This document shows, one piece after another, positions 1-64,000 of a stretch of 64,000 nt of DNA (the first letter of the stretch is position 1; every line of letters begins with the position of its first letter). The stretch covers positions 62,001 through 126,000 of the IMG/VR virus record IMGVR_UViG_3300045960_000114. One strand, given 5' to 3'. This stretch comes from a virus. The position numbers were made by a program, and so were the translations under genes. The notes under the pieces are model-generated. The model had not been told where the DNA came from. It made no database searches and worked only from the letters and a program-made list of their open reading frames with translations.

Positions 1-1
1 A

Positions 2-139
2 GGGCTCAATGGAGTCAGGGTGTTGTCAAACAACGAGATCGCAAGGCGGCTGAAACTGTCACCCGCAGCCATTTCGCAGCGGTCGGCGAAGATCGCGCAG
101 ATGGTGGCTGAAGCACAATCTACGGAGGGTTTGAAATGA
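2..139 (+). CDS. C-terminal fragment of a helix-turn-helix protein
   Basis: An open frame enters from the left edge and ends with TGA at 137-139, overlapping the next start codon as ATGA. The visible 45 residues contain a typical helix-turn-helix pattern (LSNNEIARRLKLSPAAISQR) followed by a short helix. This resembles region 4 of sigma-70-type factors or a small DNA-binding regulator. Overlap with the downstream gene suggests co-transcription with the tail operon. Most of the protein lies outside the window, so sigma factor, late transcription regulator and ordinary HTH protein cannot be told apart. Confidence 0.55.
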   Translation, partial: GLNGVRVLSNNEIARRLKLSPAAISQRSAKIAQMVAEAQSTEGLK

Positions 140-573
140 TCGACCCTCAACTTGAGCAAAGCGTCGTTCCATACATGATCCAGACGGAGAAGCGCATCTC
201 GGAGAAGATGAAGGCCGGCGGCGACCGGCCCTGGCTCGATTTTGCTGATTACAAGGGACTGACTCCGGCGGGGAAGTTTGACTTTGCCAAACTGCACGAG
301 AATTTCAACCGGAAGTCAGCCACGGATGATTACGCGAGCAAACGAAAACAACGGGATGCCCAGGTGAAGGACATCCAAACGTCCAAACTGTCGATCGACT
401 TCCTGTCAGGCTGTGAGCGCGATTGGCGCATGCGCACGCGCAGCCGGGTCCGCATGTTCGTGCACGCAGAGGTCACCTCGCCGGCTGCCCTTGGCGACTC
501 AGCTGGCCCGCTGCGGAAGAACACAATCGACTGGATGTCGAATATCATGGTTGAGGAGCCAGACAAGCAATGA
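136..573 (+). CDS. Hypothetical protein at the start of the baseplate gene block
   Basis: A 145-residue protein, rich in charged residues and probably mostly helical, with no recognisable enzymatic motif. Its ATG overlaps the stop of the upstream HTH gene, and its stop overlaps the start of the gp25-like gene, so translation is probably coupled. A Shine-Dalgarno sequence (ACGGAGG) lies just upstream. Its position immediately before a baseplate wedge gene suggests a virion or assembly role, but that is inferred from location only. Confidence 0.7.
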   Translation: MIDPQLEQSVVPYMIQTEKRISEKMKAGGDRPWLDFADYKGLTPAGKFDFAKLHENFNRKSATDDYASKRKQRDAQVKDIQTSKLSIDFLSGCERDWRMRTRSRVRMFVHAEVTSPAALGDSAGPLRKNTIDWMSNIMVEEPDKQ

Positions 574-1043
574 GCACTTCAACCAACTACAGCGGCAGGA
601 CGGTTGACCTGCTGATTTTTCAAAACACGAAGCCCTCTGGAAACCAGAAGATCTTCATGGGATTCGGCACGGGCGGTGAGTTGACGACTGGCGTCCAGAA
701 GGTGTCGCAGACCTTCACCACGATCCTGCTGACTGACATAGGCTCGGTGTACGACCAGCCTGATTACGGGACCGATCTGATACTGTCCATACAGTCTGGA
801 CAGACGCAGAACGGAAGCGATCTCGAATCGGCGTTCAACATCGCAGCGGCGGCTGCAAAGTCGATCATGGATCAGGCCGCCGAAGATGCAGGTGCGCCGC
901 CAGATGAGCGCTTGAGCACGGCTGTGCTCTCGGACTACATCCTGGACAAGAACAGTGGGAAGATCGTATTGACCGTGGTGATCACCACGGAGGCCGGTGC
1001 AAGTGCGACCATCTACCTGCCTGTGAGTGTGCCCATCACATGA
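570..1043 (+). CDS. Baseplate wedge protein, gp25/GpW-like
   Basis: A protein of 157 residues. The segment TTILLTDIGSVYDQPDYGTD (about residues 50-69) matches the core of the T4 gp25 / phage lysozyme-related family. In that family a beta strand leads into a loop, then a proline and a conserved G-T/C at the start of a long helix. The length is usual for the family. In contractile-tailed phages gp25 sits in the baseplate wedge with the gp6/J-like protein, which is encoded two genes downstream. It overlaps both neighbours by 4 nt (ATGA), indicating a tightly coupled operon. Confidence 0.72.
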   Translation: MSTSTNYSGRTVDLLIFQNTKPSGNQKIFMGFGTGGELTTGVQKVSQTFTTILLTDIGSVYDQPDYGTDLILSIQSGQTQNGSDLESAFNIAAAAAKSIMDQAAEDAGAPPDERLSTAVLSDYILDKNSGKIVLTVVITTEAGASATIYLPVSVPIT

Positions 1044-4000
1044 ACATGCGCGACCTGAAAGCGTCGTTGTATAAACGGGTGCTGACCAAGCGGGCGGCGC
1101 TGAAGCCCGACATCACCCTGCTGCCGCACCAGGAACGCGTGGTGTCCAAATGGCAGGGCGAGGACCAGCCGCCGGGCATGCTGGTCTATCACGGGCTGGG
1201 CAGCGGCAAGACCCCCACGTCGATCGCCGTCGGCGAGTCCATGCCGGGCATCAAGAACGTGGTCGTGCCTGCCGCGCTGCGCGAGAACTACCGCAAGCAG
1301 CTGCGCCAGTTCTCCACCGACCCTCGCAAGTACCATGTCATGTCTTACGAAGAGGCATTGAAAGGCAAGCCGGAATCATCGCTCACCGTTTTCGACGAGG
1401 CGCATCGGATGGGACGTGAAGGGACAGCCATTAGTATGCTGCCCCGACGGATGACAGGTAGAAAGCTGCTGCTGACAGGCACCCCGGTACGTAACGAGCC
1501 GTCGGAGATCGTGCCGCTGCTCAAGGCCATCGCCCCGGATCGGCCCATCCCGAAGACGCAGGAGGCGTTCAATCAGCAGTTTATTCGCACGCAGCTGGTT
1601 CATCCCGACATCCTCACGCGGCTGTTCCTGGGGATCAAACCAGGCGAGCGGCAGGTGTTCACGGAGCCTGAGAAGTTCAAAAAGCTGGTTGAGGGGCGTG
1701 TCGACTACCAGCCGTCGAAAGGCGAGTTCCCGGGGTTTGATGAAAAGCACATCGACGTGGACATGACACCAGAGCAGTCGGATCTGTACCGGGGCGTGAT
1801 GAGTGGCAGTCCGATGGCCTGGAAGATCCGGCTCAACCTGCCGCCTAGCAAGGCAGAATCAGCCCGGCTGAACTCGTTTTTGTCGGGTGTGCGGCAGATC
1901 TCTAATAATCCCTCCGCTTACGACAAGCGGCTGGTGGGCGACCCTGTCGATCACTCCCCGAAGCTGCAGCGTATGGTGGATGACGTGCAGAAGGGGTTGA
2001 AAAACACGGCCAACTTCAAAGGGCTGGTCTACTCGAACTACCTTGATGCCGGGATCGTGCCCATGGCCAACCGGCTGACAAAGCTGGGCATCCCCAATGC
2101 CGTCTTCACCGGCGAGCTGAATGACAAGCTGCGTAAGAAGGTCATCGAAGACTACAACAAGGGCGACATCAAGGTGCTGCTGGTGTCTGGTGCCGGATCG
2201 GAAGGGCTGGACTTGAAGGGTACCAAGATGGTACAGGTCATGGAGCCGCATTGGAACCTGGCGCGCACCAAGCAGGTGATCGGGCGCGCCATCCGTCATC
2301 AGAGCCACTCGCACCTGCCGCCGGAGGAGCGGTTTGTTACCGTCAACTGGTACCACTCGAAGCCGCAGCAATCGTTCCTGTCACGCTGGGGGCTGCTGCC
2401 GCCTGATCGCGGGGTTGATCGATACCTGTACAGCCGCGCAGTCGAGAAGCAGCAGATCATCAACCAGATGCTGAGCTCGCTGAAGGAAGTAGGCGCGCAG
2501 AAGCCGCAAGAGGCCGCGCCATTGACTAAGGCAGCATTTACCATACCCGACCCTTTACTGGATTACCTGGCTAGCGTTGCTGGTCTGAGAAAACTGCAGA
2601 CGCTGGCCCGTAAGTACCGCGCCGGCGCGTCAGCGATCGAGCAGACGGCTGACCTGCTTACTCCCCCGCGCGAGCTGACACCGGTAAAGATGGAAGAGGA
2701 GAAGGAGGCCGGCGTCAAAGCAGCGGTGGTTGATTATGCGGAAGGGCTGCCGGATCCTAAGCGTTTTGGCGACCCCCGTCAGATCCTGAAGAACAAGCTG
2801 CTCGAATGGGTTGTGCAGGAACACAAGGCGCGTCGCGCGGGTCGGCACCTGGACGTGCGCTTTGGCGAGCCGGGCGGCGGGCCGTCGCTTTATTCGTGGG
2901 CAACCAAGAAGGAGCTGCCTAAGCCGGGCGAGCGCCCGATCTCCCTGTTCCAGCAGCCGCTGCATCGCGGGACGTACGCCGATTTCCAGGGTACCATTCC
3001 GTCCGGATATGGCGCTGGCGAGGTCAAACAGCACGATCGCGGCAAGATCTCCGTGACGGAGGCCACGCGCGACAAGATCAAGTTTGTGACGCTCCACAAG
3101 GGTGACCCTGAATACTTCACTATGATCCGCCAGACTGGGGTACCCAAAAACCCCCAAACGGCGCGCATGCGGCGCACCCAGGGTGGTTCCTGGCTTCTGA
3201 TCAATACCACCCCGCTCAAAGCCGAGCAGGTGTTGGGCGGTCCCGCCAGCCAGGTGGGCATGAACAAGCTGAAGTTCACGTCCATTCCAGCTGAGAAGGT
3301 GGATAAGATCTTTGATCCGAACTTCCTGGTGCAGTCGAAGATCGACGGCGCGTCGCTGCTTTACCACGTCATGCAGGACAAGATCGAGGCGGTGTCTTAC
3401 CGGCAGAGCAAGGCTGGACGCCCGATCGTTCACACACAGCGTATGTTTGGGCTGGGCGGCGCGAAGCCCAAGGACCTGCCGCCTGAGCTGTCTGGAACCA
3501 TATTGCGCGGCGAGGCGTACGGCGTGCGCGACAATAAGGCCATACCGCCGCAGGAGCTGGGCGGGCTGCTTAATGCTTCGGCGTTGAAATCGCTGGGCGA
3601 GCAGGCGCGCCGGAAGATCCAGATGCGAAACATGGTCTTCGACGTGGTACGTCGGGGCAAGGAGCCGGTGCAGCCAGGTGAGCGCTGGAAAACGCTTGAG
3701 GAGGTCTCCAAGTACCTTCCCCCGAACCTGTTCCATCTGCCTGAGACAGCCACCACGCCTGACGAGGCCAAGTCACTGTGGAATCGCATCCAGAGTGGTG
3801 AACACCCCCTGACTAGCGAAGGTGTAATCGGCTGGCCGAAGGGCGACGGTCGGCCCGTCAAGGTCAAGGTCATGCCGGAGTCGGACGTGTGGGTAAAAGG
3901 TGTCTTCCCGGGTGAAGGGAAGTACAAAGGCACACATGCCGGCGGCTTCGAGTATGCTACTGCTCCTGAAGGCAGCGTGGTGGGCCGGGTTGGCACGGGT

Positions 4001-4855
4001 TTGTCGGACGAAGCGCGCAGAAGCCTAGCGGAAGAGCCTGAGAAGTGGGTTGACCGTATGGCGCGCATCAGGTCGCAGGGCAAGTTCCCCGGGGGTGCCC
4101 ATCGTGCGCCTTCATTCATCGCACTACACGAGGACTATCCGCAGAAGACTGCCCAGGCTGAGCCCGTGCAGGCGGGAATGACTCAGTCCAACCTGAACAA
4201 GCTCCGCGAAGCCATTGGCGCGAAAGCGCCCATACTTCGCGACCCCAAGGCTGAGCACATGGGTGTGTACGTCCACCCAGAGTCGCAGCAGTACATCAAG
4301 GGGTTGGTTGAAAAACTACCGCCCAAGACGCGCAAGACGCTGACACCGAGCTTGCGGCGCATGTTGCGTAAGTATGGCCTGATCTACGGATCCGACGTGA
4401 ATAAGCCGGCAGTAGCCGCGCATGAGATGGGTCATTCGACTGGTTCGAACGTGATGCTGCCCGTGGAGGCAGCCCAGATGAACGCCAGCCCCTTGTTTGG
4501 TGGCCTGCTGGCGAGCGGGATGGCAGCCCACACCTTGCGCAATCCGCCTATTGGATTGGGATCTTCCTTGGCGCGTGTTGGCCTGACTGGCGCGGCAGGT
4601 GCCGGCGCCGGGCTCCTGTTTCATTTACCCACCCTTTTTGAAGAGGGACGTGCCAGCCTTCGCGGCCTTAAAGCCTTGCGTGAGGCGGGTTTCTCTGATA
4701 AAGATGTTAGCGAGGCGCGTGGTGACATGTGGAATGCGTACAAGTCGTATCTTTCGCATGCTACGCTCAGGCCAGCCGCCTACGCAGCTTTAGGCACGGG
4801 TGCCGCGCTTGGCGCCACGGGCTTGAAGGCGCTCCTGAAGAAGTGGCGGAGGTAG
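1040..4855 (+). CDS. SNF2-type helicase + LigD-like phosphoesterase + ATP-dependent DNA ligase + HEXXH domain fusion
   Basis: An unusual 1271-residue multidomain protein. Residues 25-430 form an SF2/SNF2 helicase: Walker A GLGSGKT at 52-58, DEAH at 119-122, GTP at 147-149, and a C-terminal lobe with GSEGLDL and VIGRAIRH near 386-420. Residues about 590-725 resemble the LigD 3'-phosphoesterase domain (HLDVRFGEPGGG, GTIPSGYGAGEV). Residues about 740-1035 look like an ATP-dependent DNA ligase, with KIDG at 767-770 (candidate adenylated Lys767), LRGEAYG at 822-828, EGVIGW at 927-932 and KVKV at 941-944. The C-terminal part has HEMGH at 1128-1132, a zinc-metallopeptidase signature, followed by small-residue hydrophobic segments and a basic end. 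The gene lies between two baseplate genes and overlaps the gp25-like gene by 4 nt. Domain calls are strong for helicase and ligase, moderate for phosphoesterase and peptidase. A virion-carried DNA repair or genome-entry role is inference. Confidence 0.85.
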   Translation: MNMRDLKASLYKRVLTKRAALKPDITLLPHQERVVSKWQGEDQPPGMLVYHGLGSGKTPTSIAVGESMPGIKNVVVPAALRENYRKQLRQFSTDPRKYHVMSYEEALKGKPESSLTVFDEAHRMGREGTAISMLPRRMTGRKLLLTGTPVRNEPSEIVPLLKAIAPDRPIPKTQEAFNQQFIRTQLVHPDILTRLFLGIKPGERQVFTEPEKFKKLVEGRVDYQPSKGEFPGFDEKHIDVDMTPEQSDLYRGVMSGSPMAWKIRLNLPPSKAESARLNSFLSGVRQISNNPSAYDKRLVGDPVDHSPKLQRMVDDVQKGLKNTANFKGLVYSNYLDAGIVPMANRLTKLGIPNAVFTGELNDKLRKKVIEDYNKGDIKVLLVSGAGSEGLDLKGTKMVQVMEPHWNLARTKQVIGRAIRHQSHSHLPPEERFVTVNWYHSKPQQSFLSRWGLLPPDRGVDRYLYSRAVEKQQIINQMLSSLKEVGAQKPQEAAPLTKAAFTIPDPLLDYLASVAGLRKLQTLARKYRAGASAIEQTADLLTPPRELTPVKMEEEKEAGVKAAVVDYAEGLPDPKRFGDPRQILKNKLLEWVVQEHKARRAGRHLDVRFGEPGGGPSLYSWATKKELPKPGERPISLFQQPLHRGTYADFQGTIPSGYGAGEVKQHDRGKISVTEATRDKIKFVTLHKGDPEYFTMIRQTGVPKNPQTARMRRTQGGSWLLINTTPLKAEQVLGGPASQVGMNKLKFTSIPAEKVDKIFDPNFLVQSKIDGASLLYHVMQDKIEAVSYRQSKAGRPIVHTQRMFGLGGAKPKDLPPELSGTILRGEAYGVRDNKAIPPQELGGLLNASALKSLGEQARRKIQMRNMVFDVVRRGKEPVQPGERWKTLEEVSKYLPPNLFHLPETATTPDEAKSLWNRIQSGEHPLTSEGVIGWPKGDGRPVKVKVMPESDVWVKGVFPGEGKYKGTHAGGFEYATAPEGSVVGRVGTGLSDEARRSLAEEPEKWVDRMARIRSQGKFPGGAHRAPSFIALHEDYPQKTAQAEPVQAGMTQSNLNKLREAIGAKAPILRDPKAEHMGVYVHPESQQYIKGLVEKLPPKTRKTLTPSLRRMLRKYGLIYGSDVNKPAVAAHEMGHSTGSNVMLPVEAAQMNASPLFGGLLASGMAAHTLRNPPIGLGSSLARVGLTGAAGAGAGLLFHLPTLFEEGRASLRGLKALREAGFSDKDVSEARGDMWNAYKSYLSHATLRPAAYAALGTGAALGATGLKALLKKWRR

Positions 4856-4858
4856 CCC

Positions 4859-6490
4859 ATGGCCGACATCACCATCGATAGCATTGACAAGGACCAGGCA
4901 TCAGCAGCCGAAGCGTTTCTGGTCGACTGGCTGAAGGTCAACTACCCTTCACTCGATCTGAGCGAAGGGCGCGTCCTGCGCGATATCCTGATACGCCCGG
5001 CGGCCTTGTTTTACGCGCTTAACCAGACCAACCTGCAGGTGATGAAGAACTCGATGTCGGTTGCAGCCATCGAGGGCAACGTCGAGCCTGTTGACGACAC
5101 AATAGTTGACCTGACGGTTTCGAATTTCAAGCTGACCCGGATTCCGGGCGTTGTCTCGACGGGCAAGATTGCCATCGTTCTGAGCACGCTGCGCACGACC
5201 AGCGTGCCGGTGGGAACCGTCTTCACGCTGGGTGAGCTGACATTCGTCACCGAAACATCGTTCGTTGGTGTGACGACTTCTGACGCCGTGCTCGACTCGA
5301 CGACCCAGCGGTTGATCACGCAGCGCACCGACGGCAACTACTCATTCATCATCGATGTGGTTGCTAGTACGGCGGGGTCTCAGTATGCCATCCGGCGGAA
5401 TACCACGTTTGAATCGGTGTCACCGGCCATCCCGAGCATGATCACGTCGTATGCCTCTGAAGACTTCACCACGGGGCAGGCGGAAGAGACCAATCAGGAG
5501 CTGATGGCCAGATTCCAACAGGCTATCTCACCTGCTGTTTACAGCGGTAGAACCCACATTGCTTCCAGGATGCTCGCGGCCAACGAGAACATCCGCATGC
5601 TGAGCATCATCGGCTATGGCGACGCCGAGATGCTTCGTGACCGGCACAACATCTTTGCCGTCAGCCATGGCGGCAAGGCGGACATCTACGTCAGGACGCG
5701 GGATTACCCCCAGACGATCCTGGTGAACAAGACGGCCACGCTCATTGATGCCAACACGAAGACGTTCCAGGTGACGCTCGGACGTGATGATGCGCCCGGT
5801 TTCTACACCGTTGAATCGGTGCTGCCCGCCAATGCGCCGCAGGATCAGGGGACACTTGAGGTAACGAGCGTCACCAAAGGGCTGGACCTGTCGCAGACGA
5901 CCAACGAGTTCGTGCCCGAGATCGCCACGTTGATTGAGGGAGCCTACAGCCGATACCAGACGGCGGTGATCCGTTTCGTGGATCCGACCAACGACGGAAG
6001 CAACATGTCCTACGATGTTTACGTAAACTACATGCCTGGGCTGGCTGACCTTCAGAGCGACTCTATCAACAGGGACAACCGCAATCCGCAGGCAGACTAC
6101 CTGGTACGTGCGCCGATCCCAGCCTACGCGTCGGTATCGATGCTGATACAGTACACGACCTCGGAATTGCCGAATACTGATAGCATCAAGCAGGCTGTGG
6201 CTGACGCCGTGAATGCACTGACTTTCTCGCTGGGCCAGCTACCGGCTTCCATCATCCATGACGCCGTTTACACCGTTTTGGACAAGAGGTACGCCGTCGT
6301 GGTTTCTCCGTTGGACATCTACTGCCGGATCCACAAGCCGGATGGTACAATCGTTGCCATCCGGTCGCCGAATGGAATCTCGGCACCGAGCGAGCCGGAG
6401 AATTGCGTCACATCAAGAACGACGCTGTTCTACCTGACGCCGGCAAGCGTGGACATTACGTTGCAGCGCGTGCAGACGCTGCCAGTGTAG
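4859..6490 (+). CDS. Baseplate J-like protein (gp6-type wedge component)
   Basis: A protein of 543 residues. The N-terminal part (FLVDWLKVNYPSLDLSEGRV and the following helix) and the central motif TTGQAEETNQELMARFQQAI followed by GRTHIASRML are typical of the baseplate J / gp47 / T4 gp6 family. That family forms the wedge ring that connects the tail tube and the fibres. The C-terminal third contains a beta-alpha domain usual for J-like proteins. It starts 3 nt after the helicase-ligase fusion, with weak spacing for its own ribosome site (GCGGAGGTAGCCC), suggesting coupled translation. Together with the gp25-like gene it supports a contractile tail. Confidence 0.85.
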   Translation: MADITIDSIDKDQASAAEAFLVDWLKVNYPSLDLSEGRVLRDILIRPAALFYALNQTNLQVMKNSMSVAAIEGNVEPVDDTIVDLTVSNFKLTRIPGVVSTGKIAIVLSTLRTTSVPVGTVFTLGELTFVTETSFVGVTTSDAVLDSTTQRLITQRTDGNYSFIIDVVASTAGSQYAIRRNTTFESVSPAIPSMITSYASEDFTTGQAEETNQELMARFQQAISPAVYSGRTHIASRMLAANENIRMLSIIGYGDAEMLRDRHNIFAVSHGGKADIYVRTRDYPQTILVNKTATLIDANTKTFQVTLGRDDAPGFYTVESVLPANAPQDQGTLEVTSVTKGLDLSQTTNEFVPEIATLIEGAYSRYQTAVIRFVDPTNDGSNMSYDVYVNYMPGLADLQSDSINRDNRNPQADYLVRAPIPAYASVSMLIQYTTSELPNTDSIKQAVADAVNALTFSLGQLPASIIHDAVYTVLDKRYAVVVSPLDIYCRIHKPDGTIVAIRSPNGISAPSEPENCVTSRTTLFYLTPASVDITLQRVQTLPV

Positions 6491-6504
6491 GAGCCTAATA
6501 CCCT

Positions 6505-8118
6505 GTGAGCGTAGGCTACCCCGCTTCCGACTATGATCGCGGCTACCAGCTGCTACAGGCGCTGGGCTCGTACTGGACAAACATCTTCCAGGACAACAAC
6601 AAGCTGCGTGAGCACCTGCGCAGTACGGGCCAGATGCAGGGGCAGGTCTACCTCAACACGCTGGAAGTGACGGCCTACATCTCCAGGCTGACGGTTCCCA
6701 TCTTTCACACAGAAAACTGGCACCTGATCACCTTCAAGCGTAGCGATTCACTGAGTCTGGCCAGTATCTACAGACCGGACGACTTGCAGTACGGGCCGCA
6801 AGACGGGTCTAACCCGGAACGAGCAGCTGGCTTCATCCAGACGTACGCCGGAACCGACAATCCTGGTATCGTGGAGCTGGCGCTGCCTGATAGCATGGTG
6901 GATGCCCCGGCAACGCTTCAGAATCTGGTCATCTATCCCAGCAAGACCTGGGTTAACGGAATCGACTACGAGGTCGATAAGGTGGCCAAGCGGATCAAGT
7001 TCCGGGATGACCCATTCACCGACCCGATGGTGCCGCGAAGGGACATCTACGATTCCGTTGGTAACATCGTCGACATGGAGATCGCGCTCTGGGTGTACAG
7101 AGGCCGTTTCGACCTCAAGGACATCTATAGCCGGTTCGGACAGCAGATCGATATCGTGCTCGACTCGAGTGAGGATTACAAGAAGCTGGTCAACGCGATG
7201 TGGGATATGTTTGTGCTCGGACCGGCTGCCAGCAGCATGACTTCATACGTGGCAGCGCTGACCGGCGTACCGCTGGTTGTGGGGCCGACCGAGACGGTTG
7301 AGGTCGTGTCTGCGGACGCTTACTCCCAGTTGATGATCACCAGCACAAAAGTCTACCGCGTGCCTTTTGCCTCCACGATCACCGTGTCCGTGGGCGACAC
7401 GGTAACGGCGGGCCAGCCCATATGCGACGCTTTCAGCATCGAGGAGCTGTCGGACGCCAACCACGATTACAGCTGGCTACCGGCTGTCGGTATTACAAAG
7501 TCGCTCATCTCCGGCCCCTACATGGCTGAGCTTCAGTTCAAGAACACGGACGTGGCGCTCGAGTACCTTGGGCTGGATGGCGACGGTAAGGCGATCGTTC
7601 AGTTTGAAATAGGAGGATTCCCCGGTGACGTGGAGTTCTTCTGGGAGTTCGTGCAAGCGGCTGGAAAGCTGCCGGGTCAGAAGACGCTGGCCGAGTTGCT
7701 GGACAAGCGTACGAATCCGGTAGGGCAGCCTGGTCCACTGAATCTGCCGCTAACAATCAACCCGATGACTTTCATCCTGGATAACCTCTGCAAAAACAAT
7801 CTGTTTGTGATCCGGGTGAAGCCTGCCGCCTTCAACCCCTCGGCGCCGGGGCTGTCACTTTTCTCCAATCTCCGCAAAGTGATACCGCCACACACGACTT
7901 ACATCGTATTCGTTGACATGGAACTGCAAACTGAGGCGGTTGACTTGAGCCAGGTTGGGGACGAGAATGAGCCGGGGGCAGAGGAAGAACTTAGCCTTTT
8001 CTATGGTGCTACTGCTGCCATGGACGAGGCTACAGAGGTAGGCTCAGCTACGCCTGGCATGGCGTCTTACGGCGACGTGTCAGTTTACGCTAGGCCAATC
8101 TCGCTTACCTGTGCGTGA
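6505..8118 (+). CDS. Baseplate or tail structural protein, function unassigned
   Basis: A protein of 537 residues starting at GTG after a TAGGAG site. No enzyme motif is visible. The N-terminus (LLQALGSYWTNIFQDNNKLR) is helical. The rest is mostly beta-rich, with a short stretch near residues 275-315 that resembles a barrel-sandwich segment (STITVSVGDTVTAGQPI). A location directly after the J-like protein is where other myoviruses encode further baseplate or fibre-attachment proteins, so a structural role is likely. The precise part is unknown. Confidence 0.7.
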   Translation: MSVGYPASDYDRGYQLLQALGSYWTNIFQDNNKLREHLRSTGQMQGQVYLNTLEVTAYISRLTVPIFHTENWHLITFKRSDSLSLASIYRPDDLQYGPQDGSNPERAAGFIQTYAGTDNPGIVELALPDSMVDAPATLQNLVIYPSKTWVNGIDYEVDKVAKRIKFRDDPFTDPMVPRRDIYDSVGNIVDMEIALWVYRGRFDLKDIYSRFGQQIDIVLDSSEDYKKLVNAMWDMFVLGPAASSMTSYVAALTGVPLVVGPTETVEVVSADAYSQLMITSTKVYRVPFASTITVSVGDTVTAGQPICDAFSIEELSDANHDYSWLPAVGITKSLISGPYMAELQFKNTDVALEYLGLDGDGKAIVQFEIGGFPGDVEFFWEFVQAAGKLPGQKTLAELLDKRTNPVGQPGPLNLPLTINPMTFILDNLCKNNLFVIRVKPAAFNPSAPGLSLFSNLRKVIPPHTTYIVFVDMELQTEAVDLSQVGDENEPGAEEELSLFYGATAAMDEATEVGSATPGMASYGDVSVYARPISLTCA

Positions 8119-8126
8119 GGTGAGAT

Positions 8127-8462
8127 GTGAAGAAGAAAGCCACGTCAGTAGCCGATCATCTCCTGTCAGCGGCACCTTACGGGGTGATGTGGTACGGCAA
8201 CACGCTGGCCGCACCGTGGCCTGAAGATTTTGAGCAGATGAGCGACGCAGAGAAGAACCGCGTGCGCATGCGTCAGCTGCTGAAGGGTGCCGTGTACGGT
8301 TTGAGTGGGTACGCTGCCACCAGATTGATGTTCAGCGATGACTACAAGAAGTTGAATGAGTCCATGTCCGCAGCCTCCCGCGCGCCGAGCGAGGAGTCGA
8401 TTCTGGAGAAGGAAAGTGCGCACAGATTGATGCAGGCTGTCCGGCTGGCGGCATCAGTGTAA
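8127..8462 (+). CDS. Hypothetical 111-residue protein in tail operon
   Basis: Begins at GTG, because the nearby ATG at 8125 runs straight into a stop. It is preceded by a GAGGTGAG ribosome site. It is basic at the N-terminus, with two moderately hydrophobic segments (about 11-30 and 52-70) rich in Ala/Gly/Tyr that could associate with membrane, and a helical C-terminus. No family recognised. Similar Ala/Gly-rich segments occur at the C-terminus of the helicase-ligase fusion encoded upstream. Confidence 0.6.
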   Translation: MKKKATSVADHLLSAAPYGVMWYGNTLAAPWPEDFEQMSDAEKNRVRMRQLLKGAVYGLSGYAATRLMFSDDYKKLNESMSAASRAPSEESILEKESAHRLMQAVRLAASV

Positions 8463-8472
8463 GGATGGAACC

Positions 8473-9096
8473 ATGCCCACCGCAAAAGCGATAAGGCGGT
8501 TGAAAAATCAGTTGGACTTCTATCCCATGGATACCAACGCCAAGGGATTGGTTCGGATCTTCTCGTTCGACCCTAAGACGGGCAAGATCAAGTCCATAAT
8601 CGAGAAGCAGAACCTGATCCTTTACAGCGGCGCCGACGTCATGGCGAAGTGTCTGTCGGGCAACAGCAACTACGCCATCAGCTCGATGTTCATGGAGTTC
8701 AAGAACCTTCCCAGCCCATCCGATTCGATCACACCGCCAGCGTTCGACCGGACCGGTGGCATCGGTTACTACAGCGGGCTGTCATCGTCGCTCGACACGG
8801 ATTACGTGCGCGTTCCGCTGGTGTCGATGCCTGATTTCGATACCAGCGACGCGCTCTACTACAACTTCAACCAGGCCACGTACTTTGCCATCAGCGAGGG
8901 TTCCACCGGCGTCCACGGGAAGACCTTCGGCCCCGGCACGAACTCCGCTGTGTACGGAGCGGCACTCGTGGCGACGCCGGAGCCCGCCCAGCCGGCGCAG
9001 GACGTGGTCTTCTCCCGTGTGTACTCCGGTGTGGGCAAGATCCTGAAAGAAGCGGGCTTCGAGATCGGGATCACCTGGACGATAAGGATGAACTAA
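8473..9096 (+). CDS. Predicted virion structural protein
   Basis: A protein of 207 residues, beta-rich and Ser/Gly/Tyr-rich. It has the sequence style of phage tail or fibre-associated proteins that begin with a short basic segment and then a repeated-strand body (IIEKQNLILYSGADVMAKCL). A good site (AAGGATGGAACC) precedes ATG. It is flanked by tail genes on the same strand. Function is inferred from composition and position only. Confidence 0.6.
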   Translation: MPTAKAIRRLKNQLDFYPMDTNAKGLVRIFSFDPKTGKIKSIIEKQNLILYSGADVMAKCLSGNSNYAISSMFMEFKNLPSPSDSITPPAFDRTGGIGYYSGLSSSLDTDYVRVPLVSMPDFDTSDALYYNFNQATYFAISEGSTGVHGKTFGPGTNSAVYGAALVATPEPAQPAQDVVFSRVYSGVGKILKEAGFEIGITWTIRMN

Positions 9097-9097
9097 C

Positions 9098-9343
9098 ATG
9101 ACCCAGGCGCATGAGTACCTGATCAAGGCGGCCATGACCAAGACGGCCTTGTTCAACATCAACCTGATGATCCCGAAGCCGATGGCGGCAGCCATGATGG
9201 TCGGCATGGAACCTCAGCGCGAACCACCGTCGAAGTCGGATAACGAGCTTGAAAACTACGTCGAAATGCCCGTCTTCGAGCCGTTGGCCTCCCTGCGGCG
9301 AAAGAGACAGAGTCATCGGCGTGTTCTTCGTGCCGGAGGGTAA
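9098..9343 (+). CDS. Small hypothetical protein
   Basis: An 81-residue frame starting 1 nt after the preceding stop. The first half has a Met/Ala-rich hydrophobic helix (about 15-36). The second half is charged, with a strongly basic end (LRRKRQSHRRVLRAGG). It sits in the otherwise unbroken tail operon and fills the gap between two structural genes, which is the main reason to accept it. No recognised family. Confidence 0.5.
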   Translation: MTQAHEYLIKAAMTKTALFNINLMIPKPMAAAMMVGMEPQREPPSKSDNELENYVEMPVFEPLASLRRKRQSHRRVLRAGG

Positions 9344-9346
9344 ACA

Positions 9347-11206
9347 GTGTCTTCAATCACCCCGTGGCTCAGCAGAGTGAATCCTGTCGTCGATGGCGAA
9401 CAGGTCAAGGCTGACGTCACTAACAGATACCCGGCGCAGATCGGGCAGCGGACTGATAACCTCAAGCAGCGGTTGGACGATCTGCAGGCCAGCAAGGCGC
9501 TGTTCCTGAGAGACGTGGCGCTGGACCCGGCGGTTCTGGTGGGCTACGCCGTTTACTGGGACGCGTTGACCCTGAGCTACAGACCAGCGATCGCCAAGGT
9601 GGAGTACAGCGCAACGCTGGGTGGCTATGTGGTGGCTAATTCCAGCTACGTGGTTGGCATCTGCATTGCCAAGAGCACAGCGACTGTTGGCGATCTCGTA
9701 CAGATCGGCTTCGTCGGCGATTTCGACTTCACGAATGGCATTGGTTCGCCCGGCACGACGCCCGCAGAAGCCGGCCCGTATTACCTCTCCGGAACGCACG
9801 CGGGAATGTACACGCGGCAGAAACCGCCGGTTGGGGTGTACGTGGCATACCTGCGCGGCGACGGAAGTGCGCAGGTCAACCCCACTCCGCGTGACATTCT
9901 GGAAAGCCACATCCACTACAAGTACAACCTCTTCTCCAACCCGGCTGGCACGCTTGCAGCCACGTTGCCTGGGCAGCCTTACCAGTTCGCCTCGGTCAAC
10001 AACGCGCTGCCCGGCTGGTTGCCCGCGAGCGATGTAATTTTCGGTGGTGCTGCACCGGCAGGTGCAGTGTTTGGGTACAATCTGTCGCAGCACCTGGAAC
10101 TGGAGAGAGTTTGGCCTCCGCAGCCGTACGATCTGGTCTACATCGAGAAGAATGGCTACCCGGTCAACAGCGGGCTGTTCCTGGCCGATGCGAATGGCCT
10201 GTGGTGGTTCGAGAACTGCTATGGGAAGGCGCCGTGGGCCACCCAGGCGAACAACGTGCAGTCGTCCTCATCCTCCTCGTCCTCTTCGTCTTCGTCTTCG
10301 TCCAGTTTCACGTGCGAAGAGCTGTCCCTGCTGGAAAGTGAAGGATACCTACGCAGCGCGCCGGACGCCTCCGTGATGGCCATCTTCTTTACCAAGATGA
10401 TCTTCAAGTCGTCGCTGCTCGTGACGTCGCTTCAGCCGGTAGCCGGCTCGCCGATCGAGATCGTTGGCTGTGATGGGCTGCCGGCGACGCATGGCGACCT
10501 GAAGGTGGGGTTAAACCTGGCGATGACCACCCAGGATGGCGATTACTCGCCTTATGGGTTGAAGGGCGTCACCGGAACCACATTCGGCAAGGGGCCGATT
10601 CTTACGGGTGTGAAGCCGGGAAGTAATGTGAGCATCGTGCCGGTGCCTAATCGCGGTTTCCTGGGCACTGATGGGGTGTATCGCGGCGAGTTTACCATAA
10701 GTGCCAACCTCACGGAAAACCTCCTGGGAGGCACACCGGAACTCGTTGCATTGGATGGTGTGCGCCAGCAGTCGACTGATGGCATCTTCTACCTGATCTT
10801 CCCGAAGAGCCTGACCACGTCCATGCAGATGCGCGTGGGTATCCCAACCGGTGGCGTGCCGGAGGATGCCTATCTGCGGCTCTGGTTCTGGCTGCTGTCC
10901 AAGCGCAACAGTCTGCCGCTGCCTGATCTGTACTGCTCGTACCGGAAACTGGCTACACCCGGTTCTGGATGCGGAAAGGGGTCGCTACCAGACGCTGACA
11001 TCGGTTTAAGTCCTCTGGCTCCAGGTGTTTGCGGGAACATCAATTCTGGCGAGTACATCGAGATCGAGTCGGATCCGATTCCGGTGGTCAATGGCGACAT
11101 GGTCTTCTTCACGCTGCAGCGAGTTGACAGTGGTACAACCCCGGACGCTTACGACGGCGATGTCGGCGTGCTGCGGTTCGGGTACGGAATCAGCTTGGTG
11201 AGCTAA
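9347..11206 (+). CDS. Tail fibre or baseplate-associated protein with a 15-serine linker
   Basis: A protein of 619 residues starting at GTG. The N-terminal half (about 1-300) is beta-rich, with a His-containing motif HIHYKYNLF near 188-196. An uninterrupted run of 15 serines at nt 10262-10306, using mixed Ser codons, separates it from a second globular half (about 322-619) that has several Gly/Pro turns and Cys near the end. The modular layout suggests two domains joined by a flexible linker, as in tail spike or adaptor proteins. The exact function is unknown. Confidence 0.7.
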   Translation: MSSITPWLSRVNPVVDGEQVKADVTNRYPAQIGQRTDNLKQRLDDLQASKALFLRDVALDPAVLVGYAVYWDALTLSYRPAIAKVEYSATLGGYVVANSSYVVGICIAKSTATVGDLVQIGFVGDFDFTNGIGSPGTTPAEAGPYYLSGTHAGMYTRQKPPVGVYVAYLRGDGSAQVNPTPRDILESHIHYKYNLFSNPAGTLAATLPGQPYQFASVNNALPGWLPASDVIFGGAAPAGAVFGYNLSQHLELERVWPPQPYDLVYIEKNGYPVNSGLFLADANGLWWFENCYGKAPWATQANNVQSSSSSSSSSSSSSSSFTCEELSLLESEGYLRSAPDASVMAIFFTKMIFKSSLLVTSLQPVAGSPIEIVGCDGLPATHGDLKVGLNLAMTTQDGDYSPYGLKGVTGTTFGKGPILTGVKPGSNVSIVPVPNRGFLGTDGVYRGEFTISANLTENLLGGTPELVALDGVRQQSTDGIFYLIFPKSLTTSMQMRVGIPTGGVPEDAYLRLWFWLLSKRNSLPLPDLYCSYRKLATPGSGCGKGSLPDADIGLSPLAPGVCGNINSGEYIEIESDPIPVVNGDMVFFTLQRVDSGTTPDAYDGDVGVLRFGYGISLVS

Positions 11207-11216
11207 GAGGTAGGGC

Positions 11217-12152
11217 ATGACGACAGCTGCGCAGGGTATCTGGGATATCGAGTGGCTTAACGGCAACTCGCAGCGCAAGTATCCCCTGAGGGATGACGCC
11301 ACCAAGACAGATACGACCGAGGCTATGGTCATCCCAGATGACTTCATGGTCGACCTGCTTTGGCCAGTCCAGTCAGGTATTGGGGCTGACCCTACACTGT
11401 TTCACGTCTACGCCATCGACATCTTTGGTACCGGCGTGAAGATCACGCTGGGCTACAACGGTTCGCCCATTGGGGAGACCCTGATAGACACGGAGACGTT
11501 CACGCCAAACCGCGCTTATGTTATCAGCGGACTGAATGACTTTGAGGACAGCATCGGCAAGGTGGTCATCGGCACGCTGAGCAGCATACAAACGTATGCC
11601 GGTCATTTTGAGTTTGATTCAGTAGGTGCTGGTCTGCAGCCGACGGTGATCAGACCGAACCTTCGCGGTGTCAGTGCCATCTTCCTTCAGAATGGGCAGG
11701 ATGTAAGCGACGCCATACAGGGTGACGTGGTATTCGAGGCGGGCAGTAATTTTCAGCTGAACTTCCAACGGCGCAGCGGCACTAAAGCTGACCCGCATGT
11801 CATCGTCCTGAGTGCCATTGACGGAACAAACCTGAATGCTGATTGCCAGTGCGATCCGCAGGAGACGCGTCAGCCGATCTTGACCATTGATGGCATACCG
11901 GGCGACGTCAACAACAACTTCAACCTGCTTGGCTCGACCTGCGTAGAGATGACCCCGATAACCAACGGGTTGAAGATAGAAAATCCATGTTCGGAACCCT
12001 GCTGTGGCTGCCAGGAACTGGAAGTGGTACAACAGGCTACGGAGACGTTGACAGGACAAGTCCACACGCTGATCAACCTGGCGGCAAAGCTGGAAGCAGC
12101 AATTGGGACGTTGGAGTCAAACCTGGCCACCGCAGGCGCGATAACGAGATGA
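11217..12152 (+). CDS. Fibre-array paralogue 1 (YP-motif family)
   Basis: A protein of 311 residues, the first of five consecutive genes sharing an N-terminal module: an aromatic residue, an Asn-containing turn, Arg, then Tyr-Pro (here EWLNGNSQRKYPLRDDA). A conserved aspartate/valine strand follows (PDDFMVDL). A second shared element near residues 220-240 reads ILTIDGIPGDVNNNFNLL. A Cys-rich patch (PCSEPCCGCQEL) precedes a C-terminal helix that may trimerise. Probably a tail fibre or receptor-binding accessory; this is inferred from modularity and location. Confidence 0.7.
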   Translation: MTTAAQGIWDIEWLNGNSQRKYPLRDDATKTDTTEAMVIPDDFMVDLLWPVQSGIGADPTLFHVYAIDIFGTGVKITLGYNGSPIGETLIDTETFTPNRAYVISGLNDFEDSIGKVVIGTLSSIQTYAGHFEFDSVGAGLQPTVIRPNLRGVSAIFLQNGQDVSDAIQGDVVFEAGSNFQLNFQRRSGTKADPHVIVLSAIDGTNLNADCQCDPQETRQPILTIDGIPGDVNNNFNLLGSTCVEMTPITNGLKIENPCSEPCCGCQELEVVQQATETLTGQVHTLINLAAKLEAAIGTLESNLATAGAITR

Positions 12153-12153
12153 C

Positions 12154-13869
12154 ATGGCTTCAGCATTCGAGTGGTTGGAAAGCACCACGCGTATCTCCTA
12201 CCCGTTCGAGGACAACCTCGATGGCGGGTTGAAGTCAATTCTCGTCGACGCATATGTGGCTTGCTCGCGTACGCTGGATGATTGCCGAGTGCGGTTGTCG
12301 CTATTCGATTCCATTGCCCGTCGCGTCGTCCTGACGTATGCCAATGAGACAACCCTGTTTGATCTGCAGGCGCCACTGAATTGCACGTACTCAGAGTACG
12401 ATTTTGGCACAATCTACCGTGTTCATGAATGGTGGAGTCTGGCCGATACGGACGATGATGTGGTAATCAGATTCACATCAATCAAAGACGCGCTGACAGG
12501 GCTGGAGCCGATCAAACCCGACAACGCCTGGTTGCTGCGGTCCTTGATCGACAAGCGCGCGTCTGCAGTTCGTCGGCTGGGGATGAAACTGCCGAACCTG
12601 CCGTGTTGTACTGGCGGCGGTATCGAGGAGGGCTACTTCACCATCAGGGCTGGCTACAACCTGAGTATGGCTGTCTCCAGTACCACGTCAGGTGTCCGCG
12701 ATAGGACTGTCATTGCGATAGATGCCGTACCTGGTGCTGGGGCTGGTCAATATCCTGGCTGCGGGCTCGCTGAGCCGGGATTGAGAAGCATTGGTAACCA
12801 GGAACCTGACGAATTCGGTAATGTCAGTCTGGCTGGAGACAAGTGCCTGTGGATCGAGCGCCCGTTGAATGCGCCCGGGTATACACCCCCACCGGGCAGC
12901 AAGGTCGATTACGAGGCAACCGTCGAAGAGAACACCATCAAGTTGCATGACGACTGTAAAGCGTGTTGTGACTGCAGTGATTACGGCGCCGCCTACCAGG
13001 CATTGCGTAATACGTGGTTGCAGTTGAAGAACGCCTACAAGTCGATTGACATCACCAGGAAGAAATACAACAGTCTGGTCGCCAAGACTAACCTGGATTT
13101 CTGTAACAATGATTTCATCGCCATGATCCGTTGCATGGAACGGCCTGACTATATGGCGTCTGTTGTCGTCGTGATTGCCAACAAGTCAAAAAATCCGCTG
13201 ACTGGTGTGAGGATATCCATGAGTGCCAGTCCGGATTACGGATCTTATCTTCCCAACTCTGGACTGGTTGAGGTTTCTCAGCCTGGCAACGAACCCGTGA
13301 AATTCAAACAGGACATGAGCCCGATAAAGGAAATGACGTACCCCATACAGTCGGATAATACTGTTGATCCGCTTCCAGATATACCTGCGGCAGGGATAAC
13401 AGGTATGAGCATATCCCTCCCCACCATTCCTGCTGGGGGGACGCTGCGCTTCTACTTCGATATGCGATTCATGGTCGGTGAAGAGATAGTTGTTCAGTCC
13501 TTCAATGGAACCATGATACACGCTCCAACCCAGCCTGATGGTTCGTACAATTTGGTTACTGGAGACGCTACCTTTGAAAAGGTACAGCCTGGTGACAGGC
13601 TTCTCGTGGCCGGTGTACTGTCATTTCCCATCGGAGAAATCGACGGATACGTCTGGGATCCTGGCCTGTCAGCGTTTGTGCCAGACTACAGTATAATAAT
13701 GACTGACACGTGGCCTCTTATACCTATCTTAGCTCCAGTACCTATGCAGGTACTGCGCGACAACCGCATCGGCCTGTCATCCACGCTGACAGCCTCAATA
13801 TCCACGTCACTGGGTAATAAAGCCGTGTCAGACTCGGTCAACTTCGAAGCGCCGAAAGGCAAGGTGTAG
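12154..13869 (+). CDS. Fibre-array paralogue 2 (YP-motif family)
   Basis: A protein of 571 residues beginning 1 nt after paralogue 1. The N-terminal module is recognisable (FEWLESTTRISYPFEDNL, then LVDAYV). A central Cys-rich patch (DDCKACCDCSDYG, about 266-278) corresponds to the PCSEPCCGC patch of paralogue 1. The C-terminal ~240 residues add a beta-sandwich-like domain absent from paralogue 1, with segments such as ASVVVVIANKSKNPLTGVRI. This looks like domain accretion on a shared anchoring module. No enzymatic motif. Confidence 0.7.
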   Translation: MASAFEWLESTTRISYPFEDNLDGGLKSILVDAYVACSRTLDDCRVRLSLFDSIARRVVLTYANETTLFDLQAPLNCTYSEYDFGTIYRVHEWWSLADTDDDVVIRFTSIKDALTGLEPIKPDNAWLLRSLIDKRASAVRRLGMKLPNLPCCTGGGIEEGYFTIRAGYNLSMAVSSTTSGVRDRTVIAIDAVPGAGAGQYPGCGLAEPGLRSIGNQEPDEFGNVSLAGDKCLWIERPLNAPGYTPPPGSKVDYEATVEENTIKLHDDCKACCDCSDYGAAYQALRNTWLQLKNAYKSIDITRKKYNSLVAKTNLDFCNNDFIAMIRCMERPDYMASVVVVIANKSKNPLTGVRISMSASPDYGSYLPNSGLVEVSQPGNEPVKFKQDMSPIKEMTYPIQSDNTVDPLPDIPAAGITGMSISLPTIPAGGTLRFYFDMRFMVGEEIVVQSFNGTMIHAPTQPDGSYNLVTGDATFEKVQPGDRLLVAGVLSFPIGEIDGYVWDPGLSAFVPDYSIIMTDTWPLIPILAPVPMQVLRDNRIGLSSTLTASISTSLGNKAVSDSVNFEAPKGKV

Positions 13870-13870
13870 C

Positions 13871-15532
13871 ATGGCGCTTATCACGCGTGACTTCCTGAAT
13901 GCCAACGAGGACCGGGCTTATCCGATTCACGAAGCAGCCACACGTTGTGGCATAAATGGCAACGTGATTCCAAACGATCTGATCGTCGATGCCAACATCT
14001 GGATACCGAAGTCGATTGGTACCAACGTGTACATCTCATCGATCGGCAACAGCGCCAAAATCCTGTCAGTGACTCTGCTGGCCGTAGATTACAACCCGAT
14101 TTGCGGCGAACCTTCTTCGTCGTCATCGGCACAGCCTACATGCAACCCGACGCCTGTCATAAAGCCGGTTGGTGTGGTCAGTCTGGTAAAACCGATCACT
14201 CCGTACAAGAATTATCCGATCCAGCCGATGAAGGATGGCGTAGCTGGGTGGATATCCTTCGGCTCAGGAGTCACAAAGGCGGATACCTACTTTGTAGCCA
14301 TTGACGATCCGGCGAATGGGCTTCTTGTCAATCGCGCGGTCAGGGCATACTTGGTACCACCGGTGACATCACTCGGTAAGGCAAACAGTGATCGTGAGTT
14401 GAAAGGGATTGTCGGGCTTACGGGTGCTGTTGGCCGCGTGGTCGTGGCCAAGAGCACGCGCATGATCAACGGAGTTACGCGGGACGTCATCACGATCGGA
14501 TTAGATACTACGCGCGGCTATGTGCAGACCATGCAGGACTTTGCCGGTGATTGTGGCAAACGGCCAAGCGCCAAAACCTGTGACAAGACGCCTATCTTGT
14601 CGATCGAAGACGTGGCACCTGACGTCAACGGAAACATTGACCTGCTGTTTGAAGGCGACGTTATTGTGGGTGGTGTGCAAGACGGGTTGGTACTGGACTT
14701 CCCGTATGGAACTGCTGACGTCTGTCCGCCGAAAGATTGGGTCATCTACCAGATGATCCCGGGTGACTGTTTCCCGGAGATAACGTCGTCGTCTGCCCCC
14801 GAGCCGCCGCCAGAATCGAGCTCAGGTCAACCCATTCCATCGTCATCCGCGCCGTCCAGCATCGTACCGCCTGGCCCGCCGAGCTACGTGCTGGACTTTG
14901 AGCATAATACGCTATTCCCATTGGAGGTGAGGGCTGGCGAGATAGAGATCCAGGATCTGGGGACAGACACGAACCGGGCTGTCGCTACGTCTTTGGCGGG
15001 TGGAAATGAAGCTGTCGACCTTTTTTACGATCCGCCAGACGTCGCCGATACGTACACACTCGGTTCGCTGATAAAACCGCGCGATTCAGTTTCCAGGGAA
15101 GGACACGTCAGCTTCGGTTTCTACAATACATCGGACTTCTGGTTCTTTGCCGTGCAGCTGTCCCATGTAGTCTACCCGAACGGGTTGTTTTACATCGGGC
15201 GCCGGCTTCCAAGGGTTGGATATGGCGGCGGGTATGCCGGTCCTGGTCCAATCGGGTCGCAGTATTTCTTCCAGCTCGATTCGATTTACGCCTTCAGCCC
15301 GAGCTCCCCGCTCGTCGTGACGGATTACACCGTGTCGCTGTTTGTGCATAAGTCAGGCAGTAACACGCTGATTGACTGGTCTGTGAGCTGGTTGTCCAAC
15401 GTCGTTGCGCAGACTTACGTTGTCGCACGTAACAGTTCACAGTGGGATCCGACAAAGTACGATAGGGCGCGGATTGGACTTGGTTCCGTCACCACGGTCT
15501 GCGAGTTCGATTACTTCAGGATCAACGCCTAA
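13871..15532 (+). CDS. Fibre-array paralogue 3 with Ser/Pro linkers and a C-terminal lectin-like domain
   Basis: A protein of 553 residues. The N-terminal module reads RDFLNANEDRAYPIHEAA, followed by NDLIVDANIW. The second shared element is ILSIEDVAPDVNGNIDLL (about 242-259). Two Ser-rich linkers are visible (PSSSSSAQP near 82-90, and a Ser/Pro segment near 305-340). The last ~200 residues form an independent beta-rich domain (VLDFEHNTLFPLEV to the end), with a concanavalin-like style that could bind glycans. That last point is speculation from composition. It overlaps the next gene by 1 nt (TAATG). Confidence 0.68.
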   Translation: MALITRDFLNANEDRAYPIHEAATRCGINGNVIPNDLIVDANIWIPKSIGTNVYISSIGNSAKILSVTLLAVDYNPICGEPSSSSSAQPTCNPTPVIKPVGVVSLVKPITPYKNYPIQPMKDGVAGWISFGSGVTKADTYFVAIDDPANGLLVNRAVRAYLVPPVTSLGKANSDRELKGIVGLTGAVGRVVVAKSTRMINGVTRDVITIGLDTTRGYVQTMQDFAGDCGKRPSAKTCDKTPILSIEDVAPDVNGNIDLLFEGDVIVGGVQDGLVLDFPYGTADVCPPKDWVIYQMIPGDCFPEITSSSAPEPPPESSSGQPIPSSSAPSSIVPPGPPSYVLDFEHNTLFPLEVRAGEIEIQDLGTDTNRAVATSLAGGNEAVDLFYDPPDVADTYTLGSLIKPRDSVSREGHVSFGFYNTSDFWFFAVQLSHVVYPNGLFYIGRRLPRVGYGGGYAGPGPIGSQYFFQLDSIYAFSPSSPLVVTDYTVSLFVHKSGSNTLIDWSVSWLSNVVAQTYVVARNSSQWDPTKYDRARIGLGSVTTVCEFDYFRINA

Positions 15533-16293
15533 TGGAACAACTCTTCCCGCCATGGCGCAACTACACGCGCCCATTGAAGTACCCCTTCGCCGACAAGTGC
15601 AACCTGACGGCAACCAATGGCGTCGTGTTGTCGGCTGATCTGTTTGATGACGCGCGCATCTACCCTGTGGGCGGTGAAGTTGGGATGTACATTGGGCGTG
15701 TCACCCTGGATGGAACCACGGTAACAATCGAAGTGTACGGTCCGACAAAGGGTAGCCTGGCGACTGCTACATACGACTCGCTGAGTGGCCCAGAGGTACT
15801 GAAGTTTGTTGATGCCAGCGGTAACCCTGCTGGCCTGATGGTATCAGACACGGACAGGTTGCAGACACTGGCAGCCAGTATGCCAGTTGGTGAGACATTG
15901 TTTCTGCAAGACGCTACAGAATTCGTCGCATCGGTGGTGGTGCCGATCCCAGATTACGGTGTCACAGCAGTAGAGGTGAGCACAGAAAGATTGAGTGGGG
16001 ACGTGTACCTGGTTGGTACTGACGGCATCGTACTGAGCGTAGAGGACGGATACATCCGCGTGGATGCTGTCGGCAACCCTTACGCATTGCTGAAGTTGTG
16101 TGAGCAGCAAGCCATACCGATTGCCCCGATTTGCGGGCTGAAGACGCTCAACAAAATACCGCCTGATGGTGCTGGCGACTTCAAGATTACCATCGGTGCT
16201 AACGTGGCAACCGATAACATCCTGCGAATCCTGCAGGAGTCTGGTATCTTTAACGTACAGACTTCCGTGTCGGGGCAAGGATGTCATGGCTGA
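15532..16293 (+). CDS. Fibre-array paralogue 4 (YP-motif family)
   Basis: A protein of 253 residues with a divergent version of the shared N-terminus (WRNYTRPLKYPFADKCN, then LSADLFDDARIYP). The second element is also present near residues 203-220 (GLKTLNKIPPDGAGDFKI). It lacks the Ser linker and the extra domains of its neighbours, so it may be close to the minimal unit. It overlaps paralogue 3 by 1 nt and paralogue 5 by 8 nt. Confidence 0.65.
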   Translation: MEQLFPPWRNYTRPLKYPFADKCNLTATNGVVLSADLFDDARIYPVGGEVGMYIGRVTLDGTTVTIEVYGPTKGSLATATYDSLSGPEVLKFVDASGNPAGLMVSDTDRLQTLAASMPVGETLFLQDATEFVASVVVPIPDYGVTAVEVSTERLSGDVYLVGTDGIVLSVEDGYIRVDAVGNPYALLKLCEQQAIPIAPICGLKTLNKIPPDGAGDFKITIGANVATDNILRILQESGIFNVQTSVSGQGCHG

Positions 16294-17188
16294 ACGAGAA
16301 TTTTACAACGGGAATGAGCGTATCGCGTACCCGCTGGTGGCGCGCGACCTGCCTATCACTGACCCGTTCGATGCGCTGGTGGACGCCGGCTTCATGGTTG
16401 GCCCATCGGTGGATTACGACCCTACCACGAACAATGTCTACCTGTTCCAGATAACCGTGTCCGGCTTGTCGCTCGTATTCGACTTCAGGTCTGACGCGCC
16501 AGACTTTGTTGGTTACCGTTGGCTGTTCACAGTGCCCGCTGGTACAGCATATGGATGCACGATCAGCGCGAATGCCGAGCTGTCGCTGGTTGAGGACGAA
16601 AACATGGGCTACGGGTTTATCACCATTGGTCGTATGGATAGGTTGATCGCCCTTGGCGACGGTACATATACGATGACACCCGTGTGGCATGTGGAACCGT
16701 CGCTGGTCCAGTGTCTGCGCGGATCAAGGGTGGAGCGGGTCATCCTGGCTAACGATGCGCGGCCTTGCCCAGTTCAGTGCAACCCGACAAGTCCATCGTC
16801 CAGCTCATCATCCTCCAGTTCAGCTTCGGCGGCACAGGAGACTTACCTGGTAGCAGGCGGCGCACTGACGGGCGATGTGAAGTTCAAGGGTGGGTTCAAC
16901 TGCGACATCTCATTGCTGGTCAGCTCAAATGCCGTGGAGATTGGCGCCAACCGCGATTCAGGCGAAGGCAGGACCTGCTACGACTGGATCATCGACCAGA
17001 ATGGCATGCACAAAGACCCGGACAGCGGTGTACCCTACTGCGAGGCATGCTCCGCGTTCATCTCAACGATCAACGGAAGAAACTTCAACGCCACTGGTGG
17101 AAAGGTTAGGCTGGCTGTTCCTGCAGGTGCGCTTGTGACGCCTGACAAGGAAAACCACCAGATCACCATAAGGTTGAAACCTTACTGA
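16286..17188 (+). CDS. Fibre-array paralogue 5 with poly-serine linker
   Basis: A protein of 300 residues. The chosen ATG at 16286 has an AAGGA site and places the conserved module at the very N-terminus (REFYNGNERIAYPLVARD, then DALVDAGFMV). A longer frame opens upstream but only inside the preceding gene. A serine run (nine consecutive, near residues 173-181) separates the N-terminal domain from a C-terminal domain that carries the second shared element (STINGRNFNATGGKVRL). It ends in TGATG overlap with the next gene. Confidence 0.68.
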   Translation: MAEREFYNGNERIAYPLVARDLPITDPFDALVDAGFMVGPSVDYDPTTNNVYLFQITVSGLSLVFDFRSDAPDFVGYRWLFTVPAGTAYGCTISANAELSLVEDENMGYGFITIGRMDRLIALGDGTYTMTPVWHVEPSLVQCLRGSRVERVILANDARPCPVQCNPTSPSSSSSSSSSASAAQETYLVAGGALTGDVKFKGGFNCDISLLVSSNAVEIGANRDSGEGRTCYDWIIDQNGMHKDPDSGVPYCEACSAFISTINGRNFNATGGKVRLAVPAGALVTPDKENHQITIRLKPY

Positions 17189-18105
17189 TGAGCAACGCCT
17201 TCCCCCCACACGACGATTGCCCGGTCCCACAGATCGAGGCCATCAGTGACCTGGATTACAGCTGCCTGGTCTATGATCCGCCATTCCCGTGCCTTGGCAT
17301 GCCACTGCCGCCGCCACCATTCAGTTTCGACTTCGGATGCTACCCGCTGACTGTTCATGTGGATTGGGACCCGGACCCAGCAGACAGGCCGGAATTCAGT
17401 GCTAAGGTCGTGTATCTGAACAAGGACCAGACGGGATACTGCCGCCCGCAGATCCGCTTCAGGGTACGCATGGGTGCTGCCGGCTGTGGTAACATTTCGG
17501 TGGTGGTCCTGGCGGATCACGACATCGAGTTGTCGGGCTGCCAGAACATCGACGGCGTCGACGTGTGCACGGACGACAGGGTGCTCACGATCGCACAAAC
17601 TGACCCGCTCGAGAACGACGTGTGGATCGTCCAGAGTGGTGCCTGGATACGTTATGAGACCGCGCTGGCATGTAACTCTGTCGTCGTGCGGTTTGGAAAT
17701 AAGCACGCAAAAGAGACGTGGGAGATTGGGAACACGACTGAGCCCGAGCACGGTACAGACATAATCCAGTGGATACCTACCGATATAGCCAGCATGACCT
17801 GCAGATTGCGGCTGACAGATCCGGCAATCGCACTGGAAAACACGCAGACTGTTGACGGTGTTGTTACAGAGGATGGTGACCTTGTCGTCGTGGACACTAC
17901 AACATCCGGTTTACCGAGTTCCGCTGACGGTATCTGGCTCGTAGTGACAGCCGGAGCTTGGGTACAGCTGTTTGCGGTTGATCCTGCGACTGCGCCAGTG
18001 GGCGTTCCGGTGTTACCGGCTGGCGCGATTGTCACGGTGTGGGATGGTTGGTCGGCGCCGTGGCTGTACGTGGTTGCAAGACTAACCCTGGATGACGGGC
18101 CATAA
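17188..18105 (+). CDS. Tail fibre-like protein with two repeats of a prophage fibre motif
   Basis: A protein of 305 residues. Two tandem segments (about 100-155 and 200-262) share a pattern common in prophage tail fibres: a leading strand ending ELSG or ALEN, then a QxxDGV turn, D-R-V-L or D-L-V-V-V, an Asn/Ser-Gly/Asp-W-x-V turn, and GAW. Examples are CQNIDGVDVCTDDRVL with VQSGAWIRY, and TQTVDGVVTEDGDLVVV with TAGAWVQL. The Pro-rich Cys-containing N-terminus (about 1-50) is different. It follows the paralogue array by 1-nt overlap and is probably part of the same distal tail structure. Confidence 0.7.
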   Translation: MSNAFPPHDDCPVPQIEAISDLDYSCLVYDPPFPCLGMPLPPPPFSFDFGCYPLTVHVDWDPDPADRPEFSAKVVYLNKDQTGYCRPQIRFRVRMGAAGCGNISVVVLADHDIELSGCQNIDGVDVCTDDRVLTIAQTDPLENDVWIVQSGAWIRYETALACNSVVVRFGNKHAKETWEIGNTTEPEHGTDIIQWIPTDIASMTCRLRLTDPAIALENTQTVDGVVTEDGDLVVVDTTTSGLPSSADGIWLVVTAGAWVQLFAVDPATAPVGVPVLPAGAIVTVWDGWSAPWLYVVARLTLDDGP

Positions 18106-18107
18106 CC

Positions 18108-19172
18108 ATGCCGATACCCGACTACGGTAAATACCAGCGGTTTGGCACACATATGAAGCGCAGCATCAAACTGCCGCACGCCAACAGGCGGTTTGATTCA
18201 CCAATCGGTGAAGGAAAGACGATCGCGCAGACTGGCTACGACATGACGCGCGAGAATACCACTGGAGACCCCCTGGACACTATACGTGACTTGAAAGCGC
18301 TGATCACGCCACCCGAGCCGATACTCGTCCAATCCATTGTGGGAGTAACCTCGGACAAGTTTGACGTGCAGAAGAACACCACAGACAGTAAGACATTGAC
18401 CAATACGGATACCAAAGCCTACACGAAGATGATCGATGGAAGCGGCGCGGTCATCCAGAATTTAGCCGAGATCGAGTGTAAGAGTGCGTCCCGGTCAATG
18501 ACATGGAATGGCACACCAGCAGTCACTGCACTTTCATCGGCACTGGCTGGCTCTTCAAAGATGATCCCAGTAGCCGATCCGAAGAAGCCGTTTCGGTTGT
18601 ACACAGTTGATAATAAGCCAGCACCCGTAGTGGGCGGGCGCGGGCTTATATCCTGGTCAGCGCACTCGCATAGCCAAGTGGATAGCGGGACTAGCGATGG
18701 CAGCGCCAGCTACAACCACTCAGGTACCATTCCAGCCACCATCCTCGTTCCTGGCGTAGTTCCGGATAACACGAATAAGAAATACGTACTCTACCTTTCG
18801 ATGGCTGTGGCTGCGGGTGTCAGCACCGGTTCCTTGGAATATATTGAATATAGCCCGTCGATATCGTCGAGTCTGTCAGGTTCCGCTTCCGCACTTGCTG
18901 GATTGGCGTCTTATTCTTCCACGTCACAGGTGGATTACACATACTGGGGTCACTGGTGGTGTTACGCTGGGCACTATAACTGGAATATCGATCTTTCGAC
19001 CAACTACAGCCAAACAACGCCTTTCTACAGTATTATCTCGTGGGATGGCTCGTATCCCGCGCTCTCTTATACTGCCAGCGGTAATTGGTCGCTTACCGGT
19101 GCGATCCCTGGTACACCCTGGTCAGTGAATTGGTCCTCTTACTTTACGGGCAGTCTCATTGAAATTGGCTAG
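18108..19172 (+). CDS. Predicted tail structural protein
   Basis: A protein of 354 residues. The N-terminal ~70 residues are basic and polar (YGKYQRFGTHMKRSIKLPHA). The remainder is very rich in Ser, Thr, Tyr and Gly with alternating strands, typical of fibre shafts or adhesins. No catalytic motif. It starts 2 nt after the preceding gene and is followed by a good ribosome site for the next one. Confidence 0.6.
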   Translation: MPIPDYGKYQRFGTHMKRSIKLPHANRRFDSPIGEGKTIAQTGYDMTRENTTGDPLDTIRDLKALITPPEPILVQSIVGVTSDKFDVQKNTTDSKTLTNTDTKAYTKMIDGSGAVIQNLAEIECKSASRSMTWNGTPAVTALSSALAGSSKMIPVADPKKPFRLYTVDNKPAPVVGGRGLISWSAHSHSQVDSGTSDGSASYNHSGTIPATILVPGVVPDNTNKKYVLYLSMAVAAGVSTGSLEYIEYSPSISSSLSGSASALAGLASYSSTSQVDYTYWGHWWCYAGHYNWNIDLSTNYSQTTPFYSIISWDGSYPALSYTASGNWSLTGAIPGTPWSVNWSSYFTGSLIEIG

Positions 19173-19187
19173 TAGGAGGCAACAGTA

Positions 19188-19595
19188 ATGGGCATATCTG
19201 TTGATACCTTCGTTTTGACAGAGACAGCCACGGCGTCTGGTGGCACTAGCGAGACCAAGACAGCCACTAAAGTGCTGACAAAGGACTATGACTTCATCTA
19301 CATCAAGTTCGAAAAGACATGTTCACACACAAGAGACGATGGTTCAGCTGTAGTGAGTCAAGTTGGCAAAACGATCACATTGACCGTTTCTGCTTCCTCT
19401 GGCGTGCAGTACGTTGGTAGCCACCTCGCGCCTATACCGCCGGAAGACTGCGATCCGCCCGACGACGGTGGCACGTCTTATGTGCTTACCTACTATGATT
19501 GTACAATGACTGGCACCGCTACCATATACTGTCTGTACAGAGACGACAACGATTGCGTGTTGAGTAGCCCGCTGGTGTATACGAGGGACCGATGA
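19188..19595 (+). CDS. Small tail-operon protein, unknown
   Basis: A protein of 135 residues with a strong GTAGGAGG site. It is beta-rich, with four Cys residues in the second half (EDCDPPDDGG, YYDCT, YCLYRDDNDCV) that could form disulfides in an extracellular fibre tip or bind metal. No family recognised. It overlaps the next gene by 4 nt (ATGA). Confidence 0.55.
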   Translation: MGISVDTFVLTETATASGGTSETKTATKVLTKDYDFIYIKFEKTCSHTRDDGSAVVSQVGKTITLTVSASSGVQYVGSHLAPIPPEDCDPPDDGGTSYVLTYYDCTMTGTATIYCLYRDDNDCVLSSPLVYTRDR

Positions 19596-20197
19596 GCCAA
19601 TCACGGCTGAGCGGCGAGAGCACCATCATCCTGACGATCCTCGATCGGGATACTGTATTTTCGTCTACGTGGAGTTCTGCGGGTACTGCTTTAGAGTATT
19701 ACATCGACCCAGCCATTCCACTGTTTCCGATGCGCAAGCCGACCGGCTGGCAAATCGGCCTACGGGTAAACACTTTACACTCACTCAATCAGAACTTTCA
19801 CTTTCACGTAAATGAGCTGGACGGGTCAGCGAGCCTGGCGAGATCGGCTGTGGGAAGCGGTACGTTGGATTTCGGCATCTTCCAGATGACAAAGGACGTA
19901 AGTACGGGGCTCGAACGACCGTTCGATTTTCTGTCGGTGATGTCGTTCAACTGCTCGGCCACGCTTGGTGCCATGTCATCCACACTGACTTTCAATCATC
20001 TAACGACAGGTAGTGGACCTTACGGCCCTATCTACACGAATGCTGACTATGACATCGTGGATGAGTCGTACTTTACAGCGGCAGCGGAAGGGTTGATGAC
20101 CAGTATACAGTTCGGATGGCGCCGTAGTGGGAGCACTGGTATAAACACAATGGCTGGATCAATCACGTTCAAGGGGCTCAGCTTACTAGTCTACTGA
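19592..20197 (+). CDS. Small tail-operon protein, unknown
   Basis: A protein of 201 residues with a beta-rich, jelly-roll-like sequence (YIDPAIPLFPM, NFHFHVNELDG, SITFKGLSLLVY at the end). No enzymatic motif. ATGA overlap with its upstream neighbour suggests that the two are made in fixed ratio and may interact. A structural role is inferred from context. Confidence 0.55.
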   Translation: MSQSRLSGESTIILTILDRDTVFSSTWSSAGTALEYYIDPAIPLFPMRKPTGWQIGLRVNTLHSLNQNFHFHVNELDGSASLARSAVGSGTLDFGIFQMTKDVSTGLERPFDFLSVMSFNCSATLGAMSSTLTFNHLTTGSGPYGPIYTNADYDIVDESYFTAAAEGLMTSIQFGWRRSGSTGINTMAGSITFKGLSLLVY

Positions 20198-20210
20198 TGG
20201 GAGACCCAAC

Positions 20211-20546
20211 ATGAGCGAGCAGGATAAGGCTGATGCATCGACATTTGCGGCTAAGGTACATAACGGGCTTCGCGCCTTCATGAGTGTCACCAGGGTATTC
20301 GATAGGCTCAGCAGGGATGAACAGCTATCGGTACTGGTCAGTCTTATTGATCGCTACAAATTAATGGGAGATATACTGTCGACACCGACGTGCGAACATG
20401 AAGGTGAATGCGGCCATGACCACCCCCAGGAGTCATCTTCATCGCAACCAGAGGAACCGAAGGGAAGGTCAGGTAGTATGCGTTTTATAAAATTCGGCAT
20501 TGACTCCGATGAGCCACCTGGACCCGATGACCCTCCCTTGGTATAA
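20211..20546 (+). CDS. Hypothetical helical protein with His/Cys patch
   Basis: A protein of 111 residues. The first ~60 residues are helical. Then comes a small metal-binding-like patch (CEHEGECGHDH, about 63-73) and a Ser/Pro/Glu-rich disordered tail (SSSSQPEEP). The ribosome site GGGAG lies 8 nt before ATG. Its C-terminal codons overlap an extended -10 promoter candidate. Function unknown. Confidence 0.5.
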   Translation: MSEQDKADASTFAAKVHNGLRAFMSVTRVFDRLSRDEQLSVLVSLIDRYKLMGDILSTPTCEHEGECGHDHPQESSSSQPEEPKGRSGSMRFIKFGIDSDEPPGPDDPPLV

Positions 20547-20547
20547 T
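20539..20547 (+). promoter_or_regulatory. Extended -10 promoter candidate
   Basis: The sequence TTGGTATAAT contains a perfect TATAAT at 20542-20547 preceded by TGG, which fits an extended -10 element (TGnTATAAT). The -35 region is poor. It lies at the end of the preceding gene, 27 nt before the next start codon, and could give extra transcription of the following small gene and the glycosyltransferase gene. Confidence 0.45.
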
Positions 20548-20573
20548 CGCCTCAAGCAAGGGGGACGATAATC

Positions 20574-20789
20574 ATGGAAGAACTGGTGGACACCATGGCA
20601 GAACTGGATGTCATCAAGCAGCTGGCTGAGATCATGGGCTCGCTCAACGACGACGGCAGGCGGCGCGCGTTGTGGTATCTGGCGGATATCTACGGTCTGT
20701 CTGGGCGTCCACAGGTGCAACCACCAACCCAGGCAAAACATTCTACGAGCAGCCCCATACCGATCGGACAGGTTAGGACCGCGCCGTAA
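20574..20789 (+). CDS. Small hypothetical protein
   Basis: A protein of 71 residues. The first ~48 residues are helical and acidic (MEELVDTMAELDVIKQLAEI). The remainder is a Pro/Ser/Thr-rich tail. It has a strong AAGGGGG site and a TAATG overlap with the glycosyltransferase gene, suggesting coupled translation. The N-terminal helix pattern (QLAEIM-SLNDDGRRRALWYL) resembles that of the protein two positions upstream (DRLSRDEQLSVLVSLIDRY), so the two may be distantly related. Confidence 0.5.
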   Translation: MEELVDTMAELDVIKQLAEIMGSLNDDGRRRALWYLADIYGLSGRPQVQPPTQAKHSTSSPIPIGQVRTAP

Positions 20790-22519
20790 TGCCTGAACAG
20801 CTGATGCTGACCAATCGGCAGTGTCCTGGCGACTTTATCGTCATGACGGCTGCCATCCGTGATCTGGCCCTGTGCTACCCAGGCCGGTACAAAATACACG
20901 TCAATGTCGACCAGAAAGATGTGCTGGTAGCAAATCCTCACATCGCACCGATGGCTACGGTCATGCGCCCGAAGACTGTGGAAGCGGGTTACGACAAGGG
21001 CAGGTATTCGGTCAACAATTCCAACCAGAACCGTGCCCATTTCCTATGGGGGTTCATCAGCGAGCTGAACCTTAAGTTGAAGCTGGCAATCAGGCTGACC
21101 GAGTTCAGGCCGGCACTGTACCTGACCGACGACGAGCGCAATCGCAGGCCGATCGAAGAGCCGTACTGGGTCTTTGTCAGCGGCGGGAAGATGGACTACA
21201 CAGCCAAGTGGTGGGATCCAGCGCGTTGGCAGCAGGTGATCAACCAGATGGCTCCGCGCGTCAAGATGGTGCAGGTGGGTGGCACGGGCCGTGGTTCTCA
21301 CATCCACAAGCCGATGGACAACGTAATAGACCTGGTCGGCAAGACCAGCTTCCGCCAGCTCATCAACTTGATCTACCACTCCGAGGGGGTCATGTGCATC
21401 GTGACCTGCCTCATGCACATAGCCGCCGCCTTCAACAAGCCCTGTGTGGTGATCTCGGGCGGGCGTGAGCCTTGGTGGTGGGAGGCGTATAATACAGAGA
21501 ATCGGCTGGTCAACATGCGGTTGGGCGACCCAACGTGGAATCCCCCTGCGAACGACAACTTCATCCCACATCAATACCTGCACACGCTTGGCCAGCTCCC
21601 CTGCTGCCAGAACTTCGGCTGCTGGAAGAGCAAGATCCTGCCGCCGGAAGTGCCCCCGCCGCCTAAGCACACCAAGTGCGCCATCCCTACCAAGCTGGAC
21701 AGCGGGCTGTGGCTGCCGGAATGTCTGAATCGCATCACGGTCGATCAGGTCGTTCAGGCTGCCGAGTGGTACTACAACAAGGGCATCCTCAAGTGGGGGA
21801 AGCCGTCCTCGATCTTCGTGCCGCCGGTTGAGCTGCTACAGCCTGTCACGCTGCCTGAGCCGCCACAGCCCGTGGCACCCCCGGTTACCATACAGTTCAA
21901 GGAGCCGCCTAAGGAGCCCGTTTTCCTGGACGGAACCTGGACCGTGTGCGGGATCACCTCGCTGCAGTCGCCCACTCGCCGTAAGTTCGCGCTGGATCTG
22001 AAGGCTTGGTGTGTCAACCGTAAGGTGAACTACCTGGTCATCCAGATGGGTGCCGAAAAGGCCATGACCAACGAGATGGCGGCATTCGGCATCCCTTATC
22101 AGGAGTGCAGTGGCACCTGGGTGTCCGCCATGATGCAGGCGATGGTATTTGCCCAGTCGCAGCCGAGTGAGCGGGTCATCCTCATCGAGGATCCGCTACA
22201 TCTGAACGGGAAGCTCGACGATGTCGTGCCCAACGAGCCGTTCGTGGCTGGTACCATCTCATGGCGCCCGCTGACCCAGCCGCACTTGGACCGCCTGGCG
22301 CCCATCCTGGATCCGGAAAGGTTGGACAAGCACCCACTGGCGCCTGGCCGGTTCAAGGCGTATTATCTTAACCGAGGGTTTGTCATGGGCACCAAGGACA
22401 TACTCTGCAAGACATTACAGAATGTCCACCAGCGGGAGGAGTACGCGGACATCCTGATGTGTGAGTACCCGCGCCAGCATGGCGCCAAGGTGCTCGACAT
22501 AAGCGAGCAGTTCATTTGA
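20789..22519 (+). CDS. Glycosyltransferase family 9-like (heptosyltransferase-type) protein with a C-terminal extension
   Basis: A protein of 576 residues. The N-terminal ~300 residues follow a GT-B heptosyltransferase-like pattern: a first strand and loop (CPGDFIVMTAAIRDLALCYP), later YWVFVSGGK, and a C-terminal donor-site region (DLVGKTSFRQLINLIYHSEG, then CLMHIAAAFNKPCVVISGGRE). A Pro-rich hinge follows (about 345-390). The last ~190 residues form a second alpha/beta domain (TVCGITSLQSPTRRKFALDL to the end) that resembles nucleotide-sugar-type folds but has no motif I can name. In the family, GT-9 enzymes transfer heptose from ADP-heptose to LPS. It may decorate virion proteins or host surface sugars. 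It is consistent with the heptose-phosphate adenylyltransferase-like gene at 35.4 kb. Confidence 0.7.
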   Translation: MPEQLMLTNRQCPGDFIVMTAAIRDLALCYPGRYKIHVNVDQKDVLVANPHIAPMATVMRPKTVEAGYDKGRYSVNNSNQNRAHFLWGFISELNLKLKLAIRLTEFRPALYLTDDERNRRPIEEPYWVFVSGGKMDYTAKWWDPARWQQVINQMAPRVKMVQVGGTGRGSHIHKPMDNVIDLVGKTSFRQLINLIYHSEGVMCIVTCLMHIAAAFNKPCVVISGGREPWWWEAYNTENRLVNMRLGDPTWNPPANDNFIPHQYLHTLGQLPCCQNFGCWKSKILPPEVPPPPKHTKCAIPTKLDSGLWLPECLNRITVDQVVQAAEWYYNKGILKWGKPSSIFVPPVELLQPVTLPEPPQPVAPPVTIQFKEPPKEPVFLDGTWTVCGITSLQSPTRRKFALDLKAWCVNRKVNYLVIQMGAEKAMTNEMAAFGIPYQECSGTWVSAMMQAMVFAQSQPSERVILIEDPLHLNGKLDDVVPNEPFVAGTISWRPLTQPHLDRLAPILDPERLDKHPLAPGRFKAYYLNRGFVMGTKDILCKTLQNVHQREEYADILMCEYPRQHGAKVLDISEQFI

Positions 22520-22531
22520 GGTGAAGCGACC

Positions 22532-23023
22532 ATGATAGGCTTTTCCGATCCGTATCAGAAGCTGCGCTACATGATCGAGCATCCGGAGAGCTACACGACT
22601 CAGGGAACGCATAGCATCAAGCTGAACTTCACGGCGCCGGAACTGTACGTAGTCGGGCGCACGCAGGCGTTCCGCATGAAGATCACGGTGGTCAGCACTT
22701 GCCTGGTTGACGAGGCGATCTTCGTCTACTCGAACATGCCTGACGGGACTCAGCGGTTTGAGAACGTGGCTTCACCCAACGACATGTTGGAGTATCCGTT
22801 GAATGCGCCGGACAATCCAGTACGCCCTTACTACAGGCTGGCGTACGCGGACCTGCTGTTCAGGAACCTCGACATGTGTGTCGACGCCGCTGTGGGCGTC
22901 GCCAACGACGTGCTGGAACTGGTTCGGACACTGGATGGCCTGGACAATCTGGCCAATCTTGGGGATCTGGTCATTGGCAACTGCAAACAAAGCTCTTCCT
23001 CCTCATCTTCGTCTAGCGCGTAG
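22532..23023 (+). CDS. Hypothetical protein ending in a poly-serine tail
   Basis: A protein of 163 residues with a good TGAGGTGAAG site. A beta-rich N-terminal domain (MKITVVSTCLVDEAIFVYS) leads to a helical segment (VANDVLELVRTLDGLDNLANL), then a terminal run of nine serines before Ala-stop. The serine run matches the linkers in the fibre genes upstream, but here nothing follows it. This could be a linker that has lost its second domain, since a new short gene begins 1 nt after the stop. Confidence 0.6.
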   Translation: MIGFSDPYQKLRYMIEHPESYTTQGTHSIKLNFTAPELYVVGRTQAFRMKITVVSTCLVDEAIFVYSNMPDGTQRFENVASPNDMLEYPLNAPDNPVRPYYRLAYADLLFRNLDMCVDAAVGVANDVLELVRTLDGLDNLANLGDLVIGNCKQSSSSSSSSSA

Positions 23024-23024
23024 C

Positions 23025-23351
23025 ATGCCCGGGGGCAAGCCGCCCGCGTCGCAGCCGCTGCCGAGTCGGGAGATGATCCTGACAGACGAGGTACTGCTCT
23101 CGGTAGGCAACCGGCCTGACATCGGTAGTCGCTGGCCTTTTATGAAAATGCGTATCACTGCAGTCAAGGGATGCGGTAGGTGTGGCGCCAAGTCTGCCCG
23201 CCAGACCCTTTATACGGAAGCGACCAGGGTGAAGCGCAATATGGCCTCCCTGCCGCAGGTGGACCGGGACGAACTCAAGCGTATGCTGGGTGCTACAACC
23301 CTGTCCTTCTACCTACCGACCGACCACGGTGTCCAGAAAGTCACCCTCTGA
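23025..23351 (+). CDS. Small protein with a zinc-knuckle-like CxxC
   Basis: A protein of 108 residues. ATG at 23025 is the first start after the preceding stop. It begins with a Pro-rich stretch and contains ITAVKGCGRCGAKS (about 44-57), a CxxC flanked by basic residues, followed by a charged helical region. The C-terminus (TLSFYLPTDHGVQKVTL) is strand-like. It is the last gene of the long tail operon before a phage-type promoter motif and a small gene. No family recognised. Confidence 0.5.
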   Translation: MPGGKPPASQPLPSREMILTDEVLLSVGNRPDIGSRWPFMKMRITAVKGCGRCGAKSARQTLYTEATRVKRNMASLPQVDRDELKRMLGATTLSFYLPTDHGVQKVTL

Positions 23352-23385
23352 AGACTCCCGCGTACCCACGTTAGAATACCATGGA
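23351..23385 (+). promoter_or_regulatory. Bipartite phage promoter motif, copy 1
   Basis: AAGACTCCC followed, after about 8 nt, by ACGTTAGAATACCATGGA. The same two-part pattern (AAnACnCCC, then CGTTAGnATAMCAT) occurs upstream of three other genes at fixed internal spacing. There is no sigma-70-like -35, so a phage-encoded or phage-modified transcription factor is likely. It lies 37 nt upstream of a 39-residue gene. Confidence 0.6.
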
Positions 23386-23421
23386 CAGGGTTGCTTTCGC
23401 GCGACAGTGGAAAGGAGTCCC

Positions 23422-23541
23422 ATGATGAAGCGAAAGAGACCTAACCACCGAGCCCGAGTTCGTACGGTGGTCGTTGTTCGCGAGCCAACAATGACGAACC
23501 TCGAGAAGGTACGCCTCTTGTTGGCGCTATTCGGGCTGTAG
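23422..23541 (+). CDS. Very small basic protein
   Basis: A 39-residue reading frame starting ATGATG after an AAGGAG site, 37 nt downstream of promoter motif copy 1 and followed closely by a strong terminator. It therefore has all the signals of an independently expressed gene. The N-terminus is very basic (MMKRKRPNHRARVRT), with a hydrophobic C-terminal segment (VRLLLALFGL). It could bind nucleic acid or a host protein. No family. Confidence 0.5.
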   Translation: MMKRKRPNHRARVRTVVVVREPTMTNLEKVRLLLALFGL

Positions 23542-23545
23542 GAGA

Positions 23546-23615
23546 ATACCGTCAGGGGGGTTGTTAACGAGGCGGCGGCCCGGACGGGGGGCCGCCTCCT
23601 CGTTGCGGTATTTTT
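23546..23615 (+). terminator. Rho-independent-type terminator
   Basis: A long inverted repeat: AACGAGGCGGCGGCCC pairs with GGGCCGCCTCCTCGTT around a short loop. It is extended by ATACCG at 23546-23551 pairing with CGGTAT at 23606-23611, and the far end runs into TTTTT. It separates the tail-side transcripts from the next promoter at 23631. Confidence 0.75.
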
Positions 23616-23630
23616 AGATATCAGGTTACC

Positions 23631-23658
23631 TTGACACGAACAATCCGTTTGTTATCCT
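23631..23658 (+). promoter_or_regulatory. Sigma-70-type promoter
   Basis: TTGACA at 23631-23636, a 16-nt spacer and TATCCT at 23653-23658. It directly follows a terminator and lies 27 nt before the next start codon, so it probably drives the two plus-strand genes at 23685 and 24000 using host RNA polymerase. Confidence 0.7.
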
Positions 23659-23684
23659 TCGAACAACTGGTTAAGGAGAAAACC

Positions 23685-23990
23685 ATGATCAAGATTGCTG
23701 GCGTTCGGGTGGCTGACGACAAGCTGTGCGTCATCGTTGAGGGCGAGACGGGTGATGAAGTCGTGTCGGCTGATGCGCGGCGCCTGGCCTACGACGAACG
23801 GCGTAAGCATGGTTTCGAGCAGGCCGGATTGGACGCGGTGGCACGCCCGTACGCCATCGATCGGGCGAAGCTGAAGCCGGATGACGATAATGCCGGCGTT
23901 TGCACGCTGCCGGACCAGCTGAAGGAAGCCATGGCCAACAAGACGTTGGCGTTCCGTGCCGAATACATCCTCACGCGCATGCTCGTCTAA
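23685..23990 (+). CDS. Hypothetical 101-residue protein
   Basis: The ATG at 23685 is preceded by TTAAGGAGAA and sits behind a sigma-70-type promoter. A longer frame upstream would include the promoter and is rejected. A short beta segment (IKIAGVRVADDKLCVIVEGE) is followed by charged helices. No motif recognised. It is the first gene of a two-gene unit expressed apart from the tail operon. Confidence 0.65.
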   Translation: MIKIAGVRVADDKLCVIVEGETGDEVVSADARRLAYDERRKHGFEQAGLDAVARPYAIDRAKLKPDDDNAGVCTLPDQLKEAMANKTLAFRAEYILTRMLV

Positions 23991-23999
23991 GGAGGTTAC

Positions 24000-24515
24000 A
24001 TGGCCCATCTCTACCCGATCCAGTCGCTCGATACGCTGGGCATCGAGCGGTCGTCTGTCAACACGCTGGCGTCACTCCTGGGGTTGGATCCGAAAAAGCT
24101 GGATGACGGTATCACCCACGGCATGCTGATGGTGATACTGGTCTACGATACGCTCTGCCTGATGGACATCCCGCCGGAGAAGGCCGTGTTCATCGTCAGG
24201 ACGTACGCGGGCAGGCTTTCCCATCTGGGTGTCGAACTTCTCGAGAAGGAAGGTGAGCTGCCGATGGTCACGCTGATGATCGCGGACAAGCGGTACGTCT
24301 ACCTGCCCAACGAGAAGGAGATCATAGATCTCGCGCAGATGGTCCTGGTTGAAGGGCTGCCGATGCCTGTTGTGCAGACGACTCTCGTCCTGACAGAGCT
24401 GTTTGTACGCGCCGTAAGAATTCTTGCTGCGAACCCTGGCGAGCAGCCTGAAGCGGAAGCTGGGCCAATGACTCCGCTAACCGCTGAAGCCGCGAAGCCA
24501 CAAACTCCTCAATAG
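24000..24515 (+). CDS. Hypothetical 171-residue protein overlapping a convergent gene
   Basis: A very strong ribosome site (TAAGGAGG) precedes ATG. The first ~140 residues are helical and partly hydrophobic (MLMVILVYDTLCLMDIPPEK, LVLTELFVRAVRIL). The last ~30 residues are Pro/Ala/Glu-rich and probably disordered. The final 194 nt lie over the end of a minus-strand gene, so the two genes converge and share sequence. Function unknown. Confidence 0.65.
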   Translation: MAHLYPIQSLDTLGIERSSVNTLASLLGLDPKKLDDGITHGMLMVILVYDTLCLMDIPPEKAVFIVRTYAGRLSHLGVELLEKEGELPMVTLMIADKRYVYLPNEKEIIDLAQMVLVEGLPMPVVQTTLVLTELFVRAVRILAANPGEQPEAEAGPMTPLTAEAAKPQTPQ

Positions 24516-25068
24516 CGATTTTCATTTCCTGCTGGCTGCTCCAGTAGGATTTCGCTTCGATCCCGTCCCCCTCAAGGCTGTCGTTTATGTCTTGAGTGAG
24601 GTCGGGCATGTCCGCATAGGGCTTTAGCACCGACGGGGGCGATGTGAGCCCCTCCTCGTTCAACTTGAGCCCCATATAGCTGCGGATCTCGTTGTTGAAG
24701 GTCTCACCGTCTTCAGGCGGGTCCACCAGGGAGATCTCAGTGATGCCCCAGGCCAGCTCATGTGAATCGGCTGGGTCGAAGGTCTCGAAGTCGGCTTCTG
24801 TGCCGCTCAGCGCGCGGCACGTCTGCAGGAACACGTCCAGGTTCGAGTAGAACATGTTGGTCGTGATGCAGGTGACCAGCGCGTTCAGCTTGTCCTGGTT
24901 GACCGCCGGTACCATCACGCCGTATTCGCTGTGGATCTCTTTGGTCAGCGTTTCGGGCGCCCAGTCAAGCATCTCAGTGCCAAAGCGGTCCAACAGACCA
25001 ATCAGCAAGGTAGTCCCAATGGACTCCTTGTCGGACAACAGTCCAGCCAAGACCCGGTCTGAGTGCAT
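24322..25068 (-). CDS. Hypothetical protein, second gene of a minus-strand pair
   Basis: A protein of 248 residues, read from 25068 down. It is mostly helical, with a coherent globular composition to about residue 175, then a Gln/Ser/Ala-rich C-terminal part that lies across the end of the plus-strand gene ending at 24515. It follows the 575-residue gene by 6 nt, so the two form an operon. No motif recognised. Placement next to the tail operon and terminase suggests a virion or morphogenesis role, but this is weak. Confidence 0.65.
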   Translation of the reverse strand: MHSDRVLAGLLSDKESIGTTLLIGLLDRFGTEMLDWAPETLTKEIHSEYGVMVPAVNQDKLNALVTCITTNMFYSNLDVFLQTCRALSGTEADFETFDPADSHELAWGITEISLVDPPEDGETFNNEIRSYMGLKLNEEGLTSPPSVLKPYADMPDLTQDINDSLEGDGIEAKSYWSSQQEMKIAIEEFVASRLQRLAESLAQLPLQAARQGSQQEFLRRVQTALSGRESSAQQASAALQPGPSARDL

Positions 25069-25074
25069 TTTCTT

Positions 25075-26802
25075 TTACTCGTAGCGGAACTTGCGCCGCA
25101 TGTCCTCGGGCGTTTCCTCACGCCGGCGCGCCGGACCTTCGAGTCCGCGTTGCGCAGGCGCTGAGCTGGTCATGCCGTGTAGGGCGAGCCCTGCGCCAGT
25201 ACCGAGTAGCCCGGCGCCGAGGTTTTCCTTGCCGCCGACAAACTTCCTGAACTGCGTGCCGTACTTCTTCTTTTCATGCAGCTTGTTGATGAGCCGCTCG
25301 GCCCAGCCACCAACCTGGGGGATGAAGGGGGTATCACGTCCAGCGGCTTCCTTTCCCTCCATCTTCTCGAGTTTCGTGTAATACTTCTTGTCCTCGACCA
25401 GATGATCCTTGGCGATCTCCTTGGCGATCGCGGGGCTATCCGTGTGTTCCTTCTCCGTCTCGACGCCCTTGTTCAGTTGGGCTGCGGGAAACGTACTGTC
25501 CGGCTTGTTGTCAGCCAGACCCCCCTTGATCTTATCCTCGCTGGCCTTGTGGAGCTGCACGTTCTGCGGGTGCACGAGCTGGGTGGTGAATGGCTTGCGG
25601 GTCTGGACGTTGGCGCCCTTCGAGCGGAAGTAGTCGGCCAGGGCGTCCACACTGAAGTCGATGTTGCCGCACTTGCCACCGGCGGACTTCTCGAGCTGGA
25701 TCACGCGCTCGAGCAGGTCGGCGTCGTTGCGGGGAAGCGTGGGTGCGACCTCGGCGAACTTCTCCGGATCGAACTTGCCATTCTCGTCCTTGATGGCATC
25801 AGCAAACTCGCTGCCCAGCACTTCGGCGATCTTCTCGACAGGCAGCTCGGAGAAGGCGCTGATCGGGTAGACGTTGCCGTTCTGCAGTACGACGTGTTGG
25901 CCCGCGAGTTCAGCAGCAGCCTTCTCCTGTACATCGAAGAAGATCTCCTCCGGCAGTTCAACACCGTGGATGTAGTGATTGCAGATGCCAGTGGCACGGT
26001 CGACTTCATCGACTAGCTCGGCCAGCTTCAAAAAGGTGTCGGTGTCGGGCTTGTCCATCTCGCCCACCATGGTGGCGACCTTCGCCATGTTGACTTGGAC
26101 CTCGTTGCGCGGGTCCAGCTTGCCCATCATCAGCACGCGATTGGCCAGCTTCTCGGCGGCCCACTGCGGATGCGTCGTGCCGATGCCGGCGGCCTTGGTC
26201 AGGTAGCTTTCGGTTTCGATGTCGAACGAGAGCCCGCCGACGGGCACGTTTTCGGCGCCGGTCTTGTCGATCTCGGCGGCCTTGAGCAGAATGCGCTGTG
26301 CGGCGGCTTTGCGCATCGGATAGGTGTAGCTGAACCGGTCAGCGTAAAGCCTTTCGCCGGCGATCTTGACGGAGACGGGCGTGGGCATCGGCAGCCGGCG
26401 TACCTTGTGGCTGTCCACGTTGGCCACGATGGCATATTCGCTGTCGGGCAGGCTCGGTTCGTCGAAGCGGGACATTTTCTCCCACTTCTTGTTGAAGTCG
26501 TCCACCAGACCGCGAATTTTCCAGTAATCTGCGCACTTGATAATACGGTCTTGAACCAGCGTGCACTGGTCCTTAGGATAGAGTTTGGCGACCTGCTGGA
26601 AGTAGGCGTTCGCCAACCACGTTGCCGCCTTTGTGTGGCAAGGGAACTTCCGGCGGATGGGATCGGCGAAGGCGCTGGACGGGAGCTGTTTCACAGGCTC
26701 CATCTCAGCGGACTTCACGAATTCCGGAATCCCTACCAGCTTGTCCAAGGCGTACAGTTGCTGGTGGTTGACGTCGTCATTGACATCCATGGGGTTGAAC
26801 AT
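25075..26802 (-). CDS. Large hypothetical protein, possibly virion-related
   Basis: A protein of 575 residues. On the minus strand the start is preceded by GCAGGAG and, further up, by a sigma-70-type promoter. The body is alternating helix and loop (KLVGIPEFVKSAE, KVATMVGEMDKPDTDTFLKL, EKIAEVLGSEFADAI). The C-terminus is Lys-rich, then Gly/Ala-rich (GAGLLGTGAGLALHGM), with a charged end. No enzymatic motif found. Its start codon and that of the plus-strand neighbour share the palindrome CATG. Confidence 0.7.
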   Translation of the reverse strand: MFNPMDVNDDVNHQQLYALDKLVGIPEFVKSAEMEPVKQLPSSAFADPIRRKFPCHTKAATWLANAYFQQVAKLYPKDQCTLVQDRIIKCADYWKIRGLVDDFNKKWEKMSRFDEPSLPDSEYAIVANVDSHKVRRLPMPTPVSVKIAGERLYADRFSYTYPMRKAAAQRILLKAAEIDKTGAENVPVGGLSFDIETESYLTKAAGIGTTHPQWAAEKLANRVLMMGKLDPRNEVQVNMAKVATMVGEMDKPDTDTFLKLAELVDEVDRATGICNHYIHGVELPEEIFFDVQEKAAAELAGQHVVLQNGNVYPISAFSELPVEKIAEVLGSEFADAIKDENGKFDPEKFAEVAPTLPRNDADLLERVIQLEKSAGGKCGNIDFSVDALADYFRSKGANVQTRKPFTTQLVHPQNVQLHKASEDKIKGGLADNKPDSTFPAAQLNKGVETEKEHTDSPAIAKEIAKDHLVEDKKYYTKLEKMEGKEAAGRDTPFIPQVGGWAERLINKLHEKKKYGTQFRKFVGGKENLGAGLLGTGAGLALHGMTSSAPAQRGLEGPARRREETPEDMRRKFRYE

Positions 26803-29431
26803 GCCGCAGACTCCTGCAAGGGACCTGAGTAAACACTTCGGTCACGCCCCCATCCTAGCCCTCGCTGGGGTAAGCGTCAAGGGTGCCGTGCCCGATGTAA
26901 CCAGGTGTCCCTTCTGCTCCAGCGATACGCTATGCATCATGCCCGACCCTATGAGCGGTGGCGCGACGTGGATCCACTGCGGCGACTGCGGCTTCTGCGG
27001 CGACACGATCGAGCTATACTGCAAGATGCACAACAAGGATATCCGCGAAGGGATCTATCGGGCCATCTCCGACGGCGTGGCTGGTGCTATAACCGACATC
27101 AACGATCTGATCATCGGGCTGTACATCGAAAACTACCCCGAGATACGCGCCAAGCATCAGTCCGTATGGAAGCTGGTGAACGGGCATGTCGTAGGCGACC
27201 TGACACCCGAGATCATCGGTCGGATACAAGATGACCATCTGTGGACGGGCTGGCGCGGGAATGGGCGCGACCGGTTCGCCATGTGCCTGGGCGCAGCGCG
27301 GCGCAAGGAGATCGTGCGGTTCTTCCCCGGCGAACGTGAAATCATGCCGCGCGACTTCAAGGTTCCGCTGGTGGTTAATTACCAGGACGTGCCGGGCAGA
27401 ATCAGCGCGTTCCACTTCATCGGCGAATCTGGCGACCTGGCGTTGAAGGTGCTGGGTACAGAGGTTCGGCAGCAAGCCTTCGAAGGCGGGCTGGCCATGC
27501 TCGATTTCCTGCGCCCATTCGAGGGTACGGTTTTCGCCGTAGGAAATCCAATGGTGGCACTGCATCTGCACAAGCTGAACTTCATGGATTCGAACATACC
27601 GGCGAAGATCATCTGCTACAACGAGTGCACCAGCTCGGCGTGGCAGTACGTCAACGCGAAGAAGGTGGTCTTCTGGAATGATGAGATCACCTGGCGGATC
27701 TTCGACCAGGCCAAGCGCGTGCAGAATGCTGAGATCGCGGTACGACCCAATCCACGCAGAAATGAGTGGCATTCCTACTTCGCTGATACCACCGTGGAAG
27801 GCACGCTTTCCATCATGGAGCGGGCAGCCAAACCGTGGCACCAGTTCTTTGCTGAGTGGGTGACGAGCCTACCACGCGACGAGGACGCCCGGCAGGCCAT
27901 TCAGCTGCTGGCGCTCAACCAATACGAGTACAACAAGGTGCTGGACAGCTGCCCGACCAGTCTGCGCAAGAAGGTCGAGTCGCTGTTCCAGAATGTTAAA
28001 CCGGTCACGACCATCATTGTCAATAAGCACCGGTACGTGGAGCAGGACGACGGATGGTGGGAAATGCATCCGCGCGTGGGCAAGGACCTGGTCAGCGACG
28101 CGGTCATTAAGGTCGGACGTGAGGTGTGTGACAGTCGGACCGGCACTATTTACTGGGCAGGTACCATCAAGTTCCACGGGCAGAACGTCCCGTTCAACTG
28201 CGAGCTGGACAAGATCGAGAAGAACACGGCCAAGTGGATGCGGGAAGTCCTTGGTAGGGCTGGACTTGGCTCACCTATCACCCGCCCGAATACGCCTGTC
28301 CTGACAGCGCTGGCTAAGGCGTTCAGCAACCCCAAGACATCTGTGCTGCAGCCCAGGATCGGCATACAGGCGGATGGGTCGTTCATCATGCCCTGCTTCA
28401 CCATGGTTGATGGCCGTATAACCCCAACAGGGGATGTGTCTTACGAGTATATGCCCGCTACTGGCGTTTCCCCGCCAACCAAGCGCGCCAGCTTCGAATT
28501 CGAGCCTTTACCCGGGCAGGCTGTCTGGCTCGCAATGGCAGCCGTCTACGTCGCGCAGCAGGTGGCAGTCCTACATGGTCTGAGCCCGCGCTCGGCAGCT
28601 GTTGTTGGCGCTCCTGGTTCAACCGGGCGGACGGTGGTTCGCCACCTGGCCAGCACGACGGGCATGTTGAAGTACGTCCCATCTGGCGGAAAGTTGACAG
28701 ATGCGAAGGCGATCCTGGAGAACATGCGCCAGTTCGACTACTCGTACTTCATTGAGCCAGAGGCACCTGGCCGGTTGGCTTTCTGGCCGCAGACCCCAAC
28801 AAACCCCGTGTTTGTGGCAACCAACATCATTGAGGCGGCGGCATTTGGCGCAATGAGCAACTGGGTCGTGGTGATCGGTAACGACAAGCCGAAAGGCAAG
28901 TTGCCGGGCATGGACGTCATCCTGGACTATATTGCCCACCTTCAGCAGCGTGAGTTCAAGTTTGAGGGCAGCGGCACCTTCGAGCGGATGGTGCTTTATG
29001 ATATGTGCGACGTCCTGAACGTGCCGCCGGAGCTTCGCAAGATGGCCGACGCCTCGCTTCTAACGCTGACACCAGGCGAATGGATGATCAAGCTGTCTCA
29101 ACTGCTTCTGCGCACTGGGAACATGCTCTTCATCCATCGCCCGTTTGTCGACTCGATTGAGGATTCAGCGGCGCCCAAGATCAGGGGCCGGGTGAAGTAC
29201 CTTATGTTCGACGATGCCGCCGAAAAGGTGTTGCTGATGGACTTCGCTATACGCGAGGCAATCCGGCGCAACATCTATCCCACGCCCGATCTCTACGCTT
29301 GCGGTGAAGACCTGATCCGGCGGGAGATGGCAACTGCCGCGCCGGATACTGTTGGGGGCTGGGTACTCGAGCTGGCGGAGTGGAACCGGATAGGGTTGGT
29401 CCACCTGGATAAGCCCCTGGCTGATAGCTAA
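26801..29431 (+). CDS. Zinc-ribbon protein with a P-loop-like site (primase/helicase-related candidate)
   Basis: A protein of 876 residues from ATG 26801. GTG at 26888 (847 residues) is an alternative that would leave room for the minus-strand promoter. Near the N-terminus four cysteines (36, 39, 60, 63) form CPFC...HCGDCGFCGDTIELY, which resembles the CHC2 zinc ribbon of DnaG-type primases. Around residue 603 GAPGSTGRT resembles a Walker A loop with Arg replacing Lys. The C-terminal third is alpha/beta with no clear Walker B. It could be a degenerate primase-helicase, but the phage also encodes a TOPRIM primase at 47.8 kb. It has no ribosome site as clear as its neighbours. Confidence 0.6.
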   Translation: MPQTPARDLSKHFGHAPILALAGVSVKGAVPDVTRCPFCSSDTLCIMPDPMSGGATWIHCGDCGFCGDTIELYCKMHNKDIREGIYRAISDGVAGAITDINDLIIGLYIENYPEIRAKHQSVWKLVNGHVVGDLTPEIIGRIQDDHLWTGWRGNGRDRFAMCLGAARRKEIVRFFPGEREIMPRDFKVPLVVNYQDVPGRISAFHFIGESGDLALKVLGTEVRQQAFEGGLAMLDFLRPFEGTVFAVGNPMVALHLHKLNFMDSNIPAKIICYNECTSSAWQYVNAKKVVFWNDEITWRIFDQAKRVQNAEIAVRPNPRRNEWHSYFADTTVEGTLSIMERAAKPWHQFFAEWVTSLPRDEDARQAIQLLALNQYEYNKVLDSCPTSLRKKVESLFQNVKPVTTIIVNKHRYVEQDDGWWEMHPRVGKDLVSDAVIKVGREVCDSRTGTIYWAGTIKFHGQNVPFNCELDKIEKNTAKWMREVLGRAGLGSPITRPNTPVLTALAKAFSNPKTSVLQPRIGIQADGSFIMPCFTMVDGRITPTGDVSYEYMPATGVSPPTKRASFEFEPLPGQAVWLAMAAVYVAQQVAVLHGLSPRSAAVVGAPGSTGRTVVRHLASTTGMLKYVPSGGKLTDAKAILENMRQFDYSYFIEPEAPGRLAFWPQTPTNPVFVATNIIEAAAFGAMSNWVVVIGNDKPKGKLPGMDVILDYIAHLQQREFKFEGSGTFERMVLYDMCDVLNVPPELRKMADASLLTLTPGEWMIKLSQLLLRTGNMLFIHRPFVDSIEDSAAPKIRGRVKYLMFDDAAEKVLLMDFAIREAIRRNIYPTPDLYACGEDLIRREMATAAPDTVGGWVLELAEWNRIGLVHLDKPLADS
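26852..26880 (-). promoter_or_regulatory. Sigma-70-type promoter on the minus strand
   Basis: Reading the minus strand: TTGACG (26880-26875), a 17-nt spacer, then TAGGAT (26857-26852). The start codon of the 575-residue protein lies about 50 nt downstream with a GGAG site between. It lies inside the first codons of the divergent plus-strand gene if that gene starts at 26801. Confidence 0.6.
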
Positions 29432-29432
29432 A

Positions 29433-29465
29433 AAGAACCCCACAAACACGTTAGCATAACATGGA
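29433..29465 (+). promoter_or_regulatory. Bipartite phage promoter motif, copy 2
   Basis: AAGAACCCC, 8 nt, then ACGTTAGCATAACATGGA. It aligns without gaps to the copies at 23351, 31494 and 57406. It stands in the 144-nt gap after the 876-residue gene, upstream of the gene starting at 29576. The remainder of the gap holds no further gene that I can support. Confidence 0.65.
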
Positions 29466-29575
29466 GCGTTCCGTAGCTGTCACGCGACAGATATCGGCAT
29501 GCCCCAAAAGTCGTCACGAATAGAACGTGGCGCTCGTAGCCAACCCGCGAAACGTGGTTGGAAAAGGAGTGACGT

Positions 29576-30100
29576 ATGTTCAACCTGAAGGCGCTGACCA
29601 CGATGTTGAAGGGTCTCCTGTGGATCAACGAGATCCATGCAACCAAAGGAAAGTATGCGGAGGAGATCCAGGAAGGCCGGACGGGCAGATTGGAGGACCT
29701 ATGGAAAAAGGGGACGTGGAAGGAAGGTAATTGGGATGCCTACGTGTCGGGTTACCAGATCCAGTTGGCACGCACGGCGCCTCAGACTGGTGATTACAAT
29801 GTAGATACTGAGCGGTTCTATCTCCGCCGATGTGGTGAAACGTGGTACGTCTATCATGGGTTCGAGAGCTCGGATGGCCGTTTTCCGGGATCGTATTACG
29901 AACGGCCCAGCCCCTACGGGTTGGTGCTGGCCTTCTATTTCCACGAAGGTCGGCTGGTTGAAAAGCAGGTAGAGCTGATCTTCAAGAAGGATCTGGAGGT
30001 GTTCTACTCCATCCTGGAAAAGAAGGCGGAGAAGAAGGCGGAGAAGGAACCTACCCTTTCCGAGGCGGAAAGAGGGGGCGACGTTTACGACCCGTTGTAG
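29576..30100 (+). CDS. Hypothetical protein with Lys/Glu-rich C-terminus
   Basis: A protein of 174 residues, with GGAAAAGGAG before ATG. A compact N-terminal domain rich in Trp and Tyr (GYQIQLARTAPQTGDYNV, ETWYVYHGFESSDG) may be globular and beta-rich. A helical Lys/Glu repeat (EKKAEKKAEKE) and a polar tail follow. It is transcribed from promoter motif copy 2. No recognised family. Confidence 0.6.
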   Translation: MFNLKALTTMLKGLLWINEIHATKGKYAEEIQEGRTGRLEDLWKKGTWKEGNWDAYVSGYQIQLARTAPQTGDYNVDTERFYLRRCGETWYVYHGFESSDGRFPGSYYERPSPYGLVLAFYFHEGRLVEKQVELIFKKDLEVFYSILEKKAEKKAEKEPTLSEAERGGDVYDPL

Positions 30101-30123
30101 GCAAACTTTCTAAGGAGAAACAC

Positions 30124-30489
30124 GTGATCGAGAAATTGAAGGAGCTTGTAAAGAAGTCGACGTGGGGGCAGCGATACATTGTAGCGTTGTCCCTGGTGGT
30201 TGTGACCCACCTGCTGGGTGGGTTAAGCGACCACAAGTTTCTGTACGGCCACGTACATAACTTTGGGGGTGAGCAGCAACAACAGCAGAACAACTCCGAT
30301 CCGGACGGTTTCGGATCATATTTTCTAGGTCTGATCGGACAGGGAAACAAGACATGTTCCTCCTGTCGCGGCTCAGGTCGCTCGAGTACGCAGTGTATGA
30401 GCTGTCGCGGAAGCGGGCGGTATGGCTACGGCCCGTGTAATACATGCGGGGGTACTGGTTTTGCCCCTTGCGTGAGTTGTCGTAGGTGA
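30124..30489 (+). CDS. Membrane protein with a DnaJ-type cysteine-rich zinc domain
   Basis: A protein of 121 residues starting at GTG after TAAGGAGAA. Residues 19-35 form a single hydrophobic helix (IVALSLVVVTHLLGGL), then a Gln/Asn-rich spacer. The C-terminal 45 residues carry four CxxCxGxG-type repeats (CSSCRGSG, CMSCRGSG, CNTCGGTG, CVSCRR), the signature of the DnaJ central zinc domain. There is no J domain. It may be a membrane-tethered, zinc-binding, chaperone-like protein or a decoy of host DnaJ. A hairpin and a terminator follow. Confidence 0.75.
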   Translation: MIEKLKELVKKSTWGQRYIVALSLVVVTHLLGGLSDHKFLYGHVHNFGGEQQQQQNNSDPDGFGSYFLGLIGQGNKTCSSCRGSGRSSTQCMSCRGSGRYGYGPCNTCGGTGFAPCVSCRR

Positions 30490-30515
30490 AACAGCGAAGG
30501 GTGATCGCGATGATC

Positions 30516-30567
30516 GCCGTGATTTGTCCCTGCGATATGGGGCGGTGCAGGGAGGGCAAATCACGGC
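30516..30567 (+). other. Long intergenic hairpin
   Basis: GCCGTGATTTG at 30516-30526 pairs perfectly with CAAATCACGGC at 30557-30567. The stem is extended inward by CCCTGC with GCAGGG around a bulge. It lies between the stop of the DnaJ-like gene and a separate terminator, so it is not needed as the terminator itself. It may protect the mRNA 3' end, be an RNase processing site, or be a small RNA. Confidence 0.55.
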
Positions 30568-30587
30568 CATGAGGATTACCCGGAGAG

Positions 30588-30619
30588 AACCCCCAACCGA
30601 AAGGTTGGGGGTTTTCTTT
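30588..30619 (+). terminator. Bidirectional terminator between convergent genes
   Basis: AACCCCCAACC, loop GAAA, GGTTGGGGGTT, then TTCTTT: a perfect 11-bp stem with a tetraloop. It ends plus-strand transcription. Read from the other side it also follows the minus-strand lipoprotein gene, where the stem is trailed by TTCTCT, so it probably works in both directions. Confidence 0.85.
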
Positions 30620-31457
30620 AGCTATGAGGCTCTGGTCCGTCCACGCGGATACCTATCTGGGTTCGGTTGGCCAGCTTGGCGCGCAGATCGCGGATGTCCT
30701 TGGCCTTACTTTCGGGGAGCATGGCCAGCGTTTCCATCAGAAGATCAGACAGTATCTTCCGCTCGTTGCGCTCATCGTCGGTGCGCAGCTTTTCCCGCAG
30801 CCGGGCGTTCCTACCTATCCAGCCGATGGCTATGGTAACCACACCCAGGATGGCGATGATGATCTCAACGGCTGCTTGGGGGAAGTAATTGACGTCCCGG
30901 CCAGCCGTATTGTTGATGTTCTCCAGTCTGGTGTCCAGCTTGTTGTATAGACCCGCCTGCGCGTTGGCCTGCACGTCCATCTTGGCTGACAGGGTGGCAT
31001 TAAGGGAGTCGATACGACTCTGTAATTCCCTTACAAGATTGGCGTCGACGCTCATCTTCGCCTCAATCTTGGAGTTGAACTCGTTGACCATCTTGAGTTC
31101 AGTCCGCAGCTCTACGACGGCGTTGAGGCTGGCCTCAAGTTTGGCGCGCAGCTCGGCGGAGGCGGTCGCGTTCAGGTTGGCGGAAGCGTTTATCACGGAG
31201 GAGATGTTGGCCTCCAGCCCGGTAATCTTCTCCGCCAGCTTCGATACTGACGCATTCACGGCGCCGGTCATCTGGTTAGCCGTAGCGTTGGAACTGGCCA
31301 CGATGTCATCCTTGATGCCCTGACGCAGTTCCGCGGTGTCCAGCTTCTGTACTGGGGGTATGTTGATGACTGGCGGAGCAATGGGTTGGGTAATCTGACC
31401 CTTCTGATCGGCGACACAGCCAGCTAGTAAGACAACCAACAGGATTGACAGGCGCAT
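30618..31457 (-). CDS. Lipoprotein with coiled coil and C-terminal membrane helix (unimolecular spanin candidate)
   Basis: A protein of 279 residues. The start at 31457 is chosen because AAGGAGG lies just upstream and the protein then begins with a classic lipoprotein signal (MRLSILLVVLLAGC, lipobox LAGC). A long Ala/Asn/Leu-rich coiled-coil region follows (about 45-195), then a strong transmembrane helix (AAVEIIIAILGVVTIAIGWI, about 198-217) and a charged helical tail. An outer-membrane lipid anchor plus an inner-membrane helix is the topology of one-piece spanins such as T1 gp11, which fuse the two membranes in Gram-negative lysis. At this size it would be an unusually long member. A cell-envelope structural role is the alternative. 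Confidence 0.7.
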   Translation of the reverse strand: MRLSILLVVLLAGCVADQKGQITQPIAPPVINIPPVQKLDTAELRQGIKDDIVASSNATANQMTGAVNASVSKLAEKITGLEANISSVINASANLNATASAELRAKLEASLNAVVELRTELKMVNEFNSKIEAKMSVDANLVRELQSRIDSLNATLSAKMDVQANAQAGLYNKLDTRLENINNTAGRDVNYFPQAAVEIIIAILGVVTIAIGWIGRNARLREKLRTDDERNERKILSDLLMETLAMLPESKAKDIRDLRAKLANRTQIGIRVDGPEPHS

Positions 31458-31477
31458 GGGTACACCTCCTTGGGAGC

Positions 31478-31506
31478 ATTGTACCACCCCTTAAACACCC
31501 CGTCAG
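31478..31506 (-). promoter_or_regulatory. Sigma-70-type promoter for the lipoprotein gene
   Basis: Minus strand: CTGACG (31506-31501), 17-nt spacer, TACAAT (31483-31478), 20 nt upstream of the AUG at 31457. It overlaps the upstream half of plus-strand promoter motif copy 3, so the two directions may compete for polymerase. Confidence 0.6.
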
Positions 31507-31526
31507 GCGCGTTAGAATACGTAGAG
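31494..31526 (+). promoter_or_regulatory. Bipartite phage promoter motif, copy 3
   Basis: AACACCCC, 9 nt, then GCGTTAGAATACGTAGAG, aligning to the other copies with a diverged right end (ACGTA in place of ACATG/ACATA). It drives the ParB-like gene at 31602 and overlaps a divergent minus-strand promoter. Confidence 0.55.
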
Positions 31527-31601
31527 ACCTGCACATTGTATTAACCCACTGCGGGTTAGCCAATGTGGAGGCTTAAACCATTTCATAAAACGGAGGAAAA
31601 C

Positions 31602-32537
31602 GTGAGCAACGTCAAAAAAGTTAAATTGGTGACCCCAGTAGCCGAGCCGCCAAAAGCGCACTCGGCAAAACGAACTCCATTCACCATGGAGCTCGCTGCG
31701 CGTTTTGCAACGATGGAGGCGTTCGTTGCCGACCGCGACATGCGGGATGATCACGTTGATCACCTGGTGAATGAAGCTGTCAATGGCCGGTTCATCGGTG
31801 ACATCACGATCCTGGCCAGTTGTTTTTGCCTGTGGGATCACAAGGAGAGGCGATTGAACGGACAGCACACCGCAGCAATGCGGCTGCGCATGCCGAAGAG
31901 CTGGTCGCCAGAGGTTTTCGTGCTGAAGTACAAGGCAAAAACCGAGCGGGAGTTTCGGGTCCTGTACTCGGTATTCGACCGGGGACGGATCCGGACCAAG
32001 TACCAGATCATCTCTGCCAGACTGTTCGGCACCAAGCTATACGATGGGATGACCAAGACGAGACTTAATCAACTGGCTGCCGGCATGACCATGTGGCGGA
32101 CCAAGAACTTCCTGAACACGACGGCGAACGTGGACGAGCTGGCGAACTGCATGGAAAGCGACTTGAGCCAGCTGGTGCATAAGGTGGCTCAGTTCCAATT
32201 CACGAAGCTGACGAAGAAAAACGGCCCACACATGCACAACAGGGCGCCGGTGATTGGCGCCATGTTCGCAACGTTCAATGTGGCACCCAGAGTTGCGTGG
32301 GAGTTCTGGGAAGTCGTGTTGAACGGTGGGCAGGCGGCGACACATCCGGCGCAAGCACTCATGAAATATCTGATGGGATCGAAGATCTACTCGAACTGCA
32401 CATCTGGCCCACGCCGGTGCAAGCCAGTGTCACGTGAGGACATGTATAGAACCTGCATCCTTGCCTGGAACGCTTTCAGGCAGGGTAACCTGGTTCGTGA
32501 CTTCCCCGTTCCCGACAAACGCGAGGAGGCTATCTGA
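31602..32537 (+). CDS. ParB/sulfiredoxin-fold-like protein
   Basis: A protein of 311 residues from GTG 31602, chosen because CGGAGG stands 5 nt upstream. An upstream in-frame ATG lacks a site. About residues 60-115 run DITILASCFCLWDHKERRLN, GQHTAAM, then VFVLKYKAKTEREFRVLYSV, which follows the ParB N-terminal pattern (strand, [L/V]-x-G-Q-H, strand, helix). The remainder is helical and basic. In phages, ParB-like proteins act as DNA-binding partition, regulatory or nuclease factors; the activity here is not visible. It is a single-gene unit between promoter motif copy 3 and a strong terminator. Confidence 0.6.
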   Translation: MSNVKKVKLVTPVAEPPKAHSAKRTPFTMELAARFATMEAFVADRDMRDDHVDHLVNEAVNGRFIGDITILASCFCLWDHKERRLNGQHTAAMRLRMPKSWSPEVFVLKYKAKTEREFRVLYSVFDRGRIRTKYQIISARLFGTKLYDGMTKTRLNQLAAGMTMWRTKNFLNTTANVDELANCMESDLSQLVHKVAQFQFTKLTKKNGPHMHNRAPVIGAMFATFNVAPRVAWEFWEVVLNGGQAATHPAQALMKYLMGSKIYSNCTSGPRRCKPVSREDMYRTCILAWNAFRQGNLVRDFPVPDKREEAI

Positions 32538-32580
32538 ACTGGGTGTGAATCATTTCCAAGTGTCGGGGGACGGCGTCCTC

Positions 32581-32618
32581 AAAGGCGCACACCTGAGCAG
32601 GGTGTGCGCCTTTCTTTT
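32581..32618 (+). terminator. Terminator between convergent genes
   Basis: AAAGGCGCACACC pairs with GGTGTGCGCCTTT around a 7-nt loop, followed by CTTTT. It stands between the ParB-like gene and the minus-strand terminase, ending within 6 nt of the terminase stop, and may serve both strands. Confidence 0.85.
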
Positions 32619-32623
32619 AAATG

Positions 32624-34444
32624 TCAGCTCAGATCGATGGCCGGCGGCGCGGCGAAGTTCAGTTGCTCCTGGGTCATCTTGATGTCGTGGATGGCTGACA
32701 GGTCGGGGTATGCCTGCTCGGTGTGCCAGATCGCCATGCACGCGTAGTTGAGGGCATGGGCGAAGTCATCGGGCAGCTTTGGCTGGCGCCGGATTAGGAA
32801 CACGTCGCTGCCTGCTGGCGTATGGTGCTTGTCTTCAATCAGGGCGAGCAGGTCGCTCGTTACCTCTTTCGAGGTGTCGTAGTCCGGCAGCAGGATGTTA
32901 CCCGACTTGAGCGCCATGGACTGCAGAACCAGGCTTCGGGCTTTGTCGAGTGAGTAGTACCCGCGCAGCTCGCCACGCACGGGTGGGACGTATACCAGCA
33001 TGTCGCGCGCCGAGGCACGGACGTACATGAAACCCATGATGCGGTCCAGCGGCATGCCTGCCTGGATGATCAGGGTTTCGCGCACGGAGCCGGAGCCGCC
33101 ATAGTCGTGGCCCAGGAAGTGACAGCCAGACTCACGGAAATAGGTGAGGAGTGCGCTCACTTCGTCGTTGTGTGTGTTGCCGGCGTTGAAGCGCTCGCAG
33201 TAGTGGCACTCACAGCGGCCTGTCATGCCGTTCAAGCCAACCAATGCTACGGTGGTGTACGAGACTTCTTCCATGCCGCCACCGCCCCAGTCGATGCCGA
33301 GTGCTACCACTTTACAGTGGCGCAGCCGGTCTACGGCTTTGTTCCAGACATTCGGCCCAAGTACAGAGGCGTTACGGATGTCGGTGACGGTGATCAGCTT
33401 CATGCCGACGTCGGCGGACTCGCCCAGCACCTCGTTGTAGAACTTCTGCTTGGAGTAGCCGAGGCCGCCGTTCATCTTGATATGCAGCTCACGCCACTTG
33501 TTCGGTGTGGAGTAGTGCATTGGCATTACGACCTGCGGAATGTGGTACCCATAGAATCCGGGGTGTTCCTTGCCTTCGGTGTGATACCAGTGTCCTTCGC
33601 GGGGGTTGATTGGATTATCACACTTGGCGCACACAACCGTATCACGTCCGATCATCTTCAGTAGATCGGCTTGTGCGGCGGCCATGTTCCATTTGCCACA
33701 CGAGCGGCATGGTGTGACCCACTCCGCTTTGGTGCTTTCCTGCCAAAGCTGCTCGATCCCGTTGTCGAGCGTTTTTGGTGTACCGGAGTAGAAGGTCACG
33801 CCGTAGTCCAGTGAGGCGTCCATACAGGAGTTGATGATGGGGAGGAAGTCGTAGTCGATATCCTGGATCTCGTCCAGGAACTCCCAGTCACAGCTGATAC
33901 CGCGCACGCGTTCGCAGTCCAGGAACGCGAACGAAAAGAACATGGTGCTACCATTTGTGAAGGTTCGCTGCAGGACGCCCTGAGAGCACTGGCTGTCGAC
34001 CAGCAGGGGCTTGATCAGTGAGCCGTAGATGAACGGACGCACGTAGATGGTCGAGAGCTTCGAAACCTGGTCAGCGCGTGGTGCGACTGCCAGGGTTCGG
34101 AGGTGTGGAGTCGTAGCGCACATCAGGACATCCACAGCCGCAATGTTGGTGGTCTTGGACACCTGCCGGGCACACTTGAGAACCATACGCTTCGGCTGCC
34201 GCACGGCGTATAGCGGCTCGAAGTGGAAGTGGTCTTCCAGGGAGTACGGTTTCCCCTTCAAGGAGAGCATCCCAAGGAGGGGTACGCGCGTAGACCGTGC
34301 TGCCGGATTCCGCTGATAGGTCTCAAGCATGCCCCGTAGAATGTCCGTGGCCGACACACTGCGGTTTGCCGCGATGTCCTGTTGTAGCTTCGGCAGGTCC
34401 ACACCCGTCGAGGAGGTCAAAGAGAGAGGTGTAGTTATGATCAT
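32624..34444 (-). CDS. terL: Terminase large subunit
   Basis: A protein of 606 residues from 34444; a further 16 upstream residues would be open but have no better site. ATPase: a Walker A-like loop CARQVSKTT (91-99), with Ser in place of the usual Gly before Lys, and Walker B FLDEIQD (189-195). A zinc-finger-like insert has CRSC (246-249) and CAKC (272-275). Nuclease: GIDWGG with Asp385, and HDYGG with Asp447. This is the DNA-packaging motor ATPase/nuclease. It is transcribed alone on the minus strand, away from other recognisable head genes in the window; no small subunit is visible beside it. Its start shares a CATG with the plus-strand gene at 34437. Confidence 0.92.
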   Translation of the reverse strand: MIITTPLSLTSSTGVDLPKLQQDIAANRSVSATDILRGMLETYQRNPAARSTRVPLLGMLSLKGKPYSLEDHFHFEPLYAVRQPKRMVLKCARQVSKTTNIAAVDVLMCATTPHLRTLAVAPRADQVSKLSTIYVRPFIYGSLIKPLLVDSQCSQGVLQRTFTNGSTMFFSFAFLDCERVRGISCDWEFLDEIQDIDYDFLPIINSCMDASLDYGVTFYSGTPKTLDNGIEQLWQESTKAEWVTPCRSCGKWNMAAAQADLLKMIGRDTVVCAKCDNPINPREGHWYHTEGKEHPGFYGYHIPQVVMPMHYSTPNKWRELHIKMNGGLGYSKQKFYNEVLGESADVGMKLITVTDIRNASVLGPNVWNKAVDRLRHCKVVALGIDWGGGGMEEVSYTTVALVGLNGMTGRCECHYCERFNAGNTHNDEVSALLTYFRESGCHFLGHDYGGSGSVRETLIIQAGMPLDRIMGFMYVRASARDMLVYVPPVRGELRGYYSLDKARSLVLQSMALKSGNILLPDYDTSKEVTSDLLALIEDKHHTPAGSDVFLIRRQPKLPDDFAHALNYACMAIWHTEQAYPDLSAIHDIKMTQEQLNFAAPPAIDLS

Positions 34445-34637
34445 GCAGTTCATCCGTAGCGTCGGTCGTGCGATTGCCAATGCTTTCCGCAAAACGAAAA
34501 GCCGTGGCAGTTCGATCCTGAAGCGCGCAAGCCGGTTCGTATCAGAATCGGCGAAGCGTTACGTCATCGAGACCCTTACGGCGATCATTGCAGAACTCGC
34601 CGGCAAAGCTCTTGCCAAAGGTCCCGCTGCCGTATAA
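34437..34637 (+). CDS. Small basic amphipathic protein
   Basis: A protein of 66 residues, from ATG 34437 with GAGAGAGGTG upstream; a second ATG two codons later overlaps the terminase start. Basic and amphipathic (RSVGRAIANAFRKTKSRGSS, LKRASRFVSES), ending with an Ala/Leu helix. It could be a membrane-active or nucleic-acid-binding peptide. No family recognised. Confidence 0.5.
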   Translation: MIMQFIRSVGRAIANAFRKTKSRGSSILKRASRFVSESAKRYVIETLTAIIAELAGKALAKGPAAV

Positions 34638-34638
34638 T
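34612..34638 (+). promoter_or_regulatory. Weak sigma-70-type promoter candidate
   Basis: A perfect TATAAT at 34633-34638 with TTGCCA 15 nt upstream. The spacing is short and the -35 is only partial. It overlaps the stop of the preceding small gene and precedes the gene pair at 34683 and 34910. Confidence 0.4.
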
Positions 34639-34682
34639 CACTACTGGGGCGACCCAGGCGTGATTCGCCAAGGGAGTGTACC

Positions 34683-34931
34683 ATGACTAGCGGAACTTTC
34701 TACCTCGAACGATCAAGACGATTGATACCAGCACCAATACCACGATTACGCCATGTGACCTACTCACTTCATACCCATTACCGAGGCGTTCACCCGCTGC
34801 CTGAGTTGCTGGGACCGGATACTCCAGCCAGCCGCGTGGTGACGACACCTGATAGACTTCGTACACCGTACGCCTGTACTTACGAACCAGTACCGAGGAC
34901 GAACAGACGATGTGGGAATTGCGGCAGCTGA
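34683..34931 (+). CDS. Small Arg/Pro-rich hypothetical protein
   Basis: An 82-residue frame with a good site (AAGGGAGTG) before ATG. The composition is Arg/Pro/Thr-rich with little hydrophobic core, and a CGNCGS end. It overlaps the next gene by 22 nt. An opposite-strand frame over the same region ends in a hydrophobic segment. I favour the plus strand because of the ribosome site and gene direction, but the protein is unconvincing by composition. Confidence 0.35.
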   Translation: MTSGTFYLERSRRLIPAPIPRLRHVTYSLHTHYRGVHPLPELLGPDTPASRVVTTPDRLRTPYACTYEPVPRTNRRCGNCGS

Positions 34932-35449
34932 TGGAGCTGGGTGTACTGGGTGTGTTGGCGATTCTTACTACATGGCAGACGATTGTCACGTGGCGAAGTG
35001 GAACCATCTTCGAGAGACCACGTGCTTGGGCGCAAGCGAGACCAGGGCTCCTCAGTGAGCTTCTATTGTGCCCCCTTTGTCTGACCCACTGGATCGCCGG
35101 CTTCTGGGTTAGTTGGCTTTGTGTCTACCTTTACGTCACGCGCGAGCTCCCGCTCTGGCATTTGCTGCTCTGGCCGCTTTGTGTGGCCGCAGTTACCCGA
35201 ATGGCAGTAACCGCGCATGACTTGTTGTATCAGACAGAGAACTTCGAGAGGAAGGAGGGGAGCATGATCACAGCTGGAACTTTGCCAATGCATTCTGCCC
35301 TAAGTCAGACCTTCGAGTGCGGCAACGCCCTGCGTTGGTTGCGCAAGAAGGACGGCACGGTGGTGCTGCAGCAGGCGTGGGTGGAGGTCGGTGGCCCAGG
35401 CGTCGAGTGGAGGAATGTGGATGTCTACGAAGAACCCGTGGGAGAATGA
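34910..35449 (+). CDS. DUF1360-like integral membrane protein with a soluble C-terminal part
   Basis: A protein of 179 residues. Residues 5-25 and 50-100 contain three hydrophobic helices, including the signature LLCPLCLTHWIAGFWVSWL, typical of the DUF1360 family of small phage and Bacillus membrane proteins. From about residue 119 the sequence is soluble (MITAGTLPMHSALSQTFECG). A strong internal ribosome site (GGAAGGAGGGG) precedes ATG 35264, so a separate 61-residue protein may also be made from the same frame. It overlaps the next gene by 29 nt. Confidence 0.6.
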   Translation: MWELRQLMELGVLGVLAILTTWQTIVTWRSGTIFERPRAWAQARPGLLSELLLCPLCLTHWIAGFWVSWLCVYLYVTRELPLWHLLLWPLCVAAVTRMAVTAHDLLYQTENFERKEGSMITAGTLPMHSALSQTFECGNALRWLRKKDGTVVLQQAWVEVGGPGVEWRNVDVYEEPVGE

Positions 35450-35912
35450 ATGGGAGAAGGTCCGAAAGTTCCGCAAGACTCTCAACATCTGGACAACGGT
35501 AGTATTCACTAACGGTTGTTACGACGTGTTCCATGCAGGACACGTTCAGTCACTGAAGTTCGCCAAGAACGTCGTTCACGACACCTGTCTGTTTGTCGGG
35601 GTCAACGATGACGACAGTGTGCGCCGGCTAAAAGGCAGCGGGCGCCCGATCAATGACGTAACGTCACGCATGGTGGTTCTGAGTGCCTGCCGATTTGTAG
35701 ACATCTGCGTACCGTTCAGCGAAGACACACCTGAGAAGCTGATCCAGCTGCTCAGACCACATTTCCTAATCAAGGATGCGTGGTACCGGCGGAAGTATGT
35801 GGCTGGTGCAGCCTGGGTGAAGAAACACGGAGGGAAGGTGCTGTTCGCGCCGACCATGGAGGGGATCTCGACGACGGAGATCCTACGGAGAGGAGGAGCC
35901 TGTGGCAGTTGA
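35421..35912 (+). CDS. HldE C-terminal/RfaE2-like heptose-1-phosphate adenylyltransferase
   Basis: A protein of 163 residues from ATG 35421, where GTGGAGGAATGTGG supplies the site. It matches the cytidylyltransferase-like nucleotidyltransferase fold: TNGCYDVFHAGH (nucleotide-binding HxGH at 38-41), then LFVGVNDDDSVRRLKGSGRP, LIQLLRPHFLIKDAWY and, at the end, GISTTEIL (148-155). All are characteristic of RfaE2/HldE, which makes ADP-heptose from heptose-1-phosphate. The kinase half of HldE is absent, as in stand-alone RfaE2 enzymes. It may supply ADP-heptose for the GT-9-like protein encoded at 20.8 kb. Glycerol-3-phosphate or ethanolamine-phosphate cytidylyltransferases share the fold and are the alternative. 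Confidence 0.8.
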   Translation: MSTKNPWENEWEKVRKFRKTLNIWTTVVFTNGCYDVFHAGHVQSLKFAKNVVHDTCLFVGVNDDDSVRRLKGSGRPINDVTSRMVVLSACRFVDICVPFSEDTPEKLIQLLRPHFLIKDAWYRRKYVAGAAWVKKHGGKVLFAPTMEGISTTEILRRGGACGS

Positions 35913-36453
35913 AGGGACACTGAATGGCTGGCTGCAATTAACAGACAGCTCGCCGCTGAATGACGAGGAATCGGCGGAGCTGGCCAAGTGGTTCATGGAG
36001 TATCGGAAGGACGATCCGAACTGCGAGAAGGAAGAGGCACTCTGGAGTGGTGACAATAAGGTAATCCCATTCTCGATCACTTTCTGGGATGGCTGGCCAC
36101 CGTGTGTCTGGAAAGATCTGGAGCAGTTGTGTGGCAAGCTGAAAAAAGGTTCCTGGATTCTGTTTCACTACACGACCAGGAACATGTACTTCAACTACAC
36201 GATGCAATCGATCCTGGTCAACCAGGAAGGCGTTCGATCCACGGGTGATCCGTTCATGGACGATCCGCTCATGCAGATCGTTGGTGGACCACTCCGGGGA
36301 GAGCAACCGGAAGAGAAGGACGAGCTGGACATCTCCGACGAGGATGTGGATGCCGAGCTGCGGGCATACGACCCGAGCTCCGTACCTGACGGTGGCTGGG
36401 GCGATGAGGGATACGACGACGAAGTTGACGAAGTTGACGAGGACTGGATCTAA
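35902..36453 (+). CDS. Acidic hypothetical protein
   Basis: A protein of 183 residues starting at GTG after GAGGAGGAG. The N-terminal ~110 residues look globular, rich in Trp, Phe and Tyr (FSITFWDGWPPCVWKDLEQL, ILFHYTTRNMYFNYTM). The C-terminal ~50 residues are highly acidic (DEVDEVDEDWI). It overlaps the adenylyltransferase gene by 11 nt and ends 4 nt into a convergent repressor gene. A DNA-mimic or anti-restriction role is conceivable from the acidity but unsupported. Confidence 0.55.
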   Translation: MAVEGTLNGWLQLTDSSPLNDEESAELAKWFMEYRKDDPNCEKEEALWSGDNKVIPFSITFWDGWPPCVWKDLEQLCGKLKKGSWILFHYTTRNMYFNYTMQSILVNQEGVRSTGDPFMDDPLMQIVGGPLRGEQPEEKDELDISDEDVDAELRAYDPSSVPDGGWGDEGYDDEVDEVDEDWI

Positions 36454-36839
36454 CGCCCGCGCCGATCCGCCAGAATCTCGTCTACGACAGACACACGCTT
36501 GGGGCGCTTGAGTTCCTTGCTGGTGTTCAGGATGCACATCTGACGAAGCTGCTCGCGCAGCCTAGGGAGGGAGACGATCATGGCGGACACAAAGCCACCT
36601 GCATCTCGCCTGTACGTTCGTACGGACCGGGTGATCCAACCGGCCTTGACCAGCACAGTCAATGCCTTGGAGATGCCCCGAACCTGTGAATGACCGAGGC
36701 GTTTGGCCAAGGTCGTTCGGCGTACTCGAAACCGCATCCGACCAAGCTTGAGGGCTCGATCGACGAGTACGGTGTACAACTTCAGCGCGGTGCCGGACTG
36801 CTTAGCAACCTCACTGACGGATAACGGCGTTTGCGGCAT
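36450..36839 (-). CDS. Winged-helix DNA-binding regulator
   Basis: A protein of 129 residues with AAAGGAG before its ATG. The pattern VRRTTLAKRLGHSQVRGISKALTVLVKAGWITR is a helix-turn-helix followed by a wing, as in MarR/ArsR-style or RepA-type winged-helix proteins. The ends are basic (KELKRPKRVSVVDEILADRR). It is divergent from the replication region; the space between holds back-to-back promoters and two 10-nt direct repeats. It is probably an autoregulating switch controlling the early genes on the right. Confidence 0.75.
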   Translation of the reverse strand: MPQTPLSVSEVAKQSGTALKLYTVLVDRALKLGRMRFRVRRTTLAKRLGHSQVRGISKALTVLVKAGWITRSVRTYRRDAGGFVSAMIVSLPRLREQLRQMCILNTSKELKRPKRVSVVDEILADRRGR

Positions 36840-36876
36840 GGGGTGTCTCCTTTATTCCTCTCGGTATACCAACCAT

Positions 36877-36919
36877 TAGGGGGAATATAATTGACACCCT
36901 AGGGGGAATCAAGTAAAAA
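36877..36919. promoter_or_regulatory. Divergent promoter pair with two operator-like repeats
   Basis: TAGGGGGAAT occurs at 36877-36886 and 36900-36909, 23 nt apart (about two helical turns). Plus-strand promoter: TTGACA at 36891-36896, 17 nt, TAAAAA at 36914-36919. Minus-strand promoter: TTGATT at 36912-36907, 17 nt, TATATT at 36889-36884. The promoters interlock, and each repeat covers parts of them, so one bound protein could control both. The winged-helix protein encoded just to the left is the obvious candidate. Confidence 0.7.
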
Positions 36920-37131
36920 ACCCAGATATCGCAGTAGTCGGCACACGAGAGCATGCAAACGCTTAGTCGACAGTGTGTTGTGGGATTCTGTAATGATCTT
37001 ACAACATTAGATCGACGGAAGGGGGAGAACGTGGCAGCCCCTCCGCTTTACTACGTAAAGCTGAGCGTTCGCTTGTTGCGTTACTGCGCAACAAGCTCAC
37101 TTGAACAACTAACAGAACAGGAGGAGTGATC
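36920..37131 (+). other. Non-coding 5' leader with hairpins
   Basis: About 210 nt without a convincing gene between the plus-strand promoter and the Cys-rich gene. It contains a perfect 10-bp hairpin (GCTTGTTGCG at 37071-37080 with CGCAACAAGC at 37087-37096), a near palindrome CTTTACTACGTAAAG (37046-37060), a G-rich/C-rich pair (GGGGG...CCCC around 37020-37042) and a TGTTGT...ACAACA dyad further left. It may control attenuation or stability of the early transcript, or form a replication origin. No evidence separates these. Confidence 0.45.
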
Positions 37132-37872
37132 ATGTCGTTGATGAAGTTCAAGAAGACGATCGAGTTCCTCGCCGAGGTTGTCCGGCCTGGTGAACCCGAC
37201 GACGAGGGTAGGGAACTGCAGGTAAGCGAAGGCCAACGTCTGTACGGGTTGTACGTGGACGGACGCGACATCTTCCTGTCCTCCCGTTCCGATGAAGGGA
37301 TGGCCCCGGCGATGCTGCTGGTTCTGCCGAACACTGAGCCCGAGCATATCGGTCTGGCAGACATTCCCACGAATGTTGAGCCGGTTGCCGACCCCGCGCC
37401 GGTTACTACGTTTGTTGACGACACGTCGCATGACGATGACGATGGCGACACTTGTTCCAACTGCAATAACGCTAGGGATGAGTGTACCTGTGTCGATGGG
37501 GACGACGACGACTCCGACAGCGATGAGGACGACGAGGACAGCGACGAGGAGTATGACCGCTGTGCACACTGCGGGCGACTTGAGTCCGACTGCTCGTGTC
37601 CCATGTGTGCCAACTGCGGATGCAAAGTCATAGAGTGCATCTGCGCGCCGGACGAGGAGGACGAGGATCACGAGCCGGACGAGGGTGAAACGGAAGAGCC
37701 GGAAGAACCGGAAGAGGCGCACGATGAGGAACCGCCGCCGCAGCCTGAGTTGCGCGCGGAGGTCATGGAGGCGACGCTGACGGTCGAGAAGCCCATACCG
37801 CCTGGTTGGTTCACAACGGGTGAGATCTGCCAGGGCTGTGATCATCCGCTCAATGAGTGCATCTGCACCTGA
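37132..37872 (+). CDS. Acidic protein with four CxxCx6CxC zinc-knuckle repeats
   Basis: A protein of 246 residues. ATG 37132 is chosen because GGAGG is only 1 nt from the upstream GTG. After a short N-terminal domain come four copies of the same cysteine pattern: CSNCNNARDECTC, CAHCGRLESDCSC, CANCGCKVIECIC and CQGCDHPLNECIC. They are separated by very acidic Asp/Glu runs and a Glu/Pro/Glu linker. Each repeat could bind one zinc. It is the first gene of the replication-side operon, directly before SbcD, and probably forms protein-protein contacts or acts as a DNA mimic. I know no named family with this exact repeat. Confidence 0.65.
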   Translation: MSLMKFKKTIEFLAEVVRPGEPDDEGRELQVSEGQRLYGLYVDGRDIFLSSRSDEGMAPAMLLVLPNTEPEHIGLADIPTNVEPVADPAPVTTFVDDTSHDDDDGDTCSNCNNARDECTCVDGDDDDSDSDEDDEDSDEEYDRCAHCGRLESDCSCPMCANCGCKVIECICAPDEEDEDHEPDEGETEEPEEPEEAHDEEPPPQPELRAEVMEATLTVEKPIPPGWFTTGEICQGCDHPLNECICT

Positions 37873-37881
37873 GGAGGTCTG

Positions 37882-38940
37882 ATGTCGTTCATACTGTTCA
37901 CGGACGCCCACGTCTGCATGCAGGCGTGGCGTGACATGCCGGGCGTTCGGGGCGACGCGTACCAGTCACTGTCACAGGTGATTCGGTACGCCGTCGACCA
38001 CAAGGTCGAAGCGGTCGTGGACGGCGGGGATCTGTTTGATGCCCAGCCCACGGCGTACGACGCCCACTTCATGCTTTCCGCTGTCGAGGAGCTGAAGCGG
38101 GCTGGCATCAAGGTGTACAGCATCCAGGGACAGCACGCCCGCGACAGGATTATATCGTGGGCATGCATCGACCCCTACGTAACCAATCTGGAAGCCGCCG
38201 GGCCAGTCACACTAGCCGACGGCAAGATTGTCATGCAGGGATTCGACCACAGTCCTGCGGAAGAGCTGAAGGCCAAGCTGGAGTCGGGGCTCAAGCCGGA
38301 GACAAACGTCCTCGTCCTTCACCAGAAGGCGACAGGTGTCACGCCTGGCATGGGTGCCGACTTCGATCCCGAGTGGGTGGATTGTCACGTCAGGCTGGTG
38401 CTGATGGGCGACTACCACAAGGCGATCAACTGGTCACGCCCGTGTCCTCCGCCACTCCCGCCGATGCAGTTGATGTACAACGGCAGTTTGTGCATGCAGG
38501 CCATTGACGAATGCCCGGAGAAGTTTTTCACGGTGGTTTACGACGACCTGTCATATGAACGGGTGAAGCTGACTACGCGTCCGTTCATGGCGTCGATGGT
38601 GCAGTCACAGGAGCAGTTGGACAAGCTGCTGGAACAGCTGAAGTCGTTCCCTGCGGAGGGGATGCTCGTGGTCAAGTTCGACACGCGCATCAAGGACGTA
38701 GAGGACCTGCTGCGCAAGCGGCGCCCCGACATCAACATCAAGGCGCGCCCGCTGCCGATCGTGGTGGCGGACACGCCGGTCCCTCTGCCGGGCTCGATCT
38801 CGTTGGAGTCGTGTCTTCGCGTCCTGGCCGACCCGGCAAAGGATGCCGAGCTGTATTCCTTTGCCAAGCAGTTGATCGATTCCCGTGACGTTCGCGGGAC
38901 GCTTCAGGAGTGGCGCGGGAAGTTTCTGCAAGACGTTTGA
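37882..38940 (+). CDS. sbcD: SbcD/Mre11-type nuclease (T4 gp47 homologue)
   Basis: A protein of 352 residues with GAGGAGG before ATG. Calcineurin-like phosphoesterase motifs: TDAH (Asp8, His10), DGGDLFD (Asp50), a diverged GQHARD at about 83-88 in place of the usual GNHD, LVLHQ and MGDYH. Mre11/SbcD works with the Rad50/SbcC ATPase, encoded 2 kb downstream, to process DNA ends; in T4 gp46/47 this also supports recombination-dependent replication. The Asn-to-Gln change at the third motif may alter activity. Confidence 0.88.
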   Translation: MSFILFTDAHVCMQAWRDMPGVRGDAYQSLSQVIRYAVDHKVEAVVDGGDLFDAQPTAYDAHFMLSAVEELKRAGIKVYSIQGQHARDRIISWACIDPYVTNLEAAGPVTLADGKIVMQGFDHSPAEELKAKLESGLKPETNVLVLHQKATGVTPGMGADFDPEWVDCHVRLVLMGDYHKAINWSRPCPPPLPPMQLMYNGSLCMQAIDECPEKFFTVVYDDLSYERVKLTTRPFMASMVQSQEQLDKLLEQLKSFPAEGMLVVKFDTRIKDVEDLLRKRRPDINIKARPLPIVVADTPVPLPGSISLESCLRVLADPAKDAELYSFAKQLIDSRDVRGTLQEWRGKFLQDV

Positions 38941-39161
38941 ACATTGGAGATGTCAGGCTTCCGGTAGAAGTCCGGATGGTGGGACCTCGAGCTAATTACT
39001 CGGGTGAAAGATTGACGATCCGGCCTGACATTTGGTGGGGCGGTGTAGACGGCTCGGCGGCGGCGCCGCCACAAGAGCTGTTTGTGCATACCCGAACAGG
39101 GAGGTGGCAGGTGAAAGACCTGTCCTCCGCCGAATTTAAACCCAATTACATTGGAGGTTAA
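38937..39161 (+). CDS. Small hypothetical protein
   Basis: A 74-residue protein. TTG at 38937 overlaps the SbcD stop (TTGA) and is preferred. A GTG at 38910 is possible but has a ribosome site directly abutting it. Short strands and an aromatic patch (PDIWWGGVDG). A GGAGG site for the next gene follows. No family recognised. Confidence 0.45.
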   Translation: MNIGDVRLPVEVRMVGPRANYSGERLTIRPDIWWGGVDGSAAAPPQELFVHTRTGRWQVKDLSSAEFKPNYIGG

Positions 39162-39163
39162 CA

Positions 39164-39361
39164 ATGTGTACTCAGGAGCACATTTACGGTTTTATTGTTC
39201 TTGAAGAACAGGGTCCCGGCTATCCACCCATCGTTCGTTCCGTAGTTTGTCCAAGCTATGAATCCGCCATGTCGGAACTCATTCGTATTGCGCAGTACAC
39301 ATCAAATGCGTTGTCTGTTGTGAAGGCTGTGACTGTGGCGTGTTACCAGAAAGACCACTAG
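39164..39361 (+). CDS. Small hypothetical protein
   Basis: A 65-residue protein with TTGGAGG before ATG. A compact alpha/beta pattern (YGFIVLEEQGPGY, ESAMSELIRIAQYTS, VKAVTVACY). It is one of several small genes between sbcD and sbcC, a usual place for accessory host-takeover genes. No known motif. Confidence 0.55.
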   Translation: MCTQEHIYGFIVLEEQGPGYPPIVRSVVCPSYESAMSELIRIAQYTSNALSVVKAVTVACYQKDH

Positions 39362-39389
39362 GCAGTAGGAGACAGCTGGAGGAGCTGTG

Positions 39390-40028
39390 ATGGAAACCAC
39401 ACTGTTCGACCACATTGATGACGAGCCGGATGAAGTTGATCGCGTATTCAGTCTGAAGGAGGGCAAGCGACTGAAGAAGGTTGGTATGGACCGAGCGATG
39501 TACGCAGACCTGTTCTCGGTATTCTTCGCGCGTAACGTTGCCAAGTATTTAGCGATGGAGCGGGATGATCGTATAGTCACTTCAAATGACATTTACAGAT
39601 ACTGCTACGACAACTACGAGCTTAACAACGAGTGGCTTGGTCCGCGTTCCGGTTCGGTTTGGACAGACAGCCAGTGGGAGAAACAGATAGATCGCGATAA
39701 GGCTGATCGATTGAACCAGAATGCAGCTGAGATATGCAGATGGCGCCTTCGCGACGATTGCGAAGGTACCGTGGTTCTCCCCTCGGTCGAATTGGTCCAT
39801 CGACACATACCGAAGCGTAGTAATGTGGTTTTGAAACCGGGTGTCGACAAAGCCGTCAGAGCGGTGCTTAATTTGAGTAAGCACCTCGATAAGTTCAACC
39901 TGTCGGAGCAGGACCTGGTGAGTGGTTTCAAAGAGCGTCTGCGGTTTGGCCATGAGCATGTGTTAATAACACTAGCCCGTGTGTTCGGGGCAATCGAGGA
40001 AGCGGAAAAAGAGAGCGGTAAGTGTTAG
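39390..40028 (+). CDS. Hypothetical 212-residue protein
   Basis: ATG 39390 is preferred to the GTG one codon earlier, because the GGAGGAG site is then 6 nt away. It is helical throughout, charged, with a basic segment (RLKKVGMDRAMYADLFSVFF) and a Trp/Cys segment near the centre. It could be a DNA-associated accessory protein. No motif recognised. It overlaps an upstream extension of the next gene. Confidence 0.6.
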   Translation: METTLFDHIDDEPDEVDRVFSLKEGKRLKKVGMDRAMYADLFSVFFARNVAKYLAMERDDRIVTSNDIYRYCYDNYELNNEWLGPRSGSVWTDSQWEKQIDRDKADRLNQNAAEICRWRLRDDCEGTVVLPSVELVHRHIPKRSNVVLKPGVDKAVRAVLNLSKHLDKFNLSEQDLVSGFKERLRFGHEHVLITLARVFGAIEEAEKESGKC

Positions 40029-40093
40029 GGTCCTTAGAGTCAGAGAGTAGCAGGAGAAGAAAGGTCAATTACCTTAACCGGAGGATGCCGCAA

Positions 40094-40402
40094 ATGGAGT
40101 CCATGAAACTTGTCTGGGAAGACGCATTGAAGTCGCTAGATAAATTGGAGCGAGTATATGGCGATGCAGCACACGTGGGACATCTAACGCTTGATGAAAA
40201 GCTAGTCTTCATGCGCGCTCAAAAGGAAGCGCAGCGTGCGCGATCTACTCTCCGTGCGCAGGCTTACGTCTTTGAGGACGCGATTAAACAGCGCCTCGCG
40301 ATAGACGTAGACGAGGACCAGAAACCTACTTGGTGGTGTTGCAGCGCGGATTACCCAGACCATGAGCCAGACTGTCCTAACTCGTGCGAGAGTAATCCGT
40401 AA
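40094..40402 (+). CDS. Small helical protein with Cys/His end
   Basis: A 102-residue protein. ATG 40094 is chosen because GGAGG lies 9 nt upstream; an earlier in-frame GTG at 40022 has no clear site. Two long charged helices (ALKSLDKLERVYG, FMRAQKEAQRARSTLRAQAY) precede a C-terminal CC...HEPDCPNSC patch that could bind zinc. Its stop overlaps a possible ATG of the next frame. Confidence 0.5.
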   Translation: MESMKLVWEDALKSLDKLERVYGDAAHVGHLTLDEKLVFMRAQKEAQRARSTLRAQAYVFEDAIKQRLAIDVDEDQKPTWWCCSADYPDHEPDCPNSCESNP

Positions 40403-40455
40403 TGGGAGGAGCCCAAGCGGGTTCCTCGAACAGATCCAATTACCTTGGAGCGAAC

Positions 40456-40659
40456 ATGACCATTCCTACGTTGATGAACTGCTCACACTCTGGCGATGGA
40501 TGGTGCCTTGAGTGCGTCAAAAAGCAACAGGGCAGGATCGACAAACTTGAGGAGGCAATTGACGTTGTAATTGAGGAGTTGGGAGCAAGTGGCGGCGGTG
40601 AGCAGAAGGTCGGAGGCGAAACGCTGATCGAGTTCTTAGAGAGAACTCTCGCAAGATAA
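40456..40659 (+). CDS. Small Cys-containing coiled-coil protein
   Basis: A 67-residue protein. ATG 40456 has GGAG 6 nt upstream; an earlier ATG at 40402 lacks a site. The N-terminus has CSHSGDGWCLEC, a likely zinc site, followed by a helix (QQGRIDKLEEAIDVVIEEL) and a Gly-rich turn. It resembles small zinc-finger coiled-coil phage proteins. Function unknown. Confidence 0.45.
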   Translation: MTIPTLMNCSHSGDGWCLECVKKQQGRIDKLEEAIDVVIEELGASGGGEQKVGGETLIEFLERTLAR

Positions 40660-40675
40660 AACGAGGAGCGACTCC

Positions 40676-40879
40676 ATGAAAATCACCTACGAGCAGGTAC
40701 CAACCTTCTTTCAGGCTACGATCATCACGAAGGCCCCACGTGGTTGGCAGCGTACGGCACGTCGTTGGAAAATGCTGTTGCGTAAGACGCGCCTGAAGTG
40801 GCTGCGATGGGAGAAATTCAAGCGGCGTGCAGAGTCACAAGTCGTGAAGTCAGACGAATCGGGAAGTGCAAAGCAATAG
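40676..40879 (+). CDS. Small basic protein
   Basis: A 67-residue protein with ACGAGGAGCG before ATG. It is strongly basic, rich in Arg, Lys and Trp (RGWQRTARRWKMLLRKTRLK), so it probably binds nucleic acid or membrane phospholipid. It ends just before the sbcC leader. No family recognised. Confidence 0.5.
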   Translation: MKITYEQVPTFFQATIITKAPRGWQRTARRWKMLLRKTRLKWLRWEKFKRRAESQVVKSDESGSAKQ

Positions 40880-40941
40880 GAGTAGTCTTGCGTTCGCGCG
40901 GCTGTTGTGGTAGGTTTACTGCTGGCGATAAGGAGAATTGA

Positions 40942-43044
40942 TTGAAGCTCAAGAAACTCAGTCTGGTGAACTACTGTCAGCATGCCGAGCGTGAAGATGT
41001 GTTCGCGCCGGGCATCACGCTGATCCACGGACCCAACGGTTCCGGCAAGTCGAATCTGGTGAAGTCGATCTTCCGGCTGCTGACGGGCATCAGCCTTAAC
41101 GGGGTCAATGCGGATGATATTCGTGTTGGTACCGAGAAGGGACACGGTGAGTTGGAGTTTGAAGTGAATGGTACTCCTGGGGTCATCAAACGGTTCTGGG
41201 ATACCAGCCGCTGCAACTTGACGTTTGGTGACAGGAAATTCAAAACAGCCACTGAAGTAGATCGCGTGATCTACGAGATCATCGGCGTGCAGCCGAAGGT
41301 CCTGAGCGAGATGGTCTTCGTGATGCAGGGCGCTATTGATGGCATCCTGTTCGGAAAGCCGGCGGAGCGCGCGAAGTCGTTCCAGGTCCTGTTCAACACG
41401 GCAGGGCTTGAGACGGTGCGCGACCTGCTGCATGAGGAGATGGAGAAGGTCGTCATTGTCAGCCGCAAGGAGCTAATCGACCAGCTCAAGCAGCAGCTCG
41501 CGACTACGGTCGAGGAGCCTCTGCGGAAGGCCGAGGACGAGTTGAAGTCCGTCAAGTTGAACGTGATGGACGAGAAGGCGTACACGAAGTGCAGCAACCT
41601 GATCGCCAATCACGAGAACTTCATCGCCTCCATGGAGGCGCAGAAGCGGCTGGCTGACGCGGTGATGTCCATCGAAGGAGAGCTGGGAAGGGCCAGCACC
41701 GAGGTCAGGGAACTGACTGACTCCGTTCTGGGGTTGGAGTCGTCGCTCAAGGACGTGGATGCGGACTACCGCGCGGCAAACGCGCGCATCGCTGCGTCGC
41801 ATATGGCGGCGGCGCGCAAGGCGCACGTTGCGCACCTACGGTCCATCATCGAGAACGCCGAGAAGGTGCTGCTGCTTCCCGAGCCGACGAAGCCGATTAC
41901 CAAGGACGAGCTGGACAAGCTGCGGGCTGAGTACGACGTGCTCATGCACAAGTTGCGCTCGGCCAATTCCATCGTGACGACGTTCAACTCAGGCGGTGGC
42001 GTTTGTCCGACCTGCACGCAGACTGTGCCGCAGTTCCTCGTCGAGCAGCAGAAGGCGCTGCTGGAGATGTTCGGCTCCAAGGCGCTGGATATGAAACGCA
42101 AGCTGGAGGATTCCGAGCTTGCGTTCGCCAGGTACCTGTCGGATTCGGAGCATCTGAGGGCGCGCAAGGAGGAGTTGAAGCGCGCACGCGATACAGCAGC
42201 TGCCACGTTGACCCAGCATCCCGACATGAGGGTGGAGGCTACCCAGGCTGATGTGGAGTTGGTCGCGTTGGTCAACGAGCTGAACGGATCATTGAATGAG
42301 TCACGAGGCAAGCTGGCGGCGGCGAAGGCCAACGTCGAGCAGCTGACCAAGCGGCTGGAGGATGCGCGGACGGCTGGATCGGACAACCTGGCGCGTTCGG
42401 GCGAACGTGCGAGCGACACCGACTACAAGGCGTGCAAGGACTCGCTCGAGTTGCACAACAAGAGCAGGGACAGGGTGGCGCGGTTGGAAGGTACCGTCTT
42501 GGCGCTTGAGTCTCAGCGCAAGACAATCCTTGATTCGGTCGAGAAGCACGAGAAGGAGGAGAGTGGGCTGGCCAAGGTGCGCGAGTGGCGCGGCCTGTTG
42601 GAACGGACCCGCATTCTCCTGCATCGGGACAACCTTCCGAATCTCGTGGCACGCTCGTATCTGGGCGGCATCAACGCGGCGATCGGCAAGTACCTGGAGA
42701 TGTTCAACTCCAAGTTCCAGGCAGTCATCAAAGACGACCTGTCGGTTGAGTGCCACTTCGCTGGCGGGTTCAAGCAGCCGTCTGAGCGGTTGTCAGGTGG
42801 TCAGCGCGTGATGCTTGGACTGGCCTTCCGGTTTGCCGTGTACGACCTCTTCACGGCGACGCTGGGTGTGCTGGTACTCGATGAGCCGACTGTGTTCTTG
42901 GACGATGCTAATGTCGACCGCGTGATAGAGCTGTTGGAGCACGTCAAGGCGTACTCACGCACGTCGAACCTGCAGGTGCTGGTGGTCAGTCACGAATCGA
43001 AGCTGATCCCAGTTTTCGACCACGTAATCAAAGTTGGCGATTAA
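40942..43044 (+). CDS. sbcC: SbcC/Rad50-type ATPase (T4 gp46 homologue)
   Basis: A protein of 700 residues starting at TTG behind AAGGAGAATTGA. Walker A GPNGSGKS (30-37), a long coiled coil interrupted by the zinc-hook CPTC (355-358), a signature LSGGQ (617-621) and Walker B VLVLDEPT (Asp647, Glu648). Length and layout match the Rad50/SbcC subunit, which pairs with the SbcD encoded upstream. The two are separated by five small genes, unlike the usual adjacent pair. Confidence 0.93.
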   Translation: MKLKKLSLVNYCQHAEREDVFAPGITLIHGPNGSGKSNLVKSIFRLLTGISLNGVNADDIRVGTEKGHGELEFEVNGTPGVIKRFWDTSRCNLTFGDRKFKTATEVDRVIYEIIGVQPKVLSEMVFVMQGAIDGILFGKPAERAKSFQVLFNTAGLETVRDLLHEEMEKVVIVSRKELIDQLKQQLATTVEEPLRKAEDELKSVKLNVMDEKAYTKCSNLIANHENFIASMEAQKRLADAVMSIEGELGRASTEVRELTDSVLGLESSLKDVDADYRAANARIAASHMAAARKAHVAHLRSIIENAEKVLLLPEPTKPITKDELDKLRAEYDVLMHKLRSANSIVTTFNSGGGVCPTCTQTVPQFLVEQQKALLEMFGSKALDMKRKLEDSELAFARYLSDSEHLRARKEELKRARDTAAATLTQHPDMRVEATQADVELVALVNELNGSLNESRGKLAAAKANVEQLTKRLEDARTAGSDNLARSGERASDTDYKACKDSLELHNKSRDRVARLEGTVLALESQRKTILDSVEKHEKEESGLAKVREWRGLLERTRILLHRDNLPNLVARSYLGGINAAIGKYLEMFNSKFQAVIKDDLSVECHFAGGFKQPSERLSGGQRVMLGLAFRFAVYDLFTATLGVLVLDEPTVFLDDANVDRVIELLEHVKAYSRTSNLQVLVVSHESKLIPVFDHVIKVGD

Positions 43045-43083
43045 CAGGAACCATGTTAGATTAGTGATCAGGAGGAACCTGCC

Positions 43084-43383
43084 ATGAAGCACATTCTGCT
43101 TGCCTCTTTTGTTCTGCTGCTTGTCGCTGGCTGTGTGGATGACCGCATCAAGCGTGCGTCAACCACGCTGAACGCCAAGACGCAGGTGGCGAACGAGGAG
43201 TTCGACAAGGCGCCCACTCAGGAAGCCAAGGTGCAGGTTGCCAAGGACTACTTCCAGACGGCGCCAGCGATGACCCAGGTGTTGCAGGATTACCTGACGG
43301 GGGTTGACCCGAAGAAGCCGGTGATCAAGGAAGATCCGAATGATCCGGCGTCGATGGTCCCCGTCAACTTGAAGCCGAGGTAG
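43084..43383 (+). CDS. Small lipoprotein
   Basis: A 99-residue protein with CAGGAGG before ATG. Classical lipoprotein signal peptide (MKHILLASFVLLLVAGC, lipobox VAGC). The mature part is charged and helical (about 25-60), with a Pro-rich end. It may be an outer-membrane lipoprotein used in superinfection exclusion or lysis. It is too short and lacks the Pro-rich core typical of Rz1-like proteins, so it is not called a spanin. Confidence 0.65.
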   Translation: MKHILLASFVLLLVAGCVDDRIKRASTTLNAKTQVANEEFDKAPTQEAKVQVAKDYFQTAPAMTQVLQDYLTGVDPKKPVIKEDPNDPASMVPVNLKPR

Positions 43384-43393
43384 CTTTAAAGCT

Positions 43394-43459
43394 GGTCGCA
43401 CACCGTGGAGCGGCGTCCCTGGAAACCCCTCCTCCACAACCGTTCTGCGGTGTGCGGCC
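43394..43459 (+). other. Long-range stem-loop after the lipoprotein gene
   Basis: GGTCGCACACCG at 43394-43405 pairs with CGGTGTGCGGCC at 43448-43459 (12 bp with one G-U). Inside, GTGGAG pairs with CTCCAC at 43432-43437. TTT follows the outer stem. It may be a terminator with a large loop or part of a non-coding RNA in the 227-nt gap 43384-43610. Confidence 0.5.
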
Positions 43460-43477
43460 TTTGAACTTGCTGTGACG

Positions 43478-43565
43478 ACGTGATCCCAACATGGACATTG
43501 GGGATCACGTTCGGTTGTAAAAAGTCCATGTGTCGTATGGACCGCCCCGGCTGGGGCGCATTACC
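43478..43565 (+). ncRNA. Candidate structured RNA leader with pseudoknot
   Basis: Stem 1: ACGTGATCCC (43478-43487) with GGGATCACGT (43501-43510), 10 bp. The loop contains CATGGAC (43490-43496), complementary to GTCCATG (43524-43530), giving an H-type pseudoknot. Alternatively GTCCAT (43524-43529) can pair with ATGGAC (43537-43542), which excludes the pseudoknot. A GC-rich hairpin (GCCCCggctGGGGC) follows. It precedes the gene at 43611. This could be a riboswitch-like or translation-control element. Confidence 0.45.
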
Positions 43566-43610
43566 GTTGCTGTCGGAACTCTTTTCTTTTGCTATGCCCA
43601 GGAGGAACCC

Positions 43611-43925
43611 ATGGCCATCGACTGGAAGCAGTTCGACGCGGTTGGTACCGACCTGCTGGACTTGATCAAGCCTTACCTGCCCGCGCTCGCGCGTGAGGGG
43701 CCGGATGTGTTTGATGGGTTTATCAAGAATCTGATCAAGAAGGACTGGGGGGCGATCAGCACGGACATGTACCGGCGCATGACACCTGCGGAGCGGCTGG
43801 AGCTGGATAAGCAGGTCATTGACGGTGCGTACAAAGCCGCGCAGGCACGGTACAGGCAGATTCAGCTGGAGAAGGAAATCCTGATGAAGATCGTGATCCG
43901 GCTGGCTCTGACGGTAATTCCCTGA
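43611..43925 (+). CDS. Hypothetical 104-residue protein
   Basis: ATG 43611 follows CAGGAGGAA, the best site in the region; longer upstream frames would cover the structured leader. Mostly helical and charged (QFDAVGTDLLDLIKPYLPAL, AYKAAQARYRQIQLEKEIL), with a short hydrophobic C-terminus (MKIVIRLALTVI). It ends in TGATG overlap with the next gene. No motif recognised. Confidence 0.55.
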   Translation: MAIDWKQFDAVGTDLLDLIKPYLPALAREGPDVFDGFIKNLIKKDWGAISTDMYRRMTPAERLELDKQVIDGAYKAAQARYRQIQLEKEILMKIVIRLALTVIP

Positions 43926-44476
43926 TGGAAGTCTCGGCCAAGATACGATTCATCACGCCATGCCTCGGTAACGAGCGGCGCGACCAACGCGACCTGATGC
44001 TGCGCAACAGCGACGGGTATGTCATCTTCTTGCAGAGCTGGTGGCGCTGCTCGCTCAGGTACGCTGCCAACGCGATCGGGCGCTGGCAGCGTGACGTGGA
44101 CGAGGTGCAGGCCGATCCGGTCGTTCGAGGGGAGACGGGCATTTACAGGCGGTTCTGGAACAGCAATCAGTATAAGGAGCACGAATCATTTTTGGCGGGC
44201 TCCGTTGTGGAGGTGAACTTCCTGCTTCCCTCCACGCTGGGTATTGAGGAGTTCAAAAAGATCCTGGTGACGGCTGGGAAGTACGCGGGGCTGTCGCCTT
44301 ATGGGTACAAGCAGGATTTTGGGAGGTTTGAGTTGCTGGAGCTGGTTAGGAGGGTCCATGTCCAAGCTGAAAGCCATCATCACGCGGTGGGGCAATCTGA
44401 TCAAGGTTCAGCCGCCGTTCAAGGAACTGTTGGCCAAGAAGTTGTCGTACAACCGCAGGGAACAGACGGGCGGTGA
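43925..44476 (+). CDS. Hypothetical protein overlapping the helicase gene
   Basis: A protein of 183 residues starting in TGATG overlap. Globular composition to about residue 140 (DGYVIFLQSWWRCSLRYAAN, EVNFLLPSTLGIEEFKKIL). The last ~40 residues are Gln/His/Gly-rich and lie over the first 119 nt of the UvsW-like helicase gene, in another frame. The overlapping tail is probably read at low constraint. No family recognised. Confidence 0.55.
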   Translation: MEVSAKIRFITPCLGNERRDQRDLMLRNSDGYVIFLQSWWRCSLRYAANAIGRWQRDVDEVQADPVVRGETGIYRRFWNSNQYKEHESFLAGSVVEVNFLLPSTLGIEEFKKILVTAGKYAGLSPYGYKQDFGRFELLELVRRVHVQAESHHHAVGQSDQGSAAVQGTVGQEVVVQPQGTDGR

Positions 44477-45812
44477 TTCGAAGTCGGTCACGGTGACGCC
44501 CACATATCTCTTCCGCGAAGACGAAGACGGGCTGGTGGTTCCTGCCGGGTTGCTTGACCGTGTCCTTGTCACGCTTCGGATGTGCGACGTGGACGTCGAG
44601 TACCACGACCTGCGCAAACCGAAGCTGGGTGAGCCACACTTCGAGAACGTGGATCTGCTACGCGACGGGCAGGAGGAGGTTATTGCCCAGATCATTGGCA
44701 AAGACATGGGCATCATCTGGGCGCCGACTGGCATAGGCAAGAGCTTCATCATCCGCCAGATCCCGAAGCTGTGGCCCGAAGCGCGGATCCTTATCTCCTG
44801 CGCGTCCAAGGACATCGTGAAGCAGACCTACGCGGAACTGCTGGAGATGTTCTCGTCGGCGGCTGTCGGGTTCGTGGGCGACGGGCGCAACGAATCGGAC
44901 CGGCGCATCGTCTGCTGCGTGGACAAGTCGTTGCTGAAGGTCAACCCCAGCAAGTTCGACATACTGATCTACGATGAGGTCCACCGCGCGGCGGCGAAGA
45001 ACACCGCTGAGATCATTGCTTCGATCCAGGTGGAGCGCATCTATGGATTCAGTGCCAGCCCGTTTGGCCGGTCGGACCGGGCTGATCTCGAGACCCATGC
45101 GATGTTCGGGCCGGTCATCTGCAAGATCAACTACGAGGAGGCTGAGGCTTCAGGTTCCGTGGTCCCCGTCGATGTGTGGGTGTCATCGGCTGCCGATCTG
45201 CCGCAGGTCAGCAAGTCGACCACGACGGCGCTGGAGCGGTGGGGGCTATGGCGTAATGAGGAGCGCAATCGCCGGTTGCGCGAGGCCATTGAGTGGGTAT
45301 TTGCCACGTTCGGCGAGGACATGCAGACCCTGGTGACGGTGAAGACTGTTGAGCATGCGGTGTGTTTGAATTGTGCGCTGGAAGGGCTTGGCTTCGCACT
45401 GGTCTATGCCAACATGGACGGAGAGATGCGCGAACGCTGGGAGAAGATGCGCATGATTCCCAAAGGCGTTCATCCGATCACGTCTGATACGCGCGAACAG
45501 ATGCGCAAGGCTTTCCGCAGCGGTGAGCTGCGTCGTGCGATCGCTACTGGTGTATGGGGAACAGGCGTTGACTTCCCCAGGCTCAACGTCCTCGTACGTG
45601 CTGATGGCGCTGGTGGCACCATTCCAAACACGCAGTTGCCCGGACGTGTTACGCGTCGTTCTGATGGCAAGACGGTGGGCATCGTCATCGACATAGATGA
45701 CAGGTTCAATCAGACGTTGTCCAACCGCTATGAGAGGCGGTCAAGGGACTACCGTAAACGTGGTTGGCAGGTACGTTACATCAAAGCACCTGCCGCCTAC
45801 CTTCAGGGGTAA
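44358..45812 (+). CDS. UvsW-like superfamily 2 helicase
   Basis: A protein of 484 residues from ATG 44358, with TTAGGAGGG just upstream. Helicase motifs: Q-like region NVDLLRDGQEEVI, Walker A APTGIGKS (122-129), DEVH (206-209), SAS (232-234), and in the second lobe ATGVWGTGVDFP with an arginine-finger-like GRVTRR. The N-terminal ~95 residues correspond to the small UvsW extra domain. UvsW remodels branched DNA and R-loops in recombination-dependent phage replication. Confidence 0.85.
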   Translation: MSKLKAIITRWGNLIKVQPPFKELLAKKLSYNRREQTGGDSKSVTVTPTYLFREDEDGLVVPAGLLDRVLVTLRMCDVDVEYHDLRKPKLGEPHFENVDLLRDGQEEVIAQIIGKDMGIIWAPTGIGKSFIIRQIPKLWPEARILISCASKDIVKQTYAELLEMFSSAAVGFVGDGRNESDRRIVCCVDKSLLKVNPSKFDILIYDEVHRAAAKNTAEIIASIQVERIYGFSASPFGRSDRADLETHAMFGPVICKINYEEAEASGSVVPVDVWVSSAADLPQVSKSTTTALERWGLWRNEERNRRLREAIEWVFATFGEDMQTLVTVKTVEHAVCLNCALEGLGFALVYANMDGEMRERWEKMRMIPKGVHPITSDTREQMRKAFRSGELRRAIATGVWGTGVDFPRLNVLVRADGAGGTIPNTQLPGRVTRRSDGKTVGIVIDIDDRFNQTLSNRYERRSRDYRKRGWQVRYIKAPAAYLQG

Positions 45813-45815
45813 GCC

Positions 45816-46373
45816 ATGGATCATGAGGAAAAGGTCTCTCTCTACGTGGAGAGGCTGATGGATGCGTATGTCCGTTTGCGCAGGAAGTACCGGCCCACCT
45901 TCGTCAAGGTGAACAGTCCGAACGTCCGGCTGTGGCGCAGCTGTGCCACCGCGCTGATTGAGATGAACCTCAATCCGTATCAGTTCGCACAGTACGTTTT
46001 CGATCTGGTCACCGAGCGGCGACCGGATGTTTACGAGTCGGAGATTACATCGGTGAAGTTGGCCAATGCGCACGCGCAAGACCGGCCCATGCTTAAGGAG
46101 AAGCTGAAGCTGCAGGTGAGCCTGCAGGCCGCCAAGATCAAGAATCACCTGAAGCTGGGTGAACCGCTGGCGGACATTTTGATGAACGAGACGTATGGCT
46201 TATTGCTGCCTGTTCGTTTCGCCACGGCATGGTCGGAGGGGCTCAAGGACTTGGCTGAGCACCTGCGACCTGAGGCCGAAGAGGCAATCATCTTTGAGCC
46301 GTATTACTTGGAACTGCTCAAGGATTACTTACCGGAGGACATTCACAATGTCGTCAGAGTACATACGTCTTAG
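45816..46373 (+). CDS. Hypothetical helical protein in the replication operon
   Basis: A protein of 185 residues. Entirely helical and charged (YVERLMDAYVRLRRKYRPTF, KEKLKLQVSLQAAKIKNHL). It lies directly before, and overlaps by 26 nt, the DnaB-like helicase gene, which is where helicase-loader or accessory proteins are often encoded. A loader role is only a location-based suggestion; no AAA motif is present. Confidence 0.55.
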   Translation: MDHEEKVSLYVERLMDAYVRLRRKYRPTFVKVNSPNVRLWRSCATALIEMNLNPYQFAQYVFDLVTERRPDVYESEITSVKLANAHAQDRPMLKEKLKLQVSLQAAKIKNHLKLGEPLADILMNETYGLLLPVRFATAWSEGLKDLAEHLRPEAEEAIIFEPYYLELLKDYLPEDIHNVVRVHTS

Positions 46374-47841
46374 GAATTCGTTCTCTCGGCTGGAAATGGA
46401 CATGCTTCTGTGCCATGTGGTGCGCTGTACCCCGGTCATGCGCGCCGCGTTCGGGCGGCTGAAGGTAGAGCAGTTCATCCCTGACGCGGAGTTCGTCCAC
46501 CAGTTGCTGTGGGCGACCGCCTCCGAGTTCTACGACGCGCACAAGAAGGGAATCCCCGAGTCGGCCATGCGGGCGATCCTGGACAAGAAGAAAGAGGACA
46601 ATCCGGATTATTTCGGTGGGAATATCTACGACAACATTCTGGCTACGGTGATCTTCATCTACGGGCTGCCGGAGCAGGACCTGGTCCCGAGTTACGGCGT
46701 AGAACTGGTCAAGCGGTTCGTGGGGGAACGCCAGATTGGCGTCCAGTTCATCGGCGCAGCGCAGTCTGGTGTCCTTCAGCGGCAGCATTTGTGGGAGATG
46801 TTGGATACGGCACAGCAGTTGGACGCGCTTACGCCGCAGCCAACGATCTTGCCATTCAGCTCGCGCTCTGGCCCGCTGCTGGGCGTCAAGCCTCGCGAAC
46901 CCACGGGCGTCACATTCCTTGACGTGTTGATGAACGGTGGCCCGCGCAAGGGCGAGTTGTACGGTTTCCTGGCTCCGTCAGGTGGTGGTAAGACTACCCT
47001 GGCTAACCAGATTGCCATCAACTACGCCATGAGTGGGAAGCACATCATGGTCTTCACTTACGAGCAGCCGCCGGATGCGGAGTACATGATCCCCGTTTAC
47101 GCGTGTGCCGCGCAGACGGACCGGGGCAAGTTCGAGCGCATCGTTAATTTCTCAGGAGACTTATCTTTCTTGGACGAGAAAGAGCGCGAGCGATTCGAGC
47201 GCATGGGCAAGATCATCGGCGAGAACCTGCATTATCGGGATATGACTTCGGGCTCGCGGTATGGGGCTGAGGAGATCAAATCGCTGGTGGAGCAGGAGCA
47301 GCAGCAGAGCAAGATCAAGATCGACGCGATCATCGTCGACTGGTTCTGGCCGATGGTGACACGATCCTACGACCGGCTGGAGCTGGGTCGCGGGAAGAAG
47401 AAGGAAGTCCGCGGTTACGCCCAGGATCAGATTGACCGGCTCAAGGTCATCTGCATGGAGTTGGGTGTCTGGGGTTGGCTGACTCATCAGCTAAAGCCTG
47501 ATGCCGCCAAGAAGAACAAGATCATGGACTTCGAGGATGCAGCCGAGCTGAAGTCATTTGCGTGGTACATGAACGGCTGTTTCTGCTTGTCGAAGATGGA
47601 CGACGAGTGTCTGGCGCCGTTGAAATTTTCCAAGGCGCGTAGCCATAAGGCCGATCACACCGTGGTCAAGTTGCTGGGCAACATCGCCACGTTTGTCGAT
47701 GCTGCCAACATGGTGTTTGATCCTCGCCGGAAGAAGTGGGTGGAGAAGGGGAAGGAGAATGCGGTGCCCAAAGCCAACGAGTCAGACAAAACGCCCACTC
47801 GCGTTGACTACGAGGGTAGGGTGGGGGCGGTGCGAACATGA
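46348..47841 (+). CDS. dnaB: DnaB-like replicative helicase
   Basis: A protein of 497 residues from ATG 46348, which has GGAGG 9 nt upstream; earlier frames would run across the preceding gene. Residues 10-120 are helical like a DnaB N-terminal domain, then a linker. The RecA-like core has Walker A APSGGGKTT (209-217), a strand-helix with TYEQPP, and Walker B IIVDW (328-332) near IDAIIVDW. It unwinds DNA at the fork with the primase encoded next (4-nt overlap, ATGA). Confidence 0.82.
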   Translation: MSSEYIRLRNSFSRLEMDMLLCHVVRCTPVMRAAFGRLKVEQFIPDAEFVHQLLWATASEFYDAHKKGIPESAMRAILDKKKEDNPDYFGGNIYDNILATVIFIYGLPEQDLVPSYGVELVKRFVGERQIGVQFIGAAQSGVLQRQHLWEMLDTAQQLDALTPQPTILPFSSRSGPLLGVKPREPTGVTFLDVLMNGGPRKGELYGFLAPSGGGKTTLANQIAINYAMSGKHIMVFTYEQPPDAEYMIPVYACAAQTDRGKFERIVNFSGDLSFLDEKERERFERMGKIIGENLHYRDMTSGSRYGAEEIKSLVEQEQQQSKIKIDAIIVDWFWPMVTRSYDRLELGRGKKKEVRGYAQDQIDRLKVICMELGVWGWLTHQLKPDAAKKNKIMDFEDAAELKSFAWYMNGCFCLSKMDDECLAPLKFSKARSHKADHTVVKLLGNIATFVDAANMVFDPRRKKWVEKGKENAVPKANESDKTPTRVDYEGRVGAVRT

Positions 47842-48851
47842 GCGAAGTCAAGCCCCTGAATCCGAACCTGTACATCATGTTGCGCAAGCGGTTCGGTAAG
47901 GTGAAGATCTCCAATGAAGGTGAGCGTGCAGTCAGCCAGACCGTACCTGACATTTTCTCGTCTAAGAAACTGAAGACGCATGACCTGCAGACCGGCGAGT
48001 ATTACCGTGTCTGCTGCCCTGCGTGTGGTGATCGTCGATACCGGCTCTACATCAACTACAGGTGGAACACGGGTGAGAACACGATCTTCACCAAGTACCT
48101 GGCTTGCTGCTTCAACGAGGGCTGTGATCTGCGGTTCCTCGACGAAGAAATCAAGCCTTACATTGGGGGCAAACTGATCCTGTCGGACTTCGGCTATGAA
48201 CCTCCGCCGAAGTTCAAGGAGATCACGTTGCCCGGCAAGTGTGTTCCACTCAACGAACTCGGTGATTCCCACCCGGCCACGAAGTATGTGGTGGGGCGGC
48301 GCTTTTCGCCGAAATACCTGTTTGAGGCGTGGGGTGTCCAGTTCTGTACAGAACATCCCAGCGACTTGATCAGGAACCGGTTGGTCATTCCTTTCTACTG
48401 GGAGGGCAAGCTGGTCGGCTGGCAGACGCGCGCCATCGTGCCGCATGCGGACCCCAAGTATTACACCATGCCGGGGCTGCAGAAGGCGAACATGTTGTTC
48501 AATGGCGATCGGGCGCGGCTGTTCAAGCTGGGTGTGATCGTAGAAGGCGTGTTCGATGCCTTTCGTGTTGGGACTGCGGCTGTTGCCTTGTTGGGTACCT
48601 CGGTAAGCATGATCCAGCGCAGGCTGATCCATGCTTACTGGGGCAATGGTGGCATCTGCATCATGCTGGATTCGGATGCGGTGGACAAGATGGAGAAGGC
48701 CACGAACCTGTTCACGCCCAGTGCTTTCAAGCTGGGTGTGTTCTCTGTGGAATTGCCGCAGGGTAAGGATCCGGCAGACATGTCACGTAACGGCGTGTGG
48801 AAGGAGATAGGAAAGCGTGCAGCAGCTCTACGAATACCAGTTGCCGGCTAA
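47838..48851 (+). CDS. DnaG/T7-type primase (zinc ribbon plus TOPRIM)
   Basis: A protein of 337 residues. Zinc site: CCPACG (C60, C63) and ACCFNEGC (C90/C91, C96), like T7 gp4 and other short phage primases. TOPRIM core: VIVEGVFDAFR (Glu236) and IMLDSDA (Asp278, Asp280). It lacks a long helicase domain, so it works with the separate DnaB-like helicase encoded just upstream. It overlaps the polymerase gene by 35 nt. Confidence 0.88.
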   Translation: MSEVKPLNPNLYIMLRKRFGKVKISNEGERAVSQTVPDIFSSKKLKTHDLQTGEYYRVCCPACGDRRYRLYINYRWNTGENTIFTKYLACCFNEGCDLRFLDEEIKPYIGGKLILSDFGYEPPPKFKEITLPGKCVPLNELGDSHPATKYVVGRRFSPKYLFEAWGVQFCTEHPSDLIRNRLVIPFYWEGKLVGWQTRAIVPHADPKYYTMPGLQKANMLFNGDRARLFKLGVIVEGVFDAFRVGTAAVALLGTSVSMIQRRLIHAYWGNGGICIMLDSDAVDKMEKATNLFTPSAFKLGVFSVELPQGKDPADMSRNGVWKEIGKRAAALRIPVAG

Positions 48852-51753
48852 TTTCGAACTGGACCCGGATGCGCTGGCTATGGCACCGGTTGCTGGGAGT
48901 ACGGAAGAACCAAGCATCTTTGACCGGTATTGTGCTCAACTCGGCTACCCCAGCGCCGAGATACTGGCCAAGGTCATGCTTTTGAATCCCGTGTTCATGC
49001 CGGTGGTCGACAAGAAGGGAAATTCGACACAGCCTGTCCTCTGGTTACCAGGGCATACGTACGGGAATGCGGAACGTGGACCGATCAGGCATTACGACAT
49101 CATGGCTGTTGGTAAGATGCCTGGTCCAGAGGAGTTAGAGCGGCAGCTCAATTTCGCCGGCCCTGCCGGGAAGTTGCTGCGGGACATTGCGAACAGTCTT
49201 GGTTACCACCAGCTCAACAACTGGTACTTCACCAACATTGTGCGCTTCATACCGCCGACGGTTGGGAAGGCGGCGCTGCCAAACCTCTACGTGGAAATCT
49301 GCTTCCCTTTGCTGCTACAGGAGATAGCGCTGGTAAAGCCGCGTATTTTGGTGCTGATGGGCGCAGATGCTGTCAAGGCTGTGGCTGGCAAGCACACCAC
49401 CTTAAGCAACATGCGTTCGTCGGTCTTTGTGCTGCGCGGGCCGCGCGGGATCAGGCAGCCGATGGAGAACTACGCCCTACTGGAAGACAAGCCTGAGGAT
49501 GCTACCCTGGTTTGCGCTACAATCCATCCTGCGGCGGTTTTGCGCGAGAATGGGCTCATGGACGGTCTGACGGCGGATTTGACCCGCATTCGCGACCTGC
49601 ACATCGGCAGGGACCCAACAGTGACGGACCTCAAGTCGCGTGACTACTTCTACGTCAGGACACATGAAGAGCTCAGGGGGGTGGTAGATGCCATCTTCAC
49701 GCAGACCGGCCAGATCCCGATTGCGGTAGACTGTGAAACAGGCGGCAGAGATTTCCGAACTGGGCTGGTTCGTTCGATCCAATTCTCCTGGGCGCCGCGC
49801 ACGGCCTGTGTGGTGATTCTGGCCAATACGGGTGGTGAGCAGGCGCAGAGTTCAAGCGAACGGGCACTGATGGTAAACGAGCTGCGTCGGCTCTTCACGG
49901 ATCCGCGCGCGCAGCTGATCTTCCACAACGGGCGGTTTGAAGCCAAGTGGCTTGGTCATCTGGGGTTGGAGATGATAAACCGGTTCTATTTCGACACCAT
50001 GCTGGCCGACCATTGTCTTAACGCGAACGCTGAACATGGGTTGGAGGCGTTGTCAATCCGTTACACGAACATGGGCCGTTACGACTGGGAGCTGGCTGAA
50101 TGGGTCAAGGCGCATGGCGGTATGGCCATGGTCAAGGAGCGTGGCTATCTGGACGTGCCGGAAGACATCCTGCTGCCTTATGCGGCCTGTGATACGGACT
50201 GCACGTGGCGCTGTTACCGCGTGCTGAGTGAGACGCTGGAGCGGCCTGAGAACAAACAACTGCGGGACCTGTTCTTCAATGTCATCATGCCGTGCAACGC
50301 GCCGCTGCATGAGATGGAACGGTTGGGCGTGCTGGTGGACAGGGACAGGCTGGTTGAGCTGACCCATCGGTTCCATGAGCGCAAGGAACGGTTGGTCCAG
50401 CACATCAGGATGCGCGTGGGTGATGATTCCTTCAACCCACGGAGCACGCAGCAGAAGGCGAAGCTGCTCTTTGAGAACCTGGGGTTACCCCCCTACAAGA
50501 CGACGGGCAAGCCCTCCAGGATGTGGGTGGACCTGACTCCGTCGGAGGTGGTGAACTCGACGCCGGCGGTTGACCTCGAGACGTTGGAGGCAATACAGGC
50601 AAACGATAAGACTGGGATTGTTCAACTGCTGCATGACTTTGCGGTTGTGGACCAGGTCTGCAAGCAGTTCCTGACGTATGAAGACGGTGTTGAAGGTGGG
50701 CTGATCGATTACATCTCAAGTGACGGACGTATCCACACCAGCTTCTCCCAGACGTCTGAAACCGGGCGGGAGAAGAGTTCGGATCCAAATTGTCAGAATT
50801 TACCGAAGGCACAGGAAGAAGAACTGAGGCGCATCCTCGGCTCGGACCTGCCATCCATACGAAGCGCGTTCATCGCGCCTCAGGGAAGCGTAATCATCGA
50901 GGCTGATTACAAGTCGGCTGAGATCTTCACGCTTGGGTATCTGTCGAACTGTCCCAAACTGATTAGAGACGCGAGTAGTGATCTGCATGCTCGTGGTGCT
51001 GTGAACTACTTTGGTGCGCCCAGATGGAAGGGATTTGAGGAAGGTAAGAAACCGCCAGGCGACTGGAAGGAACAGTATGGTGCCATGCGTGTGGCGGCGA
51101 AAACCATCAACTTCGGCATCGCGTATCAGCGCGGTGCCAAAGCAGTTGCACGGGCGATCATCGCCGAGACGGGTGGTAAGTTGTGTCCCTCGCCTGAGGA
51201 GGCACAGGAGTTCATTGACGGGTTCTACAACACGTACCCGGAAGTAAGGGATTACGTGGATTACTGTAAGACGAGCGTGGTACAACCGGGCTACGTGTCG
51301 AACGCTTACGGAAGGCGTCGACGCTTCATGGCCCAGTCAACTGATGAACGAGGCCAGTTGGCTGCGTTTGAGCGAGAAGCCGTGAACATGCCGATCCAAG
51401 GGACGGTGGCTGATACGCTTAACGCTGCTATTTCCAACATGTTCAGGTGGAGATCAATGTATGCGGGTCGTTGCAACTACCGCATTATACTGGTTGTCCA
51501 CGACGCTGTTCTCATAGAGGTTCCAGGTGAGGAGGCGCATATAGTTTACAATGAAGTTCTTCCGCAGTGCATGACTACCATGGCGGTGGTACCTCCCTGG
51601 TATCCATGGCCGCATACAATCAGAAAATCCGAACCTTTCACCCTTGACGTTGATCGAGAAGTGTATATAAGGTGGGGCGTCAAAGCGACCAAAGAAGAGT
51701 TGGTTGCTCGTGGCGTTAGCACAGAACACGCAGAACTGATGACTAAGCACTAA
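48817..51753 (+). CDS. DNA polymerase family A with an N-terminal uracil-glycosylase-like domain
   Basis: A protein of 978 residues starting at GTG behind AAGGAG. Residues about 85-245 resemble the UDG superfamily: VGKMPGPEE (98-106), NFAGPAGKLL (112-121), NIVRFIPP (140-147), LVLMGADAV and ATIHPAAVLR (234-243). Such an N-terminal domain is known in SPO1-type phage polymerases. The 3'-5' exonuclease has VDCETGG (Asp305, Glu307), FHNGRFEAKW and YAACDTDCTW. Polymerase motif A is EADYKSAEIF (Asp697), motif B has KTINFGIAYQRGA (Lys762), and motif C is LVVHDAV (His895, Asp896), where Ala replaces the usual Glu. This is the replicative polymerase. Confidence 0.93.
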   Translation: MQQLYEYQLPANFELDPDALAMAPVAGSTEEPSIFDRYCAQLGYPSAEILAKVMLLNPVFMPVVDKKGNSTQPVLWLPGHTYGNAERGPIRHYDIMAVGKMPGPEELERQLNFAGPAGKLLRDIANSLGYHQLNNWYFTNIVRFIPPTVGKAALPNLYVEICFPLLLQEIALVKPRILVLMGADAVKAVAGKHTTLSNMRSSVFVLRGPRGIRQPMENYALLEDKPEDATLVCATIHPAAVLRENGLMDGLTADLTRIRDLHIGRDPTVTDLKSRDYFYVRTHEELRGVVDAIFTQTGQIPIAVDCETGGRDFRTGLVRSIQFSWAPRTACVVILANTGGEQAQSSSERALMVNELRRLFTDPRAQLIFHNGRFEAKWLGHLGLEMINRFYFDTMLADHCLNANAEHGLEALSIRYTNMGRYDWELAEWVKAHGGMAMVKERGYLDVPEDILLPYAACDTDCTWRCYRVLSETLERPENKQLRDLFFNVIMPCNAPLHEMERLGVLVDRDRLVELTHRFHERKERLVQHIRMRVGDDSFNPRSTQQKAKLLFENLGLPPYKTTGKPSRMWVDLTPSEVVNSTPAVDLETLEAIQANDKTGIVQLLHDFAVVDQVCKQFLTYEDGVEGGLIDYISSDGRIHTSFSQTSETGREKSSDPNCQNLPKAQEEELRRILGSDLPSIRSAFIAPQGSVIIEADYKSAEIFTLGYLSNCPKLIRDASSDLHARGAVNYFGAPRWKGFEEGKKPPGDWKEQYGAMRVAAKTINFGIAYQRGAKAVARAIIAETGGKLCPSPEEAQEFIDGFYNTYPEVRDYVDYCKTSVVQPGYVSNAYGRRRRFMAQSTDERGQLAAFEREAVNMPIQGTVADTLNAAISNMFRWRSMYAGRCNYRIILVVHDAVLIEVPGEEAHIVYNEVLPQCMTTMAVVPPWYPWPHTIRKSEPFTLDVDREVYIRWGVKATKEELVARGVSTEHAELMTKH

Positions 51754-51801
51754 GTACCAAGGACTGACTGACGACGGACATCGAGAATAGCGGGAAACGA
51801 G

Positions 51802-51816
51802 TGGTACCTCGTACCA
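51802..51816. promoter_or_regulatory. Dyad in the gap after the polymerase gene
   Basis: TGGTAC CTC GTACCA is a perfect 6-bp inverted repeat with a 3-nt centre, placed in the 99-nt gap 51754-51852 before the candidate ssDNA-binding protein gene. It could be an operator or a small hairpin. No clear promoter is visible beside it. Confidence 0.35.
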
Positions 51817-51852
51817 TAGTTTCTAATTACCCATGGTGAAAGGAGACTTACC

Positions 51853-53232
51853 ATGTCTGAGGAGTCCTACCGTAGTTCTGTCCCATCGACTGGCGGCTTG
51901 GAGCGGTTTGCTGGCTTCCTGTTGTTGAAGACCAACGTACCGCACCAGGTCTATGCACCGAGGGGTGAGAAGGGACGCGCGCTCTTCCGGATCCTACCTG
52001 AGATCCGTGAAGGCGCCGAGCTCCCGTGGCGAATGACAGCCGACCCTTGCGATTTCAGCGGCTGGATCAAGGCTGAGAAGATGATCCGCATGGCGGGCGC
52101 GAACAACAAGTTTACTGCCCTTTGCCGTGTCAAGGGTCAGGACAACAGGTACGCTGGCCCGATCCAGCGGTTTGTCGACACACTCTACCGCGCGTTCAAA
52201 GAAGCGCCGACTTCCCTTCCACCCGAATGGGCACGCTGGAAGGATAAGAGCGGCGCGTTGCCTGGCATTGAGTATGTTGGACTCATCCAGTGCATGCTGT
52301 TCGAGAACGGCGGTTACGTTCATAAGGACAAGGTGACCGGCAAGTACAAGCCTGTCAGCCCGGTCGTGTACATCCTACCCAAGACGGCCCGCATGTCGCT
52401 GGAGACGCTCTGCAACGTGGAGGTTGATGGATACACTGGCAGCGCCGACGATTACAACCAGCGATATAAGGTGGGCGATCCGTGTGGAACGAAGGATGGC
52501 CGGCTGATGCAGCTGGTGTACTACCCCGGAAGTGGGACGACGCTTTCCCACTACGAGGCTGCCGTTGTGCAGCCGTGTCCCATTTCCCCGGAGATGGCTA
52601 AAGCCTACAAACCGTGGGGTGACATCCTGAACTATCTCACGGAAGAGGAGCAGATGGAGTTGCTCGTCAACCACTTCCCGCCCGAGGCCGTCGATTTCGT
52701 GTTCGGGCAGACGAAGCTCGCGGACATGCTTCCCAAGAACGTGCGTGGGAAGTGGATGTCGCGCGTGCAGGTTGGAAACCCTTACGGTCAGTATCCGCCG
52801 CAGCAGCAGTTGCCGCCCGGTTACTATCCGCCGCATGGTGTTCCGCCTGGAATGCAGTTTGGACCGGCGCCTGGCATGATACCTGGTATGCCACCTGGCA
52901 TGATGCCGCAGGCCATGCCTGCCATGCCGCAGGTAATGTCGGCTGCACCGATGCCTTCCATGCCAGCTGCCACACCACCGCCACCGGTAACCCCGAGGGG
53001 CGCACCCTCTGCCGGTGGTGGTGAGTATGACTTCTCTCTGGATGGCGATGCGGGGGGAGGGGATGATAGCATCCCTTTTGACAGTAACGTCAACCCACCC
53101 GTGACGGCTCCGGCGGCAAGCCAGGACTTCCAGCCGCCCCAGAGCGACGCGACCAAGTTGGCGAAACAACGGCTGGCGGAAGCGCAGGCGCTTCTCCGTC
53201 AGAAAGCCGCACAGCAACCCCCACAGCAGTAA
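51853..53232 (+). CDS. Candidate single-stranded DNA-binding protein with a long flexible tail
   Basis: A protein of 459 residues with GAAAGGAGA before ATG. The N-terminal ~310 residues are a globular domain rich in Lys, Tyr and Phe (HQVYAPRGEKGRALFRILPE, FTALCRVKGQDNRYAGPI). The following ~150 residues are disordered, with tandem Pro/Met/Gly repeats (GMIPGMPPGMMPQAMPAMP) and a Gly/Asp acidic patch before a Gln-rich end. Position between the polymerase and the RecA-like gene and this domain layout suggest the phage ssDNA-binding protein. The fold was not identified, so this is inference. Confidence 0.55.
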   Translation: MSEESYRSSVPSTGGLERFAGFLLLKTNVPHQVYAPRGEKGRALFRILPEIREGAELPWRMTADPCDFSGWIKAEKMIRMAGANNKFTALCRVKGQDNRYAGPIQRFVDTLYRAFKEAPTSLPPEWARWKDKSGALPGIEYVGLIQCMLFENGGYVHKDKVTGKYKPVSPVVYILPKTARMSLETLCNVEVDGYTGSADDYNQRYKVGDPCGTKDGRLMQLVYYPGSGTTLSHYEAAVVQPCPISPEMAKAYKPWGDILNYLTEEEQMELLVNHFPPEAVDFVFGQTKLADMLPKNVRGKWMSRVQVGNPYGQYPPQQQLPPGYYPPHGVPPGMQFGPAPGMIPGMPPGMMPQAMPAMPQVMSAAPMPSMPAATPPPPVTPRGAPSAGGGEYDFSLDGDAGGGDDSIPFDSNVNPPVTAPAASQDFQPPQSDATKLAKQRLAEAQALLRQKAAQQPPQQ

Positions 53233-53243
53233 CATAGTCGAGC

Positions 53244-53272
53244 AGCCTGCCTCCGTCATGCGGGGGCAGGCT
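53244..53272 (+). terminator. Hairpin between ssDNA-binding candidate and RecA-like gene
   Basis: AGCCTGCCTCCG pairs with CGGGGGCAGGCT (one G-U) around a TCATG loop, then GTTCATTT. It has no continuous U-tract, so it may be a weak terminator or a transcript-stabilising hairpin that lowers expression of the following gene. Confidence 0.55.
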
Positions 53273-53294
53273 GTTCATTTGATAGAGGTGCCGA

Positions 53295-54653
53295 ATGGCT
53301 CAATCCAACTTCCTTACTGCATCGCTTGATGCGCAGAAACGTCAGCACGGTGAGGGCAATGTATTCCTGGCCAGCGAAGGTTCCAAGCTGTCCGTTGGCG
53401 TACCGTTGCCGTCGTTCTCACTGATGTACCTGATGGATTTGGACGTATTGCCGCTGGGTCGGATCCTGGGCGTTGCGGGACCGCCGGCGTCACAGAAGTC
53501 GTCTTTCGCGTTTGAGGTCGTCCGGTGGCTGATGGCTGCCGACGGCGAGGCCAAGCTGGTTGAATGCGAAGGCGGCAAGTACAGCCCTAAGCTGATGCGC
53601 TCCATCATCGGCGATAAGGGCGTTGATGAACATTTCATCATCGGCAGGTCGGACACCATCGAAGAGGCACAGGGGCATCTTTCCTCTGCGTTGGATCTCT
53701 ACGAGGCGAATCCGGAAGCCGGCATGAAGGCCATCTCCGCGTTGGTGGTTGACAGTCTTGTTGGCGTGACCAGCGAAGCGGTGATGAAGAAGCACGTGGA
53801 CGAAGGGCACGCGTCGCCTGAGGTTGCCATTCAGGCCAAGGGTTGGTCTCCGTTCTTCAAGAGCTACAGCACGCGCATTGCTGGTTGGCCGATCGTCGCG
53901 GTGGTTGTCAACCACCTCAAGACGAAGGTCAATACGTCTGGGCATGGCGGTCCGCCCGGAAGGTACACCCCTGGGGGCGATGCGCAGTCATTCTACGCTT
54001 CGCTGTATCTGTGGATGCAGCGGATCGCGTCGTCGGAGCGTGTCACCATCATGCGTAATGGTGAGCGCATTAACCGGTTCACGGAGACGCGCCGGCTGAA
54101 ACTCGAGCTGCAGAAGAGTTCGCTCGGTACGGATGGCAGGGACATCTTTGTCAACTTCTCGTGGTACCATGACGAGGAGGGACAGCAGATATCCTACTTC
54201 GATTGGAACGCGTCCACCTGTGAGCTGCTGCTTGGCCTACAGGGCAGACACGGCTACATCGACAAGCAGCCGGCGGACCTGTGCAACCTGATCGACATCG
54301 AGGTCAGCAAGGGCACCGGTGACAAGAAGTACACCAGTCAGGCGTTGGGTCTGGAGGGCGTGTCGGACAGTGAGATCGGTGCAGCCATCGACAATGATCC
54401 GCAGTGGATCGACCGGCTCTGCAAGTTCTTCAACATCACCCGGCATAACAAGTGGGCTGGTGCCATGCCGGAGTTGGAGAAGAAGGTGAAGCAGAAGAAA
54501 GGCAGGGTGGAGGTCGTGGCTGGCGCGTTGGCGGACGTGGGGAAGGCGGCAGAGAAGGCGTTGGCAACTCTGCAAGACCCTACAGAATCCGTACCGGACA
54601 AACCCAGGAAACGCGGTAAGGATAAACCGCCAGAAGGCTTAGAGACCGTTTGA
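53295..54653 (+). CDS. RecA/UvsX-like recombinase
   Basis: A protein of 452 residues. RecA-type core: a Walker A-like loop GPPASQKSS (62-70), in which Gln replaces the usual Gly before Lys, then ECEGG, a Walker B-like ALVVDSL (Asp153), WPIVAVVVNHLKTKVNTS, and PGGDAQSFYASLYLWM. A Lys-rich C-terminal tail (KPRKRGKDKPPEG) follows. It forms presynaptic filaments for strand exchange. The unusual Walker A suggests either altered ATP use or a family variant. Its stop overlaps a promoter for the next gene. Confidence 0.82.
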   Translation: MAQSNFLTASLDAQKRQHGEGNVFLASEGSKLSVGVPLPSFSLMYLMDLDVLPLGRILGVAGPPASQKSSFAFEVVRWLMAADGEAKLVECEGGKYSPKLMRSIIGDKGVDEHFIIGRSDTIEEAQGHLSSALDLYEANPEAGMKAISALVVDSLVGVTSEAVMKKHVDEGHASPEVAIQAKGWSPFFKSYSTRIAGWPIVAVVVNHLKTKVNTSGHGGPPGRYTPGGDAQSFYASLYLWMQRIASSERVTIMRNGERINRFTETRRLKLELQKSSLGTDGRDIFVNFSWYHDEEGQQISYFDWNASTCELLLGLQGRHGYIDKQPADLCNLIDIEVSKGTGDKKYTSQALGLEGVSDSEIGAAIDNDPQWIDRLCKFFNITRHNKWAGAMPELEKKVKQKKGRVEVVAGALADVGKAAEKALATLQDPTESVPDKPRKRGKDKPPEGLETV

Positions 54654-54678
54654 CAGATTCCCTCCCGGTTATTATGCT
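54650..54678 (+). promoter_or_regulatory. Sigma-70-type promoter inside the RecA-like gene end
   Basis: TTGACA at 54650-54655, 17 nt, TATGCT at 54673-54678. The next gene starts 26 nt further on, with GGAGGG. It probably allows separate expression of the HTH regulator gene and the genes after it. Confidence 0.7.
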
Positions 54679-54703
54679 GTTCGATAACTCGGAGGGACTG
54701 TTC

Positions 54704-55429
54704 GTGAAAGTCACAGCGACCAAGACGATTGTAACTGAGCGCGGTTTCGTGGTGGCGAAGCAGGGGTCCGTGGGTAAGGTCAAGCAGGCCAAGCCCCATG
54801 ACCCCTGCAACCACTTCAAGGTGCTGGTGATGTTTGGCAAGCGGCGGCACGGCTACTGGTGCTCGCCGAAGGATCTGACTGCTGAGGGGTCGCTGGAGAA
54901 ATACATCGCATGGCCGCCGCCGCCGAAGAAGGTGTTACCGGTTCCGAAGGGCGACCCGCACAAGTACGACTTCGGGTCGAATCTAAGGGTCATCCGCGAG
55001 GCGCGCGGTCTTTCGCAGGTACAGCTGGGCAAGTTGATGTCCAAGAACGGCTTGTATGTGGCCCAGTCAACCATTTGCTACAGGGAAAGGAGACCGGACT
55101 GCCCGAGTGGAAGGTTCGTGAACGCTTCAGCCAAGGCGCTGAATGTCCCTGCGTTCATGTTCTTCATACCGCTGGGGGATTGTGTTGTGATCGAGTCAGC
55201 CGGCGAGTTCGTGAAGGCCGTACGCGAGAAGCTGTGCATCGGCATCTCCGAGGTGCAGTTCGACGAGACCACCAAACGGGAACTGCTGCTCACGGGCTTC
55301 AAGGAGCTCCCACCGGGGAAAGAGGGCAAGAATGGGGTTCCTAAGAAACGTCGAGAAGTACGACGAGGAACAGTCGGCCAGAGCCGACCACGCGTTCGAA
55401 ACAAGGATATTGACCAAGGTATGTTCTGA
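54704..55429 (+). CDS. XRE-type HTH regulator
   Basis: A protein of 241 residues from GTG 54704, preferred over upstream TTG/ATG because of the GGAGGG site and the promoter at 54650. After a basic N-terminal domain (about 1-85) comes an HTH pattern: NLRVIREARGLSQVQLGKLM then YVAQSTICYRER, as in Cro/C1-type XRE proteins. The remainder is Lys/Arg-rich. A regulator of the genes that follow; its own promoter sits at the end of the RecA-like gene. It overlaps the next gene by 98 nt. Confidence 0.65.
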   Translation: MKVTATKTIVTERGFVVAKQGSVGKVKQAKPHDPCNHFKVLVMFGKRRHGYWCSPKDLTAEGSLEKYIAWPPPPKKVLPVPKGDPHKYDFGSNLRVIREARGLSQVQLGKLMSKNGLYVAQSTICYRERRPDCPSGRFVNASAKALNVPAFMFFIPLGDCVVIESAGEFVKAVREKLCIGISEVQFDETTKRELLLTGFKELPPGKEGKNGVPKKRREVRRGTVGQSRPRVRNKDIDQGMF

Positions 55430-55808
55430 ACTTGGTATAGATGTTCCATCGGATCTTAAGCGTGATTCTACTTTTGGGTTTGAGTGGTTTCACGAGGAGT
55501 ACCACCTGCCTGTACGCCTGTGTTCACGACGCATTCGCGCCAGACCCGTCGATCTCTTCAAGCGTATGACGGCTACCCAGCTGTTCGATACGTACATGAA
55601 GGAGATGGAGGATAACGGCTGTACGACGATGGCCATGTTCTTCACGTTGGACGGTGTCGGTCTCAGTGTCATTCATAACTGGTGGGGGCTGGAGCACGTG
55701 CCGGGGTACACCCGGCTGGTGCGCCGGGCCGCTTCTGAGACGCGCGGCATCATCATCGAGCCAATTGACTCGTTCCTGAAGTCGCTCAAGGCGAAGGGGG
55801 TGGCCTGA
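55332..55808 (+). CDS. Hypothetical 158-residue protein
   Basis: ATG 55332 with GAAAGAGGG upstream, 98 nt inside the end of the HTH gene in another frame. Globular alpha/beta composition (LTKVCSELGIDVPSDLKR, FTLDGVGLSVIHNWWGLEHV). No recognised motif. A TGATG junction ties it to the next gene. Confidence 0.55.
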   Translation: MGFLRNVEKYDEEQSARADHAFETRILTKVCSELGIDVPSDLKRDSTFGFEWFHEEYHLPVRLCSRRIRARPVDLFKRMTATQLFDTYMKEMEDNGCTTMAMFFTLDGVGLSVIHNWWGLEHVPGYTRLVRRAASETRGIIIEPIDSFLKSLKAKGVA

Positions 55809-56245
55809 TGGTAGACCAGCCCGAGAAGATGTGGTGCCGTTCGTTTCCATCGGCTGACGACATACGCGCCCTTCTTTGCGAGGCGCAGATACGCAACGTG
55901 TCGCCCATGGCCATGCAAATGTTGCGCTGGCTGGCCGGCATGTCGCCTTTGCGCAGGCTCATGCACAACCTGAATGTGCTACTGGCCCTGTGTGATCATC
56001 ACGAAATACGTGACATCCTTAACCAAGGTCTGGCGCCAGATGAGCGCGCGACGCTTATCGAGCTGGATTCGTGTGAGTTGCCCGTAGCCATGCGGGAAGT
56101 GGCACATGGTCTCTTCAATGTGCACGAGCGATGGAGCACGCTGAAGGCGATCGCCAAACCCATGCGTGAGGCTTTGGCTTTCGCGGACGAGCGAGTAGTG
56201 GAAAAGCCCTTGGACAGAGTCCTGGGCGAATCAAGAAAGGGGTAG
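55808..56245 (+). CDS. Hypothetical 145-residue protein
   Basis: Starts in TGATG overlap with the preceding gene, so translation is coupled. Helical and moderately basic (MAMQMLRWLAGMSPLRRLMH, LLALCDHHEIRDIL). No motif recognised. A weak ribosome site for the next gene lies at its end. Confidence 0.55.
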   Translation: MVDQPEKMWCRSFPSADDIRALLCEAQIRNVSPMAMQMLRWLAGMSPLRRLMHNLNVLLALCDHHEIRDILNQGLAPDERATLIELDSCELPVAMREVAHGLFNVHERWSTLKAIAKPMREALAFADERVVEKPLDRVLGESRKG

Positions 56246-56249
56246 TCAG

Positions 56250-56972
56250 ATGTCAAAGGAAAGTGATCTGGCAACGGTTTCGAGGACTGGTGACCTGACG
56301 CCTGAAGAGGTGAAGGACGGCCAGAAACGCTTTGAAGAGCGAATCTCCGAGTTCACGAAACGCACCGAGGCGGTCAACCGCAGCGTGTTGGAGTTGAACT
56401 GGGAGAAGGGTGGTTTCGTCAACGAACTGCTGAGCGAGCCCAAGAAGTACGCCAACAAGACTGTGGAGAACCTGGCCACGGCGCTGGGCGTATCGCCGGA
56501 GATGGTCTACGCCTGGCACCGCTTCAACCAGCGGTACACCCGGGAGGAGATGGAAGCCTGCGTCGAGAAGAACCTGGCGTGGCATAACATCTACTACCTG
56601 CTCAGCGTGTCGGATACCGGCAAGCGTAAGGAGCTGGAGACGCAGCTGGCCAAGGGTGAGATCAAGACGCCGCAGTTGCAGGAGAAGGTCAAGTCGATCA
56701 ATGCCAGCGAGAAGAAGACGGCCAAGGCCAAGGGCAAGAAGGTGGACAACCGGGGCGGGCTGCGCGTTGGTGTTGTCGTTCAGAGCACCCACAACATGTG
56801 CGTGAGCATGGTGCGCAAGCTCGACGAGTTCCACGATGCGTACAAGGTATGGGACAAGATGGAGGACGGACAGCCCAAGTCCCAGATGCTGTTGAACCTG
56901 AAGGCATCCCGTAAGGCGATCCAGGAGTTGCAGGAGAAAGCTGAACGGATACTGGAACGATGCGAGCTCTAA
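56250..56972 (+). CDS. Hypothetical helical protein with HTH-like segment
   Basis: A protein of 240 residues. A helical bundle with an HTH-like segment around KTVENLATALGVSPEMVYAW (about 72-91), then a Lys-rich central part (EKKTAKAKGKKVDNRGG) and a C-terminal helix (LNLKASRKAIQELQEKAERI). It may bind DNA through the central region. The pattern is faintly like DUF1016/ParB-type proteins but too weak to name. It overlaps the following gene by 13 nt. Confidence 0.5.
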   Translation: MSKESDLATVSRTGDLTPEEVKDGQKRFEERISEFTKRTEAVNRSVLELNWEKGGFVNELLSEPKKYANKTVENLATALGVSPEMVYAWHRFNQRYTREEMEACVEKNLAWHNIYYLLSVSDTGKRKELETQLAKGEIKTPQLQEKVKSINASEKKTAKAKGKKVDNRGGLRVGVVVQSTHNMCVSMVRKLDEFHDAYKVWDKMEDGQPKSQMLLNLKASRKAIQELQEKAERILERCEL

Positions 56973-57400
56973 AGGACAAGACGCCCTGTGCCGTGCTACA
57001 CAGGCCGAAACCCAGTGCAGAGTGGGAGCTATGCTACTACACCGAGCGTATCTCCCACGCCTGGCGGCTTCAGCTGTGGATCGCGGAGGAGGAGTCAAAG
57101 AGCAATCCCAGACAGCAGACGGTGACCATCCTCCGCGAAGACTACGATGCTGATAGATTCAAGGTACTGAGGATACCCAAGGACTTTGATCCGGCTAAAG
57201 TACCCCAGGCTGAACCGGTTGTCTTTTCAAGATCTGTGGAGATACCTACCCTGCCACCCACTCCATCAGTTGTTCCACGTCAATCAACCCCGGAAGTAGC
57301 TGTACCCCTGACCCAGACAACTCCAGGACCGCCGGACTTAGTGGCGAAGCCGGTGGCCCTGGAGTTGCCCGAACCCCCCGAACTGGCGGGTGCCTGGTAG
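56960..57400 (+). CDS. Hypothetical protein with Pro-rich C-terminus
   Basis: A protein of 146 residues. A small globular N-terminal part rich in Tyr/Trp (WELCYYTERISHAWRLQLWI) precedes a low-complexity Pro/Thr/Ser/Val region from about residue 85 to the end (PTLPPTPSVVPRQSTPEVAV). It ends just before promoter motif copy 4. No recognised family. Confidence 0.5.
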   Translation: MRALKDKTPCAVLHRPKPSAEWELCYYTERISHAWRLQLWIAEEESKSNPRQQTVTILREDYDADRFKVLRIPKDFDPAKVPQAEPVVFSRSVEIPTLPPTPSVVPRQSTPEVAVPLTQTTPGPPDLVAKPVALELPEPPELAGAW

Positions 57401-57405
57401 CGTAA

Positions 57406-57438
57406 AATACCTCCATAAGCGCGTTAGTATAACATAGG
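57406..57438 (+). promoter_or_regulatory. Bipartite phage promoter motif, copy 4
   Basis: AATACCTCC, 8 nt, then GCGTTAGTATAACATAGG. This is the copy closest to a sigma-70 -10 (TATAAC), but it also lacks a standard -35. It precedes a small gene at 57512. A short hairpin (CCTGGgtgtaaaCCAGG) lies between the motif and that gene. Confidence 0.65.
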
Positions 57439-57511
57439 TTGAGTTTGCTTGGCGCCTGGGTGTAAACCAGGGCACAGCTCGACTTGGAACGCGTTCTAAG
57501 GAGATACGGAG

Positions 57512-57685
57512 ATGGCCGGAGAGGATAACGGACTCGGCGATACTGCCTTGAAAGTGGGCATTATCGCGCTTGGCATCTGCACAGCCAAGCTCGCCGAAAA
57601 CGCCGTAGGTTGGGCGATCGGCGCCGGCGGAAAAAAGGGAACGGGTAAGAAAGGCGGGTCGCGGAAACGCACCCGCAAGTCCTAA
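57512..57685 (+). CDS. Tiny membrane-type protein with a basic tail
   Basis: A 57-residue protein with TAAGGAG before ATG, missed by length cut-offs. One hydrophobic helix (ALKVGIIALGICTAKLAENA) is followed by a Gly/Lys/Arg tail (GKKGTGKKGGSRKRTRKS). The tail should lie on the cytoplasmic face and could bind DNA or RNA. It sits behind promoter motif copy 4. Function unknown. Confidence 0.55.
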   Translation: MAGEDNGLGDTALKVGIIALGICTAKLAENAVGWAIGAGGKKGTGKKGGSRKRTRKS

Positions 57686-57693
57686 CCGGTTCT

Positions 57694-57727
57694 GGCGGTG
57701 CTGGCCCCTCGCGGGGTCGGCACCGCC
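57694..57727 (+). terminator. GC-rich hairpin after the tiny membrane gene
   Basis: GGCGGTGCTGGCCCC pairs with GGGGTCGGCACCGCC around a TCGC loop. The nearest U-rich run (TTTTCTTTT) is 26 nt further, so termination here may be Rho-dependent. The remaining 57728-57847 has no gene; it includes short complementary segments (TTGGCGG / GCCAA) only. Confidence 0.55.
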
Positions 57728-57847
57728 ACCCACACATCTCCAAGCAACGAGACATTTTCTTTTAATAGCAGTTTGGACTTGGCGGCCCGATAGGGTGCCA
57801 ATCTGGCGTTCGCCGGGGTACTTTACGGGCATCTAGTAGGAGGGTAC

Positions 57848-58255
57848 ATGGAGGAGCTGAAGGGGCTAGCGGAAGTCGTCGAGAAAACTCAAGTCACGAA
57901 AGAAGAGGTCGAGCGCGCAATCGTAGCACTTGACGACCTCTTTACCCAACACGAAGACGTACTCGACGACAGGACTCGGGTCGAGATGATCGACCTGCGC
58001 GCAAAACTGGTGAAAAAGCTCCAGGCTGAGATCAGCCAGGTTACCGACATCGCCCAGAACAAGGCCAAGCCTGCGCGCCGCAGGGTGATCCCGATCAAAG
58101 AGGGTGAACCTGAGCAGCGCACGCGGCGGAAGAAAGTGACAGCTTTCCGCCGGGACAGGGATCGTAAACCGAAGGAAGACAACAGCGGGTTAATCGCAAC
58201 AGTAGGTGCTGGTGCGGTTCTCGGTCTGTTGTTACTTCTCGGTAGCGGTGAATAA
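57848..58255 (+). CDS. Tail-anchored coiled-coil membrane protein
   Basis: A 135-residue protein with GTAGGAGG before ATG. The N-terminal ~70 residues form a charged coiled coil (VEKTQVTKEEVERAIVALDD, VEMIDLRAKLVKKLQAEI). A basic stretch (RRRVIPIKEG, RRKKVTAFRRDRDRK) precedes a C-terminal membrane helix (GLIATVGAGAVLGLLLLLGS). The topology places the coiled coil in the cytoplasm. A membrane scaffold or lysis regulator are both possible. Confidence 0.6.
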   Translation: MEELKGLAEVVEKTQVTKEEVERAIVALDDLFTQHEDVLDDRTRVEMIDLRAKLVKKLQAEISQVTDIAQNKAKPARRRVIPIKEGEPEQRTRRKKVTAFRRDRDRKPKEDNSGLIATVGAGAVLGLLLLLGSGE

Positions 58256-58434
58256 CTAACCGCGAACTATAAGGTGTGTGTTTTTGGGAGCGGCAGACCG
58301 CGTGTCATATACCCACCGGCGGGCTAGTCCGTACACACATCTAACGAACACAAGGGTAGCTGGCCAAGGATCCCCTGCATGCGTGGGGGTGGCTGGCACC
58401 GGGGGAATAGTCCCCCATTGGAGACAAGACTCAG
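58256..58434 (+). other. Structured non-coding leader of the ubiquitin-like gene
   Basis: 179 nt without a gene. It contains GCGGcagaCCGC, CCCC...GGGG flanking a TGCATGC palindrome, and GGGGGAATAGTCCCCC (58401-58416) just before the ribosome site. The Shine-Dalgarno-like TTGGAG is 11 nt from ATG 58435, longer than usual, so translation may depend on folding. TATAAG near 58269 could be a -10, but no -35 is evident. Confidence 0.45.
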
Positions 58435-58644
58435 ATGGTCAAGATCGTGTTCGGCGGCAACAGCGTAGTCAAGGCGTACGACGGCCAGCAGGTGGCCCAG
58501 GTCCGCACGGACCTGTCGGGATTCTTTCAGATCCCGGGCAACGCGCAGGTGCGCGTGAACGGCGTCACCGCCGGTGAGGACACCACGCTCCGCCCCAACG
58601 ACGTGGTTGAGTTCATCAAGCAGTCGGGCGAGAAGGGCTGCTAG
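58435..58644 (+). CDS. Ubiquitin-like beta-grasp protein (PRTRC protein C-like)
   Basis: A 69-residue protein. It fits a beta-grasp fold: an N-terminal strand pair (MVKIVFGG...VVKAYDGQQVAQ), helix, then the MoaD/ThiS/PRTRC C-type strand VRVNGVTAGEDTTLRPNDVV and EFIKQSGEKGC. ThiS/MoaD/ubiquitin-type modifiers end in Gly-Gly; PRTRC protein C ends in a GxKG motif. This one ends GEKGC, which fits the latter with one extra Cys. A modifier activated by the E1-like enzyme and conjugated by the E2-like protein encoded downstream is the likely role. A terminator follows this gene. Confidence 0.68.
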   Translation: MVKIVFGGNSVVKAYDGQQVAQVRTDLSGFFQIPGNAQVRVNGVTAGEDTTLRPNDVVEFIKQSGEKGC

Positions 58645-58675
58645 CCCTCTCCGACTGTTGACGTACCAGTGTGAT

Positions 58676-58714
58676 ACCAGCGCCTGTCTCCCACAGGCGC
58701 TGGTGTCTTTTTTT
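58676..58714 (+). terminator. Rho-independent terminator after the ubiquitin-like gene
   Basis: ACCAGCGCCTGT pairs with ACAGGCGCTGGT around CTCCC, then GTC and seven T. A classical terminator placed between the modifier gene and the other conjugation genes, so the modifier may be made in excess. Confidence 0.9.
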
Positions 58715-58752
58715 AGTTACCACCAAACCAACCCCAAGAAGCAGGAGGAAGG

Positions 58753-59487
58753 ATGAGTGAGGAGCGGATCGTAGCAGCAAAGGATGCTCCAGCTGCTAAG
58801 CCAGCCGATGCCGTTGAACCGCACTACGCGGATCTCAACGAGCGGTTGACTGAACAGTTGCGGAATTTCCGGGCTGCTGGCGAGGCGTTGGGGCTTCTTC
58901 TCGTCGAGAACATCAAGTTCAACCGTGACAAGTTGAGCGAGTTCTTCGACAAGTTTGAAGCGATCAAAGAAGCGCTGCCGGACGTCGATGCCGTATTGAA
59001 GGCGTGCGACGATCTGGCGGAATTCAAAAAGCGGCTGGATGGTGCCGTGGCGGATCTGGACACCAAGTTCATGGGCCAGCTTACGACCCTGAACAACACG
59101 GTCAATGGACTCGTGGCGTCGCAGCAGGAGAGGGCGCAACGCGACGGACAACCCGTGGATCTGACGTCCGTGATGTCGTTGGTCACCACGATACGCGATC
59201 AGGCGGTGGACCTGGAGAACAGGTTCAGCGCTCTGTACGAACGTGTCACGATGGTGGATCAGAGCCACCGCGATACGACCGGCGAGGTGCACACACGGCA
59301 CGACAACCATGCACGAGCTACCGCCGCGCGGTTCTTGCAGATTGAGAACCGCGTGACGGAACTCGAAGGAAGAGTTGCTAACCTGCCCACGAATCTACCT
59401 GGTCGGCTCATTGAGCTGAGAAACAGGATCGAAAGGCTCGAGCCCCGCTCAGAAAGCGGGCAACAAAACGAAGGAGGGACGTCTTAA
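58753..59487 (+). CDS. Coiled-coil protein within the ubiquitin-like cassette
   Basis: A 244-residue protein with CAGGAGGAAGG before ATG. A Pro/Ala N-terminus, then helices with heptad-like spacing (DLNERLTEQLRNFRAAGEAL, DKFEAIKEALPDVDAVLKAC) and a C-terminal coil (RFLQIENRVTELEGRVANLP). No catalytic motif. Immediately upstream of the E2-like gene; it may be a target adaptor or oligomeric scaffold for conjugation, by position only. Confidence 0.6.
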   Translation: MSEERIVAAKDAPAAKPADAVEPHYADLNERLTEQLRNFRAAGEALGLLLVENIKFNRDKLSEFFDKFEAIKEALPDVDAVLKACDDLAEFKKRLDGAVADLDTKFMGQLTTLNNTVNGLVASQQERAQRDGQPVDLTSVMSLVTTIRDQAVDLENRFSALYERVTMVDQSHRDTTGEVHTRHDNHARATAARFLQIENRVTELEGRVANLPTNLPGRLIELRNRIERLEPRSESGQQNEGGTS

Positions 59488-60201
59488 ATGGCGGTTCCCG
59501 CACAACAACAGCGGCGTCGGATCGTCGTTCAGAATGGACTCGTTCTGATGGAGCTGGTGACGTTGGAGAAGGTCGGCTCCCTCGGTGACTGGATGAACAA
59601 GGTACTGGAGTCGTCGCCCTCGCCCAGCAAGTTGCTTCCGCTCGACTGCGTGGACAACTTCTCCCTGCGGCGCAAGGACACGACGCACCGCCGGATCTAC
59701 GTGACATACATGCACCCCCGGATGCAGACGTTCCGCTTCCGTGGCGACCGCGCGAACGCGCAGGCACAGCAGTACGAACTGAGCTGGCCGCACACCCTCT
59801 GGTGGTTCGTGTTCTCGAACCAGCAGTTGAACGGCCTGTACCTGACCGCCACGAAGGTCTCACCGTACGAGGTTCCGAACTACATGGACCTCGACTTGTT
59901 CTGGCTGCCCTGTCCGAATCAGTACCCTGAGGGTCACTTCTGCCTCGGTAACCTGAGCACGGACATCTCGTGGCCGGACTGGCGGCGCGTCAATGTCCTG
60001 CGCAATGATGTACTGTCGTCGAACTGGAACACCGACCTGATCCCGAATCTGTCCGGGTTCCCGTTCAGCTCCATCCCGGAGTGGGCGGAGCAGTCGAGCC
60101 GCAAGCCGGAGCTCTGGAAGGAGCTTCCGTTCAAGCCGTACGTACACCCCACGTACCGGAAGATGTGCGACTACCTGATGGGAGTGGGAGGCCGAGAGTA
60201 G
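59488..60201 (+). CDS. E2-like protein (PRTRC protein B / Prok-E2_D type)
   Basis: A 237-residue protein. The central segment SWPHTLWWFVFSNQQLNGLY followed by YMDLDLFWLPCPNQYPEGHF and CLGNLS matches the pattern of PRTRC protein B: a strand with W and aliphatics, LYL, then a P-x-x-x-x-x-x-G-x-x-C-L-G-N loop. Cys152 in GHFCLGN is the candidate thioester Cys; Cys142 is an alternative. The gene begins directly at the preceding stop (TAAATG) and is followed 1 nt later by a small gene. It would accept the ubiquitin-like protein from the E1-like enzyme. Confidence 0.7.
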   Translation: MAVPAQQQRRRIVVQNGLVLMELVTLEKVGSLGDWMNKVLESSPSPSKLLPLDCVDNFSLRRKDTTHRRIYVTYMHPRMQTFRFRGDRANAQAQQYELSWPHTLWWFVFSNQQLNGLYLTATKVSPYEVPNYMDLDLFWLPCPNQYPEGHFCLGNLSTDISWPDWRRVNVLRNDVLSSNWNTDLIPNLSGFPFSSIPEWAEQSSRKPELWKELPFKPYVHPTYRKMCDYLMGVGGRE

Positions 60202-60202
60202 C

Positions 60203-60514
60203 ATGGCTACGAAAGTCGAAGACGAGAAGTTGATGCAGCAGCTGATCGACGCGCTGGTGGCTATGCCTCCGGGCAAGATCCAGAGCATCCCCGAGATCAT
60301 GGGTCAGTTCATGACCATGTCCCGGGAGAGCCTGGTTACGTGGGCTGGGCGGCCCGAGCAGGTGATGGCCGCCCAGTTCATGGCCTATCTCAAAGGCCAC
60401 GGCATGCTGACGGAAGTGCTGGAGTCGAAGTTCGATTCCTCGTTCAAGGTCATGACGGACGCAATGGCGCTGTGTCCGTCAAAGGCGAGCAGAGTCTCGG
60501 AGGGAGGCCACTAA
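60203..60514 (+). CDS. Small helical protein within the ubiquitin-like cassette
   Basis: A 103-residue protein with a helical, Met-rich sequence (DEKLMQQLIDALVAMPPGKI, PEQVMAAQFMAYLKGHGML). Single Cys near the end. No motif. Sandwiched between the E2-like and JAB genes with 1- and 3-nt gaps, so it is almost certainly co-translated with them. It may be a partner subunit or a substrate. Confidence 0.6.
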   Translation: MATKVEDEKLMQQLIDALVAMPPGKIQSIPEIMGQFMTMSRESLVTWAGRPEQVMAAQFMAYLKGHGMLTEVLESKFDSSFKVMTDAMALCPSKASRVSEGGH

Positions 60515-60517
60515 GGG

Positions 60518-61807
60518 ATGTTTCCCATCATTCAGGTGAGCAAGGAGATGAAGGACTCCGATATCCCGCAGGAGAATTGTTATCTCATCGGGTCCAACGG
60601 GGTCTTCAAGCAGGTCGTCAACGAGTTCTACAGCGTCCGGGTGAAGAACGGATCACTCCCGGATCTGCAGGAACTCAAGGAAGACGTCGAACTCCACGTG
60701 ACGCGGCTGCCCCAGCGCATCCTCGACCACGTGCACGCGTTCTTCCGCGCCGTGAACGACAAACACAAGGGGGAGGCTGTTGTCCTCCTCATGTACCATC
60801 CCACGGACAAAAGGTGGATCGTCAAGATCCCCCCGCAGGACACAAAGGGGATGAGCGTCCACTACGATCTGGATAAGGGCGACGCCCTCATCTGGATTCC
60901 CTCGAACGGTAAGGAAGAGATGACCTTGGTACATAACCAGCGGGAAGCCCCGCCGGAAGGTATCAAGGATTTCAGGCTCTTCGGGTCGATACACAGCCAC
61001 TGTGACGCCGGCGCGTTTCACAGTGGTACGGATGACAAGGACGAGTTCTGTTTCGACGGCCTCCACATCACGTTGGGGCACGTCAGCAAGAATCCGCCCG
61101 ACATCAGTTGCCGGTGGATGTTAGCTGGCCAGTGGTGGAAAGCGGAAGCGAGCGGCTGCATTGCGTTCGACCACGCGGCACCGAAGGTGGACGACCGCTG
61201 GATGGATCGCGTAAGCGAGGTGAAGTATTCGCCCGCTGTCCAGACCTGGGTGTCCCCGCCATCGGGTACCGGGTTCGATTCGCCCATGAGCAGGCATCCG
61301 TACGATGGCAATGGGTACGGGTACAGCGGGTACGAAGGACCTGGGAGTCACGACGACCCAAAATCACAAACCCCCACACAGGCGGGCGGCGGAAGCGCAG
61401 GAGGAAGCACAAGCGGGACGACAAATCCTGCTACCTCCTCGACTAATACGCCGGATGTGGGGGAAGATGACACACCGCCGGTGTACGAACTGTTCGCTCG
61501 GTACGAGGACGTTACTGAGCACGCAACACTCACCAGTAAGGAACTGTCCATCATCCAGTTGTGCGAGGACGACCCGCAGCTCCTGTCGTTCATGGAGACG
61601 TTGAGTGAGGAGGAACTGAAGCGGTTGCTGACTACTCACGAACTGTTCGACAAGTTCATGGAGGAGGCGTCGATCGACTTCATCGCACGCAAGCAGGCTG
61701 AAGGCGATGGTTCAGGCAAGACGGATATCGACGGCAAGCGGCTTGCCGATCTGATCGAAGAGGAGAAGGAAGCGCAAAAGGAAGGGGAGGTACTCGGGAG
61801 TGTTTGA
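60518..61807 (+). CDS. JAB/JAMM-domain isopeptidase-like protein with a helical tail (PRTRC protein A-like)
   Basis: A 429-residue protein. JAMM motif: Glu86 in GEAVVLLMY, then GSIHSHCDAGAFHSGTDD giving H159-x-H161-x7-S169-x2-D172, the zinc site of JAB isopeptidases. The domain ends about residue 245. A Gly/Ser/Thr/Asn linker (about 265-305) follows, then a helical C-terminal module (IIQLCEDDPQLLSFMETL, EEELKRLLTTHELFDKFM). JAB enzymes process or remove ubiquitin-like proteins; here it could also trim the Cys after the GxKG end. It overlaps the E1-like gene by 8 nt. Confidence 0.8.
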   Translation: MFPIIQVSKEMKDSDIPQENCYLIGSNGVFKQVVNEFYSVRVKNGSLPDLQELKEDVELHVTRLPQRILDHVHAFFRAVNDKHKGEAVVLLMYHPTDKRWIVKIPPQDTKGMSVHYDLDKGDALIWIPSNGKEEMTLVHNQREAPPEGIKDFRLFGSIHSHCDAGAFHSGTDDKDEFCFDGLHITLGHVSKNPPDISCRWMLAGQWWKAEASGCIAFDHAAPKVDDRWMDRVSEVKYSPAVQTWVSPPSGTGFDSPMSRHPYDGNGYGYSGYEGPGSHDDPKSQTPTQAGGGSAGGSTSGTTNPATSSTNTPDVGEDDTPPVYELFARYEDVTEHATLTSKELSIIQLCEDDPQLLSFMETLSEEELKRLLTTHELFDKFMEEASIDFIARKQAEGDGSGKTDIDGKRLADLIEEEKEAQKEGEVLGSV

Positions 61808-62576
61808 ACCCAAAACTGTAGCGGTGGTGGGTTGCGGGGGGATCGGCTCATGGCTGATCCCTCCGCTCGTACGATACTTGGCGTCGGAGGACTACGACGG
61901 GGAGATAATCCTCTTCGACGGCGACAAGTACGAGGAAGGGAACGTTTGCAGGCAGGCGTTCCCCATGCGCTGTATGGGCATGAACAAGGCGGAAGCCATG
62001 CGTGACCGCATCCTCGATGACCTGCCACACGTGCTGGTTACGGCTAACAGCCAGTACATCAGCAAGGAGACGGCTGGGATGGCCATGCGCGAGCATGGCG
62101 TGTGCTTCGCCTGCGTGGACAACCACCCGGCGCGTGCACATCTGGCCCGGCAGTGTGAGTCATTGAAGAACGGACTGTTGATCTCTCCAGCAAACGAGAA
62201 GTATGACGGCAACGTCTGCGCGTACCTGAGAGAGAATGGGAAGGAGTCCACAGAGCACCTCCTCAACCGTCACCCGGAAATTGCGGCGAAGACCGAGGGT
62301 GACCGTGGAGCGGGCTGTGAGGCTCTTACTGCGGCAGGCGAGACGCAGCTGATGTTGGCCAATCTGTATGCGGCTACGACTGCGATGGGTGTGTTCTGGA
62401 ACCTGTACAACCAGGGCATGCGCATGGAGAAGGGTACTAAGCTGACTGAGAAAGCGCAGGAAACCTTCTTCGACATCCGTACGTTGCAGGCGAATACCGT
62501 GTTCGCACCGAAAGGAGGCGTACATGCAGCTAGCCCCGATATGCCTGTCGTCGCTATTCCTGCTGGATCCGCATAG
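61800..62576 (+). CDS. E1-like ThiF-family adenylyltransferase
   Basis: A 258-residue protein starting at GTG (GGGGAGG upstream). Rossmann nucleotide site VVGCGGIGSWL (G11-G16), then LFDGDKYEEGNV, RQAF (Asn48, Arg51), NKAEAM (Lys63) and CVDN (Asp107), all conserved in the ThiF/MoeB/E1 adenylation domain. Cys173 in GAGCEAL is a candidate catalytic Cys. The zinc CxxC pairs of MoeB are missing. It would adenylate the C-terminal Gly of the ubiquitin-like protein and pass it to the E2-like Cys. Length is right for a PRTRC-type ThiF protein. Confidence 0.85.
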   Translation: MFEPKTVAVVGCGGIGSWLIPPLVRYLASEDYDGEIILFDGDKYEEGNVCRQAFPMRCMGMNKAEAMRDRILDDLPHVLVTANSQYISKETAGMAMREHGVCFACVDNHPARAHLARQCESLKNGLLISPANEKYDGNVCAYLRENGKESTEHLLNRHPEIAAKTEGDRGAGCEALTAAGETQLMLANLYAATTAMGVFWNLYNQGMRMEKGTKLTEKAQETFFDIRTLQANTVFAPKGGVHAASPDMPVVAIPAGSA

Positions 62577-63378
62577 CCTGCATGAAAGCAAAGAAGTGAG
62601 TCGGGACCTGACGTTGACTGTGGCGGATGCAACGGACGACTACAACACGGACGAAGGCGATGGCGCCTGGATACCAGAGTACCTACGCTGGATTCAGAAC
62701 ATGTGGTTCTCACTGACCCAGGAGGAGATCCACTGGCCGGATTACCACCGGTTCGACGACGATTCATTCCGTGAGACGCTGCGGACCGTATACCACAGAA
62801 ACATGTTCGTGGAGTTCACGAACAGGTTCTACACGGAGTGGCGGGACAACCATATACACATCCCGTCCATGTATGACGTGGACTCCAGCGTACAGGATCG
62901 GGTGTGTTCCGAGTGCGAAAACGACGACGTCTGGGAGGAGGAGTATGACATGACCCAGGCGCCAATCAATCCTGATGAGTGGACGGGGTGGGAAGTTAGT
63001 CCTCCGCGCTGTTCCGCAGCCGTTCTGTTTGCGGTTGGTGAGCGTAATGCATCACTTCGTCAGCACATGGAGAACGCGTGGCAGCAATGGCTCGCCACAC
63101 GAGAGTCGATTGGGCGCCACAATATCTGCGATGAACGATGCGATTTGTTCTACGATAACCAAGCCGATCGCATGAGGCGAATGATCGACTTCAACATCCA
63201 CTGGTTGGACGCGAAGTGGCAAGCCTTTATAGGCACCACTATCCAGATCCCACCGATACCGAAGCCGATCAACGTGCTTCCTTTCCCTGAGCTGCAGATC
63301 GACCCGGCACCAGCCGTGACGATCAGGCCGCTTAGCGAGATCGCAAAGGAAGCACGAAGACTTAGACGTGGCTGGTAA
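62524..63378 (+). CDS. Unknown protein translationally linked to the E1-like gene
   Basis: A 284-residue protein. ATG 62524 has AAAGGAGG just upstream and lies 53 nt inside the E1-like gene in another frame. Sequence rich in Trp, Asp and Arg (WFSLTQEEIHWPDYHRFDDD), with a CSECEN motif and many helices. No domain recognised. It ends before a GC-rich hairpin at 63383. It is probably the last member of the cassette (an E3-like, substrate or accessory role); no RING-type Cys/His pattern is present. Confidence 0.55.
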   Translation: MQLAPICLSSLFLLDPHSLHESKEVSRDLTLTVADATDDYNTDEGDGAWIPEYLRWIQNMWFSLTQEEIHWPDYHRFDDDSFRETLRTVYHRNMFVEFTNRFYTEWRDNHIHIPSMYDVDSSVQDRVCSECENDDVWEEEYDMTQAPINPDEWTGWEVSPPRCSAAVLFAVGERNASLRQHMENAWQQWLATRESIGRHNICDERCDLFYDNQADRMRRMIDFNIHWLDAKWQAFIGTTIQIPPIPKPINVLPFPELQIDPAPAVTIRPLSEIAKEARRLRRGW

Positions 63379-63382
63379 ACCT

Positions 63383-63413
63383 TGCGGGGCCGGGCGTGTA
63401 ACCCGGCCCCGCA
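63383..63413 (+). terminator. Hairpin at the end of the cassette
   Basis: TGCGGGGCCGGG pairs perfectly with CCCGGCCCCGCA around a 7-nt loop (CGTGTAA). No U-tract follows, so it may act as a processing or stabilising element rather than a full terminator. Confidence 0.6.
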
Positions 63414-63444
63414 CTTGAACCTTTGCCTGCGTAAGGAGACGATT

Positions 63445-63717
63445 GTGGCCATCAAGGTAAAGATGCTGTTCCTGGACCCCCACTGTGTTGATGTCGCAAT
63501 CAAATCGGCTGAGTCGGATGGTGTGGGTATGGACTGGGCGCACCGTCACATCAACGAATGCAAATGCTGCAGCGAGTACGACAAGCTGGTACGCGCGAAT
63601 ATGAAGGATGTGGCTGACGACCATGAGTCCGGGAATCTGGTACGGATGTGCTCAGCAAACACGATGTCCGTCCGCATCCCCAAGGGGATCAAGCACGTGC
63701 ACTTCGAGGCGCCTTAG
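63445..63717 (+). CDS. Small hypothetical protein with Cys/His motif
   Basis: A 90-residue protein from GTG 63445, with GTAAGGAG upstream. HRHINECKCCSEYDKL contains several possible zinc ligands. The N-terminus (MAIKVKMLFLDPHCVDVAI) is strand-like, and a segment IPKGIKHVHFEAP ends the protein. No recognised family. It overlaps a convergent minus-strand gene by 4 nt. Confidence 0.5.
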   Translation: MAIKVKMLFLDPHCVDVAIKSAESDGVGMDWAHRHINECKCCSEYDKLVRANMKDVADDHESGNLVRMCSANTMSVRIPKGIKHVHFEAP

Positions 63718-63881
63718 TCCCCGGCGATCTTCTTCAGGTGTTCATTCAGTTCCTGGAGTTGCTGATTGGTGCCGTGCAGTTCCTGCTGAATGCATGCTGC
63801 TCGCCGGTCGAAGATGACAATGCAGGTGGCAACCAGGCTGGCGATTACCAGTACCGTGATCAGGAATTCACGCTTGGTCAT
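63714..63881 (-). CDS. Small membrane protein with a periplasmic coiled coil
   Basis: A 55-residue protein. The start at 63881 is chosen because GGGAGGTGTGAC precedes it. One N-terminal membrane helix (FLITVLVIASLVATCIVIF) is followed by a charged helix (QQELHGTNQQLQELNEHLKK). It resembles small inner-membrane spanin (Rz-like) or superinfection proteins but is too short to assign. Confidence 0.5.
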   Translation of the reverse strand: MTKREFLITVLVIASLVATCIVIFDRRAACIQQELHGTNQQLQELNEHLKKIAGD

Positions 63882-63916
63882 GTCACACCTCCCAACCAAA
63901 GGATAAAGGAGAACCG

Positions 63917-64000
63917 ATGTTAAGGCAAGATGTGCCGCTACTTACGTTGTGGCGACATGGCGGGCAGGACGTGCCGTATCTGGCTCTGGACGTGGAAACG
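63917..64000 (+). CDS. N-terminal fragment, probable DEDD 3'-5' exonuclease
   Basis: A gene starting at ATG 63917 with AAAGGAG upstream, cut by the window edge after 28 residues. The last visible residues, VPYLALDVET, match the first exonuclease motif (DxE) of the DnaQ/RNase T superfamily. Identification rests on this one motif and needs the sequence to the right. Confidence 0.5.
   Translation, partial: MLRQDVPLLTLWRHGGQDVPYLALDVET

What the first reader, a model, noticed from the sequence alone, without database searches (positions are those of the whole stretch)
11217..17188. Tandem array of five paralogous fibre-type genes with domain shuffling
Five consecutive genes share an N-terminal module (aromatic-x-N-x-x-R-x-YP, then a D-x-x-V-D strand) and a second element of the form I-x-G/D-x-x-x-D-x-N/G-x-N/D. 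They differ in linkers, Cys-rich patches and C-terminal domains (253 to 571 residues). This suggests duplication followed by domain exchange, giving a set of alternative or stacked receptor-binding parts on one attachment module.
Basis: partly seen in the sequence, partly recalled or inferred. Interest (0 to 1): 0.75.

Follow-up and report, generated by a model that had tools for sequence, protein, structure and literature searches.

The report
Five-part paralogous tail-adhesion gene array
A large uncultured phage, and more than 70 distinct relatives found here, carries five side-by-side sister genes beside its tail baseplate genes; the five have kept the same order and the same shared core since before these phages diverged, and probably build one multi-part host-attachment structure, in which mainly the third gene carries a changeable sugar-binding-like tip.

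Summary
The array is real. Pattern and profile scans recovered the same five genes, always in the order A-B-C-D-E, in 76 distinct arrays, all on uncultured viral contigs. They lie in a conserved J-X-Y-pre-A-B-C-D-E-F tail locus. No relative was found in 50,697 phage records, the genome collection, Pfam, PHROGs or PDB. In a core tree the five positions separate into families (one sequence misplaced), and identities of A, C-core, D and E are tightly correlated between phages (r 0.93-0.96). This argues against shuffling between positions or alternative, swappable genes. Only the tail of C (0 to about 900 aa) is clearly modular: ConA/lectin-like in the window's C model, or absent, with an FGE-sulfatase insert in one phage and an unrelated tail in others. 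Best reading: a fixed-composition, baseplate-proximal adsorption complex with C as main receptor-binding tip. Assembly and receptor binding are inferred; predicted structures are of moderate quality and B's fold was not predicted.

The parts
4859..6490 (+). J: baseplate J-like protein, anchors the locus as a tail/baseplate region
   Evidence: Pfam PF04865 E 1.3e-6; homologue found in 117 frames of the related loci, 73 of them directly followed by X
6505..8118 (+). X: conserved protein directly after J
   Evidence: X profile hit E 4e-98; present upstream of 59 of 60 testable arrays; homologues in Salmonella phage Arash gp14 (annotated structural protein) and Vibrio phage D181
8473..9096 (+). 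Y: conserved 207-aa protein
   Evidence: Y profile E 1e-42; 57 of 60 arrays
9347..11206 (+). pre: 619-aa protein with poly-Ser linker, immediately before the array
   Evidence: profile E 8e-237; 60 of 60 arrays
11217..12152 (+). A: core + PCCGC motif + C-terminal coiled coil (311 aa)
   Evidence: predicted helix 265-309; hydrophobic at 11 of 12 heptad a/d positions
12154..13869 (+). B: core (most diverged copy) + CCxC motif + variable C-terminal region (571 aa)
   Evidence: A-B profile match E 1.5e-19; tail clusters
13871..15532 (+). C: core (about 1-260) + Ser/Pro-rich linker + ConA/lectin-like beta-sandwich tail (about 337-553)
   Evidence: Foldseek PDB hits, best E 3e-5 and 43 below 1e-3, to GH43 lectin-like modules, legume lectins, CBM66 and the evolved Dit CBM of phage J-1; tail length 0-897 aa across phages
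15532..16293 (+). D: core with almost no extension (253 aa)
   Evidence: own-genome profile E 7e-83
16286..17188 (+). E: core with poly-Ser insertion (300 aa; start ATG 16286)
17188..18105 (+). F: next gene, Pro/Cys-rich N terminus; collagen-like or beta-repeat versions in relatives
   Evidence: PHROG virion-structural and tail-fibre families, best 3e-16; downstream proteins in relatives

Best explanation
A-E are five ancient paralogues of one 220-280-residue core, produced by tandem duplication before this phage clade radiated and kept ever since as five non-interchangeable parts of one virion structure. From their place between baseplate J/X and the collagen-like gene F, they most likely form a baseplate-proximal adsorption (fibre) complex. 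Proposed working: the shared core is the mounting and assembly unit, probably in trimers and each paralogue at its own slot; A (and perhaps B) are held together by CCxC motifs and a coiled-coil stalk; D and E are core-only connecting parts; C projects a variable lectin-like tail that touches cell-surface sugar. Shown: full-core homology, fixed order and copy number, correlated divergence, variable C tail. Inferred: trimers, the slot model, assembly at the baseplate, sugar binding.
For: Full-core homology with clean controls. Order ABCDE in 158 loci, 76 distinct complete arrays; every shorter pattern is a locus cut at its end, and the three odd patterns (L132, L141, L143) were frame or profile mis-assignments. 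Each position a separate family in the core tree (B 91, C 100, D 100, E 25 of 26 at 87, A 26 plus one E at 82). Segment identities correlate between phages: A, C-core, D, E 0.93-0.96, B-core 0.89-0.93. Short gene spacing (medians about -1 to 8 bases). Location after J and X. C tail lectin-like in the window's model, slower-evolving core and faster tail: at A identity 0.55-0.70 the C core is 0.56 and the C tail 0.34. A's coiled coil.
Against: No structure or proteomics places any of the five in the virion. AlphaFold models are moderate (mean pLDDT 63.8 and 59.9) and A has no significant Foldseek match in PDB or BFVD, so the core fold is unassigned and trimerisation is not shown. B's link to C and D is weak when compared directly. 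In about a fifth of arrays unrelated genes or long gaps sit between members, mostly at A|B, so tight translational coupling is not essential.
Confidence: 0.6

Rival explanations
1. Five independent receptor-binding fibres, each for a different host receptor, mounted together as in the branched tailspike complexes of Ackermannviridae.
For: Tandem genes with related N-terminal parts beside the baseplate; C clearly has a lectin-like tail, B has a variable tail.
Against: A, D and E have no clear variable receptor domain: A and D keep near-constant length (297-335 and 244-347 aa) and conservation along their whole length. No gain or loss of members, whereas Ackermannviridae carry up to four TSPs and can swap them (PMC11414711, PMC8432352). 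No gp10-like XD match by sequence or fold.
Confidence: 0.2
2. Peripheral baseplate parts rather than fibres: a diverged functional counterpart of the T4 gp9/gp10/gp11/gp12 group, with receptor binding done elsewhere (F, pre or other fibres) and the C tail only an accessory domain.
For: Strong conservation of A and D; position straight after J and X; C tail absent in some arrays such as L054, L104, L107, L143.
Against: The C tail is faster evolving and modular, as expected for a receptor-binding domain; no gp9/gp10/gp11 match in PDB by sequence or fold.
Confidence: 0.15
3. Recent duplication with ongoing domain exchange between the five genes.
For: Five related genes in tandem with different tails; C tails are of several unrelated types.
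Against: Positions separate into families in the tree and segment identities correlate; no case of a domain moving between positions was seen.
Confidence: 0.05

Closest known systems
Ackermannviridae (CBA120, S117) branched tailspike complex TSP1-4
   Same: Several receptor-binding-type genes in one cluster; conserved N-terminal parts that assemble the proteins into one baseplate-attached complex; variable C-terminal receptor domains (PMC8825819, PMC11414711).
   Different: Up to four members, only TSP2 and TSP4 carry the gp10-like XD domains; here all five share the same core, copy number and order never vary in the arrays seen, only C (perhaps B) has a variable tail, and no XD-like match was found.
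T4 peripheral baseplate and short-fibre proteins gp9, gp10, gp11, gp12
   Same: A group of trimeric baseplate-periphery and fibre proteins with shared building blocks, each with a fixed place (gp10 binds gp11 and gp12 through XD2/XD3, PMC8825819; the tandem-gene comparison is from memory).
   Different: No sequence or fold match of A, C, D or E to any of them; five obligate paralogues with one whole-length core.
Phage fibre elements of the 'I/V-N-G-x-x-P-D-x-x-G-N-V' type
   Same: The end of each core carries such an element (e.g. TINGISPDCNGNINL in L035 C).
   Different: No Pfam or PHROG fibre family reached significance for A-E; resemblance is recalled from memory only.
Salmonella phage Arash and Vibrio phage D181 (named phages with a J-X block)
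   Same: Distant J homologue (22%, E 3e-6 and 2e-7) followed by an X homologue.
   Different: No A-E homologue near it nor, for the D profile, in the whole records; the array belongs to the uncultured clade.

Membership tests
Ackermannviridae-type branched tailspike complex | T4 gp10-like XD2/XD3 modules on the branching members | tested here: not met
   No PDB profile hits to gp10 or TSP chains for A, C, D, E; Foldseek of the A model none, best E 0.5. The model is only moderate, so a very remote relation is not excluded.
Ackermannviridae-type branched tailspike complex | Each member has its own variable receptor-binding domain | tested here: not met
   Only C (and partly B) has a variable tail; A, D and E are core with small fixed or no extensions
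Tail-locus (baseplate-adjacent) adsorption proteins | Encoded in a conserved block beside baseplate genes | tested here: met
   Baseplate_J in the window; X-Y-pre order upstream of 56 of 60 distinct arrays; J-X adjacency
Tail-locus (baseplate-adjacent) adsorption proteins | Present in the virion and needed for adsorption | not testable with these tools
   Uncultured virus; no proteomics
Carbohydrate-binding (ConA-like) receptor domain on C | ConA-like beta-sandwich fold of the C-terminal domain | tested here: met
   43 PDB matches at E below 1e-3, most of them lectin or CBM-like sandwiches, from a model of pLDDT about 70-80 in the strands of that region with weak loops
Carbohydrate-binding (ConA-like) receptor domain on C | Binds a glycan | not testable with these tools
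   Needs binding assays
One paralogous family A-E | Homologous core in all five | tested here: met
   hhalign A-B/C/D/E 98.6-99.2% with neighbour-family controls negative; each position its own family
Known Pfam or PHROG families | Significant match of A-E | tested here: not met
   No match below 0.05 for the window proteins; best member match 0.028 among 26 D proteins; none for A2 members

The most novel reading that the evidence does not exclude
The five paralogues are the obligate, non-equivalent subunits of one hetero-oligomeric phage attachment structure built on a new fold: one ancestral trimeric unit duplicated four times and fixed into five slots, with receptor specificity concentrated in the tail of a single subunit (C).
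Probability: 0.3. Interest if true: 0.7.

Novelty: new variant of a known kind. Interest (0 to 1): 0.52.

Why it matters
It defines a previously unlabelled, widespread hallmark locus of a clade of roughly 200-kb uncultured phages: five paralogous tail-locus proteins with invariant order. It gives an annotation handle for proteins that today have no Pfam or PHROG label, points to the tail of gene C as the likely host-range determinant in these phages, and offers a clean case for how a fibre complex grows by tandem duplication and then freezes into fixed parts, in contrast to phages that swap receptor-binding genes.

Tried and rejected
Pfam and PHROG scans of A-E: nothing. tblastn against phage records with A, C, a relative's E fragment, a relative's pre and A, and L141 C: no significant match. 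First viral-contig scans with single window proteins found no relatives because the window is diverged; the degenerate motif pattern opened the family. Two genome-contig scans: candidates but no confirmed relative, so no host or prophage clue. Considered that the shared motif was chance: rejected. Considered gene loss or rearrangement (patterns CDE, BCDE, DE, ABC, ABDCE, ABCDA): all are truncated loci or mis-assignments. Considered hypervariable diversification by a retroelement because of the FGE-sulfatase domain in L053: a crude motif scan found no reverse transcriptase in the parts of this genome held or in the L053 and L139 stretches (weak negative). Fold searches of A (PDB and BFVD): no significant match. 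The box holds no model coordinates, so a direct A-versus-C superposition could not be made; only strand order could be compared.

Full report
Observation. The window is bases 62001-126000 of a 185,265-base virus record. Five + strand genes lie head to tail at 11217-17188: A 311, B 571, C 553, D 253 and E 300 residues. E most likely starts at 16286, overlapping D by 8 bases. By BLAST inside the window the N-terminal similarity is significant for A/C and A/E, marginal for A/D and not visible for B. No Pfam or PHROG family matches any of the five.

Relatives. Single-protein scans of the viral collection found no relatives. A degenerate pattern for F-x-N-x-N-E-x-R-x-Y-P gave 57 loci, most of which contain the same kind of tandem array with recognisable orthologues of A, C, D and E; the gene between A and C is the orthologue of B. 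Alignment-based scans with A and D then gave 80 and 69 loci. Profiles of the five families, run over all frames, give the order A-B-C-D-E in 158 loci; all shorter patterns are loci cut at an end, and three odd patterns are mis-assigned frames or labels. There are 76 distinct complete arrays (68 at 90% identity, 56 at 70%). No relative was found in named phage records, PDB sequences or bacterial and archaeal genome contigs. Many contigs carrying the array are 190-235 kb long.

One core, not two motifs. Profile-profile comparison shows that the five families are homologous over about 220-280 columns: A-B E 1.5e-19 over 261 columns, A-C 7e-16, A-D 2e-16, A-E 7e-19, C-D 3e-13, C-E 6e-10 (137 columns), D-E 2e-9; comparisons with the neighbouring families pre, X and Y never fall below E 0.05. 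B is the most diverged copy: direct B-C and B-D comparisons are weak, and in most relatives its N terminus keeps only the YP and D-strand part, while in the divergent arrays L054, L141 and L143 it still has a recognisable fuller motif.

No shuffling between positions. In a tree of 130 core sequences from 26 diverse phages, C and D are clades with support 100, B 91, E 25 of 26 at 87, and A forms one side of a split with a single misplaced E (82). Pairwise identities of A, C-core, D and E correlate at 0.93-0.96 between phages, and B-core at 0.89-0.93. The duplications therefore predate the divergence of these phages and each position has since been inherited mostly vertically.

What varies. A and D are conserved along their length. 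The tail of C ranges from 0 to 897 residues and evolves faster than its core. BLAST clusters it into several groups. Profile comparison joins the window's group to the main group (95.3%) and singleton L171 to it (94.9%), L211 and L082/L128 more weakly; the L014 group and L139 are unrelated to it. In the window's C the predicted tail is a ConA-like sandwich matching lectins and carbohydrate-binding modules, including the evolved Dit module of phage J-1. In L053 an FGE-sulfatase domain (E 1.4e-15) and long poly-Ser linkers are inserted before a related tail. The shortest arrays have a bare C core (L054, 222 aa), which suggests that the tails were added to an ancestral core-only protein. E is mostly about 300 aa but reaches about 500 in some phages, so its variation is not nil.

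Structure. The A model (13 sequences, mean pLDDT 63.8) has a confident beta-rich region at about 20-140, a weak second half, and a 45-residue helix at the C terminus with hydrophobic residues at 11 of 12 heptad a/d positions, preceded by an invariant PCCGC motif. The C model (mean pLDDT 59.9) shows a similar strand order in its first 160 residues. Neither a direct superposition nor a B model was possible. The A model has no significant match in PDB or BFVD.

Neighbourhood. Upstream are baseplate J (4859-6490), X (6505-8118), Y (8473-9096) and pre (9347-11206); the X-Y-pre order precedes 56 of 60 testable arrays. Downstream, F has virion-structural and tail-fibre PHROG matches and collagen-like versions in relatives. 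Two named phages, Salmonella phage Arash and Vibrio phage D181, have distant J and X homologues but no array, so the array is specific to this clade as far as seen. In a minority of arrays other genes sit between members, mostly at the A|B junction: HNH-type endonucleases in L070, collagen-like genes in L171 and L183.

Mechanism. The best-supported reading is a fixed-composition adsorption complex near the baseplate: the shared core is the assembly unit, five paralogues hold five places, A (and perhaps B) carry Cys-motif and coiled-coil stalks, and C carries the receptor-contacting tail. The order, copy number, homology, correlated divergence and variable C tail are shown; the assembly, trimers and receptor binding are inferred. 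It works like the branched receptor-binding complexes of Ackermannviridae (PMC8825819, PMC11414711) or the T4 gp9-gp12 group, but it fails the tested defining features of the former (gp10-like XD modules, a receptor domain on every member) and shows no detectable relation to the latter.

Noticed in passing
window 1040-4855 (+): A 1271-aa fusion of SNF2-type helicase, LigD 3'-phosphoesterase-like and ATP-dependent DNA ligase parts sits inside the tail operon, between a baseplate-wedge-like gene (570-1043) and baseplate J.
   Followed up: no
window 48817-51753 (+): DNA polymerase A fused to an N-terminal uracil-DNA glycosylase-superfamily domain and a 3'-5' exonuclease domain.
   Followed up: no
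L053:4524-8204: A C-gene protein of 1227 aa carries an FGE-sulfatase domain (the fold type seen in retroelement-diversified proteins) and very long poly-Ser linkers before its terminal sandwich domain; no reverse transcriptase motif seen in the stretch held.
   Followed up: partly
L070:10940-11419 and L070:16005-16580: Two HNH-type (probably homing) endonuclease genes inserted at the A|B and D|E junctions of one array.
   Followed up: no
L131:2918-6246, L199:1694-5697, L171:1668-6300, L183:4404-6284: Large unrelated genes (some collagen-like, one glycosyltransferase-like and one radical-SAM-like by eye) inserted at the A|B junction, which seems an insertion hotspot.
   Followed up: no
L005:11903-13027 and L005:13037-14161 (same virus, outside the window): Two tandem 374-aa ORFs with RCC1-like repeats by eye.
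   Followed up: no
window 20789-22519 (+): Protein with a glycosyltransferase family 9 match (E 5e-12) just downstream of the tail locus.
   Followed up: no
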